A stretch of 64,000 nt of DNA from contig OZ024936.1 in the NCBI GenBank assembly GCA_964017235.1, positions 55,169,028 to 55,233,027 of the forward strand, read 5' to 3'. A program made the translations under genes and the position numbers. A model generated the notes under the pieces. It did not search any database. It had not been told where the DNA came from and worked only from the letters and a program-made list of their open reading frames with translations. Source of the DNA: Sabellastarte sp. h YS-2021. Taxonomy: Eukaryota; Annelida; Polychaeta; Sabellida; Sabellidae. How positions within the stretch are numbered: position 1 is the stretch's first letter; every line of letters begins with the position of its first letter. This document shows, piece after piece, positions 1-64,000 of this stretch.

Positions 1-225
1 GAGTAAAAAATCTAAAATTCGCCAGGAATCAAAAATTCGCCACCTCTAAAACCTTAGTTAATTTTATGAAGAAATTGATGTTTTTGTCCAAAAATTTGTA
101 TTTTTCAGTTCAAAAAGCCTTAATTTACTATACAGTCAACAAATCTCACCACAATTCATTTATTTTATTAGTATTTTCACATGTGGCGAATTTCAGATAT
201 GTGGCGAATTTTAGATTTCTTACTC
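1..225. repeat. Short inverted-repeat element (MITE-like)
   Basis: Bases 1-24 and 202-225 are inverted copies with 23 of 24 positions matching; the arm ends in TCTAAAATTCGCCA. Extra copies of the ATTCGCCA/TGGCGAAT motif lie just inside both arms. The interior is AT-rich and has no open frame. The left end coincides with the window edge, so the true terminus and target duplication cannot be seen. It lies just upstream of a dlat exon, presumably in an intron. Confidence 0.7.
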
Positions 226-518
226 TACATATGAAAACATTCTAATTCTAATGGTATTTTATAGCGCTTAATCTCCATCTGAAGAGAGACTTTAGGCGCA
301 CCAAACAGAAAAGCAAGAAAACTATAATCATTAACCTGAGACATAGCATGGATAAGTGCCATGGAGAGATACCGGGAAAAGCAGAGATTAGTTAGAAATG
401 CTGGTGCAAAGAGATAAGTACATCAGTCCTTTCAGTGAATATACTTTGTTATAATGTCTAGAGATTATATAGAAGTGTGGAGAAGTGGTACTTCAGAGGT
501 ATGTTTGTATAATTTTAG

Positions 519-599
519 GGTCTTGCTACCATTAGCCAGGAGGTCAGTGAGTTAACGCAGAGAGCTGTTGAGGGGTCATTGAGTTCAGCAGAAATACAG
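519..599 (+). CDS. dlat: dlat exon (27 codons)
   Basis: The acceptor is ATAATTTTAG before 519 and the donor is CAG|GTAAAA at 600. It reads [20 protein letters not shown] and continues to AEIQ with no stop. It precedes the GGTFT exon, as expected for the acyltransferase domain. The following intron (600-4850) contains the 169-bp satellite array. Confidence 0.8.
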
Positions 600-3500
600 G
601 TAAAAACTTTCATTGTGATAAGGCTGTGATGTCGTGGCAGATGATTTGAAATAAAATATATCTGTTAAAATAAGTAAAATTACATGAAAAACAACTACTG
701 ACCAGACAGATCTGTCTGAATACTGAGGTTTTCCAGAGTGATTTAATGATTATGTCCACCCCCCTGGGGGGTGGATATATTATTTTTGCTTTTTTCGCCG
801 TCCGATGTCCGATGTCCGGCGTCCGATGTCCGGCGTCACGCATGGTTTCCGCTCATTTAAAGGAAAAGTATTAGAGCTATTGTCACCAAATTTGGTATGC
901 AGGCTTATTGGGTCAGTAGCTTGCTTGGGATTGCTTTTGGCTGTTGTACCTCTTTTGCTTACTGAGTAATACTTAAGTACAGCTATTTTCAGTACCCATT
1001 GGTTTCCGTGCATTTAAGCCAAAATAATTAAAGATATTTTACTACAATTTTGAATACAAGATTGTTATGTCCATAGCTCGCTTGGTATTGCATTTGGGAC
1101 TGATAGCTTTGTCAGTACATGAGTAATAGCCATTTAGGTACTTCATTGTGTATTTTCAGTACTACTTTTGAGTAATTTGCTTCTATCTCCTTAACCGTGC
1201 GAGATAGAGCGATTTCGGCAAAATTTTCGACCCGCAGGGTATCTGAGGAGTGTACTCTTTGCAATTTTCAAAAAATTTTCCCCTCCCCAAAAATGGCGGC
1301 CATTTTGAATTTTCGAATTTTTGCCAAAAATGGCAAAACACAAATTTGCTTCTATCTCCTTAACCGTGCGAGATAGAGCGATTTCGTCGAAATTTTCGAC
1401 CCACAGGGTATCTAAGGAATGTAATATTTGCAATTTTCAAAAAAATTTCCCCTCCCCAAAAATGGCGGCCATTTTGAATTTTCGAATTTTTGCCAAAAAT
1501 GGCAAAACACAAATTTGCTTCTATCTCCTTAACCGTGCGAGATAGAGCGATTTCGGCAAAATTTTCGACCCACAGGGGATCTAAGGAATGCAATCTTTGC
1601 AATTTTCCAAAAATTTTCCCCTCCCCAAAAATGGCGGCCATTTTGAATTTTCGAATTTTTGCCAAAAATGGCAAAACACTAATTTGCTTCTATCTCCTTA
1701 ACCGTGCGAGATAGAGCGATTTCGGCAAAATTTTCGACCCACAGGGTATCTAAGCAATGCAATCTTTGCAATTTTCAAAATATTTTCCCCTCCCCAAAAA
1801 TGGCGGCCATTTTGAATTTTCGAATTTTTGCCAAAAATGGCAAAACACAAATTTGCTTCTATCTCCTTAACCGTGCGAGATAGAGCGATTTCGTCGAAAT
1901 TTTCGACCCACAGGGTATCTAAGGAATGTAATATTTGCAATTTTCAAAAAATTTTCCCCTCCCCAAAAATGGCGGCCATTTTGAATTTTCGAATTTTTGC
2001 CAAAAATGGCAAAACACAAATTTGCTTCTATCTCCTTAACCGTGCGAGATAGAGCGATTTCGTCGAAATTTTCGACCCACAGGGTATCTAAGGAATGCAA
2101 TCTTTGCAATTTTCCCAAAATTTTCCCCTCCCCAAAAATGGCGGCCATTTTGAATTTTCGAATTTTTGCCAAAAATGGCAAAACACAAATTTGCTTCTAT
2201 CTCCTTAACCGTGCGAGATAGAGCGATTTCGTCGAAATTTTCGACCCACAGGGTATCTAAGGAATGTAATATTTGCAATTTTCAAAAAAATTTTCCCCTC
2301 CCCAAAAATGGCGGCCATTTTGAATTTTCGAATTTTTGCCAAAAATGGCAAAACACAAATTTGCTTCTATCTCCTTAACCGTGCGAGATAGAGCGATTTC
2401 GTCGAAATTTTCGACCCACAGGGTATCTAAGGAATGTAATATTTGCAATTTTCCAAAAATTTTCCCCTCCCCAAAAATGGCGGCCATTTTGAATTTTCGA
2501 ATTTTTGCCAAAAATGGCAAAACACAAATTTGCTTCTATCTCCTTAACCGTGCGAGATAGAGCGATTTCGTCGAAATTTTCGACCCACAGGGTATCTAAG
2601 GAATGTAATATTTGCAATTTTCAAAAAAATTTCCCCTCCCCAAAAATGGCGGCCATTTTGAATTTTCGAATTTTTGCCAAAAATGGCAAAACACAAATTT
2701 GCTTCTATCTCCTTAACCGTGCGAGATAGAGCGATTTCGTCGAAATTTTCGACCCACAGGGTATCTAAGGAATGCAATCTTTGCAATTTTCAAAAAATTT
2801 TCCCCTCCCCAAAAATGGCGACCATTTTGAATTTTCGAATTTTTGCCCAAAATGGCAAAACACAAATTTGCTTCTATCTCCTTAACCGTGCGAGATAGAG
2901 CGATTTCGTCGAAATTTTCGACCCACAGGGTATCTAAGGAATGCAATCTTTGCAATTTTCCAAAAATTTTCCCCTCCCCAAAAATGGCGGCCATTTTGAA
3001 TTTTCGAATTTTTGCCAAAAATGGCAAAACACAAATTTGCTTCTATCTCCTTAACCGTGCGAGATAGAGCGATTTCGTCGAAATTTTCGACCCACAGGGT
3101 ATCTAAGGAATGCAATCTTTGCAATTTTCCAAAAATTTTCCCCTCCCCAAAAATGGCGGCCATTTTGAATTTTCGAATTTTTGCAAAAAATGGCAAAACA
3201 CAAATTTGCTTCTATCTCCTTAACCGTGCCAGATAGAGCGATTTCGTCGAAATTTTCGACCCACAGGGTATCTAAGGAATGTAATATTTGCAATTTTCAA
3301 AAAATTTTCCCCTCCCCAAAAATGGCAGCCCTTTTGAATTTTCGAATTTTTGCCCAACATGGAAAAACACAAACTGGCCTTAACCGTGCAAAATAGAGTT
3401 ATTTTGTTGAAATTTTCGACCCATAGGGTATCTAAGAAATGTACTCTTGGCAATTTTCAAAAAAATTTCCTTTTCCCAATAATGGCGGCCATTTTGAATT

Positions 3501-6500
3501 TTCAAATTTTTGCCAAAAATAGAAAAACAGGAATTGGCTTCTATCTTCTTAACCGTGCAAGATAGAGTGATTTCGTCAAAATTTTCAACCCAACCAATGC
3601 AAAAAGGCATGAAGCGGAAATAAATTACATCTACACTATCAAATATTTAAGCATCATTGATATATTTTACAAATGAAACAGGGTCTTGTAAGACTACTGT
3701 ACAATTTGGGCAAAAGGTTCATGGGTGGACATTACACATGATAATGTGTGTTCTTCTATGCTATCCTGTTTCTATTCGCATCTACTATCAACAGGGCGGC
3801 CTATTTCTAGTTTAAACTGTTTTGTATCAGTTTTTCGTTTACCTAATTCGCTTCTTTGTGCTTGATTTCTCAAGGAATGTGGGCAATTTTTGAGTAACCT
3901 AACAGCCTAAAATGGCTACAGATTTTTGTTTGGCAAGAACCAATGCAAATGTGTGTCACTATGCTTTAGTAGTTACCTTCTGTAATTATCTGTCTGCTCC
4001 TTTGTACTGGGTCAACTTTTCACAGCCTTGGTAACTTGCATTTAAAATTGACCAATTCTCTTCAGTTTTGTTCAAGCATTAATAGAGGTTCACTCTTCAG
4101 CTTTAACACAGGAAATAAATCACTTCAGGATGTTGAGTTGATCTGTTCAATATTATCAACTGGTCATAGGTTTAACAGGACACTGGTTTCACAGGTTTAA
4201 ATGAATACATGGTTACAGAACATTAAAGCTTTGTTTGAAACATTTTGGTTTAATTTCTTTGACGTACATGTCTAAACATACTGACGATTCTCAAAGGGTT
4301 CCTGTTTTTCAAAAATGTATGAACAACCAAAATAAGACAAATTTTGATATTATAAAAGGCGTATATTGGCAAGAAAATAATATGATTGTACATTTAACTG
4401 AATAGATTCAATAAACAATTGCGGTATTTATAGTGTTACGATCGAAAGTAAATATGGAAACCAGGTCCCGAAAACAAAATTCGGTGAAAGCCGGATTCGT
4501 TCGAATTAGTATACACCAAACTGTAAAATCTTCTGTCCGTGTACATGAACAATTACATCGACTAAAATGTGGTTTATTTTTGGATAAAACCTGAAGTTTT
4601 GGATATTATTCCCTGTATATTGGCAAAATAGTACACAAGTAAGTATTTTTAAGCCTTCTCTGCAATATTTTATACGTTTGATATGAAATGTGTGACATTT
4701 CGGGAACCAGTTCTTGAACTTCTGTCACCGGATTTTGTTTATGTTTATATGAATCGAATAGAAACCAACTATCCGGTTTGATGTCTTTACCACTAGGTAT
4801 TTATTGTATGCTTTCTGTGATAACAGTAAATATACTCTGTTATATTTCAGGGTGGTACATTTACAGTAGCTGATCTTAGTGATTCAGGAATGAAGAATTC
4901 TGCCACCGTAATCCATCCTCCACAGGTTTGTATAAACTTCAGTTGGTCTCTTTCTTTTTTTGGAATAAAAACTTGCCATTTCAGCTTTCCCTGCCTAAGA
5001 AATTGAAAGACCGTTTGAAAGCTGTGTCAGAATTGGCCAGGCATTGATAATTTTGTGATATGTAAACATGAAAAATTAACAATTTGTTAAAGTTAACATG
5101 AAATGCACAATGTTATTCCGTTAAAATGATAACATCTGACAAAATATTTTTTAAAAAAATTGAAAAAATTTAAAATAATGAGGGAAGAAATCATTCACAT
5201 TGCTGGTTTTTATGATGTTTCTATTTTTATCTCTCTAAGGTTGGAACTTGTGCAAAACGTTGTGTATGGTTATAACTTGTACAAAATTTTGCTAATGCAA
5301 GTTATTTCTTGTGCAAAATCCCAAGTTGTATATGGTAAAATGTCACTTTATGAGTTGGGAATTAAATATTATTCAGTATTGAACACAGTAAGTGTCTATA
5401 TGATATGCAATGTAAAGATAATGATGAAGTGTTTTGATCTACATGCGCAAGCTGCAAAGCCATCAGAGACACAAGTAGTGTATTAAAATGGTCACCCATC
5501 CAAGTACTAAGAAAGCATTGCTGCTTAACTGTGAAGAGACGGGTACTCATTACACTACACCAATTCTCATGAAAGTCTGGTGACCTAACAGAAATGAAAA
5601 AAAAAAAGAACAAAGCAGGGCTGGGACGGGTGCTAAAAAACGGCACCGAGTACCTGCCCTCTGACAACCGGCCCGAATTCGAGTAACCGCGAGATTTAGT
5701 ACCCACCATTGGAAGTCTTCTGTAAACAAATAGTCAATTCCGTAAAACGAAACTTTTAAAGAAAAACGTCTTCTATTTCACCAGATATTATAGAATCTGG
5801 AGTAACTTATACATTTTTAAGTGAAAACTACAACTTTAATTGATATTATATGATTGAAATGCTGAAATGTAGCATGTTTTACACAAACGTTTCATTACGT
5901 GGGCGATAATACAATGCCTCACGAGGCTCGAGTATTCGTTCGCAGCCCTACAACAAAGTGATCGCTAGAAGTGTGAGCCTCAGTAAAACTTGTATTTTAA
6001 AAGTGTGTGCAGAGATTAACATGGAGTATTGATTGTATCCACGAGATGCCTCTGGTGGATACTTCGGTTTAGCATTCGATACGCGGCCCCCACCACCACA
6101 CGTAGAGAGATTTTTAGTTTTAACGCTGTCAGAGGAAAACTAAACCAGCTACGTTCACCAAATTTGCAGGATATCTTTTTTGGGAGGTAAGCTTCTCCGG
6201 GACTGAAATTAGCCTCATTCTAAAAAACAAGATGGGCGCCGAGGGCATTTCTTTTTTTCTACTGGCTGGTTCTCATAGGTAGAAGGTTGAATCTCTTAAT
6301 AGGTGATATGTATAACAGATATACATGTCCTCTACAACCTTGCAGACACTTGACCTTGAAGCTCTTAATTCAAGGTCATGCATGGAGTGCCAAAGGACCC
6401 TGCATAACAGGCTTTAAAAGGGCTTATAACTCGCTTATTATTGGTCCTAGAGGTTTGCAATGTGAAACCAACTTATAACAAATCATGGGCCGGGAATCTT

Positions 6501-7684
6501 TTGATGTCATATTTGACCTTGGGCCCCTCCTTCAAGGTCAAACAAGGACAGCCAAACTTAAAAATGCTTATAACTTGCTTATTATTGGTCCTAGAGGTTT
6601 GCAATGTTAAACCAACTTACAGGAAGTCATGGGCTGGGAATCTTCTGATGTGTTTAGATTTGACCTTGAGCCAGTCCTTCAAGGTCAAACGAGGATAGCC
6701 AAACTTAAAAGTGCTTATAACTCTCTTATTATCGGTCTTAAAGGCTTGGAATGTGAAACCAACTTATAGGAAATCATGGGCTGGGAATCTTCTGATGTGG
6801 TCAGATTTGACCTTGGATCCCTCATTCAAGGTCAAACGAGGACAACCAAACTTAAAGTGCTTATAACTCGCTTATTATTGATCCTAAAGGTTTGCAATGT
6901 GATACCAACTTGTAGGATATCATGGGCTGAGAATCTTCTGATGTTTTCAGATTTAACCTTTGGCCCCTCTTTCAAGGTCAAACAATGGTTCACTGGCTTT
7001 GATGAGTTGTCTTTCCGGTGGATACAAATTTGCATCGGTTTTCTGGTGCGTAGGTCTAGTTTCAGTGTGGAATTATGTTGAACCTTGTCTATATTTCAGA
7101 AATCTGCATTATAGTTTATCTACGTATGTGTGCTTATTCTTGTCTCATTAGGGGTGTTTTGCCAGGGGAAAATGAAAGCAATATTTAAATTCTATTTATA
7201 TTTTATTTCAGTCTTGTTTGCTCTCTGTTGGAAAGGCTCAAACCCGGCTAATACCTGACTCAGACTTGGAAAAAGGGTAAGATTCCTGCCATTCTAAAAT
7301 ATCAGAACTATTTTCTGTAACTTGTGTTTACATGTATATGAACCTAAATTATTTTTCAGCTGACAGTGTCTTAGTCAGGCACACTCTTCTTGTTCTAATT
7401 TTTTGTTGTACTGCAATATTACATCTTGTTTCAGTAAATTTTACTTTTCATGTGTGTATATTTGATGTGGTTAGCACATACCTTTTTCTGACATGAAAAA
7501 CTTGGAAACATTCCACCGCTATTTAAACCTCACCACAGTGTAAATCTGTTTCAGGTACCGTACTTCAGAGGTGATGTCCGTGACCTTAAGTTGTGACCAT
7601 CGGGTGGTTGATGGCGCTGTAGGAGCCCAGTGGCTAGCTGAGTTTAGGAAACTTTTGGAAAAACCCCAGACAATGCTTTTATGA
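519..7684 (+). CDS. dlat: 3' part of pyruvate dehydrogenase E2 (dihydrolipoamide acetyltransferase), four exons
   Basis: Exons 519-599, 4851-4925, 7212-7276 and 7555-7684 join in one frame (phases 0, 0, 2) and end at TGA 7682-7684. They encode the C-terminal part of the 2-oxoacid dehydrogenase acyltransferase domain. That domain moves the acetyl group from lipoyl-lysine to CoA in the mitochondrial matrix and forms the core of the pyruvate dehydrogenase complex. Visible landmarks are GGTFT, HPPQ, and SCDHRVVDG with the catalytic His and Asp, followed by [10 protein letters not shown] and a terminal MLL. The intact His favours E2 over the E3-binding paralogue, which by family knowledge lacks it. 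The segment after GGTFT reads [10 protein letters not shown], less conserved than usual. Upstream exons are outside the window. Candidate AATAAA signals lie near 8744 and 8888; the real 3' end is unknown. Confidence 0.88.
740..3815 (+). mobile_element. Dispersed element with hairpin head and 169-bp satellite core, copy 1
   Basis: It opens with a perfect 10-bp stem hairpin (755-775, TCCACCCCCC / GGGGGGTGGA) and a GTCCGATGTCCGGCGTC-type stretch. A unique 5' module (840-1170), a tandem array of 169-bp units (1178-3600) and a 3' module (3600-about 3815, with the small hairpin ACACATgataATGTGT) follow. A second, diverged copy at 40190-42065 has the same 5' and 3' modules, so hairpin, array and tails form one unit. 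The architecture recalls molluscan pearl/Helitron-like non-autonomous elements (inference). No target duplication could be fixed. It lies inside a dlat intron. Confidence 0.65.
1178..3600. repeat. 169-bp tandem array, about 14 units
   Basis: The phrase TTGCTTCTATCTCCTTAACC recurs at 1178, 1347, 1516, 1685, 1854, 2023, 2192, 2362, 2531, 2700, 2869, 3038 and 3207, then in degenerate form near 3372 and 3535. Central units are nearly identical and the last two are diverged. Two unit types, differing at a GTAATATTT versus GCAATCTTT stretch, are intermixed. Open frames on both strands are a by-product of a stop-poor unit, not genes. Confidence 0.97.
3816..4850. other. AT-rich intron sequence, no feature recognised
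   Basis: This is intronic sequence of dlat. I saw no exon, SINE or terminal inverted repeat. Confidence 0.5.
4851..4925 (+). CDS. dlat: dlat exon (25 codons, GGTFT...HPPQ)
   Basis: The acceptor TTATATTTCAG ends at 4850 and the donor CAG|GTTTGT starts at 4926. The 75 bases give [15 protein letters not shown], then [10 protein letters not shown], the conserved segment ahead of the catalytic region. Confidence 0.88.
5616..5950. mobile_element. hAT-like MITE in a dlat intron
   Basis: The ends are CAGGGCTG (5616) and its inverted form CAGCCCTA (to 5950). They are flanked by an imperfect 8-bp duplication, GAACAAAG (5608-5615) and CAACAAAG (5951-5958), 7 of 8 matching. An 8-bp TSD and CAGGG-type ends are hallmarks of the hAT superfamily. 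At 335 bp there is no transposase, so it is non-autonomous. Confidence 0.65.
6424..6995. repeat. 145-bp tandem repeat, four units, with paired TGACCTTG / TCAAGGTCA motifs
   Basis: Units start with CTTATAACT at 6424, 6569, 6714 and 6859. Each carries TGACCTTG followed about 12 bases later by TTCAAGGTCAAAC, an inverted pair of nuclear-receptor-like half-sites. A partial pair lies upstream at 6350-6380. A related unit occurs in reverse orientation at 20725-20855, so this is a dispersed repeat rather than a dlat-specific enhancer. Confidence 0.85.
7212..7276 (+). CDS. dlat: dlat exon (SCLLSVG...LEKG)
   Basis: The acceptor TTTATTTCAG ends at 7211 and the donor GG|GTAAGA starts at 7277. The 65 bases give [20 protein letters not shown], then K and two bases of a Gly codon that the next exon completes. 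Confidence 0.88.
7555..7684 (+). CDS. dlat: dlat last exon with catalytic DHRVVDG motif and stop
   Basis: The acceptor CTGTTTCAG ends at 7554. The exon completes the split Gly codon and reads [20 protein letters not shown], then [18 protein letters not shown], and ends MLL-stop. His and Asp of DHRxxDG are the acetyltransferase active-site residues. This is the clearest host coding exon in the window. Confidence 0.93.
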
Positions 7685-9135
7685 AATTGACTCACTAATT
7701 TATTTTATGTAGTTCAGTAATACAATGTGTAACGTGTCTTTGAGAAAGACGAGAGATCAAAATGATTTTTTTGATGAGATTTAGCTGTTTGAAGGGTCAC
7801 AAAACATTAAGTTTGATCTGTTTAGTTGAATGATAATTACCTTTCATGGTAAACATGTTGTTGTTGTATTGGTTTAGTTGATGTTTGTAGACTGAGTACT
7901 TAGTTGGCAATATTTAATAAGCAGCAATTTAAATTGGACATTGCAAAAGGCTGATATTAAATATCTTTTTATAGATTAAGCGCTATAAAAGTCCAATTAG
8001 AATTAGAATTAGAATTAAATGACTCTTGGAACAGGAAACAAGTGATATATTTTTGTTGTGTAGAAAATAGCATTGAATGTAATACCTTCTCTTTTCCTAG
8101 CATAAATATTGAAATTTTGCAGTGTATCTTGTATAACAATTGATCAAATTAGTTGAAAAATAACATTTATCATGTTTCAAACATAACTTTAAGCATTTAA
8201 GTACACATCAGTATTGGAGGTCAATAATCCCAAAACCACCCAGACAGAAAATACTTTCTGTAAAATTACAACTGGTTGTTGAAACATCACATTTTCCACA
8301 ATTGTACCTAACATAAATTTACATGGTTGAAATTCTTTAAAAGAAATGAAACAATTTTGAACATTCATTCATAATGTTTACATGTTTCATCCTTTCAAAA
8401 AGTTTATGATGTAAACAGTTCCTGATTTAGGTTCAAATGAGATGTTCCTAGTTTTAAGTGTATTTATGGACTACAACTAACATATTCATATGTCATCTCA
8501 GACCCAATTATATAGTATTCCCTACTACCAAGTAAAGTTTGTCATCTACCCCCAAACAATCTCAAGGAGTAATATAATTATATAAAATGTGGGATAAATG
8601 CTTTTAATATTAACATATAATTATAGAGTAATATTACATCAAGAAGTTGCAATGTCAGAAAATACAAATGACAAATTTTACTGGACGATGAACTTCTCTG
8701 GCTGAGTCATTGTGAACTAATATCCAATTAGTAAAATTCTCTGAATAAAATTAACTCTTTATGACTGCCTCTTAATGAGCTAGATGCATTTTATTAATTA
8801 TATTAGAAAGATTAATGTTTACTTGAAGGTTTTATTTAGGAATTGTCCTTTATTAGCATTTCCACTTTAAAACTATTGGCGAATCCTAATAAAAGAGTGC
8901 ATCAGGTATAATTGGTGAATGTTCTTTGTTATAACTAATGTTAATAATTTAAAGTGTGATTGTAAGTTCCTTTTTTTAAAAAAAAACAAAAAAACCTGTT
9001 ATTTAATAAACCTGTTGTTTTTATGCTTATAATTTATTTTGTATGAAGTCACGTAATTCAGTCCCAAAACTAGGCTGCAGTTTAGAAAACTTTTTTCTGT
9101 CTCTCACTTGTAATTAAGTACCCTTGTAAAGGATG
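7685..9135. other. dlat 3' UTR and downstream AT-rich sequence
   Basis: No coding exon is seen. A short ATTAGA microsatellite lies near 8000, next to TTAAGCGCTATAAAAG; the inverse of that phrase also occurs at about 250-275. AATAAA occurs at about 8744, 8888 and 9004. Confidence 0.4.
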
Positions 9136-9141
9136 TTTATT

Positions 9142-12100
9142 ATCTCCCGCCGGGCTTTAGCCCGGGAGGGCGACTATGAAATGATGCCTGTGTGTGCGTG
9201 CGTGCGTGTGTTAGTTAGTCACGCAGATTTCTCCAAAACTACTGCAGCTAAAGATTTTTTGTAAATTAATTGTCGCAATGAATTTTCACGCCCTTGAAAA
9301 TTTTTTGGGTTTTATGGACTTAGGCATAAAGATAAGTGAGTAATAGCAATCTTAGCTACTTGGAATAAAGGGCTCATAACTCAAAAACTATTGCAGTTAA
9401 GCTTTTTCTTCAAATATGTTGTTCAGCTACTTTGTCCTTAGCTATAAGATGGTACATAGTTTGGGGTCCCATTGCATGCCATAAGTGAGTAATAGCTATT
9501 TTCTTATTTGTAGCAAAATAATGACCTAAGTAAATGTCAAATATCTTCAAAAGTATTAAAGTTAGGGAATTCTTTTCAAATATGTTATTCATCTACTTTT
9601 TGATAAGCAATCACATAGTAAAGTTTCAGATCTGTTGCACATTGGATAGCTGAGTAATACCTACTTTGAAATTCTACAGTTGAGTAAATCCATTGTAACT
9701 CCAAAACTATTGCAGTTAGAGTATTTTCGTAAAATATGTTGTTCTGCTACTTTGTCCTTAACTATAAGATGGCATAAAATCCATTGTAACTCCAAAACTA
9801 TTGCAGTTAGAGTATTTTCGTAAAATATGTTGTTCAGCTACTTTGTCCTTAACTATAAGATGGCATATAGTTTGGGGTTCTATTGCATGCCACAAGTGAG
9901 TAATAGCTATTTTCTTATTTGTAGCAAAATAATGACATAAGTAAATGTCAAATATCTTCAAAAGTAATTAAAGTTAGGGAATTATTTTCAAATATGTTAT
10001 TCATCTAGTTTTTGGTAAGCTATCACATAGTAAAGTTTCAGACCTGTTGCACATTGGATAGCTGAGTAATAGCTACTTTGAAATTGTGACTGTTGAGTAA
10101 ATTCATTGTAACTCCAAAACTATTGCAGTTACTGTATTTTCCTAAAATATGTTATTCAGCTACTTTGTCCTTAACTATAAGATGGCATATAGTTTGGGGT
10201 TCTATTGCATGCCATAAGTGAGTAATAGCTATTTCCTTATTTGAAGCAAAATGATGACATAAGTAAATGTCAAATATCTCCAAAATTATTAAAATTAGGG
10301 AATTCTTTTCAGATATGTTATTCATCTACTTTTTGATAAGCTATCACATAGTAAAGTTTCAGACCTGTTGCACATTGGATAGCTGAGTAATAGCTACTTT
10401 GAAATTGTGACTGTTGAGTAAATCCATTGTAACTCCCAAAACTATTGCAGTTAGAGTATTTTCCTAAAATATGTTGTTCAGCTACTTTGTCCTTAACTAT
10501 AAGATGGTACATAGTTTGGGGTTCTATTGCATGCCTTAAGTGAGTAATGGCTATTTTCTTATTTGTAGCAAAATAACAACATAAGTAAATGTCAAATATC
10601 TTCAAGAGTATTACAGTTAAATCTTTCAACATGTTATTCATCTACTTTTTGGTAAGCTATCACATAGTAAAGTTTCAGACCTGTTGCACATTGGATAGCT
10701 GAGTAATAGCTACTTTGAAATTGTGACATAAGTGAGTAATAGCTATTTCCTTATTTGTAGCAAAATAACAACATAAGTAAATGTCAAATATCTTCAAAAG
10801 TATTCAAGTTAGGGAAATATTTTCAAATATGTTATTCATCTAGTTTTTGATAAGCTATGAGATAGTAAAGTTTCAGACCTGTTGCACATTGGATAACTGA
10901 GTAATAGCTACTTTGAAATTGTGACTGTTGAGTAAATCCATTGTAACTCGAAAACTACTGCAATTACAGTATTTTCCTAAAATAATTTGTTCAGCTACTT
11001 TTTCCTTAACTATAAGATGGCATATCGTTTGGGGTTCCATTGCATGTCATAAGTGAGCAGTAGCTATTTTCTAATTTGTAGCAAAATTATGATGGAAATA
11101 AATGTCAAATACCTTCACATGTATTAAAGTTAGGCAAATCTTTTCATTTGTTATTCATCTAGTTTTTGATAAGCTTACTTTACTGTGTCCTTTATATTTT
11201 TGTTGCTTTTGCAGATCTAGGTCAATAGCTAAGTGTAACTAAAATGAGTAAATGTCTTTTATCTCTAAAAGTATTATAGGTAGGCAATTTCTTCTAAATA
11301 AGTCATTCACCTACTTTTGGGTGATCTACCACATAGTGAAGTTGCAGATCTATAGCTCTTTGGATAGCTGAGTAATAGCTACTAAAATGAGTAAATGTAT
11401 TTTATCTCTAAAAGTATTATGGGTAGGCAATTTCTTCTAAATAAGTCATTCACCTTCTTTTGGGTGATCTACCACATAGTGAAGTTGCAGAACTGTAGCT
11501 CTTTGGATAGCTGAGTAATAGCTACTAAAATGAGTAAATGTCTTTTATCTCTAAAAGTATTACAGGTAGGCAATTTCTTCTAAATAAGTTATTCACCTAC
11601 TTTTGGGTGATCTACCACATAGTGAAGTTGCAGAACTGTAGCTCTTTGGATAGCTGAGTAATAGCTACTAAAATGAGGAAATGTATTTTATCCTAATAAA
11701 AGTATTACGGGTAGGCAATTTCTTCTAAATAAGTCATTCACCTACTTTTGGGTGATCTACCACATAGTGAAGTTGCAGAACTGTAGCTCTTTGGATAGCT
11801 AAGTAATAGCTACTAAAATGAGGAAGTGTCTTTTATCTCTAAAAGTATTACAGATAGGCAGTTTCTTCTAAATAAGTCATTCACCTACTTTTGGGTGATC
11901 TACCACATAGTGAAGTTGCAGAACTGTAGCTCTTTGGATAGCTGAGTAATAGCTACTAAAATGAGTAAATGTAAATCTGTAAAAGTATTGCATACACGCA
12001 ATTTCTTCTAAATAAGTCATTCACCTACTTTTGGGTGATCTACCACATAGTTAAGTTGCAGAACTGTAGCTCTTTCCATAGCTGAGTAATAGCTACTGAA

Positions 12101-12920
12101 ATGATTAAATGTCTTTTATCTCTAATAGTGTTATGAAAAGTCAAATTCTTCTCAATAACTGATTCACCTTTTGGGTGATCTACCATATAGTGAAGTTGCA
12201 CATCTATAGCTCTTTGCATAGCTGAGTCGTATACCTGCTAAAATGAGTAAATGTCTTTTATCTCTAAAAGTATTGCAGATAGGCAATTTTTTCTAAATAA
12301 GTTGTTCACCTACTATTGAGTGATCTACCACATAGTGAAGTTGCAGAACTGTAGCTCTTTGCATAGCTGAGTAACCGGTACTTAAATGAGTAAATGTCTT
12401 TTATCTTTAAAAGTATTGGACATAGACAATTTCTTTTTATGTAAGTCCTTCACTTACTTTTGGGCGATCTACCACATAGTGAAGTTGCAGAACTGTAGCT
12501 TTTTGGATGGCAGAGTAATAGCCATTAAAATGAGTAAATGTCTTTTATCTCTAAAAGTGTTACAGATAGTCAATTTCTTCTAAATATGTCCTTCACCTAC
12601 TTTGGGTTGGTGTACTGCATAATAAAGTTGCAGAACTGTAGCTCTTTGGATGGCAGAGTAATAGCTACTAAAATGAGTAAATGCCTTTTGTCTTTAAAAG
12701 TATTGCAATCAAACATTAAACTTGTTGTCACTTCTACATGTGCCTCCATCTCACAAGAAAATTTACATTCCACTATCTTTTGGGAGCGATTTGATTAAAA
12801 TTGAGCAATTTATGAGCATTTTTATACCAGGTAGCAATCAGAAAGATTACATTCATCAGAACCATCTTTTACCTCCTTATATATTGCCTTTAGAGCCTTA
12901 AAGTGTGTTGGGTAGTTCTT
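9142..12920. repeat. Dispersed repeat: hairpin head plus two tandem arrays
   Basis: It starts with an interrupted hairpin (9142-9170, CTCCC...CGGGCT / AGCCCG...GGGAG). The first array (about 9360-11170) has a period near 317 bp made of two related half-units; TACTTTGTCCTTA recurs near 9427, 9746, 9839, 10158 and 10473. The second (about 11215-12715) has a period near 143 bp, about ten units, each with GTGAAGTTGCAG and GAGTAATAGCTACT. The tail (12780-12920) resembles 34395-34530, so the family is dispersed. About 90 bp is duplicated in direct tandem at 9690-9870. No coding capacity is recognised. Confidence 0.8.
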
Positions 12921-13096
12921 GAAAATGTAAAAAAAAGGTGTGCTCTTTACAAAGTTAGTTGACTAAAAGCGAGTGTTACACAAGGAGTGTACACAGTGAT
13001 GGTCAACTAATAGTAACAATGGAAAAAAAATATTTTGAAATTTCTCAGCCTGCTGATATCATTTGGATGATCGGAATTTTTATTGCATAAAAACGT

Positions 13097-13258
13097 ACTT
13101 ACATAATCCCAACAGAAGCTTACGTGACCTACCGTTCGGTCAAGGACACAGACAATGTGTCTCGCCATTTTTTTCTCTCTTAATGTACACACGTAAACCC
13201 CAGCGGGCACCTGCTGGAGGTTATATCTCCACTGTAAGTTGTCATTCTTATTTTGACC
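13097..13258 (+). repeat. Left inverted terminal repeat of the DIRS element
   Basis: It runs from ACTTACATAATCCCAACAG to GTCATTCTTATTTTGACC. The exact reverse complement, apart from one A/T difference seen near the inner end, occurs at 18431-18592. About 20 bases outside the repeat are also loosely alike between the ends. Confidence 0.97.
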
Positions 13259-13307
13259 GCCGTCAAGTACACACGCGTTCTTTTCGGATCTTCAAAGATT
13301 TTTTACC

Positions 13308-14852
13308 ATGTCCGAAAAACAAAGGAAATGCTCCATTTGTGCAGGTGATATGTTGCCTTGGGACAACCATCAGGCCTGTTTAAAATGCAGAAACGACAAG
13401 AAAGGGAAGGATAAGTGTGTGATTGGTAAGGAAAGTGACTGTACTATTTGTGCTGGTGCTTTGAAAATTCCTCATAGAAAGAAATCTTCAAAAACTAAAG
13501 TTTCTGACAAGTTTGATGATTCGCTGTTGGATGAGCCAACTCCTTCAAAGTCCTCAACTTCCTCCACTTCTACTCCTGATTCATCTCTTCAGGAGATGTT
13601 AAAGGCTATGAATTCTCAGTTATCTTCCCTGGCTTCTCAATTTGAGGAGTTCAAGCGCAGGGATAAACCTTCAGCTTCCAAAACAACTCTTCCACACTCT
13701 CAGGAGCAGGGTATGTGTGCCCCTGCCTCCCAGAGCAGACCAGTCCCCTCAGAGGGGGAATTATCTGATGAGGAATCATCTTTACCTGCTACGAAACGCC
13801 ATAGATCCAGGTCTCCTCAGGGTGATTCAGAGACTCATTCCCAGGAATTAGATCCTTCCTATGTGGAAATGCTCAATGCCATCAGGAATCTGTTGGATTT
13901 AGAGGTACCACAAGTAGAGTGCCTTGTGGCTCCCTCTGCATTCTCTAAGAAACCTTCAAAGCAGGTGGTCAGAAAACAGAATTTGGCTTTACCTCCTGTT
14001 CAAGATATACAGTCCATGTGGGACTATAGATTCAGAAAGGCCTCTGGAACAACAGTAAAAGACAAGTCCAGCTCTGAATCTCTATCTCAGGGACAGTTTT
14101 TGGCCTTTGAGAGGCCTGACATGATTTATTACACCACTTCTCCTCAAAATACTCCTCTGAAAGCTCCTAAACTTCCTGACTCATACTTCAACATAGCTAA
14201 AGTAAAGTCTTTGTCATCTTCAATCTCTGTACCTTCCAAGCAGTTTATTGTACAGGAGACAGTTTGCAGAGAAAATGTTCAAATCCTGGGCCATGTTGTA
14301 TGGTTTAAAATGGCTATTGAGGAACTCAACAATAGGATCCAGGAGTTAGCTACTGAGATCAAATGTTCAGAAGATCTGGAAACCATCAGGGAATCAGCAG
14401 ATCTCATGATCAAATACTCTCAACTCCAGGCTTCTGTCACATCTTCCTTAGAAATAGCTCTGGATACAGTCCTCAAGCAGAATATGACTCTGGCCTGCAA
14501 TATGCTACTTGCAAGGAGAGACAGCTTATTGAAGGACTGCAGCTCAAAATTAGGTCCTAAGGACTTGGCAACCTTGCGTACAGACCATTTTGACCAACAG
14601 GAGGTCTTCAACTCGGATATTTTATCCCAGGTTGAGGATAACATGATCAAAAGATTGTCAATAATGAAGGAATCTGATTCCAAGTCATACAGAGACTCTG
14701 TGAAGAATTTCGATTTCGGGAGGTCTTCACATCCAAAGCCCTCACAGGAAGGTAACAGGTCGTTTCGTGACAAACGAACGCAGCAAAATTCAACCTATGG
14801 CCACTTCTCTGCGCGCGCATCGCGAGGAGGCAGAGGTGGAAAGAGGAAATGA
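13308..14852 (+). CDS. DIRS ORF1, Gag-like protein (514 aa)
   Basis: The ATG at 13308 opens a 514-residue frame just inside the left ITR. The N-terminus (residues 8-50) is a Cys/His cluster: CSIC, then HQACLKC, then DCTICAG, probably zinc-binding. A Ser/Thr/Pro-rich stretch follows, with a short RHRSRSP motif, then a helical middle region with heptad-like Leu/Ile spacing (about 330-420). The C-terminus is basic and Gly/Arg-rich (RASRGGRGGKRK), as in RNA-binding Gag tails. The position ahead of the RT frame and the Cys cluster fit the ORF1 of DIRS elements, which is thought to package the RNA. It overlaps the start of ORF2. No frame damage is visible. Confidence 0.85.
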   Translation: MSEKQRKCSICAGDMLPWDNHQACLKCRNDKKGKDKCVIGKESDCTICAGALKIPHRKKSSKTKVSDKFDDSLLDEPTPSKSSTSSTSTPDSSLQEMLKAMNSQLSSLASQFEEFKRRDKPSASKTTLPHSQEQGMCAPASQSRPVPSEGELSDEESSLPATKRHRSRSPQGDSETHSQELDPSYVEMLNAIRNLLDLEVPQVECLVAPSAFSKKPSKQVVRKQNLALPPVQDIQSMWDYRFRKASGTTVKDKSSSESLSQGQFLAFERPDMIYYTTSPQNTPLKAPKLPDSYFNIAKVKSLSSSISVPSKQFIVQETVCRENVQILGHVVWFKMAIEELNNRIQELATEIKCSEDLETIRESADLMIKYSQLQASVTSSLEIALDTVLKQNMTLACNMLLARRDSLLKDCSSKLGPKDLATLRTDHFDQQEVFNSDILSQVEDNMIKRLSIMKESDSKSYRDSVKNFDFGRSSHPKPSQEGNRSFRDKRTQQNSTYGHFSARASRGGRGGKRK

Positions 14853-16893
14853 CTTCCCAGGGGCAAGATTGCGGACTTTTTGGCAGGTATGGTCAAAAAA
14901 CCACGCCCATCCCAGAGTAGTAAGTTTACTGCAACATGGCTATCGCCTAGATTTCAAGTTTCTTCCAAAATTGTCGAAAATTCCGCTCATTTTGAGCGAA
15001 TATCACAACAAAAACAAAGATGGCGCCCTCCAAGAGGCAGTTCAGGCCATGCTTACAAAAAAGGCGATAGTTCCTGTCAAAAAACTCACTACTCTGGGAT
15101 ATTACAGCAGACTTTTTCTGGTTCCAAAACCCATGAATCGTTGGCGACCAGTAATAGATCTAAGTATGTTAAACCTTCATTTGCATGTACCGACATTCAA
15201 GATGGAAACAGCCGAATCTATCAGGAAATCGATTCGAAAAGGGGAGTGGGTCATCTCGATAGACCTCACAGACGCTTATTTCCATGTTCCAATTCATCCA
15301 CAATCTCAAAAATATCTGAGATTTCAGACCAAAAAAGGGGTTTTTCAGTTTCAAGCTCTTCCTTTTGGTGTCGCGACAGCTCCCCTAGAGTTCACTCGCA
15401 TTGTCAAAGAGGTCAAACTCATAGCTCAAGCCAGGAACCTCAGAATCCATCAATATCTGGACGACTGGCTTCTTCGGTCACCATCAAAAGATCAATGTCT
15501 CAAAGATTCGGAAAAGTTAGTTCAGTTGGTGCAAGAACTAGGCTGGATTATCAATTTTCAAAAATCGGAATTGATACCCACGCAAAAACTGGATTTTCTG
15601 GGCTATCATTTCGACCTTCAGAGGGGTCTAGTGTTCCCAACCCAGAAGAAACTCGATCGGCTAAACGCTCAGACTGTTTCCATCAGAAAGTCATTAGTCT
15701 TGACTCCAAGAAAGCTCATGTCGCTCATAGGGACTTTAGCTTCCTTGGAAAAAACAGTGCCACTAGGAAGGTTACACATGAGACCTTTCCAGTGGTACCT
15801 AAAGTCGCACTGGAAGTTTCCCCAGTCATTGGACATAAGGATTCCGGTAACAGGAAATTTCCTGAAGCACCTAAAGTGGTGGGAGGATATCAAAAATCTC
15901 ATGGCAGGTGCTCCTATCCATCCTCAGGTACACAACACACTGGTGTTTACAGATGCCTCACAAAAAGGCTGGGGAGCTCACTTAAACGAGATAGTGTTAA
16001 GTGGTCTCTGGTCAAACAAGGAAGCCCAGCTCCACATCAATGTATTGGAGCTAAAAGCTGTTCTTCTAGCCCTAAAGGGCTTTCAGGAACACTTACAAGG
16101 TCAAACAGTGCTCATTTGTTCAGACAACAGCACAGTAGTAGCTTATCTGAACAAAGAAGGAGGCACACATTCCATAGAAATGTGTGCTCTTATCTGGAGA
16201 ATTCTTGCATTCACAAATCCCAGAAAAATCCAGATAAGGGCAAGACACGTACCTGGATCCCTAAACGTCATAGCAGACTCTCTATCACGAAGGGACAAGG
16301 TCATACAGACGGAGTGGTCACTTCACCAACAGATATTCAACCAAATTTGCAAAGTTTGGCACACACCAATGGTAGATCTTTTTGCAACTCATCTAAATTA
16401 CAAACTTCCAATTTATGTATCTCCTGTCCCAGACAGAAAGGCTTGGAAAATAGATGCATTGAATATCTGTTGGGAAGGCCTAGACGGCTATGTCTTCTGT
16501 CCAGTAGCCATCCTGCCACAAGTAATTCAAAAAATAATAACATACCCATGCAGGATGATAGTACTGGCTCCAGGGTGGCCAGGGATGCCATGGTTTTGGG
16601 ATCTGGTGGATCTCTCGACCAGGGTACCCCTACAGCTCCCTCACTGGAAGACACTTCTGAAGCAACCACATTCCAACAGGTTCCACAACAACGTGGAGTA
16701 CCTGAATCTACATGTGTGGCTTCTGGATTCCAGGAATCCAATTCTGGAAGATTCTCATCTGAGGTGGCAGAAAGAATTAAGGCACCTCAGAGGGAATCCT
16801 CAAGAAAAGTCTATCAATCAAGGTGGACCATTTATGGGCAATGGTGCACAGAGAATAAGGTGGACATCACCTCAACAGCTGTTCCCCAGGTAG
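14767..16893 (+). CDS. DIRS ORF2: reverse transcriptase, RNase H, methyltransferase-like domain
   Basis: An open frame of 708 codons begins at a GTG at 14767; the first ATG is at 14797, overlapping ORF1 by 56 bases. The RT motifs are RPVIDLSMLNLHL, WVISIDLTDAYFHV (about residue 160), FQALPFGVATAP and the catalytic YLDD (about 229). RNase H follows, with VFTDASQKGWG (about 392), ELKAV, CSDNS and HVPGSLNVIADSLSR. After that, WHTPMVDLFATHLN through DAL (about 531-560) matches the layout of the phage Dam-like methyltransferase domain found in DIRS elements, and APGWPGMPWFWDL follows. The last 70 or so codons lie over the recombinase start and may be non-conserved. It would copy element RNA into DNA. 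Confidence 0.93.
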   Translation: MTNERSKIQPMATSLRAHREEAEVERGNDFPGARLRTFWQVWSKNHAHPRVVSLLQHGYRLDFKFLPKLSKIPLILSEYHNKNKDGALQEAVQAMLTKKAIVPVKKLTTLGYYSRLFLVPKPMNRWRPVIDLSMLNLHLHVPTFKMETAESIRKSIRKGEWVISIDLTDAYFHVPIHPQSQKYLRFQTKKGVFQFQALPFGVATAPLEFTRIVKEVKLIAQARNLRIHQYLDDWLLRSPSKDQCLKDSEKLVQLVQELGWIINFQKSELIPTQKLDFLGYHFDLQRGLVFPTQKKLDRLNAQTVSIRKSLVLTPRKLMSLIGTLASLEKTVPLGRLHMRPFQWYLKSHWKFPQSLDIRIPVTGNFLKHLKWWEDIKNLMAGAPIHPQVHNTLVFTDASQKGWGAHLNEIVLSGLWSNKEAQLHINVLELKAVLLALKGFQEHLQGQTVLICSDNSTVVAYLNKEGGTHSIEMCALIWRILAFTNPRKIQIRARHVPGSLNVIADSLSRRDKVIQTEWSLHQQIFNQICKVWHTPMVDLFATHLNYKLPIYVSPVPDRKAWKIDALNICWEGLDGYVFCPVAILPQVIQKIITYPCRMIVLAPGWPGMPWFWDLVDLSTRVPLQLPHWKTLLKQPHSNRFHNNVEYLNLHVWLLDSRNPILEDSHLRWQKELRHLRGNPQEKSINQGGPFMGNGAQRIRWTSPQQLFPR

Positions 16894-17789
16894 CAGAATT
16901 TTTAAACTACCTGTTCACAGTCAAAAATCTCAAACCAGCTACAATCACTGGTTACAGAACAGCAATTGCTGATGCTTTGGGTTCACAGGGTGAATTCATT
17001 TCAAAAAGTCTAGAACTGAATAGACTTATTGCCAGCTTCACCAGGGATAGACCTAAACCAGATAGGTCCATACCTACATGGGACCTCTCATTGGTCCTCT
17101 TAGGTTTGACAAAACCTCCCTTTGAGCCTTTGTCAGAGGCTCCTTTGAAGTGGCTAACTTACAAGACAGTGTTCCTGTTAGCTTTAGCCTCAGGAAAAAG
17201 AAGGAGTGAGATACATGCTTGGACTCACTCTTCTGTCTCTTCAAGGAGAAATTGGTCAGAAGTTACTGTCTCTCCTTCTCCGGCCTTCCTGGCTAAAAAC
17301 CAATTGGCTTCGGATGGCCCTGATTCCATTAAGCCAGTAGTGATACCAGCCCTTACTACCATGTTGGACAGCTCACTGGTGGAGGACAAGTCACTTTGTC
17401 CAGTTAGGGCCCTCAAGGTCTATTTAGAGAAGACCAAATCCATGAGAAAGGGCAAGGCCCTGCTCTTTGTATCCCTTAGGGACGGTTATTCTAAGGATAT
17501 CACAAGAATAACCATTTCCCAGTGGATTAAACATACCATTCAAACTTGCTATCAGTCTTCAGATACGGCTGATCAACAGGTCACTCAGGTTAGAGCTCAT
17601 GATGTTAGAGCTATGGCTGCATCACTTGCATTTAAAGGAGGTATCTCCTTAGATCAGGTCTTGAGCTCCTGTTACTGGAAATCCCACAATACCTTTACAA
17701 ACTTTTATTTGAAGGATATTTGCTGGGAAAATGATGATATCTTTAAGTTAGGTCCCATTGTGTCTGCACAGCATGTAGTGAACAATTGA
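14880..17789 (+). CDS. DIRS ORF3: tyrosine recombinase, in an unusually long overlapping frame (969 codons)
   Basis: The frame is open from a TTG at 14880 (first ATG 14889) to TGA at 17789, overlapping ORF2 for 2 kb in another register. Only the last 340 or so codons (from about 16760) look like a protein domain. An N-terminal helical DNA-binding part (SRWTIYGQWC, EFLNYLF, ITGYRTAIADALG) is followed by the catalytic part with Arg in SGKRRSEIHAW (about 770), HDVR (about 906), and SHNTF with the Tyr in FYLKDI (about 941). This R...HxxR...Y set defines tyrosine recombinases, which integrate the circular DIRS DNA. The upstream 620 codons are Ser/Lys-rich and look like a shadow of the RT frame; the real start is probably internal or reached by frameshift or splicing. 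Confidence 0.88.
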   Translation: MAGMVKKPRPSQSSKFTATWLSPRFQVSSKIVENSAHFERISQQKQRWRPPRGSSGHAYKKGDSSCQKTHYSGILQQTFSGSKTHESLATSNRSKYVKPSFACTDIQDGNSRIYQEIDSKRGVGHLDRPHRRLFPCSNSSTISKISEISDQKRGFSVSSSSFWCRDSSPRVHSHCQRGQTHSSSQEPQNPSISGRLASSVTIKRSMSQRFGKVSSVGARTRLDYQFSKIGIDTHAKTGFSGLSFRPSEGSSVPNPEETRSAKRSDCFHQKVISLDSKKAHVAHRDFSFLGKNSATRKVTHETFPVVPKVALEVSPVIGHKDSGNRKFPEAPKVVGGYQKSHGRCSYPSSGTQHTGVYRCLTKRLGSSLKRDSVKWSLVKQGSPAPHQCIGAKSCSSSPKGLSGTLTRSNSAHLFRQQHSSSLSEQRRRHTFHRNVCSYLENSCIHKSQKNPDKGKTRTWIPKRHSRLSITKGQGHTDGVVTSPTDIQPNLQSLAHTNGRSFCNSSKLQTSNLCISCPRQKGLENRCIEYLLGRPRRLCLLSSSHPATSNSKNNNIPMQDDSTGSRVARDAMVLGSGGSLDQGTPTAPSLEDTSEATTFQQVPQQRGVPESTCVASGFQESNSGRFSSEVAERIKAPQRESSRKVYQSRWTIYGQWCTENKVDITSTAVPQVAEFLNYLFTVKNLKPATITGYRTAIADALGSQGEFISKSLELNRLIASFTRDRPKPDRSIPTWDLSLVLLGLTKPPFEPLSEAPLKWLTYKTVFLLALASGKRRSEIHAWTHSSVSSRRNWSEVTVSPSPAFLAKNQLASDGPDSIKPVVIPALTTMLDSSLVEDKSLCPVRALKVYLEKTKSMRKGKALLFVSLRDGYSKDITRITISQWIKHTIQTCYQSSDTADQQVTQVRAHDVRAMAASLAFKGGISLDQVLSSCYWKSHNTFTNFYLKDICWENDDIFKLGPIVSAQHVVNN

Positions 17790-18281
17790 GACTTAATAAT
17801 ATAATCAGTCTTTATGTTTTCAGGATGTATGGATTTGGACTGGAATGTACTAGGACTTTGATTTGTGGAACAAGAATATGGATAAGACTTCATGTTATGG
17901 CTGCTTGGCTTGAGGGACAGCTGCACTCTGACTGTTGGAGTTTTATTCAACTGGGCACAGCTGACCTTTGACCCCTGCACTACTGTATAGACAAGGTGGA
18001 GGGTTTCATACATATTATTTGATGTACAGTACAGCATGCTGCTTTCATAAGTGGGTGAGTACTTTACAGCTACTTTATTACAATTACTTTTCACTTTAAC
18101 AGTACTTGTATTGACTATGACAGTAATAATGATACTAGTTTTCATATATGTAGTATATTACAGTGTTTGTAGTATAACATATTGTGTATGCATTTTTTTG
18201 TATCTGTATACCTGAAGAACTCTCCTATAGCACTTGACAGTCCTCAGAAGTCTACCCACCATGGACCTCAGGGCTGCATTC

Positions 18282-18386
18282 AAGCTTCTGTTGGGATTAT
18301 GTAAGTACGTTTTTATGCAATAAAATTGGTTAATTTTATTGTAATTGGAATTTTTATAAATAAAAATACTTACATAATCCCAACAG
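18282..18386 (+). repeat. DIRS internal complementary region (joined copy of both termini)
   Basis: It begins AAGCTTCTGTTGGGATTATG and ends ACTTACATAATCCCAACAG. The left half is the reverse complement of the left terminus and the right half that of the right terminus; the junction is at ATAAAA|TTGGTTAA (about 18325). In the DIRS replication model it is the template that lets the two ends be joined into a circle. Confidence 0.92.
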
Positions 18387-18430
18387 GGAGAGTCCCACCC
18401 TCCTCCCCTCTACCATCTTCTGAGGGGTAG

Positions 18431-18592
18431 GGTCAAAATTAGAATGACAACTTACAGTGGAGATATAACCTCCAGCAGGTGCCCGCTGGGGTTTACGTGT
18501 GTACATTAAGAGAGAAAAAAATGGCGAGACACATTGTCTGTGTCCTTGACCGAACGGTAGGTCACGTAAGCTTCTGTTGGGATTATGTAAGT
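18431..18592 (-). repeat. Right inverted terminal repeat of the DIRS element
   Basis: Reverse complement of 13097-13258. The element continues beyond it to about 18634 (TTAACCAA), judged from the junction copy in the internal complementary region. Confidence 0.97.
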
Positions 18593-19059
18593 ATTTTTAT
18601 TTATAAAAATTCCAATTACAATAAAATTAACCAAATTTGTGATTCTACAACTTGAATTGAAAAGTAGCCAGCCTCAGCAGGCAAGAACCCCAGCATGCAG
18701 GAACAACTAAATGGGCAACAATGTTGAGCTTTGGGAAAATCTTAGGAACAACTTCAGTTGTAAGAAGTATACAGAACCCATGAGATGTCAGATGTAAGAA
18801 CTTTCATGTAGTTGCAGAAGGGGGAAAACTTGAATATTTTATTCATTCATAATGTGAATTCCAAGCCCAAGGACCAATATTATAAGAGTGTGTCTTACTT
18901 TAATTGTCAACCATTTTGTATGGTTTATGAGTTAAATAAACCAATATTTAATGAGAGAATGTGAAAATGGCCGTCAAGAAACATGGGCACCAGTGAATAT
19001 AAAAATCTCAATCTTTGACTTGCAATATCCATTGTTACTATTGGTTGACCATTGGTTGT

Positions 19060-19145
19060 TCTGCCACTGTGTCCTAGCGTGTAATACACTTGTCTAGTAA
19101 CCACAGAGTACGTGGGTTCAAACCCAGGTACAGGCAGATACATAG
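19060..19145 (+). repeat. Possible tRNA-derived SINE head
   Basis: It contains an A-box-like GTGTCCTAGCGTG and a good B box (GGGTTCAAACCC), and its ends (TCTGCC / GGCAGA) can pair. The anticodon arm does not fold as a functional tRNA, so a SINE remnant is more likely. No target duplication was identified. Confidence 0.4.
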
Positions 19146-19149
19146 TGGC

Positions 19150-20720
19150 TCAGATGACAACTTAAAATGGCGGTCCTCTGTCATTGGGTCCTACAGTGTT
19201 GCTTTTAGGGCGCGTTTTCCGCGGGATCACGCATAAATTCGCCTACAAACGCGGATTTTCTTGGAGTCTGCGATGACCAAATTATACGAGAACGCGTAGT
19301 ACACATGGCGATGCGGGAAATATATGAAGCGAAAAGACAAGAGATTTAGAAAATCGAAACACTGCACGGATCGAGAGTTTGTCGAGGTTTTGATTTTTCA
19401 GTCGAAACGTTCTTCGAATAATGCATGTTGATGATGTGGTTTCGTGATCGTTTACATATGTAAAAAAACTCAAATATATTATGTGCTACAGACAGTAGAC
19501 ATATTATACCCAAAAACATGAAATTAAGCTTAAATGAGGTGGTTATATGAAAAATGGCGGCAAGAAAAACGAAACTGACAGTAAACTGGTTTGATAGTTG
19601 TACCACAATAGGAAAGTCAAGGCGGTGCTGACCCAACCATATCTGTGGGGTTTCCCAACAATCTACAGTATGTGTAGAAAATATTTTACTTGAAGATCAA
19701 CATTCACGGACAACTCAGTAATATTAATGAGGTCACAGATTTCCATAATTGTTTCTTTACAATATTTTCTGCTTTCACATCAAATACTAGATGGACCACA
19801 GAGCTCATGAATATTCATATATGCGTAGAAAATATTGACAATTTCGTGGGATTTTTTAACAATATTTTACTTGAAGAATTTGTGGACTACTCATTAATAT
19901 TCATGAGGTCACGGTATTCTGTGGGGTTTTCCAACATATTCGTACGAATTGATGGTTTAATGACTGAATTTGTGATGCCGTGACTTTAGACAAAAACTGA
20001 GTCACTGATGAAGATAACCAATGGTGTTCAGTGGTAGATAACCACTACTTATTGCCAAGTTATTGGGCAGCCAAGTGGCCTTGATCACTAATTAATAGAA
20101 GTCCACTGTTAAAAATGTCTAAATAAACTGAAAAAGTATTTTTCATTAGTTTAAACTTTATCATAAAGTCATCCCCCAGAATTTTTAGCCCTTCCCCCAC
20201 ATTTTGTGCAGTGGTGGGGGATCGCCCCCACTTTTTGAAATTCCTAGAATCAACACTGGTCCTATCCCCAGTGACAGGCTAAAGAACCTCAAGGACATTG
20301 ATAAATGGTCATCCTTGAGCCTCTATCTTTCAGTTAGGGGATTGTGAGTTACTTGTGAGTTGGGACTGTACCTGTGCAGTCGGATGGGTTAATAGCGCTT
20401 TGAGTCCTGTAGTATATGGACATATTGCCTATAAATATAATACACACACACAAAATATCTCAATCATTTCTGCATGGATTTTTATGCAACAAAGATGAAC
20501 AGAAGCATTGCAGAAAGACCTTTCTAGTGATATATGAAATATAATTGTAGGTTACATAGTATCTGAGATATTGGTGAAAACCGGAAGTTATTGACACTTA
20601 TTATCCATGGTATGGAGGCGCCATTATATACAAAAAACAATATTTTCCACTCTGTATATCCCTTCATATGGGTCCAATACAGCTTGTAGTGGATAATAAA
20701 AGAGGTATTTGCCTATATGA
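19150..20720. other. Intergenic repeat-like sequence without a recognised gene
   Basis: A phrase with AGAAAATATT...TTTACTTGAAGA, then AATATTAATGAGGTCAC is repeated imperfectly at about 19670-19735 and 19825-19910. No coding exon is recognised. Confidence 0.35.
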
Positions 20721-20863
20721 TAACCCCAGTTGACCTTGAAGCAGGGATTAAAGGTCAAACTTGACACTCTCAAAAGATTCACAAGTCATGATTTCCGGTA
20801 AGTTATTTCCACATTTTGAAGCCCTAGAACCAATAATAAGTGAGATATAAGAGCTTTTTATCC

Positions 20864-21530
20864 CACAGCCTTTAAGGGCTGTGCAGGTATTGTTTTCACC
20901 CGTGGTGTCCGGATAGGTAATTGGCGAGAAAAAGTTTGTCCAGCCTGTTTCTCAGAAACCATAAGGTATAGGAAGTTGATACTTGGTAGGGACATTGTTT
21001 GGGAGGCTTATTTGTGCAACATCATGATGTGACCTTGATTTTAAGTTGCCATATGGACCTTGACCTATGGACTGTTGTCCAGGTAATATCTCTGAAACGT
21101 AAGATGTAGGAAGTTGATACTTGATAGGGAGATTGGTTGGGAGAGTAGGTGTGCGATATCATGGTATGACCTTTATTTGACCTTACCGTAGTGATCTTGA
21201 CCTATAAAAACTTGTATATCTCGAAAACTGTAAAGTGTAGGAAGTTTATACTTGGTAGGGACATTGGTTGGGGATGGTAGGTGTGCAATGTCATGGTTTG
21301 ACCTTGATTTGACCTTGCTATAGTGACCTTGTAAAATCTTGTCCTGGCTATATCTTGGAAACCGTAAAGTGTTGAAAGTTGATGGGGACATTATTTACAG
21401 GTGTACAACATCATGACCTTTAACCTTGTAGTGACCTTGAGTTTGAAAATCTTATCCATGCTATTTCTTGTATTCCATAAGGTGTAGAGGGTTGACACTG
21501 GTAGGGACATTGGTTACGGGGTGTGGGTGC
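20864..21530 (+). repeat. Hairpin-headed tandem repeat element, truncated copy
   Basis: It starts with the hairpin CACAGCC TTTAAG GGCTGTG (20864-20883), then GGTATTGTTTTCACCCGTGG, then four or five iterations of about 110-130 bp (TTGATACTTGGTAGGGACATTGGTTGGG, with GTGACCTTGA). Longer copies of the same family lie at 43422-44282 and 49166-49957. This one lacks their closing GGCTGTGGGGTA end. Confidence 0.75.
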
Positions 21531-22087
21531 TCATCCTCTCTGATGCAATTTTTATGTCAGCTGACAATATGTCGTCACTCTGTGGCATTGGCGTATGTGT
21601 GAACAACTTCTCCAAAACTACAAGGCCCAGAGATATGTTTTTATGTCAGCTGATTTATGCCGTCACTCTGCGGCGTCCACGTGAACAACTTCTCCAAAAC
21701 TACAAGGCATGCTGTTTTTTTTAAAGATACCTTATCTATCGAGGATGAAAAATTGTTCAAGGCATGCAAATCTGTCTTTTTATTGCGTAAATACATCCTA
21801 TCCAATGGACAATAGTTTTACCGATCGGCGCAACCGGTACCCCCAAACGCCAGAAAAAGACATCCTGTATATACTACCGGCAGGACCGGTCTCGGAGTGT
21901 GCATTCGCTAGGTGGCGCATTGTACTTCCTGTCTAGACATCGTGACGTCATAACATCTTTTTTGTTTGGCGTGTGGAGTGTGCAGACGTGTTTTTGCAGA
22001 GAATCGTTTTTGAAGTTTTACAACGAATTCAACCATTTTATAAACTTTTGATTATATCTACATATTTCTATTGAAGTACTGATCATT

Positions 22088-22411
22088 ATGTCATCTCCTG
22101 GTCAGAAGAAAGGCACGTGTGGCCATATTATGGCTTTGTTTGATGGCCACCTCAAGTGCGCAAGATGTAGAAACAAGGGGGTTGGTGATGATCTGTGTAT
22201 CCTCAAACATGATTGTCCAATCTGCAAAGCCTTTATCCCAGAGCAGATTCTTCAACTTGCTATCCCCACCTACAGAGAGAGGAAGAATAAGGAGAAGAAG
22301 GTTTCTGCCTCCCCCGCTCTCGTGGACCCTTCACAGGTCAGTGTGTTGGGACGGGTGGACGGAGAGAAGACGGTTGAGAAGTCTGAACCCCTGCTGCAAG
22401 AAGCTCATTAA
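22088..22411 (+). pseudogene. DIRS Gag-like N-terminal fragment with Cys/His cluster
   Basis: The frame reads CGHIMALFDGHLKCARCR and then CILKHDCPICKAF, the same zinc-cluster layout as ORF1 of the intact DIRS at 13308 although the sequences are otherwise diverged. It stops at 22411 by frame disruption; homologous Gag text continues in other frames. The ATG at 22088 has no competing upstream start. It is inactive as annotated. Confidence 0.75.
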
Positions 22412-22775
22412 CTGAGGGACCTCGACAAGAAGTGGTCAGAACGTTTTTCAAGACTGGAGTCCATGTTTCTGTCAAAAGCGTTTGCTATCCCTGTGGAGCC
22501 TGTGAGGAAATCCCCTTCAGTGGTTACCAGTGATCAACCCTTTTTTGATCCAGTGGCTTGTCCTCTGGTGTGACTGTTGGGGGTACCGGTTCCAGTCTTG
22601 TTCAGACCACCGGTGAGGCTGCTGTTGTGAGTGAGGCTACCAGCAAGAGTGCTACACGCCCTGTTGACGGTCTCGTACTGAAGTGGGGAGAAGAGATGAG
22701 ATACAGCAGAATGCCACCCAGTCTGTTGAGGCTCCCGGTGCAGGGACGGCCACCCAGCCTGTTTAGGCTCCAGGT

Positions 22776-23747
22776 GTGGGTCCTGAGGTTCTGCTATCCG
22801 GTAGTGCTGTGCAGTCTGACGGTGAGGAAGACCTGCAAAGTGAGCCTGGTTCCCCTGCTGGTGACGATGTTTCCGGTGACCAAGAACTCTCTGAGGAAGC
22901 TAGTTACAGAGAGACCATCAGAGGGGTTAGATCATTCATGGGCTGGCACAAGATACCTGAATTTCACAGTATTTCATCTTCAGATGATAATCTCTTTGCC
23001 AGTTCCCGAGTTCAGCCAACTGGGAAGGTATCTGTGAAGTTGCCTGTAGACGACTGGCTTTACCGGAAGATGGAAAAGCTGAATCTCACCTTCACTGAAG
23101 GCTACCCCTCAAGAAAAACAGAAACGGCTGGGCTTCTCAGGGACCAGTTTGTCAAGACACCCAGGTCGTCTAGATGGTACGACATGCATGCTGATAAGAA
23201 AGACTCTGATGCAGCCACTGTGTGTTCCCGGTCTCCGGAACCGGCAAAACTGAACAGTGCATTTAGCAGGGTGGCCAGACATAGTTTACCTGCTACCCCA
23301 CCCTCCTGGCCCCTCAGTCAGGACATTTTAAGACGTTGAGATAGAGCAGCTAGGAAGCAGACTGTCATGTGCAACCAGGCTGCCAGTTTGTCAAGGTGTT
23401 TGACTAGAGTACAGGACGCTATGTCTACACAACTCAAGAGTTTGCACATGGTGAAAGGCAAGGGCAAGTCTTCTGCTTCTGATAGAATGCAACAAGCTGT
23501 GGACGAATTAGAGTATTTGGTTACATTTAACCGATCAATCTCCCAAGCCGTGGCCAGGACAATGCAGGACTTGTCAGAAGGTGTGTTCACTGCACTGCGT
23601 ACTGCTCCCATTCATTTGCAGTCACTTTTCCTGGACCAGCTTCTCATTAAGGCTGAAGAGGAAGTGGCCAGAAGTGAAGAGAGGCATTCTTCTAGCCAGT
23701 CTCACAGGAAACCCGGTGTACCACGAAATCCACAAATTTTGTATTAA
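22776..23747 (+). pseudogene. DIRS Gag-like middle and C-terminal pieces, frameshifted
   Basis: Two frames, 22776-23339 and 23367-23747, carry Gag-type sequence: EEASYRETIRGVRSFMGWHK, then a charged helical stretch (DRMQQAVDELEYLVTF, SLFLDQLLIKAEEEVARSE) likely to form coiled coils. The break near 23340 is a stop and shift. The family is supported by the related remnant at 57100-57180. Confidence 0.65.
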
Positions 23748-23859
23748 CAAAATGAAAAATACTATGGAACAGTAAAATTTACAGCTCTTTAAACAAGAAA
23801 ACAACAACTTTAAATGTATACTTTTACACAGGCCTACTTGATTATTTAATTAACCTCTT

Positions 23860-24450
23860 GCCCTCCTTGTTTATTGTTGTATGTTTTACATTCTCATGAT
23901 CAAAGTGTAACAGCTATCCTGTTTTCACTTTTGAAGGATTACAAGTGCAATTGTCCTTACATTGTTCAGGCTGCTTAAACCAAAACAACAAAGCCTGGGA
24001 TGCTGTTTGATCTGAGAGACCATCCAGCCCCTGCTATTAACTGGTCAAAGTTGCCTTAACTGTCCTGAAATGTATATTTTGTATATATATATATATATCA
24101 TCGACTATAATTTTAATCATGAGTAATTAAATGGATTGGAAATAATCAAATAAATTTGAATCCATTTGTATAAGGGACAGCCTAAATAGTATTCATAAGG
24201 GATATAAACTGAACAAATTAGAATATTACTATGATTCTATGTGTTAATTTTCAGTTACCTTTTTATGGCTAAGTACGTTCATGTAACCTAAGCCTTTGAT
24301 GATATTTTTTTTTAATTGAAGCCCCGCTCTTGCCCCCCCTTGTTTATTGTTGTATGCTTTACATTCTCCTATGAATTGATCAAAGTGTAACAGCTATCCT
24401 GTCTTCACTTTTGAAGGATTACAAGTGTAATTGCCCCTACATTGTTAAAG
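23860..24450. repeat. Direct repeat pair of about 110 bp
   Basis: Bases 23862-23970 and 24325-24445 share TTGTTTATTGTTGTATG, GATCAAAGTGTAACAGCTA and TCACTTTTGAAGGATTACAA. Both sit in the block that splits the family B gag. The interval holds a short TA microsatellite near 24080. No coding sequence is seen. Confidence 0.7.
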
Positions 24451-24777
24451 ATACTTTACATAACCTGCTACCTACTCAGGTCTTTGATTTCTACTGGTGT
24501 TCAGGCTGTTGTGATGTAATTTTGGGTCATCATCTATGATGATGTGGTATAAAAATATACTATTAGTTTGTTAATGTAAGTGTGTGTTTTTAGAAGTGTT
24601 TCTGTGTTCATTTAATTACATACTATATTAATCTATGCTGAATAAGAATTTACCGATTTTTCAATATAAAATTTCAACAGGCGGGGGGGGGGATGATTTC
24701 CTAGGAGGGGGGAGGATTTCCTTTTACACTGGTCGTCTCCATCCATATGCTTCCAATGACAACTTCTCAACAAATGG

Positions 24778-24973
24778 GGGCCATGGTGGCAGAGTGGTAA
24801 CACTCTTGCCTCCCACCTCTGAGGCCGGGGTTCGATTCCTGGCACGGCCTCAAGTGGGAAAGCTGGTAGTTGCTTGCCGTTGGTCGGCAGTTTCCTCTGC
24901 CCTTCCAACTACCCGTCGTGATATGACCTGTACAGTGTTGAAAGCGACGTAAAACCCCAAATAAACAAAAAAA
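24778..24973 (+). mobile_element. tRNA-derived SINE (family 1) with perfect 13-bp target duplication
   Basis: The head has an A box (TGGCAGAGTGG) and a B box (GGTTCGATTCC). The tail ends GTTGAAAGCGACGTAAAACC and an AAATAAACAAA run. It is flanked by TCTCAACAAATGG at 24765-24777 and 24974-24986. The conserved tail and mollusc-like context suggest a V-type SINE such as RUDI (inference). A deletion in the body, compared with the copy at 51611, accounts for its shorter length. Confidence 0.93.
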
Positions 24974-24974
24974 T

Positions 24975-25108
24975 CTCAACAAATGGACTGGAAGCCTTCT
25001 GTCCCAGCTTGGAACCAAATAAGAGAACGCCAGCAAAGCAGAAAAAGTCGTGGCAAGCCTTCTACTTTTTCACAGAAACCGGCCAAGGGTTCTAAACCAC
25101 GTAAATGA
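24975..25108 (+). pseudogene. DIRS Gag C-terminal tail
   Basis: Directly after the SINE a frame reads QQMDWKPSVPAWNQIRERQQ and then a basic Ser/Lys-rich end closing KPAKGSKPRK-stop, typical of a Gag nucleic-acid-binding tail. It belongs with the Gag pieces before 23750. Confidence 0.6.
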
Positions 25109-25539
25109 CAATTACTGATAAAGTGTGCTACCAGGCTGGAGGACTGTGCTTGTGTACCTGGTCAGTTAGGTTTGAACCCTTTACCAGTGATTTCCAGCAA
25201 GAGCGAGACTGTAAATTTACTTGTAAACTCTTGTGTTGCAAATGCTCATTCTGTTACCCAGTTGCCGCAAAAGAAAGGCGTAAATCCCAATTATTGTCAC
25301 AAGTATACAGAAATAAAATATGTGAAAGATGTTTGCTGTGTAGGTCACTTGAGCTCTGTAAATCTTGTCACAAATGTCCCAACTGCTGCCATAGATTTAC
25401 CTGTAGAAGCATGGCTACACCAGTTTTGGCGTAGAATGAGAAGTCCTGAGGAGTCCAAAGGTAGTAACAGCACTCAGAGAGGGCTACGCCCTCCCCTTCT
25501 GGTTCAAACCCAACCTAACCAGATATAAAAAAAAACTGT

Positions 25540-25850
25540 CGTAAGCAGCTATACCAACCCTCACAAAAATCTCAACCTTTTGGAGGCCCTGTATCAGCTG
25601 GTGAACAAAAATGCAGTAGAAATGGTAGAAAATCAAAACTCTCTGGGGTTTTAAAACCGGCTATTTTTGGTACCAAAACCCAACAACCGGTGGAGAACTA
25701 TCTTGGACCTGATCACCTTGAACACTTTCCTAAACACAGAGAACCTCCCTGCAGACAGGGGAGTGGGTAACCTCCATAGATTTCAAAGACGCATACTTCC
25801 AAATACCAATTCACAGTCAGTCCAGAAAGTATGTTATGTAAAAACATGAA
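25540..25850 (+). pseudogene. DIRS-type reverse transcriptase fragment
   Basis: The frame with LFLVPKPNNRWRTILDLITL resembles the LFLVPKPMNRWRPVIDLS motif of the intact DIRS ORF2. After a frameshift near 25755, GEWVTSIDFKDAYFQIPIHS gives the first catalytic-Asp region. Sequence similarity ends at about 25840, before the YxDD motif. Confidence 0.85.
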
Positions 25851-26740
25851 AATAGCACACATCCATGCATGGAAGGTGCTTCATAGTCTCCCAACCCTGG
25901 CATTTGGCCATCTTGCAATAAAGGTGCAACTGTAGTAACAGCCCCTTTTTCAATTAAGTAGTTAAGTAGTAAGACCAAAAAGCATGGAAACAGTTGTTGC
26001 CAGACGTCCGTCGAAAACTAATTAGCTCTCAATCCCTTTGGGGTTAACTTACCTGAAAATCTGGTGAAAATGCATGCATGGGTTTTAGGCTGTGGAATTC
26101 TAGAACTAAATCCTGGTGTCGGTAAGGACTTTTTGATCAATGGAATCATAAATGACTGAATAGGAGGTGTTTGATTTCATTATTATTTTTTAAAAAATGG
26201 GTACTATGTCCATATCTCAAAAGCTGTCAGGGTTTTAGCATTTTACTCTAATGAATTAATAAGCTACTTTTCAAAAGTGGTGTCTTGGCATCACGTCTGT
26301 CAGTCACCCACCACAGGAAGGATGTTCAAGTCAGTTTGCGGGCAGCATAAGTTATAATATTTGTGTCACAAGGTTTCCTGGCTTTGTTGACCCCTGTGTC
26401 CTTGGCAACCAGCTAGGCATCCAATGGCATATGGCCTGTCATTGTGTGCCCTCGGAGAGAAGGGCAAGTGTCACTTTTGAAATTGAATTTGATCTGAACA
26501 CATGTGTGATTTAAAATGAGGGAACTGTGTGTGATTATCTGATGAATAATTTTATTTTTTGTCTTAGTTTCAGCATTTTACTGGAATGAATTAATCCGCT
26601 AGTTTTCAAAAGTGGTGTCTTGGCATCACGTCGGTCAGTCACCCACCACAAGTCCAAGTTTATCAAATAACCACAGTGGTTTCTATGTCATATGACCTTT
26701 TATATCCTTCATTTGATGCATTTTATCTAAGGAGAAGTGC
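25851..26740. other. Non-coding sequence with an internal duplication
   Basis: Bases 26231-26321 and 26570-26655 share TTTTCAAAAGTGGTGTCTTG and GGTCAGTCACCCACCAC-type sequence. Bases 26380-26560 recur at 27067-27220 (TTTGTTGACCCCTGT, GCATCCAATGGCATATGGCC). No gene is recognised. Confidence 0.6.
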
Positions 26741-26744
26741 TATT

Positions 26745-27066
26745 TTGAACAGTTATAAACTTCCCAAAGACTACTTTAGTGAGGTGTTCCATATAATTAT
26801 ACTTTATTTACATCCATTTCAAATTTTGAAGTGGGGAAGAGTTTATGGCGGCCATATTTAAGTCCTCTTTACAAAATTTAAGCCCACTACCTCCCAGACT
26901 TAAAGTTAAGTACGTCCACTGACTTAGCAATTTCATGGACTTAGCTGCTTTGTGAAATCCACTAAGTCTAAAACCACAGACTTAACTTTCTGTTGACAAA
27001 ATTTAAGACCAAAGTCTTAAATTTAAATCTAAATCTGGACTTAAGTCCCTTTGTGAAATCGGCCCA
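26745..27066 (-). mobile_element. Partial foldback MITE, same family as 61012-61593
   Basis: In reverse orientation it repeats about 300 bp of the element at 61012-61593, for example GGACTTAAATATGGCC and CACCTCACTAAAG. It ends CCCTTTGTGAAATCGGCCC, a terminus of the GGGCCG-TTCAC type. It splits a duplicated segment whose halves are at 26380-26560 and 27067-27220. Confidence 0.65.
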
Positions 27067-27284
27067 TGGCTTTGTTGACCCCTGTATCCTTGGCAACTAG
27101 CTGGGCATCCAATGGCATATGGCCTTTTGGAATTGAATTTGATCTGAACATGTGTGATTTAAAATGATGGAAACTGTGTTTGATTATCTGATGAATGATT
27201 TTATTTTTTGTCTTGATTTTGTGTTTTTAGTTAATTTTAATCTGACATCATCTGACTTATGGAACTTTTATATTCTAGTGCACC

Positions 27285-27760
27285 ATGACTAAACCAAAGA
27301 AAACATAATAACAAATTACTGTTCAAAATGCCATGAAAAACATTACCCCACGGGTAAGAAGTGTCAAATGAATGCAAGTAAAATATGGACAAGCCCAGTA
27401 CCAGTGTGCAGCCAGTGACGTCATCATCTGACAGTGATAGTGATGTTCGGGACTCGGGTGGGTGCTTTTCATGTTAATATGGGTGCCAAAAAAGATAACC
27501 AAGCAGAAGGACTACTCAGATAAGAGGGTTTCGACCTCAGGTCACTCCAGACCCAGTGATCATCCTGATGACTCCCAGTCCTCTGAGGACGAACACCCAT
27601 CTGGAGGTTTACAATCACTCATCCTGAAGGAGCTCCAGAGGGTGAATCGAATGCCAGGCTGGATGACGTTGAAGCCAGAGCACAGGATCACAGGCATCAC
27701 AGGACTGTTCAAAGTTAAGTACTTCAGATTATTCCTTGAAAAATGTTTGCAAAAGTAAGA
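27285..27760 (+). pseudogene. Gag-like N-terminal remnant (Ngaro-like element)
   Basis: After the ATG at 27285 an early stop and frame changes occur. One frame reads CSKCHEKHYPTGKKC, a CxxC...H...C zinc-finger pattern, and others read acidic Ser/Asp-rich text (SSSDSDSDVRDSGG, SQSSEDEHPSGGLQ). It then approaches VNRMPGWMTLK before stopping. Confidence 0.55.
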
Positions 27761-28059
27761 AAAGAAGCAAAAGTAAGCATGTCTCTAAGTCCTCATTAGA
27801 TGAGGAACTCCTCCCACCACTTTCAGTACTAAAAACCTCTCATGAAATTCAAAGTTGAGGCTAGAATATCACAAATTGAAGGACATTCAAGGGTTGAAGG
27901 TAATAGTTGTGAAAAGTTGAAGTCTAAACAGGGGGATGGCATGGCGACATGACATTGTTTTAGGTGGGGTAAACAAGGCAGAGGGTCACCTATGACCAGC
28001 TGTCTTTAACCCAGTTCATACAAGGATTCACTAGAAATACTTTGGACGAATCTAATAAC

Positions 28060-28364
28060 AAAATTAGATGTTATGGTATCTTAATGACCTAACGGAAGAT
28101 GCCACAGATTTTTTGTGGGGAAGTGCTGAAGCCGCTCATGCTGTGCCCTCTGCGAAATGGAGAGGGGCACAGTGTGTTGATTGGATACCAGTCGGATCGT
28201 TTGGATCAGGCAGGCACATGGACAGAAACATAGTCACTTTGGAAAGCAAAATTGGGGCAGGAAAGAACAGGATGCTAAAAAGCAATTGTATTGCAAATCA
28301 TATCAAATAGGACAATGTCAATTTTCCAAAGACCATGAATATGGGAGTAAGATCCAGAAACATA
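28060..28364 (+). pseudogene. Gag-like fragment interrupted by LINE insertion
   Basis: The frame reads DLTEDATDFLWGSAEAAHAV, then a zinc-finger half with CKSYQIGQCQFSKDH in a neighbouring frame up to 28364. The second half (HICSFCLSQG...HPEKEC) resumes after the LINE at 30339. The matching finger in the - strand copy at 52360-52497 confirms the family. Confidence 0.7.
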
Positions 28365-30322
28365 ACATAAAACAAAATTGATCTGGATTGAAAGTAAAAC
28401 TGAAACAAAGGAAACATTAAGTGTTTTCCAAAAGCTACATTGGGGTGAGCTAAGATTCGATTTGTTGGGCATAACCTTTTCATGTAACTTGTATTAAATG
28501 CCAGATTTAAACTATTCACAGGCATTAGGTAGAGCAAAGAGGACATTGAATTCTTGGCAATTCAGGTGCTTAACTCCAATTTGAAAACTTACTTTCATTA
28601 AATCTTTACTATTCACACATTTGTTCAGTACCTTACCAGCATCTGAAGGCATCCTTAATGATATAAACAAAATGTTTTTTAATTACCTCTAAGATAGAAA
28701 GCCAGATAAAGAGGACTTAAAATGACAAATATTTTTAATTTCGAAAAATCTATGAAAATAGCAATCAAGGACATAGTTAAGCATCGGTTATCTCTTTTAT
28801 TGCAAGATGTAGGTCTTAAAAAATTTTCCTCAGCTGGTAGTGAGTATTGTGAATCTTTATTATACAAACTAAATCCATTTTGGAAAGCAGATTTTATGTA
28901 TTATAAAGACTATGTTCAACATTTGACATTCAAAATAGCTGTAAATATATTAACTAGTAGCATTTTATATGATACAAAATTTGGAACTGAAAAAATATTC
29001 TTTGATTGGTACAAAAATGGTATACACATTATTGGAAACATTGTAGATCCTGAGGGTAAACTAATGACTTTTGAGCAAATAAGAGCAAAATATAAATTCC
29101 CTCTAAATATTTTGAACTACTACACAGTTAAAAACTTGTACAAAAATCTATGACAAAGACTGAACTAAATTTCGCCAAATGTTTTAGAAGACCATATACC
29201 ATTTCATATAAATGCTCTGATAGGTCGCTACACTGGAAGTAAATCAATATATCTTAGGCTTAAAATTAAAAGTATGGTTAAGTGGGATTCAATTTTGCAT
29301 ACAGAACCAAGTAAGACTTTTTGGAGGGTGATTTATAAAAAATGTTTTATTCTGTAGATGCTAATAATTATATATAGTTCCAATATAGAGTACTTCAAAC
29401 AATAATTGGTGTTCAAGAATGGATGTTTAAAACTAAAGTGTCAGATAATTCAAACTGCAGGCTGTGTAATGAACATACTGAATCAATAGCTCATCTCTTT
29501 TCAGAATGCAAAATATCAAACCATCTTTGGGAAACTGAGGCATCATGGATTAAATTACAAATTAAAGAAACAGTCATAATAACCAAAAATATGAAAATTT
29601 TAGGATGTCTCGAACCTCTTCCTTATTTCTGCCCCTTGAATTTATTTTACTAATTATGCGATATTACATATTTACCAGAGCAAGGCTGCTTGGAGACCTA
29701 AATATATACTATCTGCAACAAATAATGAAAAATAGGTATCTAGAACAGGAATGTCTTTCTAAGATAAACAGTACCGATAAAGAATTTACAAAAAAGTGGT
29801 CAGCTTGGAAAATTCTGTTCCAAGAAATCTAATATTAAAGTGTAACATTAACTCACAAAGACATAAGCTTATGCTTCTTTTATGTGTTTCTTCTAATATA
29901 TTTGTGTGTGATCAATTGAATCATCATTGTAGAAACAAATGCAATAATAATGCCTACAAATTTGTTTTTCTCTAAAAGTAAACTAACCGCTTGAGTACTT
30001 AATGATTCCATGTGTGTAAACTGCTACTAAAGGATAATATTAACATATCACAGTTTATTTTACTCATTGAGAAATTAATATGATCTGCTGTCTTTGGTGT
30101 AATGTAGTCTGTCTTGTGCACACTTTGGTAGTTAAATTGGTTTATATTCATGTGTCTTGTCACACCTGTTCATCTGAAAGTCTATCATTGTTGAAAATGT
30201 CTATTGTACTTGTGTATTGTGGGTTTTTGTTTCTGTCTATTATTATTCAATTGTCCTATTTTTGTGTTTTGTCAATTGCTATCAGTGTATATCTATCAAA
30301 TAAAAATATTTTTTTTAAAAAA
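28365..30322 (+). mobile_element. 5'-truncated non-LTR retrotransposon (LINE) with 16-bp target duplication
   Basis: The insertion is bounded by AAGATCCAGAAACATA at 28349-28364 and 30323-30338, and its 3' end is an A-rich tail. It carries only the C-terminal part of a LINE ORF2. It sits exactly inside the gag zinc-finger codons of the Ngaro-like element, so it is younger than that element. Confidence 0.9.
28722..29832 (+). pseudogene. LINE ORF2 C-terminal remnant with zf-RVT-like motif
   Basis: Broken frames at 28722-29153, 29423-29653 and 29605-29832. The second reads CRLCNEHTESIAHLFSECK followed by LWETE, the CxxC...HLF..C...W pattern of the zinc-finger-like region after LINE reverse transcriptases (L1/Tx1-like by resemblance). 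Catalytic RT and endonuclease parts are missing. Confidence 0.7.
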
Positions 30323-31030
30323 AAGATCCAGAAACATATCTGCTCATTTTGTTTGAGTCAAGGTTGAATCTCGGATCATCCTGAAAAAGAATGTCATAAT
30401 TCCAAGCGTCATATTACAAAAAGCAAATCTGGGGCTGCTCAGATTCATTAGGGGGACTGAGCAGCACAGGTCAGACTTGTCATGAGTTGGTTGTTGAAAA
30501 CTGTAACGCACATTCTTTTATGTCTTCTGACGCCATGCATCAGGATGTTTTTAATGTGAACATATGTTTGTCAGATGATTGTATTAGTAAACATATGAGT
30601 ATGTGAGTAAACATGATAAAACCATGTATTGTGATAAGAGTACTGCAGTTAAAACTAGATATTTTTATAACACTGCTGTGGACAGAAAATGTGTTCAGTG
30701 TCTGTTGTCAAGTGGAAAAAAGGCCACTAGTTTTAAACACATATCAAAGTGCATACTAGGTTTGTTTTGTAGCCAGCCTGAACCCAGGTCGGTCAAAACC
30801 AGAAGTCTCATACTATGCACCCCAATAATGTCACCAGCAAAATTCTGGTAAGTGGGACTGGGGTTTTAGGTTGTTCTGGTTTTCAACACAATGACAAGTC
30901 TGTACCCAATGTTACTGGTCAAGATAAAAGTCGCAACTCCTGTGGCAACATGGGGAGCTCATTAGCCAGTCCACCACAGACAATGGCACAAAAGGTCATA
31001 TGCACAATGGTTAGTGTGGTTCAGACAGTG
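30323..31030 (+). pseudogene. Gag-like remnant after the LINE
   Basis: It resumes the zinc finger as KHICSFCLSQG, then HPEKEC after a stop. Further downstream only degenerate text is visible, including VDRKCVQCLLSSGKK in one frame. It is assigned by position between gag and RT. Confidence 0.45.
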
Positions 31031-31339
31031 TAATTGACGTTTCAATGGGAATCAAAAGCAATTGTAAAGACGTGTCAAATGTTGATGTAAATACCCAAGA
31101 ACACAATAGTAAACATGTTAATGGTAATCAAGTGAATAATGTCACTGAATGTGAGCATAGTTCAGTGAAAGCAAATGTGTTCATTGCGTGTAAAGGTATG
31201 GTTGCACCTGACAACATGACTGACAATGTTCTACGTTATCCTGTCAATATCAGACTGATTTTAATCTTAAATTGTCAAATGCAATGTTATTGAAAGATGG
31301 TAGGAACAACATGTAACTTATTCAGACAAACATTGTAGT

Positions 31340-31600
31340 GATTTTAGTCTCTGGAAGAGGCAAACAGACTACACCTTTGCTTTTATACCACTTAACAACT
31401 TGGTCACACCTGACAACCCAGGTCATATTGGTGACAAGGTCAAGGATCTCATTCAGCAACATCTTCGGATCAGATCCACTGGTATCTCAAACTTTTTGGG
31501 TGAAAGAATACCTGTTGAATCCCAACTGAATGTTGAAGAATGGAAACATTGTTCAAAAATTATTAATACATTTGATTCAATTTGGTTTTTCTCTGGGCTT
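31340..31600 (+). pseudogene. N-terminal RT-region remnant of Ngaro-like element
   Basis: One frame reads NFLGERIPVESQLNVEEW, the linker that precedes the fingers of RT in this group. The equivalent region of the - strand copy ends in FGYWDDQLCSLIRYGFPLYF (about 51080-51190). RT proper is deleted after about 31600. Confidence 0.55.
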
Positions 31601-31649
31601 CAACATTGCTGTCACCAAAACATGCATTATTGATTTTTCCATGTTACAT

Positions 31650-32110
31650 GAAAGCAATGGTCTTGTTGGCCTTTTTTTGGCTTTCTAAGATTGTCTAATA
31701 TTGCACCCCATTCATTGACCTCATTTGAGCCCTCACATCACCTCTGTGCTGGTGACCTTATTTCCACCAAGGTCTTCCTTAAGGTCATCCTGAAATGGAG
31801 TAAAACCATTCAGGCTAGGGACAAGGTCCATTTGCTTACTCTCCCTAGGGCTAAGGGTTCGAAGTTGTGCCCTTATCAGACATACAGGGAGGCCTATTTT
31901 CTGGAAATAATGACTCATTATTTCAGTACAAAATTGGTTCCACTTGACTAGTGTTAACTGATACCAGAATCAGTTTCTCTCAAAAATCAACTTAAGATTG
32001 GATAAAAAAATCCTTGGACATGGACCTCTGACTGTGTCTGGTCCCACATTCAAAACGATCACATTACTGGTGAGGATATTGAATCTACTTTTGCTAATTT
32101 GTTAAAATAA
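31650..32110 (+). pseudogene. Tyrosine recombinase remnant of Ngaro-like element
   Basis: It reads NIAPHSLTSFEPSHHLCAGD, then KVILKWSKTIQARDKVHLLT, closely matching the recombinase at 35449-36418 (-). The catalytic Arg region (FGFLRLSN in a neighbouring frame) just precedes it. The end (WTSDCVWSHIQND...LLK-stop at 32110) contains the C-terminal Trp-rich segment. Stops and shifts disable it. Confidence 0.75.
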
Positions 32111-32702
32111 ATGCTCCTACTCTTGGGCTTTGAGGGCTGTTCTTTTTATGTAATTGTACATTTGTGGTTTTCAATCAGGGTTTCTCTTAATCTCAGGGCT
32201 TTCTCATCCTTTCTTTTAGGTAACATTAAGGTGGGTTAGGGTACCTTCAACTTCTATTTTGCGTATTTTACCCTTCTTTAGGTAACCTTAAATTGGGTTA
32301 AGGTACCCTTAACTTTTAGCTTAGTATCAAACTTAAGGGTGAGGTCCCCCTGGTCTTATTGTCATACTTGTGTTAACCTCTAATTGAAATATATAAATGT
32401 GCCACATTCAGGCTATGTAAATTTATATCTCAGTTACGTAAAACTATACTTAACCGTTATGTAATTTGTAAATTGCATGTATATATCTATGTTTATGCAT
32501 CAGATCACACGAAGCCTAGTAATAAGTTATGGTGACCTTTTGATCACTTAGTGCATGGACTGGACATCATACATATATTTGATGGCTTCAGTTTATTAAT
32601 GTAGTAGTCACATTATAGTATTACTTGTTATATATATATTACATGTTAATTATATATATACTAATAAACTTATGCCCGCCCTTGTTTTCCTTCTCCCTGG
32701 GG

Positions 32703-32855
32703 AGGTCCTCAGTGGCCTAGTGGTTAGCAAGTTTGGCATCTAATCATAGGCTGTCACCTCTGTGGGTTCGAGTCCCACAAGTGGCAATTCTGAGGACCTG
32801 TCCCAATATGACCCTGGCTGTTGAACGGGACGTAAAACCCCAACTTTGACCTTTG
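32703..32855 (+). mobile_element. tRNA-derived SINE (family 2) with perfect 15-bp target duplication
   Basis: A box TGGCCTAGTGG, B box GGGTTCGAGTCCC, tail AACGGGACGTAAAACCCCAA. It is flanked by TCCTTCTCCCTGGGG at 32688-32702 and 32856-32870. The tail resembles that of SINE family 1, the head differs. Partial relatives are at 34765-34850 and around 52575-54600. Confidence 0.93.
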
Positions 32856-32870
32856 TCCTTCTCCCTGGGG

Positions 32871-33500
32871 TGGGGGGACTGTTGATATTCTTTCATATAT
32901 CGAAGTTTCAGCCTTGTATCTACAACCAAAATGTCATAAAAGTGGCTTTTAATACCCCAGTTCACTTAGTTTTTTATTTTTATCCAAACTTTATCAATCA
33001 TTTATTTTTCATTTGAGTGCAAAATATGTAGCATATTTTTGTAGGAGGCAAATATTACAGGCAGGATTTCTCTTTTGCTTGTCAATAATCATTTTTATAT
33101 ATGTTTGTGAAATATGCTTTGTATAGAATACATTAAAACTTACAATACACGTACATTCTTATGCAAACATATCTGCACTTTTTAATAATTTAGACAACTT
33201 CTTTATCAGGCGGCTTCATTTTTGTTTGAAAAACCTTTTTCTGGTTGGTGTGGTTTATGGTGGTGGACTAATTTATCCCTCTGTACCTATTCACGACCAA
33301 TCCTAAATTTATCCAAAACAATCACAGTTACACAATAAATTAAATTATCAATGTATATGATCCGATATTATTTTATTATTTATCTATGACGTAGTAAACG
33401 TCTTATCTAAGAAAAATTATAAGTTTTAAAGAAAATTAAGGATGGGCATGAATTGGTACTCCATAATGACATTTCACAAAAAAATTATTGGTCAGCGCCT
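32871..33500. other. AT-rich sequence, nothing recognised
   Basis: No open frame, splice-flanked exon, SINE or inverted terminus was seen. Confidence 0.4.
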
Positions 33501-33539
33501 TCTGTACCTGCAAGATGGTACCTGTTTTAGAGGTCTATG

Positions 33540-34151
33540 TCAATAGAAACGTGAGTAATAGTGATTTTATTGATAGAAGTGAGCAAAATGAGTAAAGAGC
33601 TTTTTTCTTTGTAACCATTACAGTTACAACGTTTTGATTAAAGATATTGTTCAAGTACTTTCTGGTGCTCTGCGTCATGGCAAATTTGCAAAGCTGTAGC
33701 TACATAGCTAACTTAGTCATAGCTAATCTAAGATTTTGTTATTGAGTAGATCACATATAGCTCTGACACTATTGAATTTAGAGGATTTGTATCAAATGCA
33801 TTGTTCAACTACTTCTTTATGACCTGTGTCTTGGTAAATATTAAGATCTGTAGCTCCCTGGCAATCCGGCAAAAACAAGTAATAGCTACGATACTTCAGC
33901 TTTGAGTTAATCATTTATGAAATGTATTGGTCACCTAGTTGTTTAATATACTGTGTCATAGCCAATTGCCGAGCTGTATAGTTCATAGCTAATTGAGTGA
34001 TGGCTAATTTGATAGTTCATCGTGGAATAAGTCACTTATAACTGCACATTTATTGAATTAAGAGTATTTTAGTGAAATGGTTGCTCGACTAAGTGTCATT
34101 TGAAAGGGTGCTTTTTTATTTATTTTTTTAAATTTTATTTATTTATTTATT

Positions 34152-34182
<31 letters not shown>

Positions 34183-34560
34183 GGGGGGTCGGGTTTCTCT
34201 ACTGCTGCCACTGCATTATCACCTCCCTTGAATATATCCCTCATTAGTGGATGCTTTGTCACTATTTTTGGCAGTAATTAACTTAAGCATGGGAACATTT
34301 TCCACATATATTTGACCATTGACCTTTGTCAAGGTTATATGATCAAAAATAAGTTTTTGGGGTACTCACTTGTCAATAATATCAAAACCTCAAGCTGATT
34401 AGATTTTTGGAGTGATTCGACGAAAAATGAGCGATGCCTGAGTGTTTTTTCCGAGTAATATTCAGAAAGCTTAAATTTATCAGATTATCTCCTTATCTAT
34501 TGCATTTACAGCTTTAAAAAGTATTGGGAGGTAACAGAAAATCATATGCAGAGAGTCTTA
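33540..34560. repeat. Degenerate tandem-repeat element related to 9142-12920, with a 27-base G run
   Basis: Units of about 130-150 bp carry GAGTAATAG..., AGCTGTAGCTACATAGCTAA and GAGTAAATCAC-like phrases. The part at 34395-34530 matches the tail of the 9142-12920 element. A poly-T/poly-G stretch includes 27 consecutive G at 34162-34188. No coding sequence. Confidence 0.65.
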
Positions 34561-34764
34561 AAACCGTCCAGATTTACCTCTAGCTCCCTTGTGGATCAAA
34601 CTGGGGTCTAATAAAATTACAGTTTTGATTTTTTGGCTTATATCTCTTTCATTATTGCGTGTATAAATTTTGAATTTATTGGGATGTAATGGAAAACCAT
34701 ATGCAGGGAGTCTAGACAGCTATTCAGATTTACCCCTGGCTCCCCCTAAAAAATGAGAGGTTCT

Positions 34765-34850
34765 CACCAGCCAAGTGGGTTACCAGCTTTGACATCTAAT
34801 CACAGGCTGTCACTTTTATGCAGACTTCAGTGGCCTAAGTTGCCAAGGGT
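34765..34850 (+). repeat. Partial SINE family 2 copy
   Basis: It shares about 65 bp almost identically with 52583-52647 (GCCAAGTGGGTTACCAGC, ATCACAGGCTGTCACTTTTA), a subfamily of the SINE at 32703. The tail is missing. Confidence 0.7.
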
Positions 34851-34869
34851 GAGTGGAAAACTACATCTT

Positions 34870-35400
34870 GGGGATATAATTTATTTACAATAAACACTAC
34901 AGTTTATTTACATTCTGAGCCGTAAGGCCACCTTAACTCCATGATCTTACAATGATAGACATTTGAGGTGGCCTTAGGGTATGTTTGACATTACATGTTA
35001 ATAGCAGTTATTATGTTTAAGTAGTGAGTATTTAAGTACTGAAAGTTACATTTTATAAGAATACTAAAAAGTTGCTACAGTAACAATTACTCACTATTAT
35101 ACCAATATAGTGAGTAATAATCATAAAATTAAGTGTTAGTTGATACAGTAAAATAATATGTTACCTACATTTTTACTGTTACAGATGAGTTACTAAACCT
35201 CAGAGCAGTACCTAAGTACTGTGTGAGTACTTGCTGCTAAAATTGAATGAAATTTTTTTATATTACCAATGGACACTATTTTTACTACTATAGTGAGTGA
35301 TAACACAATGATGAGTATGTTGTGTTACTTACTAAATTTTTACTTTAGGCAAGATTTTGTTAGATAAGATGTGCACATACTACTGAATGACTATGCAAAA
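34870..35400. other. AT-rich sequence with repeated TGAGTAATA motifs
   Basis: GTGAGTAATAATC, AGTGAGTATTTAAG and similar phrases recur irregularly. No gene is recognised. Confidence 0.4.
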
Positions 35401-35448
35401 TATATATTTTCACAAGATTTCAGAGCCCCAGACCCCAAGTAGAGGTAG

Positions 35449-36418
35449 TCAATGTGCTGTCAATTGTCGTTGAAAGGTAACAGCTACCATATCTGAAGGA
35501 TCATGATCCTGGGAGATGTAGTGCCATACCGCCTCAGAAGTCCAGGTACCATGGGACTGGATGTGTTGGAGTGGGATATTTGAATTAAAAGCAAGGGTCG
35601 CCCCAGATCTACGAAACGAATGAAATGTGATGTTTTTATCATGTAAATTAAGGAACTTTAAGATTTTTGCCAGGCTTTTTCTTAACCTTGTGTCTGAGAG
35701 AGGTACCCAAGACCCATAACACTTTACTTGAAAGAGGGGGGAATTTTTTTGAACCAGGGGAGTTTTTGAGAAGGTATTTGAGAGCCGAGACCGGACAAAG
35801 ACAAGAATTTTTTAGAAGTGGAATTTTTAGTATTTTTATTTTGTCTCTAAACTGCAGTGTTTTGGACCACTTTACTACTATGTGAGCTCCAGGAGGGGCA
35901 AAAATAATGTCGCCTCTTGCTAGCTGTTTTAAAGGGTCGAAGGAGTTAATTGAGTGAGGGACTAGGTTGGAGATCCTGAGGAAACTGAAGAAAGACGGAA
36001 GAAATGCGGCTTTGTACGTCATGCCCAGGTACATTCTTTCACAGTGGTTGACAATTCGAGTGAGCATTGCTATGTCTATAACCGTCTTGATATTAGGGTT
36101 AAGAGGGCGTGAACGCATCAAAGATCTGGTGAATACTTTTGTTCTAGGATCAAGGAACGCACTACAGTTGACGCCATGATTACCTAACATTGTTTTTATG
36201 GCAGATATGTAATTTATGATGCTTGCAAAGGAAACTTTGTTGAAAGTTAAAAATTCTAGAAATGCTAATAGCAATTCGATTGAAATATCATGAACGCTAC
36301 GTGAAGCATACACACAAAAAGCCATAAAAATTCGAAATTTGGCATTATATGACTTTGAGGTGGAGGATGCATATATTGAATTCATTCTCAATTTTGCCTT
36401 GGCTGTAAGTGCTGCCAC
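35449..36418 (-). pseudogene. Tyrosine recombinase of Ngaro-like element, one frameshift
   Basis: The ORF from ATG 36418 has an N-terminal helical domain (SYNAKFRIFMAFCVYASRSV, IINYISAIKTMLGNHGV) and the first catalytic Arg in FFSFLRISNLVPHS, followed by VVKWSKTLQFRDK. It runs off frame at an A-rich stretch near 35685. The next frame supplies ITFHSFRRSGATLAF (HxxR), SHGTW and WHYISQ with the nucleophilic Tyr, ending at a stop at 35449. All catalytic residues are therefore present across one single-base shift. The ORF start overlaps the RNase H end. It would integrate the element DNA. Confidence 0.85.
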
Positions 36419-36441
36419 TTGAGAAGGGAGACCTGAAAAAT

Positions 36442-37638
36442 TTATATACTCCAGTTGATGACAGTGGCATTAATCGGAATTTGATCCCATGTAGCAAATG
36501 GCAACAAGGTTTGAACCCTATTCCTATGATTTTGGCTTATAAACCATCTCGATAGACTATCTGCTATGGCATTGTCCTTACCTCTTATGTGCACTGTCCT
36601 AAGACATATGTCATATTCTGCTGTACTTAGCCATACGTTCCTTGCTATTGCAGCCAGTGTGAGATCTTTAGTTTTTCCTGAACTTAACACTGTAACTACA
36701 GCTTCATTGTCACAATGTATACGGATCGTTTTACCTGACCACAAGGAGCCCCATGTTCTTAAAGCCACCATGATATTCAACATTTCATAGTGAACTATAG
36801 TCATATTGTCGTATTCAGTAGGGGTTTTCAAAGCGTGCACTCTGTTACCCCATCTGGCTCCTATACCTTGCAAGCAAGCATCCAGCTCTATCTCGTGATG
36901 AATTTGGTTATGAACAAAAAAAGGCTGTACCATTAAATTTAGGAACAAATTCCTTAAACCAATTTAGGTCCTGTTTAAAATTTTGTGTCAAAATGATTTT
37001 TTCTTGCTTATGAGAACTTCTCAGCAGTTCTAACATTCTATTTAAGAAGAAACGAGAAGATTTGACACATTTTGTGATATATAAAAGTTTGCCCAGAAGA
37101 GATTGTAATTCTCGCTTAGTGCAGTGTGTCTTAACTGACCACAAGTTACATATATTTAGAATATCTTGAATTTTTTCTTCAGTGATGGATACTGTGAAAT
37201 TTTCAGAATTTATTTCTACCCCAAGACATGTTACTTTGGTAGCTGGAGTAACCACCTTTTTTCTCGCTTATATCAAAGCCCAGATCTAAGAGAAGGTTAT
37301 ACAAATAGTCAAAAGATTGGTAAGCTTGACTGCAAACAGCATGTCCAATGATATCATCAATATAATTTGTAACTTGGAAATTTGACTGAGCCATGATATA
37401 CCTGATAGCATCGCTTATTCTCTGAAAGATGGCCGAACCGTGCTTAAATCCAAAAGGTAAACAAGAGTCAAAATAGTAGCCTTGGAGATGTAATCCTAAG
37501 AGATTATAGTCTTTTGGATCAAGTTTAACATGCCTAAAGGCTCTGCTAAGGTCTGTCTTGTAGAGAAGTGATCCTTTGCCATTTTCCTTAACTTTTTGAG
37601 TAATAGTATCTATGGTTGGTAAGGTCAGTATGAAAGGA
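36442..37638 (-). pseudogene. Reverse transcriptase core and RNase H of Ngaro-like element
   Basis: From 37638 downward: LYKTDLSRAFRHVKLDP (first Asp), CLPFGFKHGSAIFQRIS and the catalytic YIDD within VTNYIDDIIGHA. After a shift near 37255 the thumb/connection follows (TCLGVEINSENF, KRELQSLLGKLLYITKCV). After another shift near 36930 comes RNase H with acidic residues in IELDACLQGIGARWG, HYEMLNIMVAL, IHCDNEAVV and GKDNAIADSLSRW. The upstream part of RT lies at 50892-51610, across the inserted transposon. The decay is light. Confidence 0.88.
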
Positions 37639-37790
37639 CCCAGCCGGCATGCGACGTAATTGTGACGTTGAGAATATGTTGAAATGACATTGTGACGTCT
37701 TGTATGTTTTTACAATGTCTTTACAACGTTATTTAAAAGACGTCAGTTTGAGGTTTTTGAAAGACGTCATATTAACGTTTGATGACATCA
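37639..37790 (+). repeat. Left subterminal motif zone of the 13.25-kb transposon
   Basis: GACGTAATTGTGACGTTG, TTGTGACGTC, TACAACGTTA, AAGACGTCA (twice) and TTAACGTTTG occur within 130 bases. The right end has the corresponding cluster in inverse orientation. Confidence 0.7.
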
Positions 37791-37799
37791 TAATATATA

Positions 37800-37890
37800 G
37801 AAAAGGGAAACAGGAAGGCGTGCATCAGCCATGTTGGAAAGACAAGGATTATTTGGAGGGAGATTTTAATTTAAAATCAACAAATATCAG
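37800..37890 (+). other. Possible first exon inside the 13.25-kb transposon
   Basis: A short stretch with ATG (37830) ends at a good donor CAG|GTAAGA at 37890/37891. The reading after the ATG is LERQGLFGGRF and then a stop, so this is more likely leader than coding. It lies just inside the left subterminal repeats, where a transposon gene would begin. Confidence 0.3.
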
Positions 37891-39926
37891 GTAAGATATT
37901 TTCCATCTACTGTCTTAGTTATTGTTATATTTATCTGTTGTATGTATAGACTCTGGTGGCATATGAATTGTATATCTTTGCGCTGGTATCACCTATAATT
38001 AGCAGTTGTTTTTTTTCTCCCTGTTAAGTACACTGCTCCCCATTCTAACTTGACACAACCTAACCAGAAAAGTGTAATTTATGCTGAGCTTTTGTGCAGT
38101 AACAAGTTTTTTTGGAGAACAAGTTTTAAATGTATTTCACTGACATAAATCAAAATGAAAAAAATAATTTGATGTATACTGTATTGCTTTTATGGGGCAA
38201 CACGTACCTACAGGCATACACAGTTCTGTAGCCATATTGACCTTCTCTATAAGAGCACTGGGTTTGATGTGTAAACAAAGACCATGTGTTGCAAATATCA
38301 ACACAAGTTTTACTGAAACAAGGAAGTTTATTTTGAATTTTTATGCAACTGCATATTTCATGCAGTGCAGAAGCCTTTCCTCACAGACAGCCATGTATTT
38401 TCCGTGTTGTGAAAGTTTCTAAACTTAAACTCATCAAATTTAATAATTCTTGCATTTTTCGCTGTTGACAAATTGTTTGAAAAGAAACTATAACTACAAA
38501 AAGAATAGTTTGTGTTCAATTATTATTATGATGGTGAATATAAGTACATGTTGTTTTCAATTGACAGTTGTAAATTGCCTCATTCTTCACTCTGATGCTT
38601 TTATATTGCACAGTGTAAAAATACAACTTGTCTTCTAACTGCAGCTTTACAAGGCAAGCTGAAATATGTGTGTGTGTGTGTTTTTTCTTTTGTGTAGATC
38701 AATATACAGATACTGGAAATATAAGAGGACAGGCGTAATGTACTAGCCTTGCTGTGTGATTACGTAGTTCAACATATTTGTAAACATTGCAAAGAAGTCG
38801 GTGCATAGCAACAAATATGTGCTTTCTACTCTAGCCATCTAGCGAGGACTACACTAAGTAAATATATATGGCATTAATACTTATAATGTTGGTAGCCCCT
38901 TATTGGATTTTGTACTTAAATGTGCGTCAAAGGATTAATTTTGTTAGTGTCATATGACATTGGTTATAATTGATGAAATTATGTAGTTTTGACTTCTGAT
39001 TTGTTATAATTGTCATTCTACGGATATGAATTTTTCACAATTAATCAAAAAGCACACCCCATGCATTCATTTTATTTTGTGCCTGTCACTAAAATATTTG
39101 CAAGTTTTTTAAAACTTAACATTCACCAAACCAGATATAAAGCCAAGTTTATGTAAAACAGGAACCCCCACCTCCTTTGTGCAAGATAGCCTTGGTAAAG
39201 GTTCAAGTTTCTTTGAAATCAGAAATGTACATGCATTGAAAGAAGTGCAGCCCATACATGTACTTTGCATACGTGTATGGGCCAGTAATATAATTTCTGT
39301 TGAAATCGGTACCTTAATACAAACCTTATTTGTAGGGATGTCACGATTCAGAATATTTGATGTCAGCTAATCACTGATTACTATTTGTGACAACACCAAA
39401 TAATCATCAGATTTATAAAATACCACAAATTTCATGCTTCATGGTCTAAAATGTGATAGAAATGTTGAGCATGTGAAATAAAATGAAAATATATGTTCAT
39501 AATCTGTAAAAGTCATAAAATTTGTCATTTTCCTGCATTTATGGTATGCGTTATAAAAGATATTACTCAGGTATATGGTACTTCAGGTTTTACATAAATG
39601 TATAAACAATACAAAAAACATGGCTGTAGTTTGATTTTAACTTATTTTAGGTGACAATATGCAAGCTAGTATGTGATGGATTCAGACCTTTTAAATTATC
39701 CCTGTTTATATATGATATCAATATATAACATATTCTATCTGTTGACAATCAGTTGGCTAGTTGTGATCTTGAACCCTACTTATTTGGTTACCTTATATGG
39801 TGTAATGTAGGGCTGTAATGAATACAAATAATTCAGGTTGATCACGGATAAAACTTGACATCAATGTCTCGCAAGGTTTAATATCTACCAATGTGAAATT
39901 TCTATTTACTGTTAGTTTTTTTCCAG

Positions 39927-40108
39927 CAGTCACTGATGAGGTCCAGAGGAGCCTGGATATAGCTAAGCAGGGAGGTGGACACGGTTGTTCCTGCCAAGTG
40001 GATTGATGGAAAGCATGTATTTTGGCCAAATAAGAAGGAGTCAGAGGCAATTAACTCGAGAGAAAGGACTGATAAAGTTTGACTATTTGAAAACCAAGTT
40101 CCTATCAA
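39927..40108 (+). pseudogene. Exon-like remnant of a transposon-associated protein (VVPAKW...FWP motif)
   Basis: The acceptor TTAGTTTTTTTCCAG ends at 39926 and the donor CAA|GTAAGA starts at 40109. One frame reads DTVVPAKWIDGKHVFWP then NKKESEAINSRERTDK, with stops near both ends. The VxVVPxxW...WP pattern resembles the N-terminal segment of uncharacterised, multi-copy animal proteins that often carry DUF4806 (recollection of the family; not verified). As the only recognisable coding remnant between the transposon ends it may belong to the element. Confidence 0.4.
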
Positions 40109-40189
40109 GTAAGATATTCTAAAATATGATTACTGAAAGGCCCATCATTAGAAGATTACATCTCCTAATTTTGCATTATTCAAGGTAAA

Positions 40190-42065
40190 GTTGCTTTTTC
40201 CGGCGTCTGGTGTCCGGCGTCCAGACTCTTGGCTTCCACTCATTTGAAGGAAAAGTATTTATCCAATCTTTACCAAATTTGGAACGAGTGTTTATTGGGT
40301 TAATAGCTTGCACGGGATTGCTTTTGGTGAAGATAACTTTATAGCTAGCTGAGTAATAGCTACTTAACTAATTTTGTGTACTTCTTTGGTTTCCGGGCAT
40401 TTTAAGGAAAACCATTTGACATATCTACAAAATTTGGTGTGAGCAATAGTTAGGTCGATAGCTTGCTTGGGATTGCTTTTACTTTGCCAAAAATGGAAAA
40501 ACACAAATTTGCTTGTATCTCCGTAACCGTGAAAGATAGAGCGATTTTGTCGAAATTTTTGCGCCATAGGGTATCTGGGCAATGTACTCTTGGCAATTTT
40601 CAAAAAAAATTTTCCCCTCCCAAAAAATGGCGGCCATTTGGAATTTTCAAATTTTTGCCAAAAATTGAAAAGCACAAATTTGCTTCTATTTCCTTAACCG
40701 TGGGAGCTAGAGCAATTTCGTCAAAATTTTCGACCCACAGCATATCTGAGCAATGTTCTCTTGGCAATTTTCAAAAATTTCACCTCCCCAAAATGGCAGC
40801 CATTTTGAATTATTGAATTTTTGCCAAAAGTGGAAAAACAAATTTGCTTCCATCTCCTTAACCGTGCGAGATAGAGCGATTTCGTCAAAATTTTCGACTC
40901 ACAGGGTGTCTAAGAAATGTACTCTTGGAGATTTTCAAAAAATTTTTCCTCCCCAAAAATGGCGGCCATTTTGAATTTTCGAAATTTTTGCCAAAAATGG
41001 AAAAACAAAAATTTGCTTCTATCTTCTTAACCATGCCAGATAGAGCGATTTCGTCAAGATTTTCAACCCACAGGGTATCTGAGCAATGTAATCTTGGCAA
41101 TTTTCAAACAATTTTCCCCTCCCCAAAAATGGCGGCCATTTTGAATTTTCGAATTTTTTCCTAAATTGAAAACCACAAATTTGCTTCTATCTCCTTAACC
41201 ATGCGAGATAGAGCCATTTCGTTGAAATTTCCGACCCACATGGTATCTGCAAAGTATACCCTTGGCAATTTTCCAAAAATATTCCTCTTCCCACATGGCA
41301 GCCATTTTTAATTTTTGCCAAAAATGCAAAAAACACAACTTTGCTTCTATCTTCTTAACCGTGCAAGATAGAGCGATTTCGTCACAATTTTTCACCCACA
41401 GGTTATCTAAGAAATGTATTATTGGCAATTTTAGAAAAATTTTCCTCTTCCCAATTTGGCGACTATTTTTAATTTTCGAATTTTTGCCAAAAATGGAAAA
41501 ACACAAATTGGCTTCTATCTCATTAACCGTCCGAGATAGAGCGATTTTGTCAAAATTTTCGACCTACAGGGTATCTAAGCAATGTACTCTTGGCAATTTT
41601 CAAAAAATTTTCCTCTTCCCACATATGGCAGTCATTTTGAATTTTTTAATTTTTGTCAAAAATAGAAAAACACAAATTTGCTGATCTCCTTAACTGTTTG
41701 AGATAGAGCAATTTCGTTGAAATTTTCGACCCACAGGGTATCTAAGCAATGTACTCTTAGCAATTTTCAAGAAATTTTCCTTCTATCTCCTTAACCATGT
41801 AAGATAGAGCGATTTCGTCAAAATTTTCGACCCAACCAATGCAAAAAGGCATGAAGCAGAAATAATTTACATGTATACTAATAAATATTTAAGCATCATT
41901 GATATATTTTACAAATGAAACAGGGTCTTGTAAGACTACTGTACAATTTTGGCAAAAGGTTCACGGGGTGGACATTACACATGATAATGTGTTTTCTTCT
42001 ATGCTATCCTGTTTCTATTCATATGTTGCAGCTACTATCAACAGGGTGTCCTATTTCTAGTTTAA
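40190..42065 (+). mobile_element. Second copy of the 169-bp-core dispersed element
   Basis: The 5' module (GGCGTCTGGTGTCCGGCGTC, TCATTTGAAGGAAAAGTATT), array and 3' module (GCAAAAAGGCATGAAGC, CATTACACATGATAATGTG, CTATTTCTAGTTTAAAC) match 740-3815. The CCACCCCCC hairpin of copy 1 is absent. It lies inside the 13.25-kb transposon. Confidence 0.8.
40509..41850. repeat. Degenerate 169-bp tandem array, about 8 units
   Basis: Degenerate TTGCTTCTATCTCCTTAACC recurs near 40509, 40680, 40843, 41013, 41181, 41341, 41507, 41678 and 41780, with spacing 160-171. Units differ from each other far more than those at 1178-3600, so this array is older or no longer homogenised. Confidence 0.9.
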
Positions 42066-43090
42066 ACCTAATATTAGGTCCAATTTAATTTATTATCAAA
42101 AGTTTTCTTACTTTGGTACTTATTTCACTTTATTAAGTAACAGACTTGTTTAACACCAAGTTCACTTTGCTCCCAGGTTGTGCACTTAAAAATTTAAGTC
42201 ACTAATTTTGAGTCATTATTTTTCAATACCTGTTTAGTTTAATTTCTTGTTATCACCCATCTCAACCATTTAGAAATATTTGGTTGCAATGCAACAACTA
42301 TTGCCTCCTTCAGGAAAAAGCTTAAACTTTTATGTTTGCAAACGCCTATCTGCCATAGCTTTCTCATGCATTTCTCATCACAAGCCAAATCACATACCAC
42401 ATTTTCAGGATTAGAAGTAGATAATCTTGTCAGGGCCATATATCGGATATCAAAAGATAAAATCTCGTATTTGCCTCAAGTACTGAGAGTTACGGATCCA
42501 GTTTTAGAAACAAGACAATTACAAAACCAGCTGTGTGTGTGGTATATGTGATACATGATTCAATAATAGGGAGTGACAAGTACAAATAATTGTTGGTGAC
42601 ATTTTGAGTTGACATCGAGCCCTCTCAAAGTTTAGTATGTACCTTGACAGGAAACATCATCAAACATGGTGGTTCCTGTAAATGAGAAAATAAAAAACTG
42701 ATGTCTTGAATCATTTGAATTAGCTGATGTTACAATACTACATGTTGTGTTAAAGTTGTGTATTATGCGATTTAATGCAAGTAATTTGTGTTAGTAATAT
42801 ATTAGTATGGGAAAAAGTAACCAGTTAGATGGCAGTTTATATATAATTGAGCACTCCACTCTTAAAATTAGGATTGAATTTTCATGAAATTTGACTCATT
42901 TACTGAGCATCGTTTACTCAATTTCACCTCCATTAAATAGAAATGGAATAAGTGTAACTTTTTCTTTAAAATCCACCTGAAATTCAATTTTATTGGAACA
43001 CACTAGTAAATGGCAAATATGTTTGTCTTATAACCATAATGTTCATTTATTACTTACTTTTACAGTTTATCTTCATATTTTTGTTGAATC
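42066..43090. other. AT-rich interior of the large transposon
   Basis: A short ORF at 42336-42551 has no recognisable motif. The sequence looks intronic or inert. Confidence 0.35.
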
Positions 43091-43097
43091 AATATAG

Positions 43098-43169
43098 GCC
43101 CAGTTGTTGACAGTTCAGATACTGATGATGAAACAATTGACGAGAGATGTAATTCAGGATTTGCAATCA
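43098..43169 (+). other. Exon-like segment in the 13.25-kb transposon
   Basis: The acceptor AATATAG ends at 43097 and the donor CA|GTAGGT starts at 43170. The 72 bases are open in the frame reading PVVDSSDTDDETIDERCNSG, an acidic Ser/Asp-rich linker type. It is downstream of, and on the same strand as, the exon-like remnant at 39927-40108, so the two may belong to one gene. Confidence 0.35.
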
Positions 43170-43421
43170 GTAGGTTTCATTTTTTAAATATTTATTTGCT
43201 GACAACCGTTAGATTAAATATATTGCAACTGAAGTGATTTGGTATCTTGTAAGTAAAAAGCACGAAACATCTTTAAATCTGAATCTGTCTTTAGTTACTC
43301 CAACTATCATTGCCATTAATTTGCCATCAGCATGACACCAGAAGGATAAAATGCATGTAACCATTGCATCTTTGAAATTATCACTTTACGTAGGAAGGTA
43401 TTGTGAATTTGGTTTTTTACT

Positions 43422-44282
43422 CCACAGCCATTAAGGACTGTCGGGTATTGTTTTCACCCATGGTGTCCGGATGAGCAGGCAAGTGGATGGCGGGAAAAAG
43501 TTTGTCCAGGCTTAATCTCAGAAACCGTAAGGTGTAGGAAGTTGATACTTGGTAGGGACATTGGTTAGGAGGTGTAGAAGTGCAACATCATGATGTGACC
43601 TTGATTTGGTCTTTGACCTCGTCATTGTGACCTTGACCTATAAAATCTTTTCTGGGCTATATCTTGGGAAGTGTAAGGTGTAGGAAGTTGCTACTTGGTA
43701 GGGATATTGGTTATGGGTTGTAGGTGTGCAACATCATTTTGTGACCTTGATTTGACTTTTGACCTTGTTGTAGTGATCATTAGTTTTAAAATTTTGTCTG
43801 GGCTATTTCTTGGATTCCATAAGTTTTAGAAGGTTGACACTTGGTAGGGACATTGATTAGGGAGTGTATGTAAATGTATGTGTGCATCATGGTGTGACCT
43901 TTTGGCTCTGCCAAAGTGTGTTCATCTGCCATATTTGAGATATCTTTATCTTATGACAAAGATGTATGGATTACTGCAACTGATTATTATATGCACTTTA
44001 ACATAATTATGCTACTTCCATTGACAGTTATTCTCCGATTAATAAATTTTATAGCTTTATAGTTTTGATGTATTATTTTGTAATAATGATTAATGCTGTC
44101 ATGATGTCATCTTGCTATTGAATTGTTTTAATACTGTATCTTTACATACATTTTCTTTCTCTTAGATGTTATTTTCTCTACTTAAACATCATTTGGACCT
44201 TTATATAAGTGACACTGGGCTGAAAGTATCCTAGTCTGATGTACTTCTGTACATCATGGTGTTGGAAACTATTTCCCCAGGC
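43422..44282 (+). repeat. Hairpin-headed tandem repeat element, full-length copy
   Basis: It runs from TTACTCCACAGCC (43422) to GGCTGTGGGGTA (near 44271-44282), inverted ends, with about 110-130-bp iterations inside (GTAGGAAGTTGATACTTGG, GGGACATTGGTTA). The head is GGTATTGTTTTCACCC, as in the copies at 20864 and 49166. No coding capacity. Confidence 0.75.
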
Positions 44283-44299
44283 TGTGGGGTACAGGCATC

Positions 44300-45430
44300 T
44301 CTGATGCTATCTTGGTGAATTTAAAGTCTCAGTACAACTCAATGATGGGTTACTGGTCCTATGGCAGATGTTTATAAAATAACATTTTTATTCAATCCTT
44401 TTCTCAGTTATTTTAAGTTTACAGTTATTTAAAGGTAATAATCACAAAAGATTGTCAAGGCGTTAGGAATGAGGGTCTATTTTAATGCATTATAATTTGA
44501 AAAATGTGTTTAATTTTTATCTTTTCTGATTCTTTACAGCACAGATTATTTTCAGAGAGTAGTCCAGAAAAGTGTTGACTGCAATGAGAGTGAAATGGAA
44601 AGTGCTGTACAAGCTTCTTAACTATACCCCAGATGATGTTGGTGGTGGGGGACGTAAATAGGTCATTTGTAGTGCTGGGAGACCTAAATACAGTGATAAA
44701 AATGGGCCCTTGCCAATGTGTGTAGACAACTTTCACATTAATATAAATTTAAAAATATATTTCTTGCTGTTTGAAATTCCACCATTTGTTTACATCTAAT
44801 GTTAATTGCTTTCATAAAGTTTCCTATCTTTTATTGTGGAAATTGGCCGGTTTCACTGCAGAGCTACTTGCCAACTTAGTGAGTGCCCAGAATTTTCATT
44901 TCTATCACTGAATTATATGGAGATTATGAGAATATGTTCAACTTGTAAACTAGTGGTAGAACGATTATCTTCAGACATTGAATGGTTGGTCAAAATTCAC
45001 TGTCGTAACGATAATCAATCCGAAGTAGTTCCTATCGATTCGTCATTATCACTGAAAATTTCATAATATTTAGTCACCTTTCCTTATGTTTCTAAATGTG
45101 CACGTTTTTGAAAATATTCTGGGCTGTTTCCTTAATAAATTGACAAATTTGTCACGAATTTTGGGTTTGTTTATATCTGCCGCCATATTTACAGGAAGTA
45201 AGTTGTTTTCGGTAGATTCTAAATGTCGGAACACCGTTATTCTTACTACATTAACATACACTTCAACCCGGACTTTGTTTCATGATATAGCTAACCGTGG
45301 AATCGATTATGGCTCGATCATCGCTCGGAAAAATGGACAATTAATCGACCATGCAACTCGGAGGCGATTCCCATCACTATTGTAAACAAACTACACAGAT
45401 CTTCACTGACGTTTTCTAATTGTCAATTAT
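44300..45430. other. Interior of the large transposon with an unassigned ORF and an internal duplicate
   Basis: An ORF at 44836-45066 has several Cys (CRATCQLSEC, RICSTCK) but no recognised domain. Bases 45115-45300 are homologous to 48555-48590 plus 48830-48960 (AATAAATTGACA..., GTTTATATCTGCC..., TCATGATATA), a diverged duplication. Confidence 0.4.
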
Positions 45431-47140
45431 TATATCCCCAGACGAAAGTCGGGGATATATTGGATTCAGGTCCGTCGCGCCGCCGCTGCCGCCGTAGAAA
45501 TTTCCTTGTGGACGCGATAACTCAAAAACCAATTAATATTTTTTTTTCAAACTTAGTACACATGTTAAGGATGCCCAAAGGAAGATCCCTATTTTAAGGT
45601 GACCTTAAACTCCAAATAATAAAGAACTTATGGCCACCTTAAGGTCAGAAATTGCACTTTTGACCACTTAGAGCCCTCTAGGTCACAAACTATGAGGCGT
45701 ATCTGGCTTAAATTTTACCTGAGAACACATTAATATATTCTTAGTACATGTGCCGAAAATCAAGACTTTAAGTTGAGGAGAAAATTGTGTTTGGGGCCCA
45801 TAAAGACCCCACTTAGGACTTTTTTCCTAGATTTTTAACATATTTTGCCCTATAATTTGGAAGTGGTAATTCTGATGAGTCTCAAACTGCTCTAGGTGTA
45901 ACTTTTATATGTAATCCTTGTCTGTGAAAAATTTAAAGGCTGTAGGTTTACCTGTTAGGCCGACTTGAGGTCTCAAAATTGCCCACAGAGACCCAATTTA
46001 TGGACTTTTTGCCACCTTCAAGCACTGTAGCTTTCAAACAATGTCTCTCATCTAAGTGAAATATCATCTGAGAATAAATCAATATGTTTTTCTTGTATGT
46101 ACTCCAAAATTTAGGCCTTTAATAGACATTTAACCCATGTATGAGGACCATAAATCCCCACCCGAGTGACCCTTTTTAGACATTTTTCACATATTTTGCT
46201 CTGTAACTTGGAAATGGTAAGTCTGAGAAGTTTCAAACTGTATTAGATACATATTCTATGTGTAATCTTAGTATGTGACAAATTTTAAGTCTGAAGCTTT
46301 AATTTGAAGGCCACATTGAGGTCTCTGACGGGCTCCCAAAGACCCAGTATTTGGACTTTTTGCCACCTTTAAGCCCTGTGACTGTTAAACTATGTGACTG
46401 ATAGGGCTGAAATCTCATCTGGGAATACATTATTATGTTCTTTTTACATGTGCCAAAAATCATGGCTTCAAGTAGACATTTAAACTGTGTATGAGGACCA
46501 TAAACACCCACCCGAGTGACCCTTTTAAGACATTTTTCACATATTTTGCTCTGTAACTTGGAAATGGTAAGTCTGAGAAGTTTCAAACTTTATTAGATAT
46601 ATATTCTATGTATAATCTTAGTATGTGACAGATTATAAATCTGAAGCTTTAATTTGAAGGCCACTTCGAGATCTCTAAAAGGCCCACAGAGACCCAATAT
46701 TTGGACTTTTTGCCACCTTTAAGCCCTGTGACTGTTAAACTATGTGATTGATGGAGCTGAAATCCCATCTGGGAATGCATTATTATGTCCTTTCTACATA
46801 TGCCGAAAATCAAGGCTTTTAGTAGACATTTAACCTGTGTATGAGGGCCATAAACACTCACCCAAGTGACCTTTTTTGACATTTTTTTCCGTATTTTGCC
46901 CTGTTATTTGGAAATGCTTAGTGTGACAGGTCTTAAACTGTATTATATATAATTTTTTTTGTTATGTTTGTCCCCCAAAAAGTTTCAGCTCTGTAGTTTA
47001 ATTACTAAGGTCTCTTTAACAATTGTAAAATGCCCACAGAGACCCAGTTTATGGATATTATACCACTTTAAAGCCCTGTAACTGTCAAACTATGTGGGTC
47101 ATAGAGCTGAAATCTTTGAATTTTTCAAAGGAAGTGCCTG
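45431..47140 (+). repeat. Hairpin-headed element with about 351-bp tandem units
   Basis: The head is a hairpin TATATCCCC a GAC gaa aGTC GGGGATATA (45431-45459), then GTCCGTCGCGCCGCCGC. Tandem units follow; GGACTTTTTGCCACCTT recurs at about 46003, 46354 and 46705, with more divergent relatives before and after. Short - strand ORFs are repeat artefacts. Confidence 0.8.
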
Positions 47141-48590
47141 TCTATTTAAATTTTTATTAATAATGTTATGGCTATCTTAGGCTTTTAAGTACTTATTTTT
47201 GTGTGTTATCTCTCTGCTTGCTGAGTTTTTAACTTTTTAAAATGAAACTGGTTAAACATATTCAAGTAAATGGACACTGTTATTTTCTGGTGAGCTATAA
47301 GTCCAATATTAATGAAATTATACCCTTATGTAGTAAAAATAGGGGATTTTTAACACTCAACTAGCCCAGTTTTATTCAGTTTGCCTCAGTTAATTTTGAC
47401 ACAGTTCCTACAGTTACTAACTCATTTCAGTTGATAATCACATTCTTAAAATTCTCAATTCTGACTTATTATTATAAATCTGTTCTTGTGGTTGATAATT
47501 TATATTTAATTCTGGAGGTATATAATTTTCCTGTTGGACATTCCTTATTTATATATTTGATTTTATTTTAGTGATAAGATTAACTGAGCTTTTTGTATTT
47601 GATTACCCCTTTTGTTTGTTTACCATTTGTGCTGTATTTAGTCCCACCCACCATCCACCTCTGGGACCTCCAGCTATTGAGTGACACTAAATAAACAAAG
47701 GTATTGAATGATATCAAATGAGAAACAAAGAACCAGACTTTTCAGTGGGGTTGCAGATCTTCTGTAACAGTGAGAGAGGTGTGGAGAAGGGGAGAGGGGT
47801 GGGGTGGGGTTGGGAGATGGGGTTTGCTTCATTATCTAATAAGACAAAGGGGAGTCAGAACTGAGATTGTGTCACATATTTAGGTTGCATATATATGGAC
47901 CACATATATAGGAATTGAGGAAATGAATAACTGAAAAACAATGCAAATTCTAAAAATAATATAATAAAATAATAATATAAATAATATATAATTTTTAAAT
48001 AATATTTTATTTGTGAACAAATATAGAAACAGATATGCGCTTTTGGGATTATTAATCATTTAAATACTTTGAAAATAGGTTCAGAGTCACCCTTTGCAGG
48101 AAGATTGAAAAGTATGATGAGTTGAGTTAGAAATAATATTTTATTTGTCAACAAATATAGAAACAGATATGCTCTTTTGGGATTATTAATTTGGAATGGA
48201 CATTCAATCATCAATCATTTAAATACTTTGAAAATAGGTTCAGAGTTATCATTGCAGGAAGATTGAAAATATGCTCTGTTGAGTTATGTATTCGGCATCT
48301 GGGGATACACCCATCTTCCTTGGGAAGATATAAACTTAGTAGATTGATGTGCTGAAGTTCATATAACTTTTCCCAAGATTTATGGCATACAACAAATGGC
48401 TTACATAAAAAATTCCCGATCAAAACCTGTGGCATGAGTGATGACCTGTCTGGGGATATGTTGGCGCCGAGTTGGCCCAATCTAGTTCAGCTTATATCTT
48501 ACCTTTCATGATTTATTCAATGTCCACATTTTTTAATATTATAGGTATTTTTACTTAATAAACTGACAGTTTTGTTTTGAATTTCGAGTT
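47141..48590. other. AT-rich interior with a tandem near-duplicate
   Basis: About 48000-48110 and 48130-48275 are near copies (AATATTTTATTTGTGAACAA, CAGATATGC...CTTTTGGGATTATTAAT, TACTTTGAAAATAGGTTCAG). A G-rich stretch lies at 47780-47820. No gene is recognised. Confidence 0.5.
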
Positions 48591-48591
48591 G

Positions 48592-48826
48592 GGGGTCATG
48601 GTGGCAGAGTGGTAACACTCTCCCCTCCCACCTCTGAGGTCAGGATTTGGTTCCCAGCCCAACCTCAAGTGAGAAAGCTGGTATTTGCCTACCGTGGGTT
48701 GGAAGTTAACAGAACAGGACCTTGGCCAACTGTATGTACTGGTTTCCTCTGCTCTTCCAACTAGCCATAATGATATGACCTGTACACTGTTGAAAGTGAT
48801 ATAAAACCCCAAATAAATGAATAAAT
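48592..48826 (+). mobile_element. tRNA-derived SINE (family 1)
   Basis: A box TGGCAGAGTGG, a B box degraded to GGATTTGGTTCCC, tail TTGAAAGTGATATAAAACCCC. It splits one copy of a duplicated segment whose unbroken relative is near 45155. The flanking GAATTTCGAGTTG and GATTTTTAGCTTG may be a diverged target duplication. Older than the copies at 24778 and 51611. Confidence 0.85.
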
Positions 48827-49165
48827 TGATTTTTAGCTTGTTTATGTCTACCACCAATTTTACAGAAAGGGATATTTTCATTAGATTCTAATATCGGAAC
48901 GTTATTCTAATCGGATTAACCAATACTTCATCCCGGAAAGTGTTTCATGGTATAATGACCACCAATGGAATTAAAAATATCCATTCTGGTCAATTATACA
49001 AATAAATGGATGTGTAGGCATTGTATACATAGTGGTGGATCACACTAAAACTTTTAATTTATTGGTCACTCAAACTTTGTCAAGACATTTTGTGGTAGTT
49101 GCCACAATCCATTGTAAAAGTGGCCTTTATGAGTAACAGTTTTAAAAAACTCTGTCAAGGGTGTT

Positions 49166-49957
49166 TTACTCCACAGCCTGTAAGGGCTGTACAGGTATTG
49201 TTTTCACCCATGGTGTCCAGATGGGTGGGTGGGCAGTGGGAAAGAGCTTGTCCAGGCTGTATCAGAAACCATGAAGTGTATGATTTGGCTTAGGTGTGCA
49301 ACATCATGGTGTGACCCTGTTTTGACCTTAGACCTTTCTGTAGTGACCTTGAGCTTGAAATGTCTTATCTGGCTGTATTTCAGAGACCATAAAGTGTAGG
49401 AAGTTGATACTTGGTGGTAACATTGGTTAGGGGGAGTAGATGTGCAATGTCATCATATAATCTTGATTTGACATCAGACCTTGCTGTAGTGACCTTGACC
49501 TTTAAAATCTTTCCCAGGCTATATCTTGGAAACCACAAGGTTTAGAAAGCTGATACTTGGGAGTGACCTTTAATCTTGGGCTTGCAAAGGTGTGTTCAAA
49601 TGCCATATTTGGGTCATATTTCTCTTATCACAATATATGGATTACTGATTATTACATGTGCTTTTACTTAATAGTGCTATTCCATTGTCAGCTGTACTTC
49701 CAAAAATAAATTTTATATCTTTATAATTTTTATTTTATTGATTAATGTTGTCATATCTTGCTATTCAGTTGTCTTGTTTTAATATTTTATCTTTACATAC
49801 TTTGTATCTCTCTTAAATATTACTTTCTCAATGTAAAAATTAATTGGACCTTTACATAACTGATAGTGTTTGCTCTGAAAGTCTCTTGAGCTTGTACTAT
49901 TTTCTTCTGTAACCCATGGTGGCAAAAACTATTGCCCAAGGCTGTGGGGTATGGTCA
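49166..49957 (+). repeat. Hairpin-headed tandem repeat element, third copy
   Basis: Ends TTACTCCACAGCC (about 49166) and GGCTGTGGGGTA (about 49957), internal iterations as in 43422-44282. Both copies lie in the same orientation inside the 13.25-kb transposon and share sequence beyond the iterations (for example CTTTATAATTTT... and TTTCTTCTGTA). Confidence 0.75.
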
Positions 49958-50275
49958 TCCCTAATGATATTTTTACCACTGAAATAATTTGTTCACCTAA
50001 AAACAGATTAAATATGGACTCTGTTGGGCTCTGTTTCAAATAACAGCAATTTTATTCCTTTATTCTTGTTCTCTCACATAAGTATACTGGTGTCCAAAGA
50101 ATACATACAAGCCCATCTTCTTTAGGCTGCTACAAATGTTAAAGAACTATATTTTTGAAGAGGAAAGCGTAGCAAAATTGCATTTTAAATTGCAGAGGTT
50201 TAATCATGTGTGGTCAAACTGAAAAAAAAGTTTGTAAATTGTTAAATTATATGCATTATTTTGTAACCAACATTA

Positions 50276-50467
50276 TTGTGCTTTGCTGTCCAATATTTTA
50301 ACTGCAACATGCTCACTGGAAAATATGTGAAACAATGTAACCAGACAGTAAATATCAATTACTCTGTTGTCCGTGTATCAATAAGACACTGTTTTGAACA
50401 ATGTCTTAAATGTTTGCATCACTCTAATTTTAGACAATCAGTATTGGAATATGTAACTTGCAGTTGA
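50276..50467 (+). other. Unassigned 63-codon open frame near the right end of the large transposon
   Basis: It is Cys-rich (RHCFEQCLKCLHHSN), ends in a TGA, and has no upstream context that proves translation. It may be a terminal exon remnant of the element or chance. Confidence 0.2.
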
Positions 50468-50629
50468 CTTTAAGCTTATAAATATTTGTAAAGGAAGATC
50501 CTAGCTGCCGGGAACCTCTTCCTCTCATTGTAAATGGCAGATATATCCGAAAAAATAATAAAAATTAAAGACTTATATGTTGTGTCTATCTTAAAGGCAT
50601 AGTTAGTTATGAAAACATATTTATGTTGT

Positions 50630-50891
50630 ACCAACATTGAAATGGGACATTTAAACAATGTAACACTATGACATTGCTGCAACATAAAACTGTTACGTTG
50701 TGACAATGTCAGAATATGATGTTGTTACAACGTGGAACTGTTACGTTGGAAAAACGGTATGTTCTGACATTGTAACAATGTCATGAAATTACGTTGATAC
50801 AACTAACACATCTGCATGAATTTACAACGTTGAAACAACATCAGTGCACAACATTGTTTAAACGTCATTCCAACGTAATTTGCCTGCTGGG
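50630..50891 (-). repeat. Right subterminal motif zone of the 13.25-kb transposon
   Basis: Repeated ACAATGT(C), GTTACGTTG, ACAACGT and AACGTCATTCCAACGT motifs end in TGCCTGCTGGG at 50891. It is an inverse counterpart of 37639-37790 but longer and denser. Confidence 0.75.
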
Positions 50892-51610
50892 GAGTACCTA
50901 AGTACGACTCTGGATCCACACCCGTATTCACTGAACTACCATGAGGAAAGCTTAGATCAACAATGACTCGTCTGTGTTCTGCTCCAGGTTTTTCACTAGT
51001 TAAGAAGGGGGAGAATAGCTTTAAATTGTTTTTCTTCATTAATATAAGTTTTAACATCTTTTGTATGTTGTACAGCCGAACTGTGCTTTTTAATTTCATA
51101 TGAGAGAGGGGAATTCGCATTGAAGTAGAGAGGGAAACCGTAGCGTATCAAACTGCACAACTGATCATCCCAATAACCAAACAAACGCGTCTGCCATTTG
51201 TCGGGATTTTATTGTCCTTTAACTTGGACCTGAGCACCCAAAAAATTGTGATTTTTGGCATTTTTCACAGTATTATGTAGGAGTTTGATATCAGTAATCG
51301 TGGGATTTCTGCAATCTGCATTCGGTGTAACTAAATCCCCCAATGGTATAAATCCATACTTGCCACTCATTTGTTTATTCCATTTATCAAACGTGACATT
51401 ATTTCTCGCATTTTCAACCTTTTGTCTGTGACGAGGTTTGCAGCGCAGTTCCAGATCGTATTTATCAGCATTTTCTGACAACACCCATTGTTTAACCTGC
51501 TTACCTGTATTTCTTGTAGCACTCACCCGCTTTGTGTCACTATTCGTGATTTCTGAACCTTTTAATTCAAACTGACACTCACTTTTATCGCTACTACTTA
51601 CACCAGAATT
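50892..51610 (-). pseudogene. Gag-RT linker and N-terminal RT part of the Ngaro-like element
   Basis: On the - strand, below the SINE: VSSSDKSECQFELKGSE, YGFIPLGDLVTPN and NFLGAQVQVKG, a stop, then FGYWDDQLCSLIRYGFPLYF, RRVIVDLSFPHGSSVN and DPESYLGTP, which is RT finger sequence. The frame ends exactly at the transposon border and continues at 37638. A stop and one frameshift (near 50980) are visible. Confidence 0.8.
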
Positions 51611-51841
51611 AGGGGCCACGGTGGCAGAGTGGTAACACTCTCGCCTCCCACCTCTGCGGCCAGGGTTCGATCCCCGTCATGGCCGTAAGTGGGAAAGCTG
51701 GTAGTTGCTTGCCGTTGGTCGGCAGTTTACAGTACAGAACCCTAGCAAACTATATGTACTGGTTTCCTCTGCCCTTCCAACTACCCGTCGTGATATGACC
51801 TGTACAGTGTTGAAAGCGATGTAAAACCCAAATAAACAAAA
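51611..51841 (+). mobile_element. tRNA-derived SINE (family 1) with 12-bp target duplication
   Basis: A box TGGCAGAGTGG, B box GGTTCGATCCC, tail GTTGAAAGCGATGTAAAACC. TACACCAGAATT flanks it at 51599-51610 and 51842-51853. It lies in the Gag/RT linker of the - strand Ngaro-like element; the codons on either side belong to the same frame. Confidence 0.93.
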
Positions 51842-51853
51842 TACACCAGAATT

Positions 51854-52423
51854 GACTGGTTTTTGAATTTATGTGACTTTTGAATATACATCACTATGAA
51901 AACCCATGTCATTTTTATTCGAGGTCTGAATTGTATCAGTATCTTCCAACACCTTGAATCTATTAAATGTGGGTACACATTGACCAACATTCTGTGAACA
52001 CAAAAACTTGGCCCTGACGTTACAGTTTTCGCTTGCTTTTGATTTGTACACAAGTTTTTTGGTCACTAATGGACGTTTAATATTATTTAAATCTTGCTCT
52101 ACAATCAACATGGGACTGCGTTCTTTTCTGCCATTTATGGTGGCATTATTGAACTTTTTAGGTTTACTCTTGCCTATGCCAGTTAAATTTGCACACACCA
52201 TGCTAGCATAGGAAACTCCAGATACAAATTTCCAGTCCTGAGACCAATTTATACTTTCACCATTGCCTTTCATGCTATTTACAAAAACTGTAGTTTTGAC
52301 ATTCTTATAATCTTTAGTACGATTCGGCACTGCAAAGCAGTGCCCTATTCGTTTTTTGTATTTTTTCGACAGTCCTTTGAGGCGTGTGGATATTTTTTTC
52401 CAGTTGCAAAACAATTGCTGCAT
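51854..52423 (-). pseudogene. Gag C-terminal region of the Ngaro-like element
   Basis: A mostly open frame, Lys/Asn-rich (KKYKKRIGHCFAVPNRTKDY, SMLVCANLTG-like text, KLVYKSKASENC), between the zinc finger at 52360-52497 and the SINE. It has one stop before the SINE. Its role is known only by position. Confidence 0.55.
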
Positions 52424-52497
52424 ACGTGTATATATGTATGACCGTTTGCCTCATGATCCATCTTATGCGAACACGTCGATTTTTGGAAATATCTACA
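52360..52497 (-). pseudogene. Gag zinc finger of the Ngaro-like element
   Basis: One frame reads CRYFQKSTCSHKMDHE, then HVCSNCFATGKK and HASKDC, a Cys/His pattern that matches the finger split by the LINE at 28364/30339. Just upstream, DWIRRAHAQKVSK matches the sequence before that finger. The Gag N-terminus is lost. Confidence 0.7.
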
Positions 52498-52574
52498 TGG
52501 AGTGGGATTGTCTTTTGACTGCGTTCATTTTTGAGACTTTCTGTGCATGAGCTCGTCTTATCCAGTCAATCTTG

Positions 52575-52692
52575 TGGGTATCTCACCAGCCAAGTGGGTT
52601 ACCAGCTTTGACATCTAATCACAGGCTGTCACTTTTATGCAGACTTAACTCCCACAAGTGACAATGTTGAAGACATATCTCAATATGACGCT
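52575..52692 (+). mobile_element. SINE family 2, 5' half (continues after the transposon at 54554-54600)
   Basis: GCCAAGTGGGTTACCAGC through ACTCCCACAAGTGAC and CAATATGACGCT. The rest (GGTTGTTGACCAGGATGTAA) resumes at 54556. Compared with the intact SINE at 32703, the break is clean and includes a CT duplication. Confidence 0.85.
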
Positions 52693-54553
52693 CCCAGCAA
52701 GCATGATCATATGGGGCCTATGTGGGCTATAGGTGGGCAAATAGTAATATGGGTCCTATAAAGGCTATATATGGGCACAGAAGGTTCAAAGGGGACCCAT
52801 ATTGGTCCCATTTATATAAAAATACGTAATGTTCCCTAAATAGCCCAAAATGAGGAAAAAAAACCAGATTTAATACTAGATTCATTTGACATCATGTTGA
52901 TTTGGACTTCGTAAAGAGTGGTAAACAAAAGATTTATTATCACAATGTGTAATATGGGTCCCACAATGGACTTTTATGGGTGATTTACTGGTATAAGGGT
53001 CCCAGATAGGTCCCATATATAAATTCTAGAGGAAAAATGTAAATATATATAACAAGTGTTCTTTATTAACTTCTGATTTTGAATGAAAACAAATCCAAAA
53101 ATACTAAAGGTCCTATTTGAGAAACACAACTCGCCACAAAAGCTTTTTAAATAAAAGTTTACATGCATATTGGTTGGACCTGTGAAGGTCAAAAATGGGT
53201 ATAATATTCCCACATTGGACCCTCATTATACACTAGCCATGTTATAACTCTGTATATGTATTGCCAAGTTTTTGTGAATAATGCATTAAAATTAAATTTG
53301 TTGTATATCTCACTAAGTAATAATCTAGTGGTTTATATATTACCTTAATGTACCACAAACACCTTTTTCATGTATAAGAGTACAGAAATCCTAAGTCTAC
53401 AGTTGTGGTGGAAATTCTGTAAAATTTTAGTTTCTCTTAGTTTAACTCAAGGGGTCATTTATAGGTCAACCCCCTATCTCATATATTTATCTTTTCCCAC
53501 AGATAGTATTTTGAGGCAGTGCCAGGAAAAAGGGAAAATACCCCATGGTGTGAAACAGGGTAGCCTTTCTTCACTAGGATGTAAATTACAGTACAATTTA
53601 AAGATTATAAATATGTGTGTGAAATCTATGCAATTTGTAAATATTGTGTAAATAAGGCTAAAATAATAAGCTATGATATTTTTGGTGGGGATTCATAATG
53701 AAAAAAATCTTTATTAATCAAATATTGCATGTGCTTAATTATATCAATTAACTGAGGATTTCATCATGTGTTTCACTTGTGTCTTGACAAGGCTATGTAG
53801 CTGTTTTAGCTTGGGCCATCTGGAAAAAGGGTTTGGGTGAATCATTAAGTGATGAGTTTCTGATATAAATTTCTGTATTCTGTATAAGACAAGCTTAGAC
53901 ACAAATGTGGTACATCATAAGATTTTTAACTTGAAATGATTTGAATTACATTCTGGAAAATGGATAATAGTATAGTATGAATCAAGATTGTATTGTGCAT
54001 TATTTACAAAGGTTTCATCAAAGTGTATTAAAAATACTTCCAGGTGAAATATTAGACAGAATATGTGGGCAAAGTGTGAAGGAAATTGCGGACTGTTCAC
54101 ACAGATCAACTCATTTTTGAGTTTCTATTACATGCGAGCTGAACTGCAAATGGACCTTGTGTTGGTAGTGCACATTTAAAAACTGAGCCGATTCATACAT
54201 CTGAACCTATATGTAGGACCAATAAGGACCTGGATGCAGTTTACCATATAGTACCCTTGTCAGACCCATATATGACCCATATACAGAGCCCATACTGGTC
54301 CCATCACCAAACCATTTGCAAAAACCATCTGGGCCCCATTTTCAAATTACAAGTTGGGCCCATGTGGGACCCATTTATTTCACAATAAAGGCCCCATATG
54401 GGGCCCATATATTACCCATATTGACAAACCATATTGGTCCCATCAGAAAACCGTTTGCAAAAACTGACTGGGTCCCATATAGGGAACCCACAAAGGCCCC
54501 ATATAAGAACCCATTTGGGACCCTTGTTGGTCTCATATGTAGTGCTGACTGGG
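52693..54553. mobile_element. 1.86-kb CCCAG-end DNA transposon inside a SINE, 2-bp target duplication
   Basis: Ends CCCAGCAAGC (52693) and GTGCTGACTGGG (to 54553). CT is duplicated at 52691-52692 and 54554-54555. Subterminal zones are packed with ATGGGGCCTATGTGGGC / GGGCCCATATTACCC motifs on both sides. No transposase is recognised; an open frame at 53370-53651 has no known motif. It appears non-autonomous and of the same structural type as 37639-50891. Confidence 0.88.
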
Positions 54554-54599
54554 CTGGTTGTTGACCAGGATGTAAAATCCATATTTTGACCTTGTCTTT

Positions 54600-55440
54600 T
54601 AATTATTGCTGTTAGAACTTCCGAGTGTATTGAGAGGTAATGTAAAACCATATACTGGGAGTCCGGAAAGCCCAACAGATGTTGTGTCAACACGTCAATA
54701 ATCAAATACACATTTTGAAATATTTGTTCCACAGGATAGTCTTTGAGAATAACTTTGTGGTGATTACTTCTGTATGTGGGTATTTTCAACAGAATGGACC
54801 GTTCCATAGGCCACGCCCACTTCCTGGTTTACGCTATTTTAGTTGTCTCCATGTCAGGCCTTGTCTGACAAACAAATGGCGAAAATGGCGGGAAATTAAA
54901 CGTAAACATTGAGTATTTTAAGATATACAAGAAATAAGATGTATTATAAATGATTGGATGGGCCATAGAAGAAGAAATTATATAATAAAGTATATTTGCT
55001 TTATTGTGACAAAAATTATAAAATAAATAAATAAACAATTTAATGATCAAAACAAATCCTCGTGCATTGCAGTAAAATGTAAACAATGGCAGCTTGGGGA
55101 CATATATATACATTTCAGACATTTTAAAGTAGGTAGGATTGATGATATAATTTTTTTATCAAATTATACTTTGGTTTGATTTTATTCCATTATCAGAAAG
55201 CAATAATATTTACAAATATGTCCCTAAAAATGGCCACGTTTTTGTAATTCAAAATGGCGCTGATGAAAACCGGAGGAAATGATTGGTTGTTGCTATTGTA
55301 GTAAACAGGATATTTGCCGATTTGCGGTATTTTGATTGACACCGTGGAAAGGTCCATACTTTCATTTTTTTTCCTTCCTTTAAACTTAAACATGTTTCAA
55401 CTTATTAGGACACTATGTTTTCGTTTTTAAACCCCCTTTT
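54600..55440. other. AT-rich sequence, no gene recognised
   Basis: A phrase at 54625-54675 (GAGAGGTAATGTAAAACCATA) recurs as relatives at 34530 and 34685. Otherwise nothing is recognised. Confidence 0.35.
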
Positions 55441-55449
55441 CTAGTTTTT

Positions 55450-56430
55450 GTTCTGTGTCATGGCAAATTGCTTTTACCCCATAAGTGATTAATCGCTACT
55501 TTGCCAGTTCATCTTTGAGTAAAACTCATATAACTGCAAAGGTATTGAATTAAGATCATTTTGGTGAAATACGTTGCTTCACTACTTTTTGATGTCCTGT
55601 GACACTGCAATTTTTGGAGCTATAGCTCCATAGCTTACTGAGTTGAGGCCCTTTTGATAATCACCTTTGAATAAATAATGTATTACTGCAAAAGGCATTG
55701 TATTAAGAGAAGTTTGAGGAAATACATTACTCAACTACATTTTCATTAGACATATTCTGTGTCGTGGCAGAGTTGTAGTTTGATAACTGAGTAATAGCTA
55801 CATTGATATAGTGCCATTGAGTAAATCAGTTGTTACTTTAATACCAGTGAATTTGGAGGACCATTATCAAATATATTGTTCACCCACTTCTTGATTATTG
55901 CTGCCATAGCAAATTGCAGAGTTGTAGCTCCATAGCTAACTAAATAATAGCTACTTTGATCATTTACCATTGAGTAAATCACTTGTAACTGCAAAAGTAT
56001 AGAACTAAGAAAATTTATATAAATACATTAGTCAACTTATTTTTGATGTGCTATGTCATGGCAGGTTTTTAGAGCTGTAGCTCCTTAGCTAATAGCTACT
56101 TGAACTTTTTGCCAGTGAGTAAATCATTTGTAGCTTCAACACTATTGAATTTAGAGGATTTTTCATCGCATATTTTAAGAAATGTTTTCTACAGCTGAAT
56201 AACAGCTACTTTAACATTTCAGTTTTGAGTAAATAACTTGCAGTTTCCAAACTATTAGCTATTAAATGTATTAATTTAGAATGTTTTATAAAATATGTTG
56301 TTCACCTACTCTTGATGTTTTTTGTCATGCAAAATTTTCAAAGCTATAGTTCCATAGATTCTGAATAATATATAGTTTGATAGTGGCCTTGTGTTCCAGT
56401 CAGATCATAACCTTTCACACAGGAAATCGT
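55450..56430. repeat. Degenerate tandem-repeat element of the GAGTAATAGCTAC family
   Basis: Units of about 130-160 bp with AGCTGTAGCTCC, GAGTAAATCAC, TTGTAACTGCAAA and CTACTTTGAT-type phrases, as in 9360-12715 and 33540-34100. No coding capacity. Confidence 0.7.
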
Positions 56431-56949
56431 CTTCAATTTTCAGCTTAGATAAATCTTCAATAATTTTTTTTAATAAAAAGTAAACCTGGCTTATTTTGAC
56501 AACGATTTGTATTTGTCGTTTGAACTTCATTCTTTTTCTTTCTGTTATTAAAATTCTTATTTTAGGTTAATTTTACAACAATCTAACGTTTTTAAGGCAA
56601 TTCGTCTACTTCAAAACAAGGAATTCTAAATATAGCTTTTGACAAGCCTCAACAGAACTATTTCCTGTCCTGGTTTTATATCTTGGATGCCTTCTTACAC
56701 AGTTGCTGTAGTCATTATCTAAGCCCAGCTGCTTATGTATCTACATCACTGATGTTTGACTTTCATTCACTATTAATCTTTATCATATATGTTTGCTTTA
56801 TCTATTCGAATGCCTCATTTCATGGTTTTACTTCTCACTGAGTTTGATATGAGATATAACCTTATTTTATCTCTACTTTGATCTTTCACCTCCCAAGGTT
56901 TATGAATGTGCATAACCATGCTGTTTGTCTTCTAGACATGCATTTTATA

Positions 56950-59400
56950 CTGGATAATGTGTATCCAGAAATTCCACCGGCACATCAATCCCTCCCTGAT
57001 CTGGGACAAATTTTAGGCAGCCTCAGTGACACAAATTATATAAACCTGTCAGGTCACTTGAAGATGTGGACCAACTCTGGTCAGGAAGGTGTGGAAACAT
57101 ATTCCCAGGATAAGATTTTGTCTGGGGACTCATCCTGTAGGGAAACTATGAGAGGTGTACAAATGGGATGGTTGTTGAAGATCTGGCAAAACCAATTGAG
57201 TAGTAGTCAAGCCTATTTTTGTCCTTGTTGCTGAAGATTCTGGTACAGCCACTCCTCACCCATCACCCTATCTCCCAATAGACTGCTCAAAAGTGGGAAA
57301 AAGTTATCAAAGATGTAAGTTAAATTTGTAAACCTGAATGTGAGTTTAATAGGTGTGTCAACAACTTGTGCCATGTGTCAACAACATAAAGAAAAACAAC
57401 CTCGGGATTTTACAGCAGAAACTGAGCAAGGGATAATCAGAGGAGAAAGCATGTCAGGCCCTAGCTCACACTGAGATTAAGGACCTTGGATCCTTTAATT
57501 TAAAATGTTTACTTTTGTTTAGGAAATGCTATGAAACATTTGTCTAACATTATTTTTGTCCAGATGGATAATTTTACTCTTCTTAGAAGAAAATCTTATC
57601 TGGGTCATCTTAAGCAGGGACTTAAAATAGTCACATGGTCGGAAATGGAAAATGCTACAATGCAGTCCTATGTCTTGTACCCAGACTCAGTTCTCAGAAA
57701 AGCAGGAAATAAGATAGGGTAGCACCAGACATGAACATCAAGGCCACATCTCTCAAATGAACCAGGCTCCGGTGGCTTTGGTTCTAAAAGGCCTAGACTC
57801 AGTGCTATCAACCCTATCCTAACGAATCTGAGTCTCCTTCCTTGGGACAGTCATGAGATCAATTGGCATGGACATCATTTCACTCTTGTGGCAATTCCTT
57901 CCAGAGGCAGAAACAGAGGAAATAGCTTCAGATGTAGCTCTAAGTATATATGACAATTTCAGTGTCATTTCAGTCATTCACACTGTCATATCTTGTGCAA
58001 CTATTATTTCTGTCCAACGCATGCTTCCAATGTGCCCAGTGTTTTGGAAAGTCATCCTGTGAGAGGCAGCCTACAAATGCTTTGGCATACGTGGCTTCCC
58101 TAGGTTCGAGTATAAGGGTGGTCTTGATTTTAAAGGAGGGCTACACCGTGGCTTTCAAAATCAAGTCCCCTCTGGCCAAAAAACATCAATAGCAGATATA
58201 TGCCAATCCCCTCAGGAATAGCTGCCTGCAGGGACAATGCATTTCCTCTTACAAAAGTAGCTCACAGAGCAGGTCATGGTTCAGTCTTCTCTGACATTTT
58301 ACAAAAGAAACATTTATGGTTCCATAATTAAATGACAACTGCCAGCCTAGATCTATCCCAAGGAAGGCTATGACTTTGTGGGTTATTAAAATGATCAATT
58401 ACTGGCAGTGGTTAAACCCACCAAAGAGAAATGGCATGCTGTGAGTATAAAAATGAAAAGTCCTGCTGTTGAAACCAGTTTATCTAGTAAGTTAACTTAT
58501 GTCTCTCATTGGTCAGCTTACTGCCACAGGGGAAACAAGTGCCCTTGTGTCGTCTTCACATGAAATTAATTCAGTGGTACCTAAAAAAGAAATTGACATG
58601 TTACTAAGTCCCTGGATAATATTCCTCTTCTCTGATCTCATCATACTTTATGATGGTGTTTAGACGAAACAAAAGTGTGTCTTGACAAACTTTTGCCTTC
58701 TTTCAAAGGTATAGGCACACTCACTCAGGAAATGGTACACCCAAAGATGTATGGTCGGTTCCAGAAAGCAAACTGCACATACATTTCTTGCAACTGAAAG
58801 CTGTTACTCTGGCCCCAAAGTAGTTTGAACACTTATATTGGGGCCAGAGAATTCTGATTGCCAAGTAGAGTACCACAGTTGTTTCCTGTGTAAACAAGGA
58901 GGAAGGTATGAGATCAGGCTCTCTGTGTGCCTTCTTTAGGAGGCTCTTCTTCTAATGCAATCTCAGACAGCTTGTCTTAATAGCCTGTCACAATCCAGGT
59001 TGCCTGATGTAATTGTGGAGAATTTTTGCAACACTGAAAGGCTATTCTAATAAAATGGTCACTCTGGTGTTTGACCAGATTTGCAACTGGTCGCACTGAC
59101 CCCCCCCCCCCCCCCCCCCCCCAGTATCCTTTTTGTCCCATCAGATACAACAAGATGTAACAATTTATATCCACAGTCCCAGGTCAGATAGCATGAACAG
59201 TGAATGCTTTAAGCCTGTCTTGGGATGGTCTGAACCTATATGCATTGTTTCTGGTATCATTTCTGAGCATTTGGTCAGCAAAATCAATCAACATCAATTG
59301 CTAGAGGATAATCATGATAGCCCTGGGTTGGCCCAACATGCCTTGGTTCTTGGACCTACTGATGATTTTGTCCCAGGATATTAGCTTATAACGTTCTGAT
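56950..59400 (+). mobile_element. Decayed DIRS-type retrotransposon (family B, copy 2)
   Basis: Gag-like text at 57040-57240 (SSCRETMRGVQMGW, cf. the 22.9-kb copy) and 57530-57720 (MDNFTLLRRKSYLGH). RT/RNase H remnants follow from 58100: LILKEGYTVAFKIKSPL, then CRLHMKLIQWYLKK (cf. GRLHMRPFQWYLK of the intact DIRS), then WSVPESKLHIHFLQLKAVTL (cf. SNKEAQLHINVLELKAV). Late pol text around 59310-59345 (SPGLAQHALVLG) corresponds to APGWPGMPWFW. All frames are broken. The recombinase is not seen. Confidence 0.75.
59100..59122. repeat. Run of 23 C within the decayed DIRS pol
   Basis: Homopolymer after CACTGA. Length is likely unstable or uncertain in assembly. Its - strand translation is a spurious Gly run. 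Confidence 0.9.
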
Positions 59401-59464
59401 TTATAATTAAAACTTCCCATTATTTCCTTTGTCCATCGCCTATTTCCTCATCCGAATAGGTCTA

Positions 59465-59697
59465 GGGGCCACGGTGGCAGAGTGGTAACACTCTCTCCTC
59501 CCACCTCTGAGATCAGAGTTCGAATCCTGGCCCGACTTCAAGTGGGAAAGCTGGTAGTTGCTTGCCATTGGTCGGTATTTTACAGTACAGAGCCTTGACT
59601 AACTGTATGTATTGGTTCCCTCTACCCACAAAACTACCCGTCGTGACATGACCTATACAATGTGTTGAAAGCGACGTTAAAACCTAGATAAATAAAT
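59465..59697 (+). mobile_element. tRNA-derived SINE (family 1)
   Basis: A box TGGCAGAGTGG, B box AGTTCGAATCC, tail TTGAAAGCGACGTTAAAACC. No clear target duplication. Body length is as in the 51611 copy. Confidence 0.9.
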
Positions 59698-59707
59698 AAG
59701 AACAGGG

Positions 59708-60242
59708 GCCGTATTCTTCAACAATACTTAGCTAAGGTCACCTTAAATCCAAGTTAGGAATGGTTTTCTATTTACCTAAGTAATATTTAGATATCGTATT
59801 CATCAATCTCTATTTTGTTCAGTATTACTTAGATTCTAAGTTAGGAAAACTACCTTCACTTTGTAATGTAAATGTTAACATAGGAACCAGTATATCTAAG
59901 TTAGGAAGGGTCTTATTCCACAATAATTCTTACATAAGGTCTACTTTGTTTTTACTAAATCATCTGCTTTGTTAAAAATGGTGAAAAAGCTCATTTTTCT
60001 TGAAGGAAAATGCTGTTTTTAATATTGTGTCACAGCTTAATATCAATAAAACACAATATTCCCTGCAATAACTGCATGCATATTTTAAAAAGATTTCATC
60101 ATCTAAGGTACCTCTGCAGATAACTTGAAATCTAAGTAGAGGTCTAAGGTGATGAATACCATTTTATTTTAAGTTAGTAAAAGCTTAAGAAAAACTTAAA
60201 GTCCAAGTTAGGAACAGTCTAAGTATTGTTGAAGAATACGGC
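59708..60242. mobile_element. Foldback MITE with perfect 24-bp inverted ends
   Basis: Ends GCCGTATTCTTCAACAATAC (59708-59731) and its inverse (60219-60242), 24 of 24. The interior repeats TAAGTTAGGAA and CTTAGAT-type phrases in both orientations, so much of it can fold. No target duplication is evident. Immediately adjacent to the SINE at 59465. Confidence 0.85.
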
Positions 60243-60261
60243 TTGTCTATTTAATAGAGTA

Positions 60262-60644
60262 GGCGTATTTCACAACCAAGAATCTGCATAATCCATCGAA
60301 TCTAGATTCAGATTTGGATTCGTTGGATTAGCTAGATTGGTGAAACGCAATTTTCTATAGATCTGAATCTAAAATATGAAAATAAGATGAACCAACATAA
60401 ATATAATATATTAATATATGCCAGTATATAGTAAAATAATGTTATTATATTACAATATAATAAAAATTTCCCAAATGTTAAAATTTTTTCCCACATGTTG
60501 CTGCCATTATTTTACAAAGAATTATGGGTAATCCAGAGGTAGATCAACGGATTCATAATCCAGATTCAGATTCAAGTCACAAAACAAGCGAATCCGTTGA
60601 TCTGACGAATCTAGGTTCGACGGATTACGGTTGTGAAATACGCC
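60262..60644. mobile_element. Foldback MITE with TA target duplication (mariner-like)
   Basis: Ends GGCGTATTTCACAACC (60262-60277) and exact inverse (60629-60644), with TA on both sides (60260-60261; 60645-60646). Inner arms rich in GAATCTAGATTCAGAT-type palindromes extend the foldback to about 110 bp. A TA duplication suggests a Tc1/mariner-type source. Confidence 0.8.
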
Positions 60645-60739
60645 TATTATCTCTGGTTGGAACAGTAAGAATATTTTCGGATATATTCAGTCTGTTTACG
60701 TGTACGTACGTGTTGGGTACACAATACTAACAGAAGAAA

Positions 60740-60839
60740 ATGTTTAAAATGATTGTGGTTTTTAATTTTTTGGTTATAATATCATTAGTCACAAAATTCT
60801 GTGAAGGAAAAGTAACAGAATTGGAAATTGTAAAAACTG
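60740..60839 (+). CDS. Possible first exon of a secreted protein
   Basis: ATG 60740 reads MFKMIVVFNFLVIISLVTKF then CEGKVTELEIVKT, followed directly by a consensus donor GTAAGTTC (60840). The first 20 or so residues are a hydrophobic core after a Lys, as in a signal peptide, with a plausible cleavage after CEG. No downstream exon was recognised before the window end, and the sequence is flanked by MITEs, so chance is not excluded. Confidence 0.35.
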
Positions 60840-61011
60840 TAAGTTCGGTACTAGTATTATACATCTCTGATCCCGAATTATCGCCCATCAGTATCCCCCC
60901 CCCCCCTACCATGCACCTTTTATCTCCTCTGTAATTACATATTATTACAAATTCACTGGATCAGCTTGCTCTCTCCTCACGATGCCTCCTCTTATTATGC
61001 GACTACTACAC

Positions 61012-61593
61012 AGGGCCCGTATTCACGAAAGTTCTTCGCCAGGGCTTAGGCTTAAAGGTGAGACTTTTGTCTCAAGTTTCTGCCGAAAAACTGCTAAGAC
61101 TTTTGTCTTAGGCTTAGTGGTATTCACAAAGAATTTAAGACCAGTCTTAGGCTTAGCCAAGGGCTCAACTCTAAGACTGGTTGGTAGTGGGCTTAAGTTT
61201 TGTAAAGAGGACTTAAATATGGCCACCATAAACTTTTCTCCACTTCAAAATTTGAAATGGCTGTAAATAAAGTATAATTATACAGAACACCTCACTAAAG
61301 CAGTCTTTGGGAGTTTATGTGTGGTAACAAGGTTTTCCATTTCAAAATAGCACTTTTCCTTTGATAAAATGCATTAAATGAAAGAGATAAATCACCAATA
61401 GTTTAGTTTGAAATAGAAAAGAAAGGTCACATAAAACCACTGTGGTTAATTGATAATCTTGGACTTAGCTAAGTCCCTTTTTGTGAATACAGGTTTAAGA
61501 CAAAACTTAGCTGAGACAAAAGTCTCAGCTTTAAGACCACATTTAAGCCTAAGACCTGGCTAAGTCTAAGACCCTTCATGAATACCGGCCCCG
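61012..61593. mobile_element. Foldback MITE (GGGCCCGTATTCAC family)
   Basis: The ends near GGGCCCGTATTCACGAAAG (61013) and CTTCATGAATACCGGCCCC (to about 61593) are imperfect inverses. The interior is dense in CTTAGGCTTA/TAAGCCTAAG and AAGACTTTTGTC phrases that fold on themselves. A partial inverted copy is at 26745-27066. The ORF inside is a by-product of the repeats. Confidence 0.8.
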
Positions 61594-61685
61594 ATGTCAT
61601 TAATGTTAGACGTCATTAATGTTGGACAATTATATAAAACAGGTAGCTAAACACATTTAATGTGATACACATACACTGATATATA

Positions 61686-62589
61686 TAGGGGTGTTCCCAG
61701 ATATCATTCCACCGTCGGACCGACGTCCCAACGTCAGCACATCCGTCAGTCCGACATTGGCTACCGACGTTGGGCCAACGGCTTTTTGACCATCGGGCCA
61801 ACATTGGCCCAACGTCGGCAAGCCACCGGTAAAAATTATATTTTATGTATAGCATCAGCCAATCAGATAATGTTCACCAACAGCTTTTTTAGTGTGAATT
61901 TATAATGATAATATTATTTTTATGTGTAAAATTGTTAAATGGTCAGATAAAATTTGTGGGCTCACTGAAATATGTTTTTTAGACATGCCATAATAAATAA
62001 TTTTTTTCAATGTTTCACCAAATCCCCTATTAATGCTCGCCGCCATCTTGAATAAAAATCTGCCGTTGGCCCAACATTGGCAAAATATAGAGACATCTAA
62101 TCTGAGTAGTGGTTGACAAGCCAATGTTGGCCCAACGTCGGCAAAATCTGCAGACCATGCGACCAATTAACAGTCAACGTCGGTCCGACGGCGGAATGCT
62201 ATCTGGGTTGCGGTAGTACCGGTATCGTCGGTACGGTAGATAAATTATTAAAAACTGCCATAAAGTTCAGCTACCGGCTTGCCACTTATACTTCAATGTG
62301 AAGAAACTTTACTAACCTTACATACAAAATAAGTGTCATAATCCACTTTTATTTGCTTTTTAATGTAATACCACAGTCATAATGAGTGATAATTTGCAGA
62401 AACCATATATTTCTTTGTTTAGCCAATCAGAATCATGGACGCATCTGTGTCATGTTAGAATTCCTGTTTTACAGTATGGAAAGTATTTGGTTCTCATGTT
62501 TTGTTAAATAAGAGATGGTTAACCAGTAGCCGACTGGGAAGTGAAAGACGGGAAACCGGAAGGAAAAAATTGCTATGGCAACACCCCTA
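61686..62589. mobile_element. hAT-like MITE with 8-bp target duplication, hosting a nested insertion
   Basis: Ends TAGGGGTGTT-GC (split at 61695) and GCAACACCCCTA (to 62589). GATATATA is duplicated at 61678-61685 and 62590-62597. An 8-bp TSD and (T/C)AGGGGTGT ends are hAT features. Without the 512-bp insert and its 2-bp duplication the element is about 390 bp and has no transposase. Confidence 0.85.
61696..62207. mobile_element. 512-bp CCCAG-end DNA transposon nested in the hAT-like MITE, 2-bp target duplication
   Basis: The two ends match inversely over about 31 bp with two differences (CCCAGATAtCATTCCaCCGT at the left; g for each lower-case base at the right). TT is duplicated at 61694-61695 and 62208-62209. 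Subterminal GTTGGCCCAACGTCGGCAA-type motifs are repeated. Non-autonomous. Confidence 0.92.
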
Positions 62590-62599
62590 GATATATATA

Positions 62600-63680
62600 A
62601 GCAAGACACGGGTTTACTTATTCCATTTCTTAATAATTTAAGGAAGTGCACGGGTGGTCATTAAGATAAACAGTCAAAGAGATAAACGATCTTCAAAGTT
62701 TTCAAATTTGAATAGTGTAAATAGCAAAATTGCATAGACTAATTAACAAAATAAACTTAAACAATGCTTTCCATGACATTTGCTTTGTCTTACATTGTTG
62801 TTTAAACCTTTTAACCATTTTATGTGAGAATTTCTGGAGGCCGTTTATCTCTATGACAGTTTATCTCAGTGACCACCCATGTAACATAAAACCAGAAAAC
62901 ATGATGACAACTTGTCTAACATTAATGACACCCATGTACTGTAGTGTAGTGGCGTTTTACCTGTAAATGCCCATGCTTTGATTAATATTTTGAATTTAAA
63001 TTATATTCACATCATTATATTATATTCTTGTATGACTAATTTGTCACATGATATACACTATTAATACTTCGAGTATAGCCGATGTACAGGTTTTGATATA
63101 TTCATGTTTCCGATCATTTAAGATATAAGCTCCAGGCCTCATTTTTAGATGACATTTTTACAATATTTTATAACGAATATGCAGGTATATTGAACCAGCG
63201 ACGTTGACGATTTAATCTTGTTATATGTCTGATAATTTTGCTTGCGTTGGTTCTGATATTCAGCATCGTCCATTTACGTTGTCATATGGAAAATTTATCC
63301 ATCATGGATATACTGTTCAGCAGTTCTTAGAAATTGTTAAATTTCAATAAATTGTTTCTGTTATTGGCCGTTTTATGGCACACTGGAAATACCACTGAAT
63401 GCCCATTTTGTAGATTTATAGAAACATTTATCCTTCACCTCTAACAAAGATACATAAGGTTGGCATTCACTGATAGGCGGGCATTTACTTGCAGGAAGCC
63501 ACTAGTTTTGCCTGGCTATCAATTGTTGCCTGGCCACAATTATCACCAGACAGAATTTGAATAGACATAATTTAACCCCAAGAACCATACAAAGTCCAGC
63601 AAATAAGGTAAAACTATTTCCAGAGTGAATAGCACAAATAAACAACAAAAAGCTTTTACACCCGTGGACTCTCAGACCTG
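62600..63680. other. AT-rich sequence, no feature recognised
   Basis: No exon, SINE or inverted terminus was seen. Confidence 0.35.
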
Positions 63681-63691
63681 TAAAATCCTGA

Positions 63692-64000
63692 TCATATCCA
63701 CTGGCGCTCTATGTAGTCCATGAATCTGGTAAAAATTTGGTCTGTCACAAGTCCCTTCAGTTGGTGAAAGGTAGGTGGAATCTGCTCATGTGGAAGAAAG
63801 TGCAAAGCCAGCAATTTTTGAAAATCATTCACAGTTGCATTTCTAATGGCCATGTTGAATTTCTGCATACAACACAAAAATGAGTACATCTTATTAACTG
63901 TGCAATGTAGCAGGATTTGGGCCAAAATTTTGGCATAGAGGGTAGGTGACTGCATCTTCTGGTTTTTCCCAAAAATTGTTGGCCATTTTTGGTGCCCATC
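63692..64000 (-). pseudogene. MULE-like transposase fragment running off the window edge
   Basis: A - strand frame, open to the window edge upstream, reads FQKLLALHFLPHEQIPPTF, then FMDYIERQWI, and stops at 63692. The order ...L-A-L-x-F-L-P-x-x-x-I...F...YI-x-x-WI resembles the segment after the catalytic core in MULE-type transposases of animals (recollection, not verified). The expected aromatic/His-rich stretch upstream is poorly conserved, so it is probably decayed. Confidence 0.45.

Follow-up and report, generated by a model that had tools for sequence, protein, structure and literature searches.

Structure of the locus

The window, that is, the whole 64,000-bp stretch of DNA analysed here (G000:C14:55169028-55233027), carries a 13,253-bp block at positions 37639-50891 that lies within the reverse transcriptase frame of a retrotransposon. 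The genome searched comprised 1,785,957,881 bases in 647 contigs. The features of the locus are listed below in window positions, with the strand where one applies.

35452-36963, minus strand: RNase H-like and tyrosine-recombinase-like pieces of the host retrotransposon, probably of YR type; broken frames, found with Pfam
37206-37637, minus strand: host reverse transcriptase, downstream part (RVT_1, Pfam E 9.8e-10)
37637-37638: GA target-site duplication, left copy, read directly
37639-50891: complete, putatively non-autonomous CACTA/EnSpm (TRC-like) element of 13,253 bp, from its ends, target-site duplication, empty sites and two near-identical full-length copies
37639-37649, plus strand: left terminal inverted repeat CCCAGCCGGCA, matching the right end at 10 of 11 bases
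37653-37780: subterminal motifs of the left end, with 7 ACGT cores in the initial 200 bp
40483-41780: tandem array of 168-bp units, 7.8 copies, about 87% like an array at 1174-3592 outside the element
43527-43868: tandem array of 146-bp units, 2.3 copies, with related repeats at 20855-21524 and in the coding 910-aa family
45719-47115: tandem array of 350-bp units, 4.0 copies, unmatched in the rest of the window at E 1e-5
50695-50876: subterminal motifs of the right end (ACGTTG/CAACGT), with 7 ACGT cores in the final 300 bp
50881-50891, minus strand: right terminal inverted repeat, reading inward CCCAGCAGGCA, from comparison with the left end
50892-50893: GA target-site duplication, right copy, read directly
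50892-51147, minus strand: host reverse transcriptase frame, upstream part; open, and running on into the part ending at 37637 once the element is left out

The edges of the element are exact, with CCCAGC running from 37639 and GCTGGG running up to 50891; on the forward strand the element's first bases, from 37639, are CCCAGCCGGCA and its last, up to 50891, are TGCCTGCTGGG. An earlier, sequence-only reading had reported these inverted ends with a GA on both sides, and its coordinates were correct to the base. It had also described ACGTTG-type subterminal motifs at both ends. In fact, each terminal stretch (first 200 and last 300 bp) holds seven ACGT cores versus 0.63 per kb inside the element, and the enrichment near the ends of the window copy has Poisson probabilities of 8e-11 and 1e-9. 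That the borders are fixed independently, as the same reading maintained, is seen from alignments of the two near-identical full-length copies, which begin and stop at the window borders with at most one base of difference, in agreement with the empty sites and 2-bp duplications described below.

The interrupted retrotransposon and its empty sites

Once the block is taken out together with one GA, the minus-strand reverse transcriptase frame is open across the junction (...GVDPESYLGT/PFILTLPTID...), just as the claim of an in-frame split had it. The pieces that follow RVT_1 gave weak Pfam scores, with RT_RNaseH at 8.5e-5 and Phage_integrase at 6e-5 (both below their curated cut-offs) and Phage_int_SAM_5 at 1.6e-4 (just above its cut-off). 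RVT_1 is followed by RNase H-like and tyrosine-recombinase-like matches, and by these domains a YR retrotransposon is the most likely host. This copy was already broken, its frame changing further on.

Empty sites, the recovery of which had been proposed as a check, were sought with a query of 400 bases in which the flanks were joined, the junction lying at base 200, and 40 of 422 candidates were scored. The query gave at least 43 matches genome-wide. Eight were near full length (1 or 3 to 400), at least 30 more were partial matches across the junction, two were the window's own flanks, and three lay beyond base 320. Thus, at least 38 matches elsewhere in the genome span the insertion point without the element; in the three of these 38 that were read at base level, the junction was gap-free and 112 of 116 bases were identical.

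Copies, dispersal and age

Queries made from the 200 bases at either end, as had likewise been proposed, each matched at least 40 places in the same genome over most or all of their length. Exact end patterns were found at 64 places for the left end and 61 for the right, while reversed control patterns gave none. Facing pairs of ends within 60 kb numbered 54, the window's included, so the two termini do co-occur in other copies. The pairs measure 6,439-31,810 bp (median 10,378 bp; the smallest by end-pattern pairing is 6.4 kb) and total 624,029 bp, or 0.035% of the genome. Ten left and seven right ends were unpaired, and three left ends had a misarranged right end within 60 kb. A separate set with ends CCCAGCAGGCAC... 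includes an 835-bp element (L046).

Seventeen copies, the window's among them, were compared. All 17 had CCCAGC at both ends, and 16 had an exact 2-bp target-site duplication; the exception, copy C8, had unlike flanks (GG/CC). The chance of 15 matches among the first 16 copies is about 1e-16. The duplicated sequences vary (GA, CA, AT, TG, AG, TT, AA and CT).

Two other 13.25-kb copies, 0.27-0.32% apart from the window copy, occupy unrelated sites with duplications of CA and AT. The window copy differs from C4:36606745-36619996 at 42 of 13,250 bases and from C11:94318531-94331767 at 36 of 13,234, and the indels among the three are of 1-2 bp, plus one of 17 bp. Other subgroups are similarly tight, with C7b at 0.22-0.25% from C5a and C1a and the C6a/C6b pair at 0.43%; the loosest reaches 1.8% (C11b/C7a).

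These copies also bear on whether the block could be an assembly join or a segmental insertion rather than a transposon, for which its large size and want of recognisable coding content might speak. The empty sites, the duplications in 16 of 17 copies and the near-identical copies with the same end bases at unrelated sites all stand against this explanation, which we consider exceedingly improbable. Specifically, positions 37638/50892 are not a join, given the empty sites and the sister copies, and a segmental duplication is likewise ruled out by the empty sites and unrelated flanks. Borders, target-site duplication and empty sites together support the original proposal, a cut-and-paste transposon interrupting a reverse transcriptase in frame.

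Tandem arrays and the size of the element

Tandem arrays make up 23% of the window element, and arrays called by TRF (score of at least 150) make up 7-26% of the 17 sequences, that of C5b including about 1.6 kb of flank. Units of about 146 bp were called in 13 of the 17 copies, and units of 168, 63, 350 and about 450 bp in some of them. The relative of the 168-bp array that lies outside the element, at 1174-3592, has 14 copies of the unit, and the 288 bp behind the in-element array are 91% like window positions 3538-3817. Since both the array and its tail resemble the 1174-3817 region, joint entry into an ancestor as a single repeat is suggested.

The sequence-only reading had accounted for part of the size by later repeat insertions, and this did not hold up: the three 13.25-kb copies share the arrays, with indels of at most 17 bp. 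The presence of the arrays in all three copies indicates that they predate this insertion and that the element moved recently as one 13.25-kb unit. Nor is the size unusual for a cut-and-paste element in this genome, as had been supposed, where a coding family with a 910-aa frame measures 14,037 bp in 10 of 10 two-ended copies.

Coding content of the element

The window copy has nine ORFs of at least 100 aa, the longest of 152 aa and five of them inside the 168-bp array, and a Pfam search of the nine gave nothing better than E 0.079. In seven other copies read by eye, frames reach 205 aa and no transposase-like frame of at least 110 aa was seen. Genome-wide tnp2 searches placed no match inside the window, and tRNA and Rfam scans of it gave no matches. 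Hidden transposase exons were considered and rejected: among the matches listed, frames shared between copies are spread over either strand and more than one reading frame, and the nine ORFs of the window copy gave the Pfam result above.

Because no recognisable transposase occurs in its ORFs or among the genome-wide tnp2 matches, the window copy is taken as non-autonomous, and it was presumably moved in trans.

Transposase families in the same genome

Transposase_21 (PF02992, tnp2) gave 49 matches in this genome and none in 14 control genomes. Together with the lists obtained with a 605-aa protein (75 matches) and a 669-aa protein (70 matches), these define 77 distinct tnp2-like places.

The commonest coding family has the 910-aa frame (L041, L042, L059 and L060). 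Eleven copies were examined, and the ten with two ends have CCCAGGCGAA on both; an exact 2-bp target-site duplication was found in 4 of the 10 (chance 0.004). In each of the other six flank pairs, one of the two bases agreed. The end pattern CCCAGGCGAAATGG occurs at 28 places (control 0), of which 21 have a tnp2 match at a distance of 3.3-4.7 kb and seven have none nearby. For the right end, the distance to the tnp2 match is exactly 3,515 bp in 18 of the 19 copies that have the 910-aa frame. Like the window element, this family has CCCAG ends, 2-bp duplications (in the 4 of 10), a similar length and motif-rich subterminal regions; unlike it, the family codes for Transposase_21, has a subterminal motif round CCATGG and has CCCAGGCGAA as its terminal inverted repeat. 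It also contains 146-bp-type repeats that are up to 84% alike over 282 bp. Of course, such repeats also occur outside the elements, and so sharing them is no proof of kinship.

The 605-aa and 903-aa families have apparent CCCTGC ends (one end each), with no target-site duplication seen. Reading of the sequence downstream of eight tnp2 families turned up no GCTGGG end like those of the window family.

A candidate source of transposase

Only one of the 77 tnp2-like places falls inside the 54 pairs, where random placing would expect 0.027. This match (C7:15134633-15135607, minus strand) is within a 656-aa open frame enclosed by a 28,154-bp copy of the family (C7:15114142-15142295), the left end of which is also on the minus strand. 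The frame was reached only by the 669-aa query; none of the 49 Transposase_21 matches or the 75 matches of the 605-aa protein lies in a family pair. It carries the motif DYMHLVCLG, and over 325 of its residues the DYMH..CLG block, KP, D.PA and C..C positions are common with other tnp2 proteins. The PF02992 profile did not match the 656-aa piece or its 669-aa relative on their own, and both are tied to tnp2 by their likeness to proteins that do match it. No near copy of the frame was found in the genome, the best other DNA match being 65%.

The frame is, on the strength of its sequence and position, a candidate source of transposase for the family. The sequence-only reading had proposed a search for full-length relatives with an intact transposase; one of the 54 pairs encloses a tnp2-like frame, which is possibly nested and has no near copy. 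The frame could belong to a different CACTA element nested in the 28-kb copy, the true autonomous partner being lost, too divergent or outside the assembly, and such nesting may equally well prove right or wrong. That a single pair holds such a frame, without a near copy, fits nesting, and nesting does happen in this genome, the window itself being an example. The shared strand of the frame and the left end of the 28-kb copy points the other way, as does the expectation of only about 0.03 of 77 random places within pairs, though the placement of transposons is not random.

The stretch of the 28-kb copy that was read (L044) has a 63-bp array followed by 146-bp repeats. The order and direction agree with those of C18a, C1b and C8 and are reversed in C7b, C5a and C1a; they give no clear sign of whether the frame is native or nested.

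If the frame is native, a wider picture could be drawn, which we put forward tentatively and think rather unlikely. The 54-pair family would be a giant (6.4-32 kb) non-coding vehicle that copies satellite-like arrays (168, 146, 63, 350 and about 450 bp) round the genome, and its movement in trans would depend on a 656-aa TRC transposase gene that is rare, perhaps single, and sits in the one 28-kb copy.

Probable superfamily and proposed mechanism

The block at 37639-50891 very probably belongs to the animal TRC branch of CACTA/EnSpm, as a large DNA transposon that is non-autonomous and presumably mobilised by a tnp2-type transposase made elsewhere. The earlier reading had the structure right, but it could not match the combination of terminus and target-site duplication to a superfamily; the combination can be named, since CCC ends with a 2-bp duplication fit the animal TRC branch. 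In every feature visible in a non-coding copy, the window element fits that branch.

Repeated motifs near both ends are a CACTA trait, and plant CACTA elements make 3-bp target-site duplications. Among other cut-and-paste superfamilies, piggyBac targets TTAA, Tc1/mariner targets TA, and PIF/Harbinger targets a 3-bp TWA. The duplications of the present family are a variable 2 bp and not TTAA, none of the 16 is TA, and none of the 17 copies has a 3-bp duplication. An origin in another superfamily with CCC/GGG-like ends, non-autonomous and only coincidentally like CACTA, would be allowed by the shortness of the ends and by the lack of a proven intact transposase in the family. It is improbable, as the variable 2-bp duplications (GA to CT) do not fit piggyBac, Tc1/mariner or Harbinger, and CCCAG ends are found on this genome's own tnp2-coding family. 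TRC elements elsewhere also combine CCC ends with 2-bp duplications, according to the available parts of two papers (PMC1636069, PMC4298943).

For a CACTA/EnSpm element of this kind, a mechanism can be proposed in which a tnp2-type transposase from elsewhere in the genome would recognise both the CCCAGCNGGCA ends and the ACGTTG-type subterminal motifs, excise the entire 13.25-kb block and insert it into a 2-bp target, whatever the sequence of that target. The target here would have been the reverse transcriptase gene of a broken tyrosine-recombinase retrotransposon copy. Both the tnp2 type of the transposase and its binding to the subterminal motifs are what we infer.

Comparison with known elements

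The family is a fully bordered and recent CACTA/TRC-like set. It means that CCCAG-type ends can move 13-kb blocks without recognisable coding content, and that the moved blocks bring along tandem arrays with counterparts at other places in the genome. The classification of transposons is unchanged by it: by comparison with the published elements considered here, the family is new within a class already known (CACTA/EnSpm, TRC). A literature search with the string cccagcaggca gave no DNA-transposon paper by title among the matches listed, and one on EnSpm/CACTA target-site duplications in molluscs gave Tc1/mariner work only, neither of which shows the family to be unpublished. A search on EnSpm with satellites or tandem repeats in bivalves gave none on such elements by title. 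Were the genome a bivalve's, the family would enlarge a sparse record, one curated bivalve library having two CMC transposons according to the available text (PMC10294476).

Closest among known systems are the animal TRC elements, a group within the CACTA superfamily (SmTRC1; Schistosoma, Aedes, Tribolium). In the accessible part of the source (PMC1636069), their ends start with CCC (Aedes: CCCAGTCAAC), a 2-bp duplication is given for 7 of 14 SmTRC1 copies, paralogous empty sites lie in retrotransposons, and an internal tandem-repeat region is described, all of which resemble the window element. As far as the same text goes, SmTRC1 is about 4.5 kb long and codes for a Transposase_21 protein, whereas the window element is 13.25 kb long with no recognisable coding frame and differs in its three long arrays and ACGTTG-type subterminal motifs (PMC1636069).

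Spongebob_HMa/EnSpm-4N1_HM of Hydra has the terminus CCCAGCCAACATTGAC, which opens with CCCAGCC, and a 2-bp duplication, a likeness drawn from terminus and duplication alone; in the portion available, its transposase is likewise unrecovered, and it measures 5,836 bp versus 13,253 bp (PMC4298943). Large plant CACTA elements differ from the window element in their CACTA core ends. They are like it in size class, the Rim coding elements averaging 14.1 kb as quoted in the available text of PMC1636069.

Repeats within and around the element

Two kinds of repeat occur both inside the element (the CCCAG-ended transposon that splits the host reverse transcriptase) and elsewhere in the window:

1174-3817, 14.4 tandem copies of a 168-bp unit, then a 280-bp stretch
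24777-24865, 48586-48680, 51612-51700 and 59463-59553, four copies of a short repeat, 90 bp or longer

The 280-bp tail of this array is also found after the 168-bp array inside the element, where it is 91% alike, and array and tail together may constitute a single mobile repeat. At another locus, a 168-bp satellite array (L043 5388-6001) appears to be the insertion site of the 605-aa tnp2 element. The window copies of the short repeat, one of the four lying inside the element, are 79-89% alike, and tRNA and Rfam scans of the window gave no match.

A further retrotransposon, with overlapping long frames of 531, 729 and 978 aa, lies at 13257-17789 (+). It matches RVT_1 (E 1e-22) and is far better preserved than the broken host element at 35.4-51.1 kb.

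Features elsewhere in the genome

L044 3332-5353 (-), 674-aa repetitive open frame from a 63-bp minisatellite, within the 28-kb copy of the element's family
L046 686-1520, 835-bp element with CCCAGCAGGCAC ends and CAACGTTG motifs, flanked by AG on each side

The 674-aa frame stays open because the 63-bp unit length preserves frame, and a coding role for it is doubtful. Ends of the CCCAGCAGGCACGTCAACGT type have 40 exact occurrences genome-wide.

Target-site duplications

In the Transposase_21-coding 910-aa tnp2 family (L041, L060-L080), length was identical in all ten copies and the 2-bp target-site duplication was exact in only four, the remaining six having one of the two bases in common. 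TRC insertion may characteristically leave imperfect duplications; for SmTRC1, the published account gives a 2-bp duplication in 7 of 14 copies (PMC1636069).
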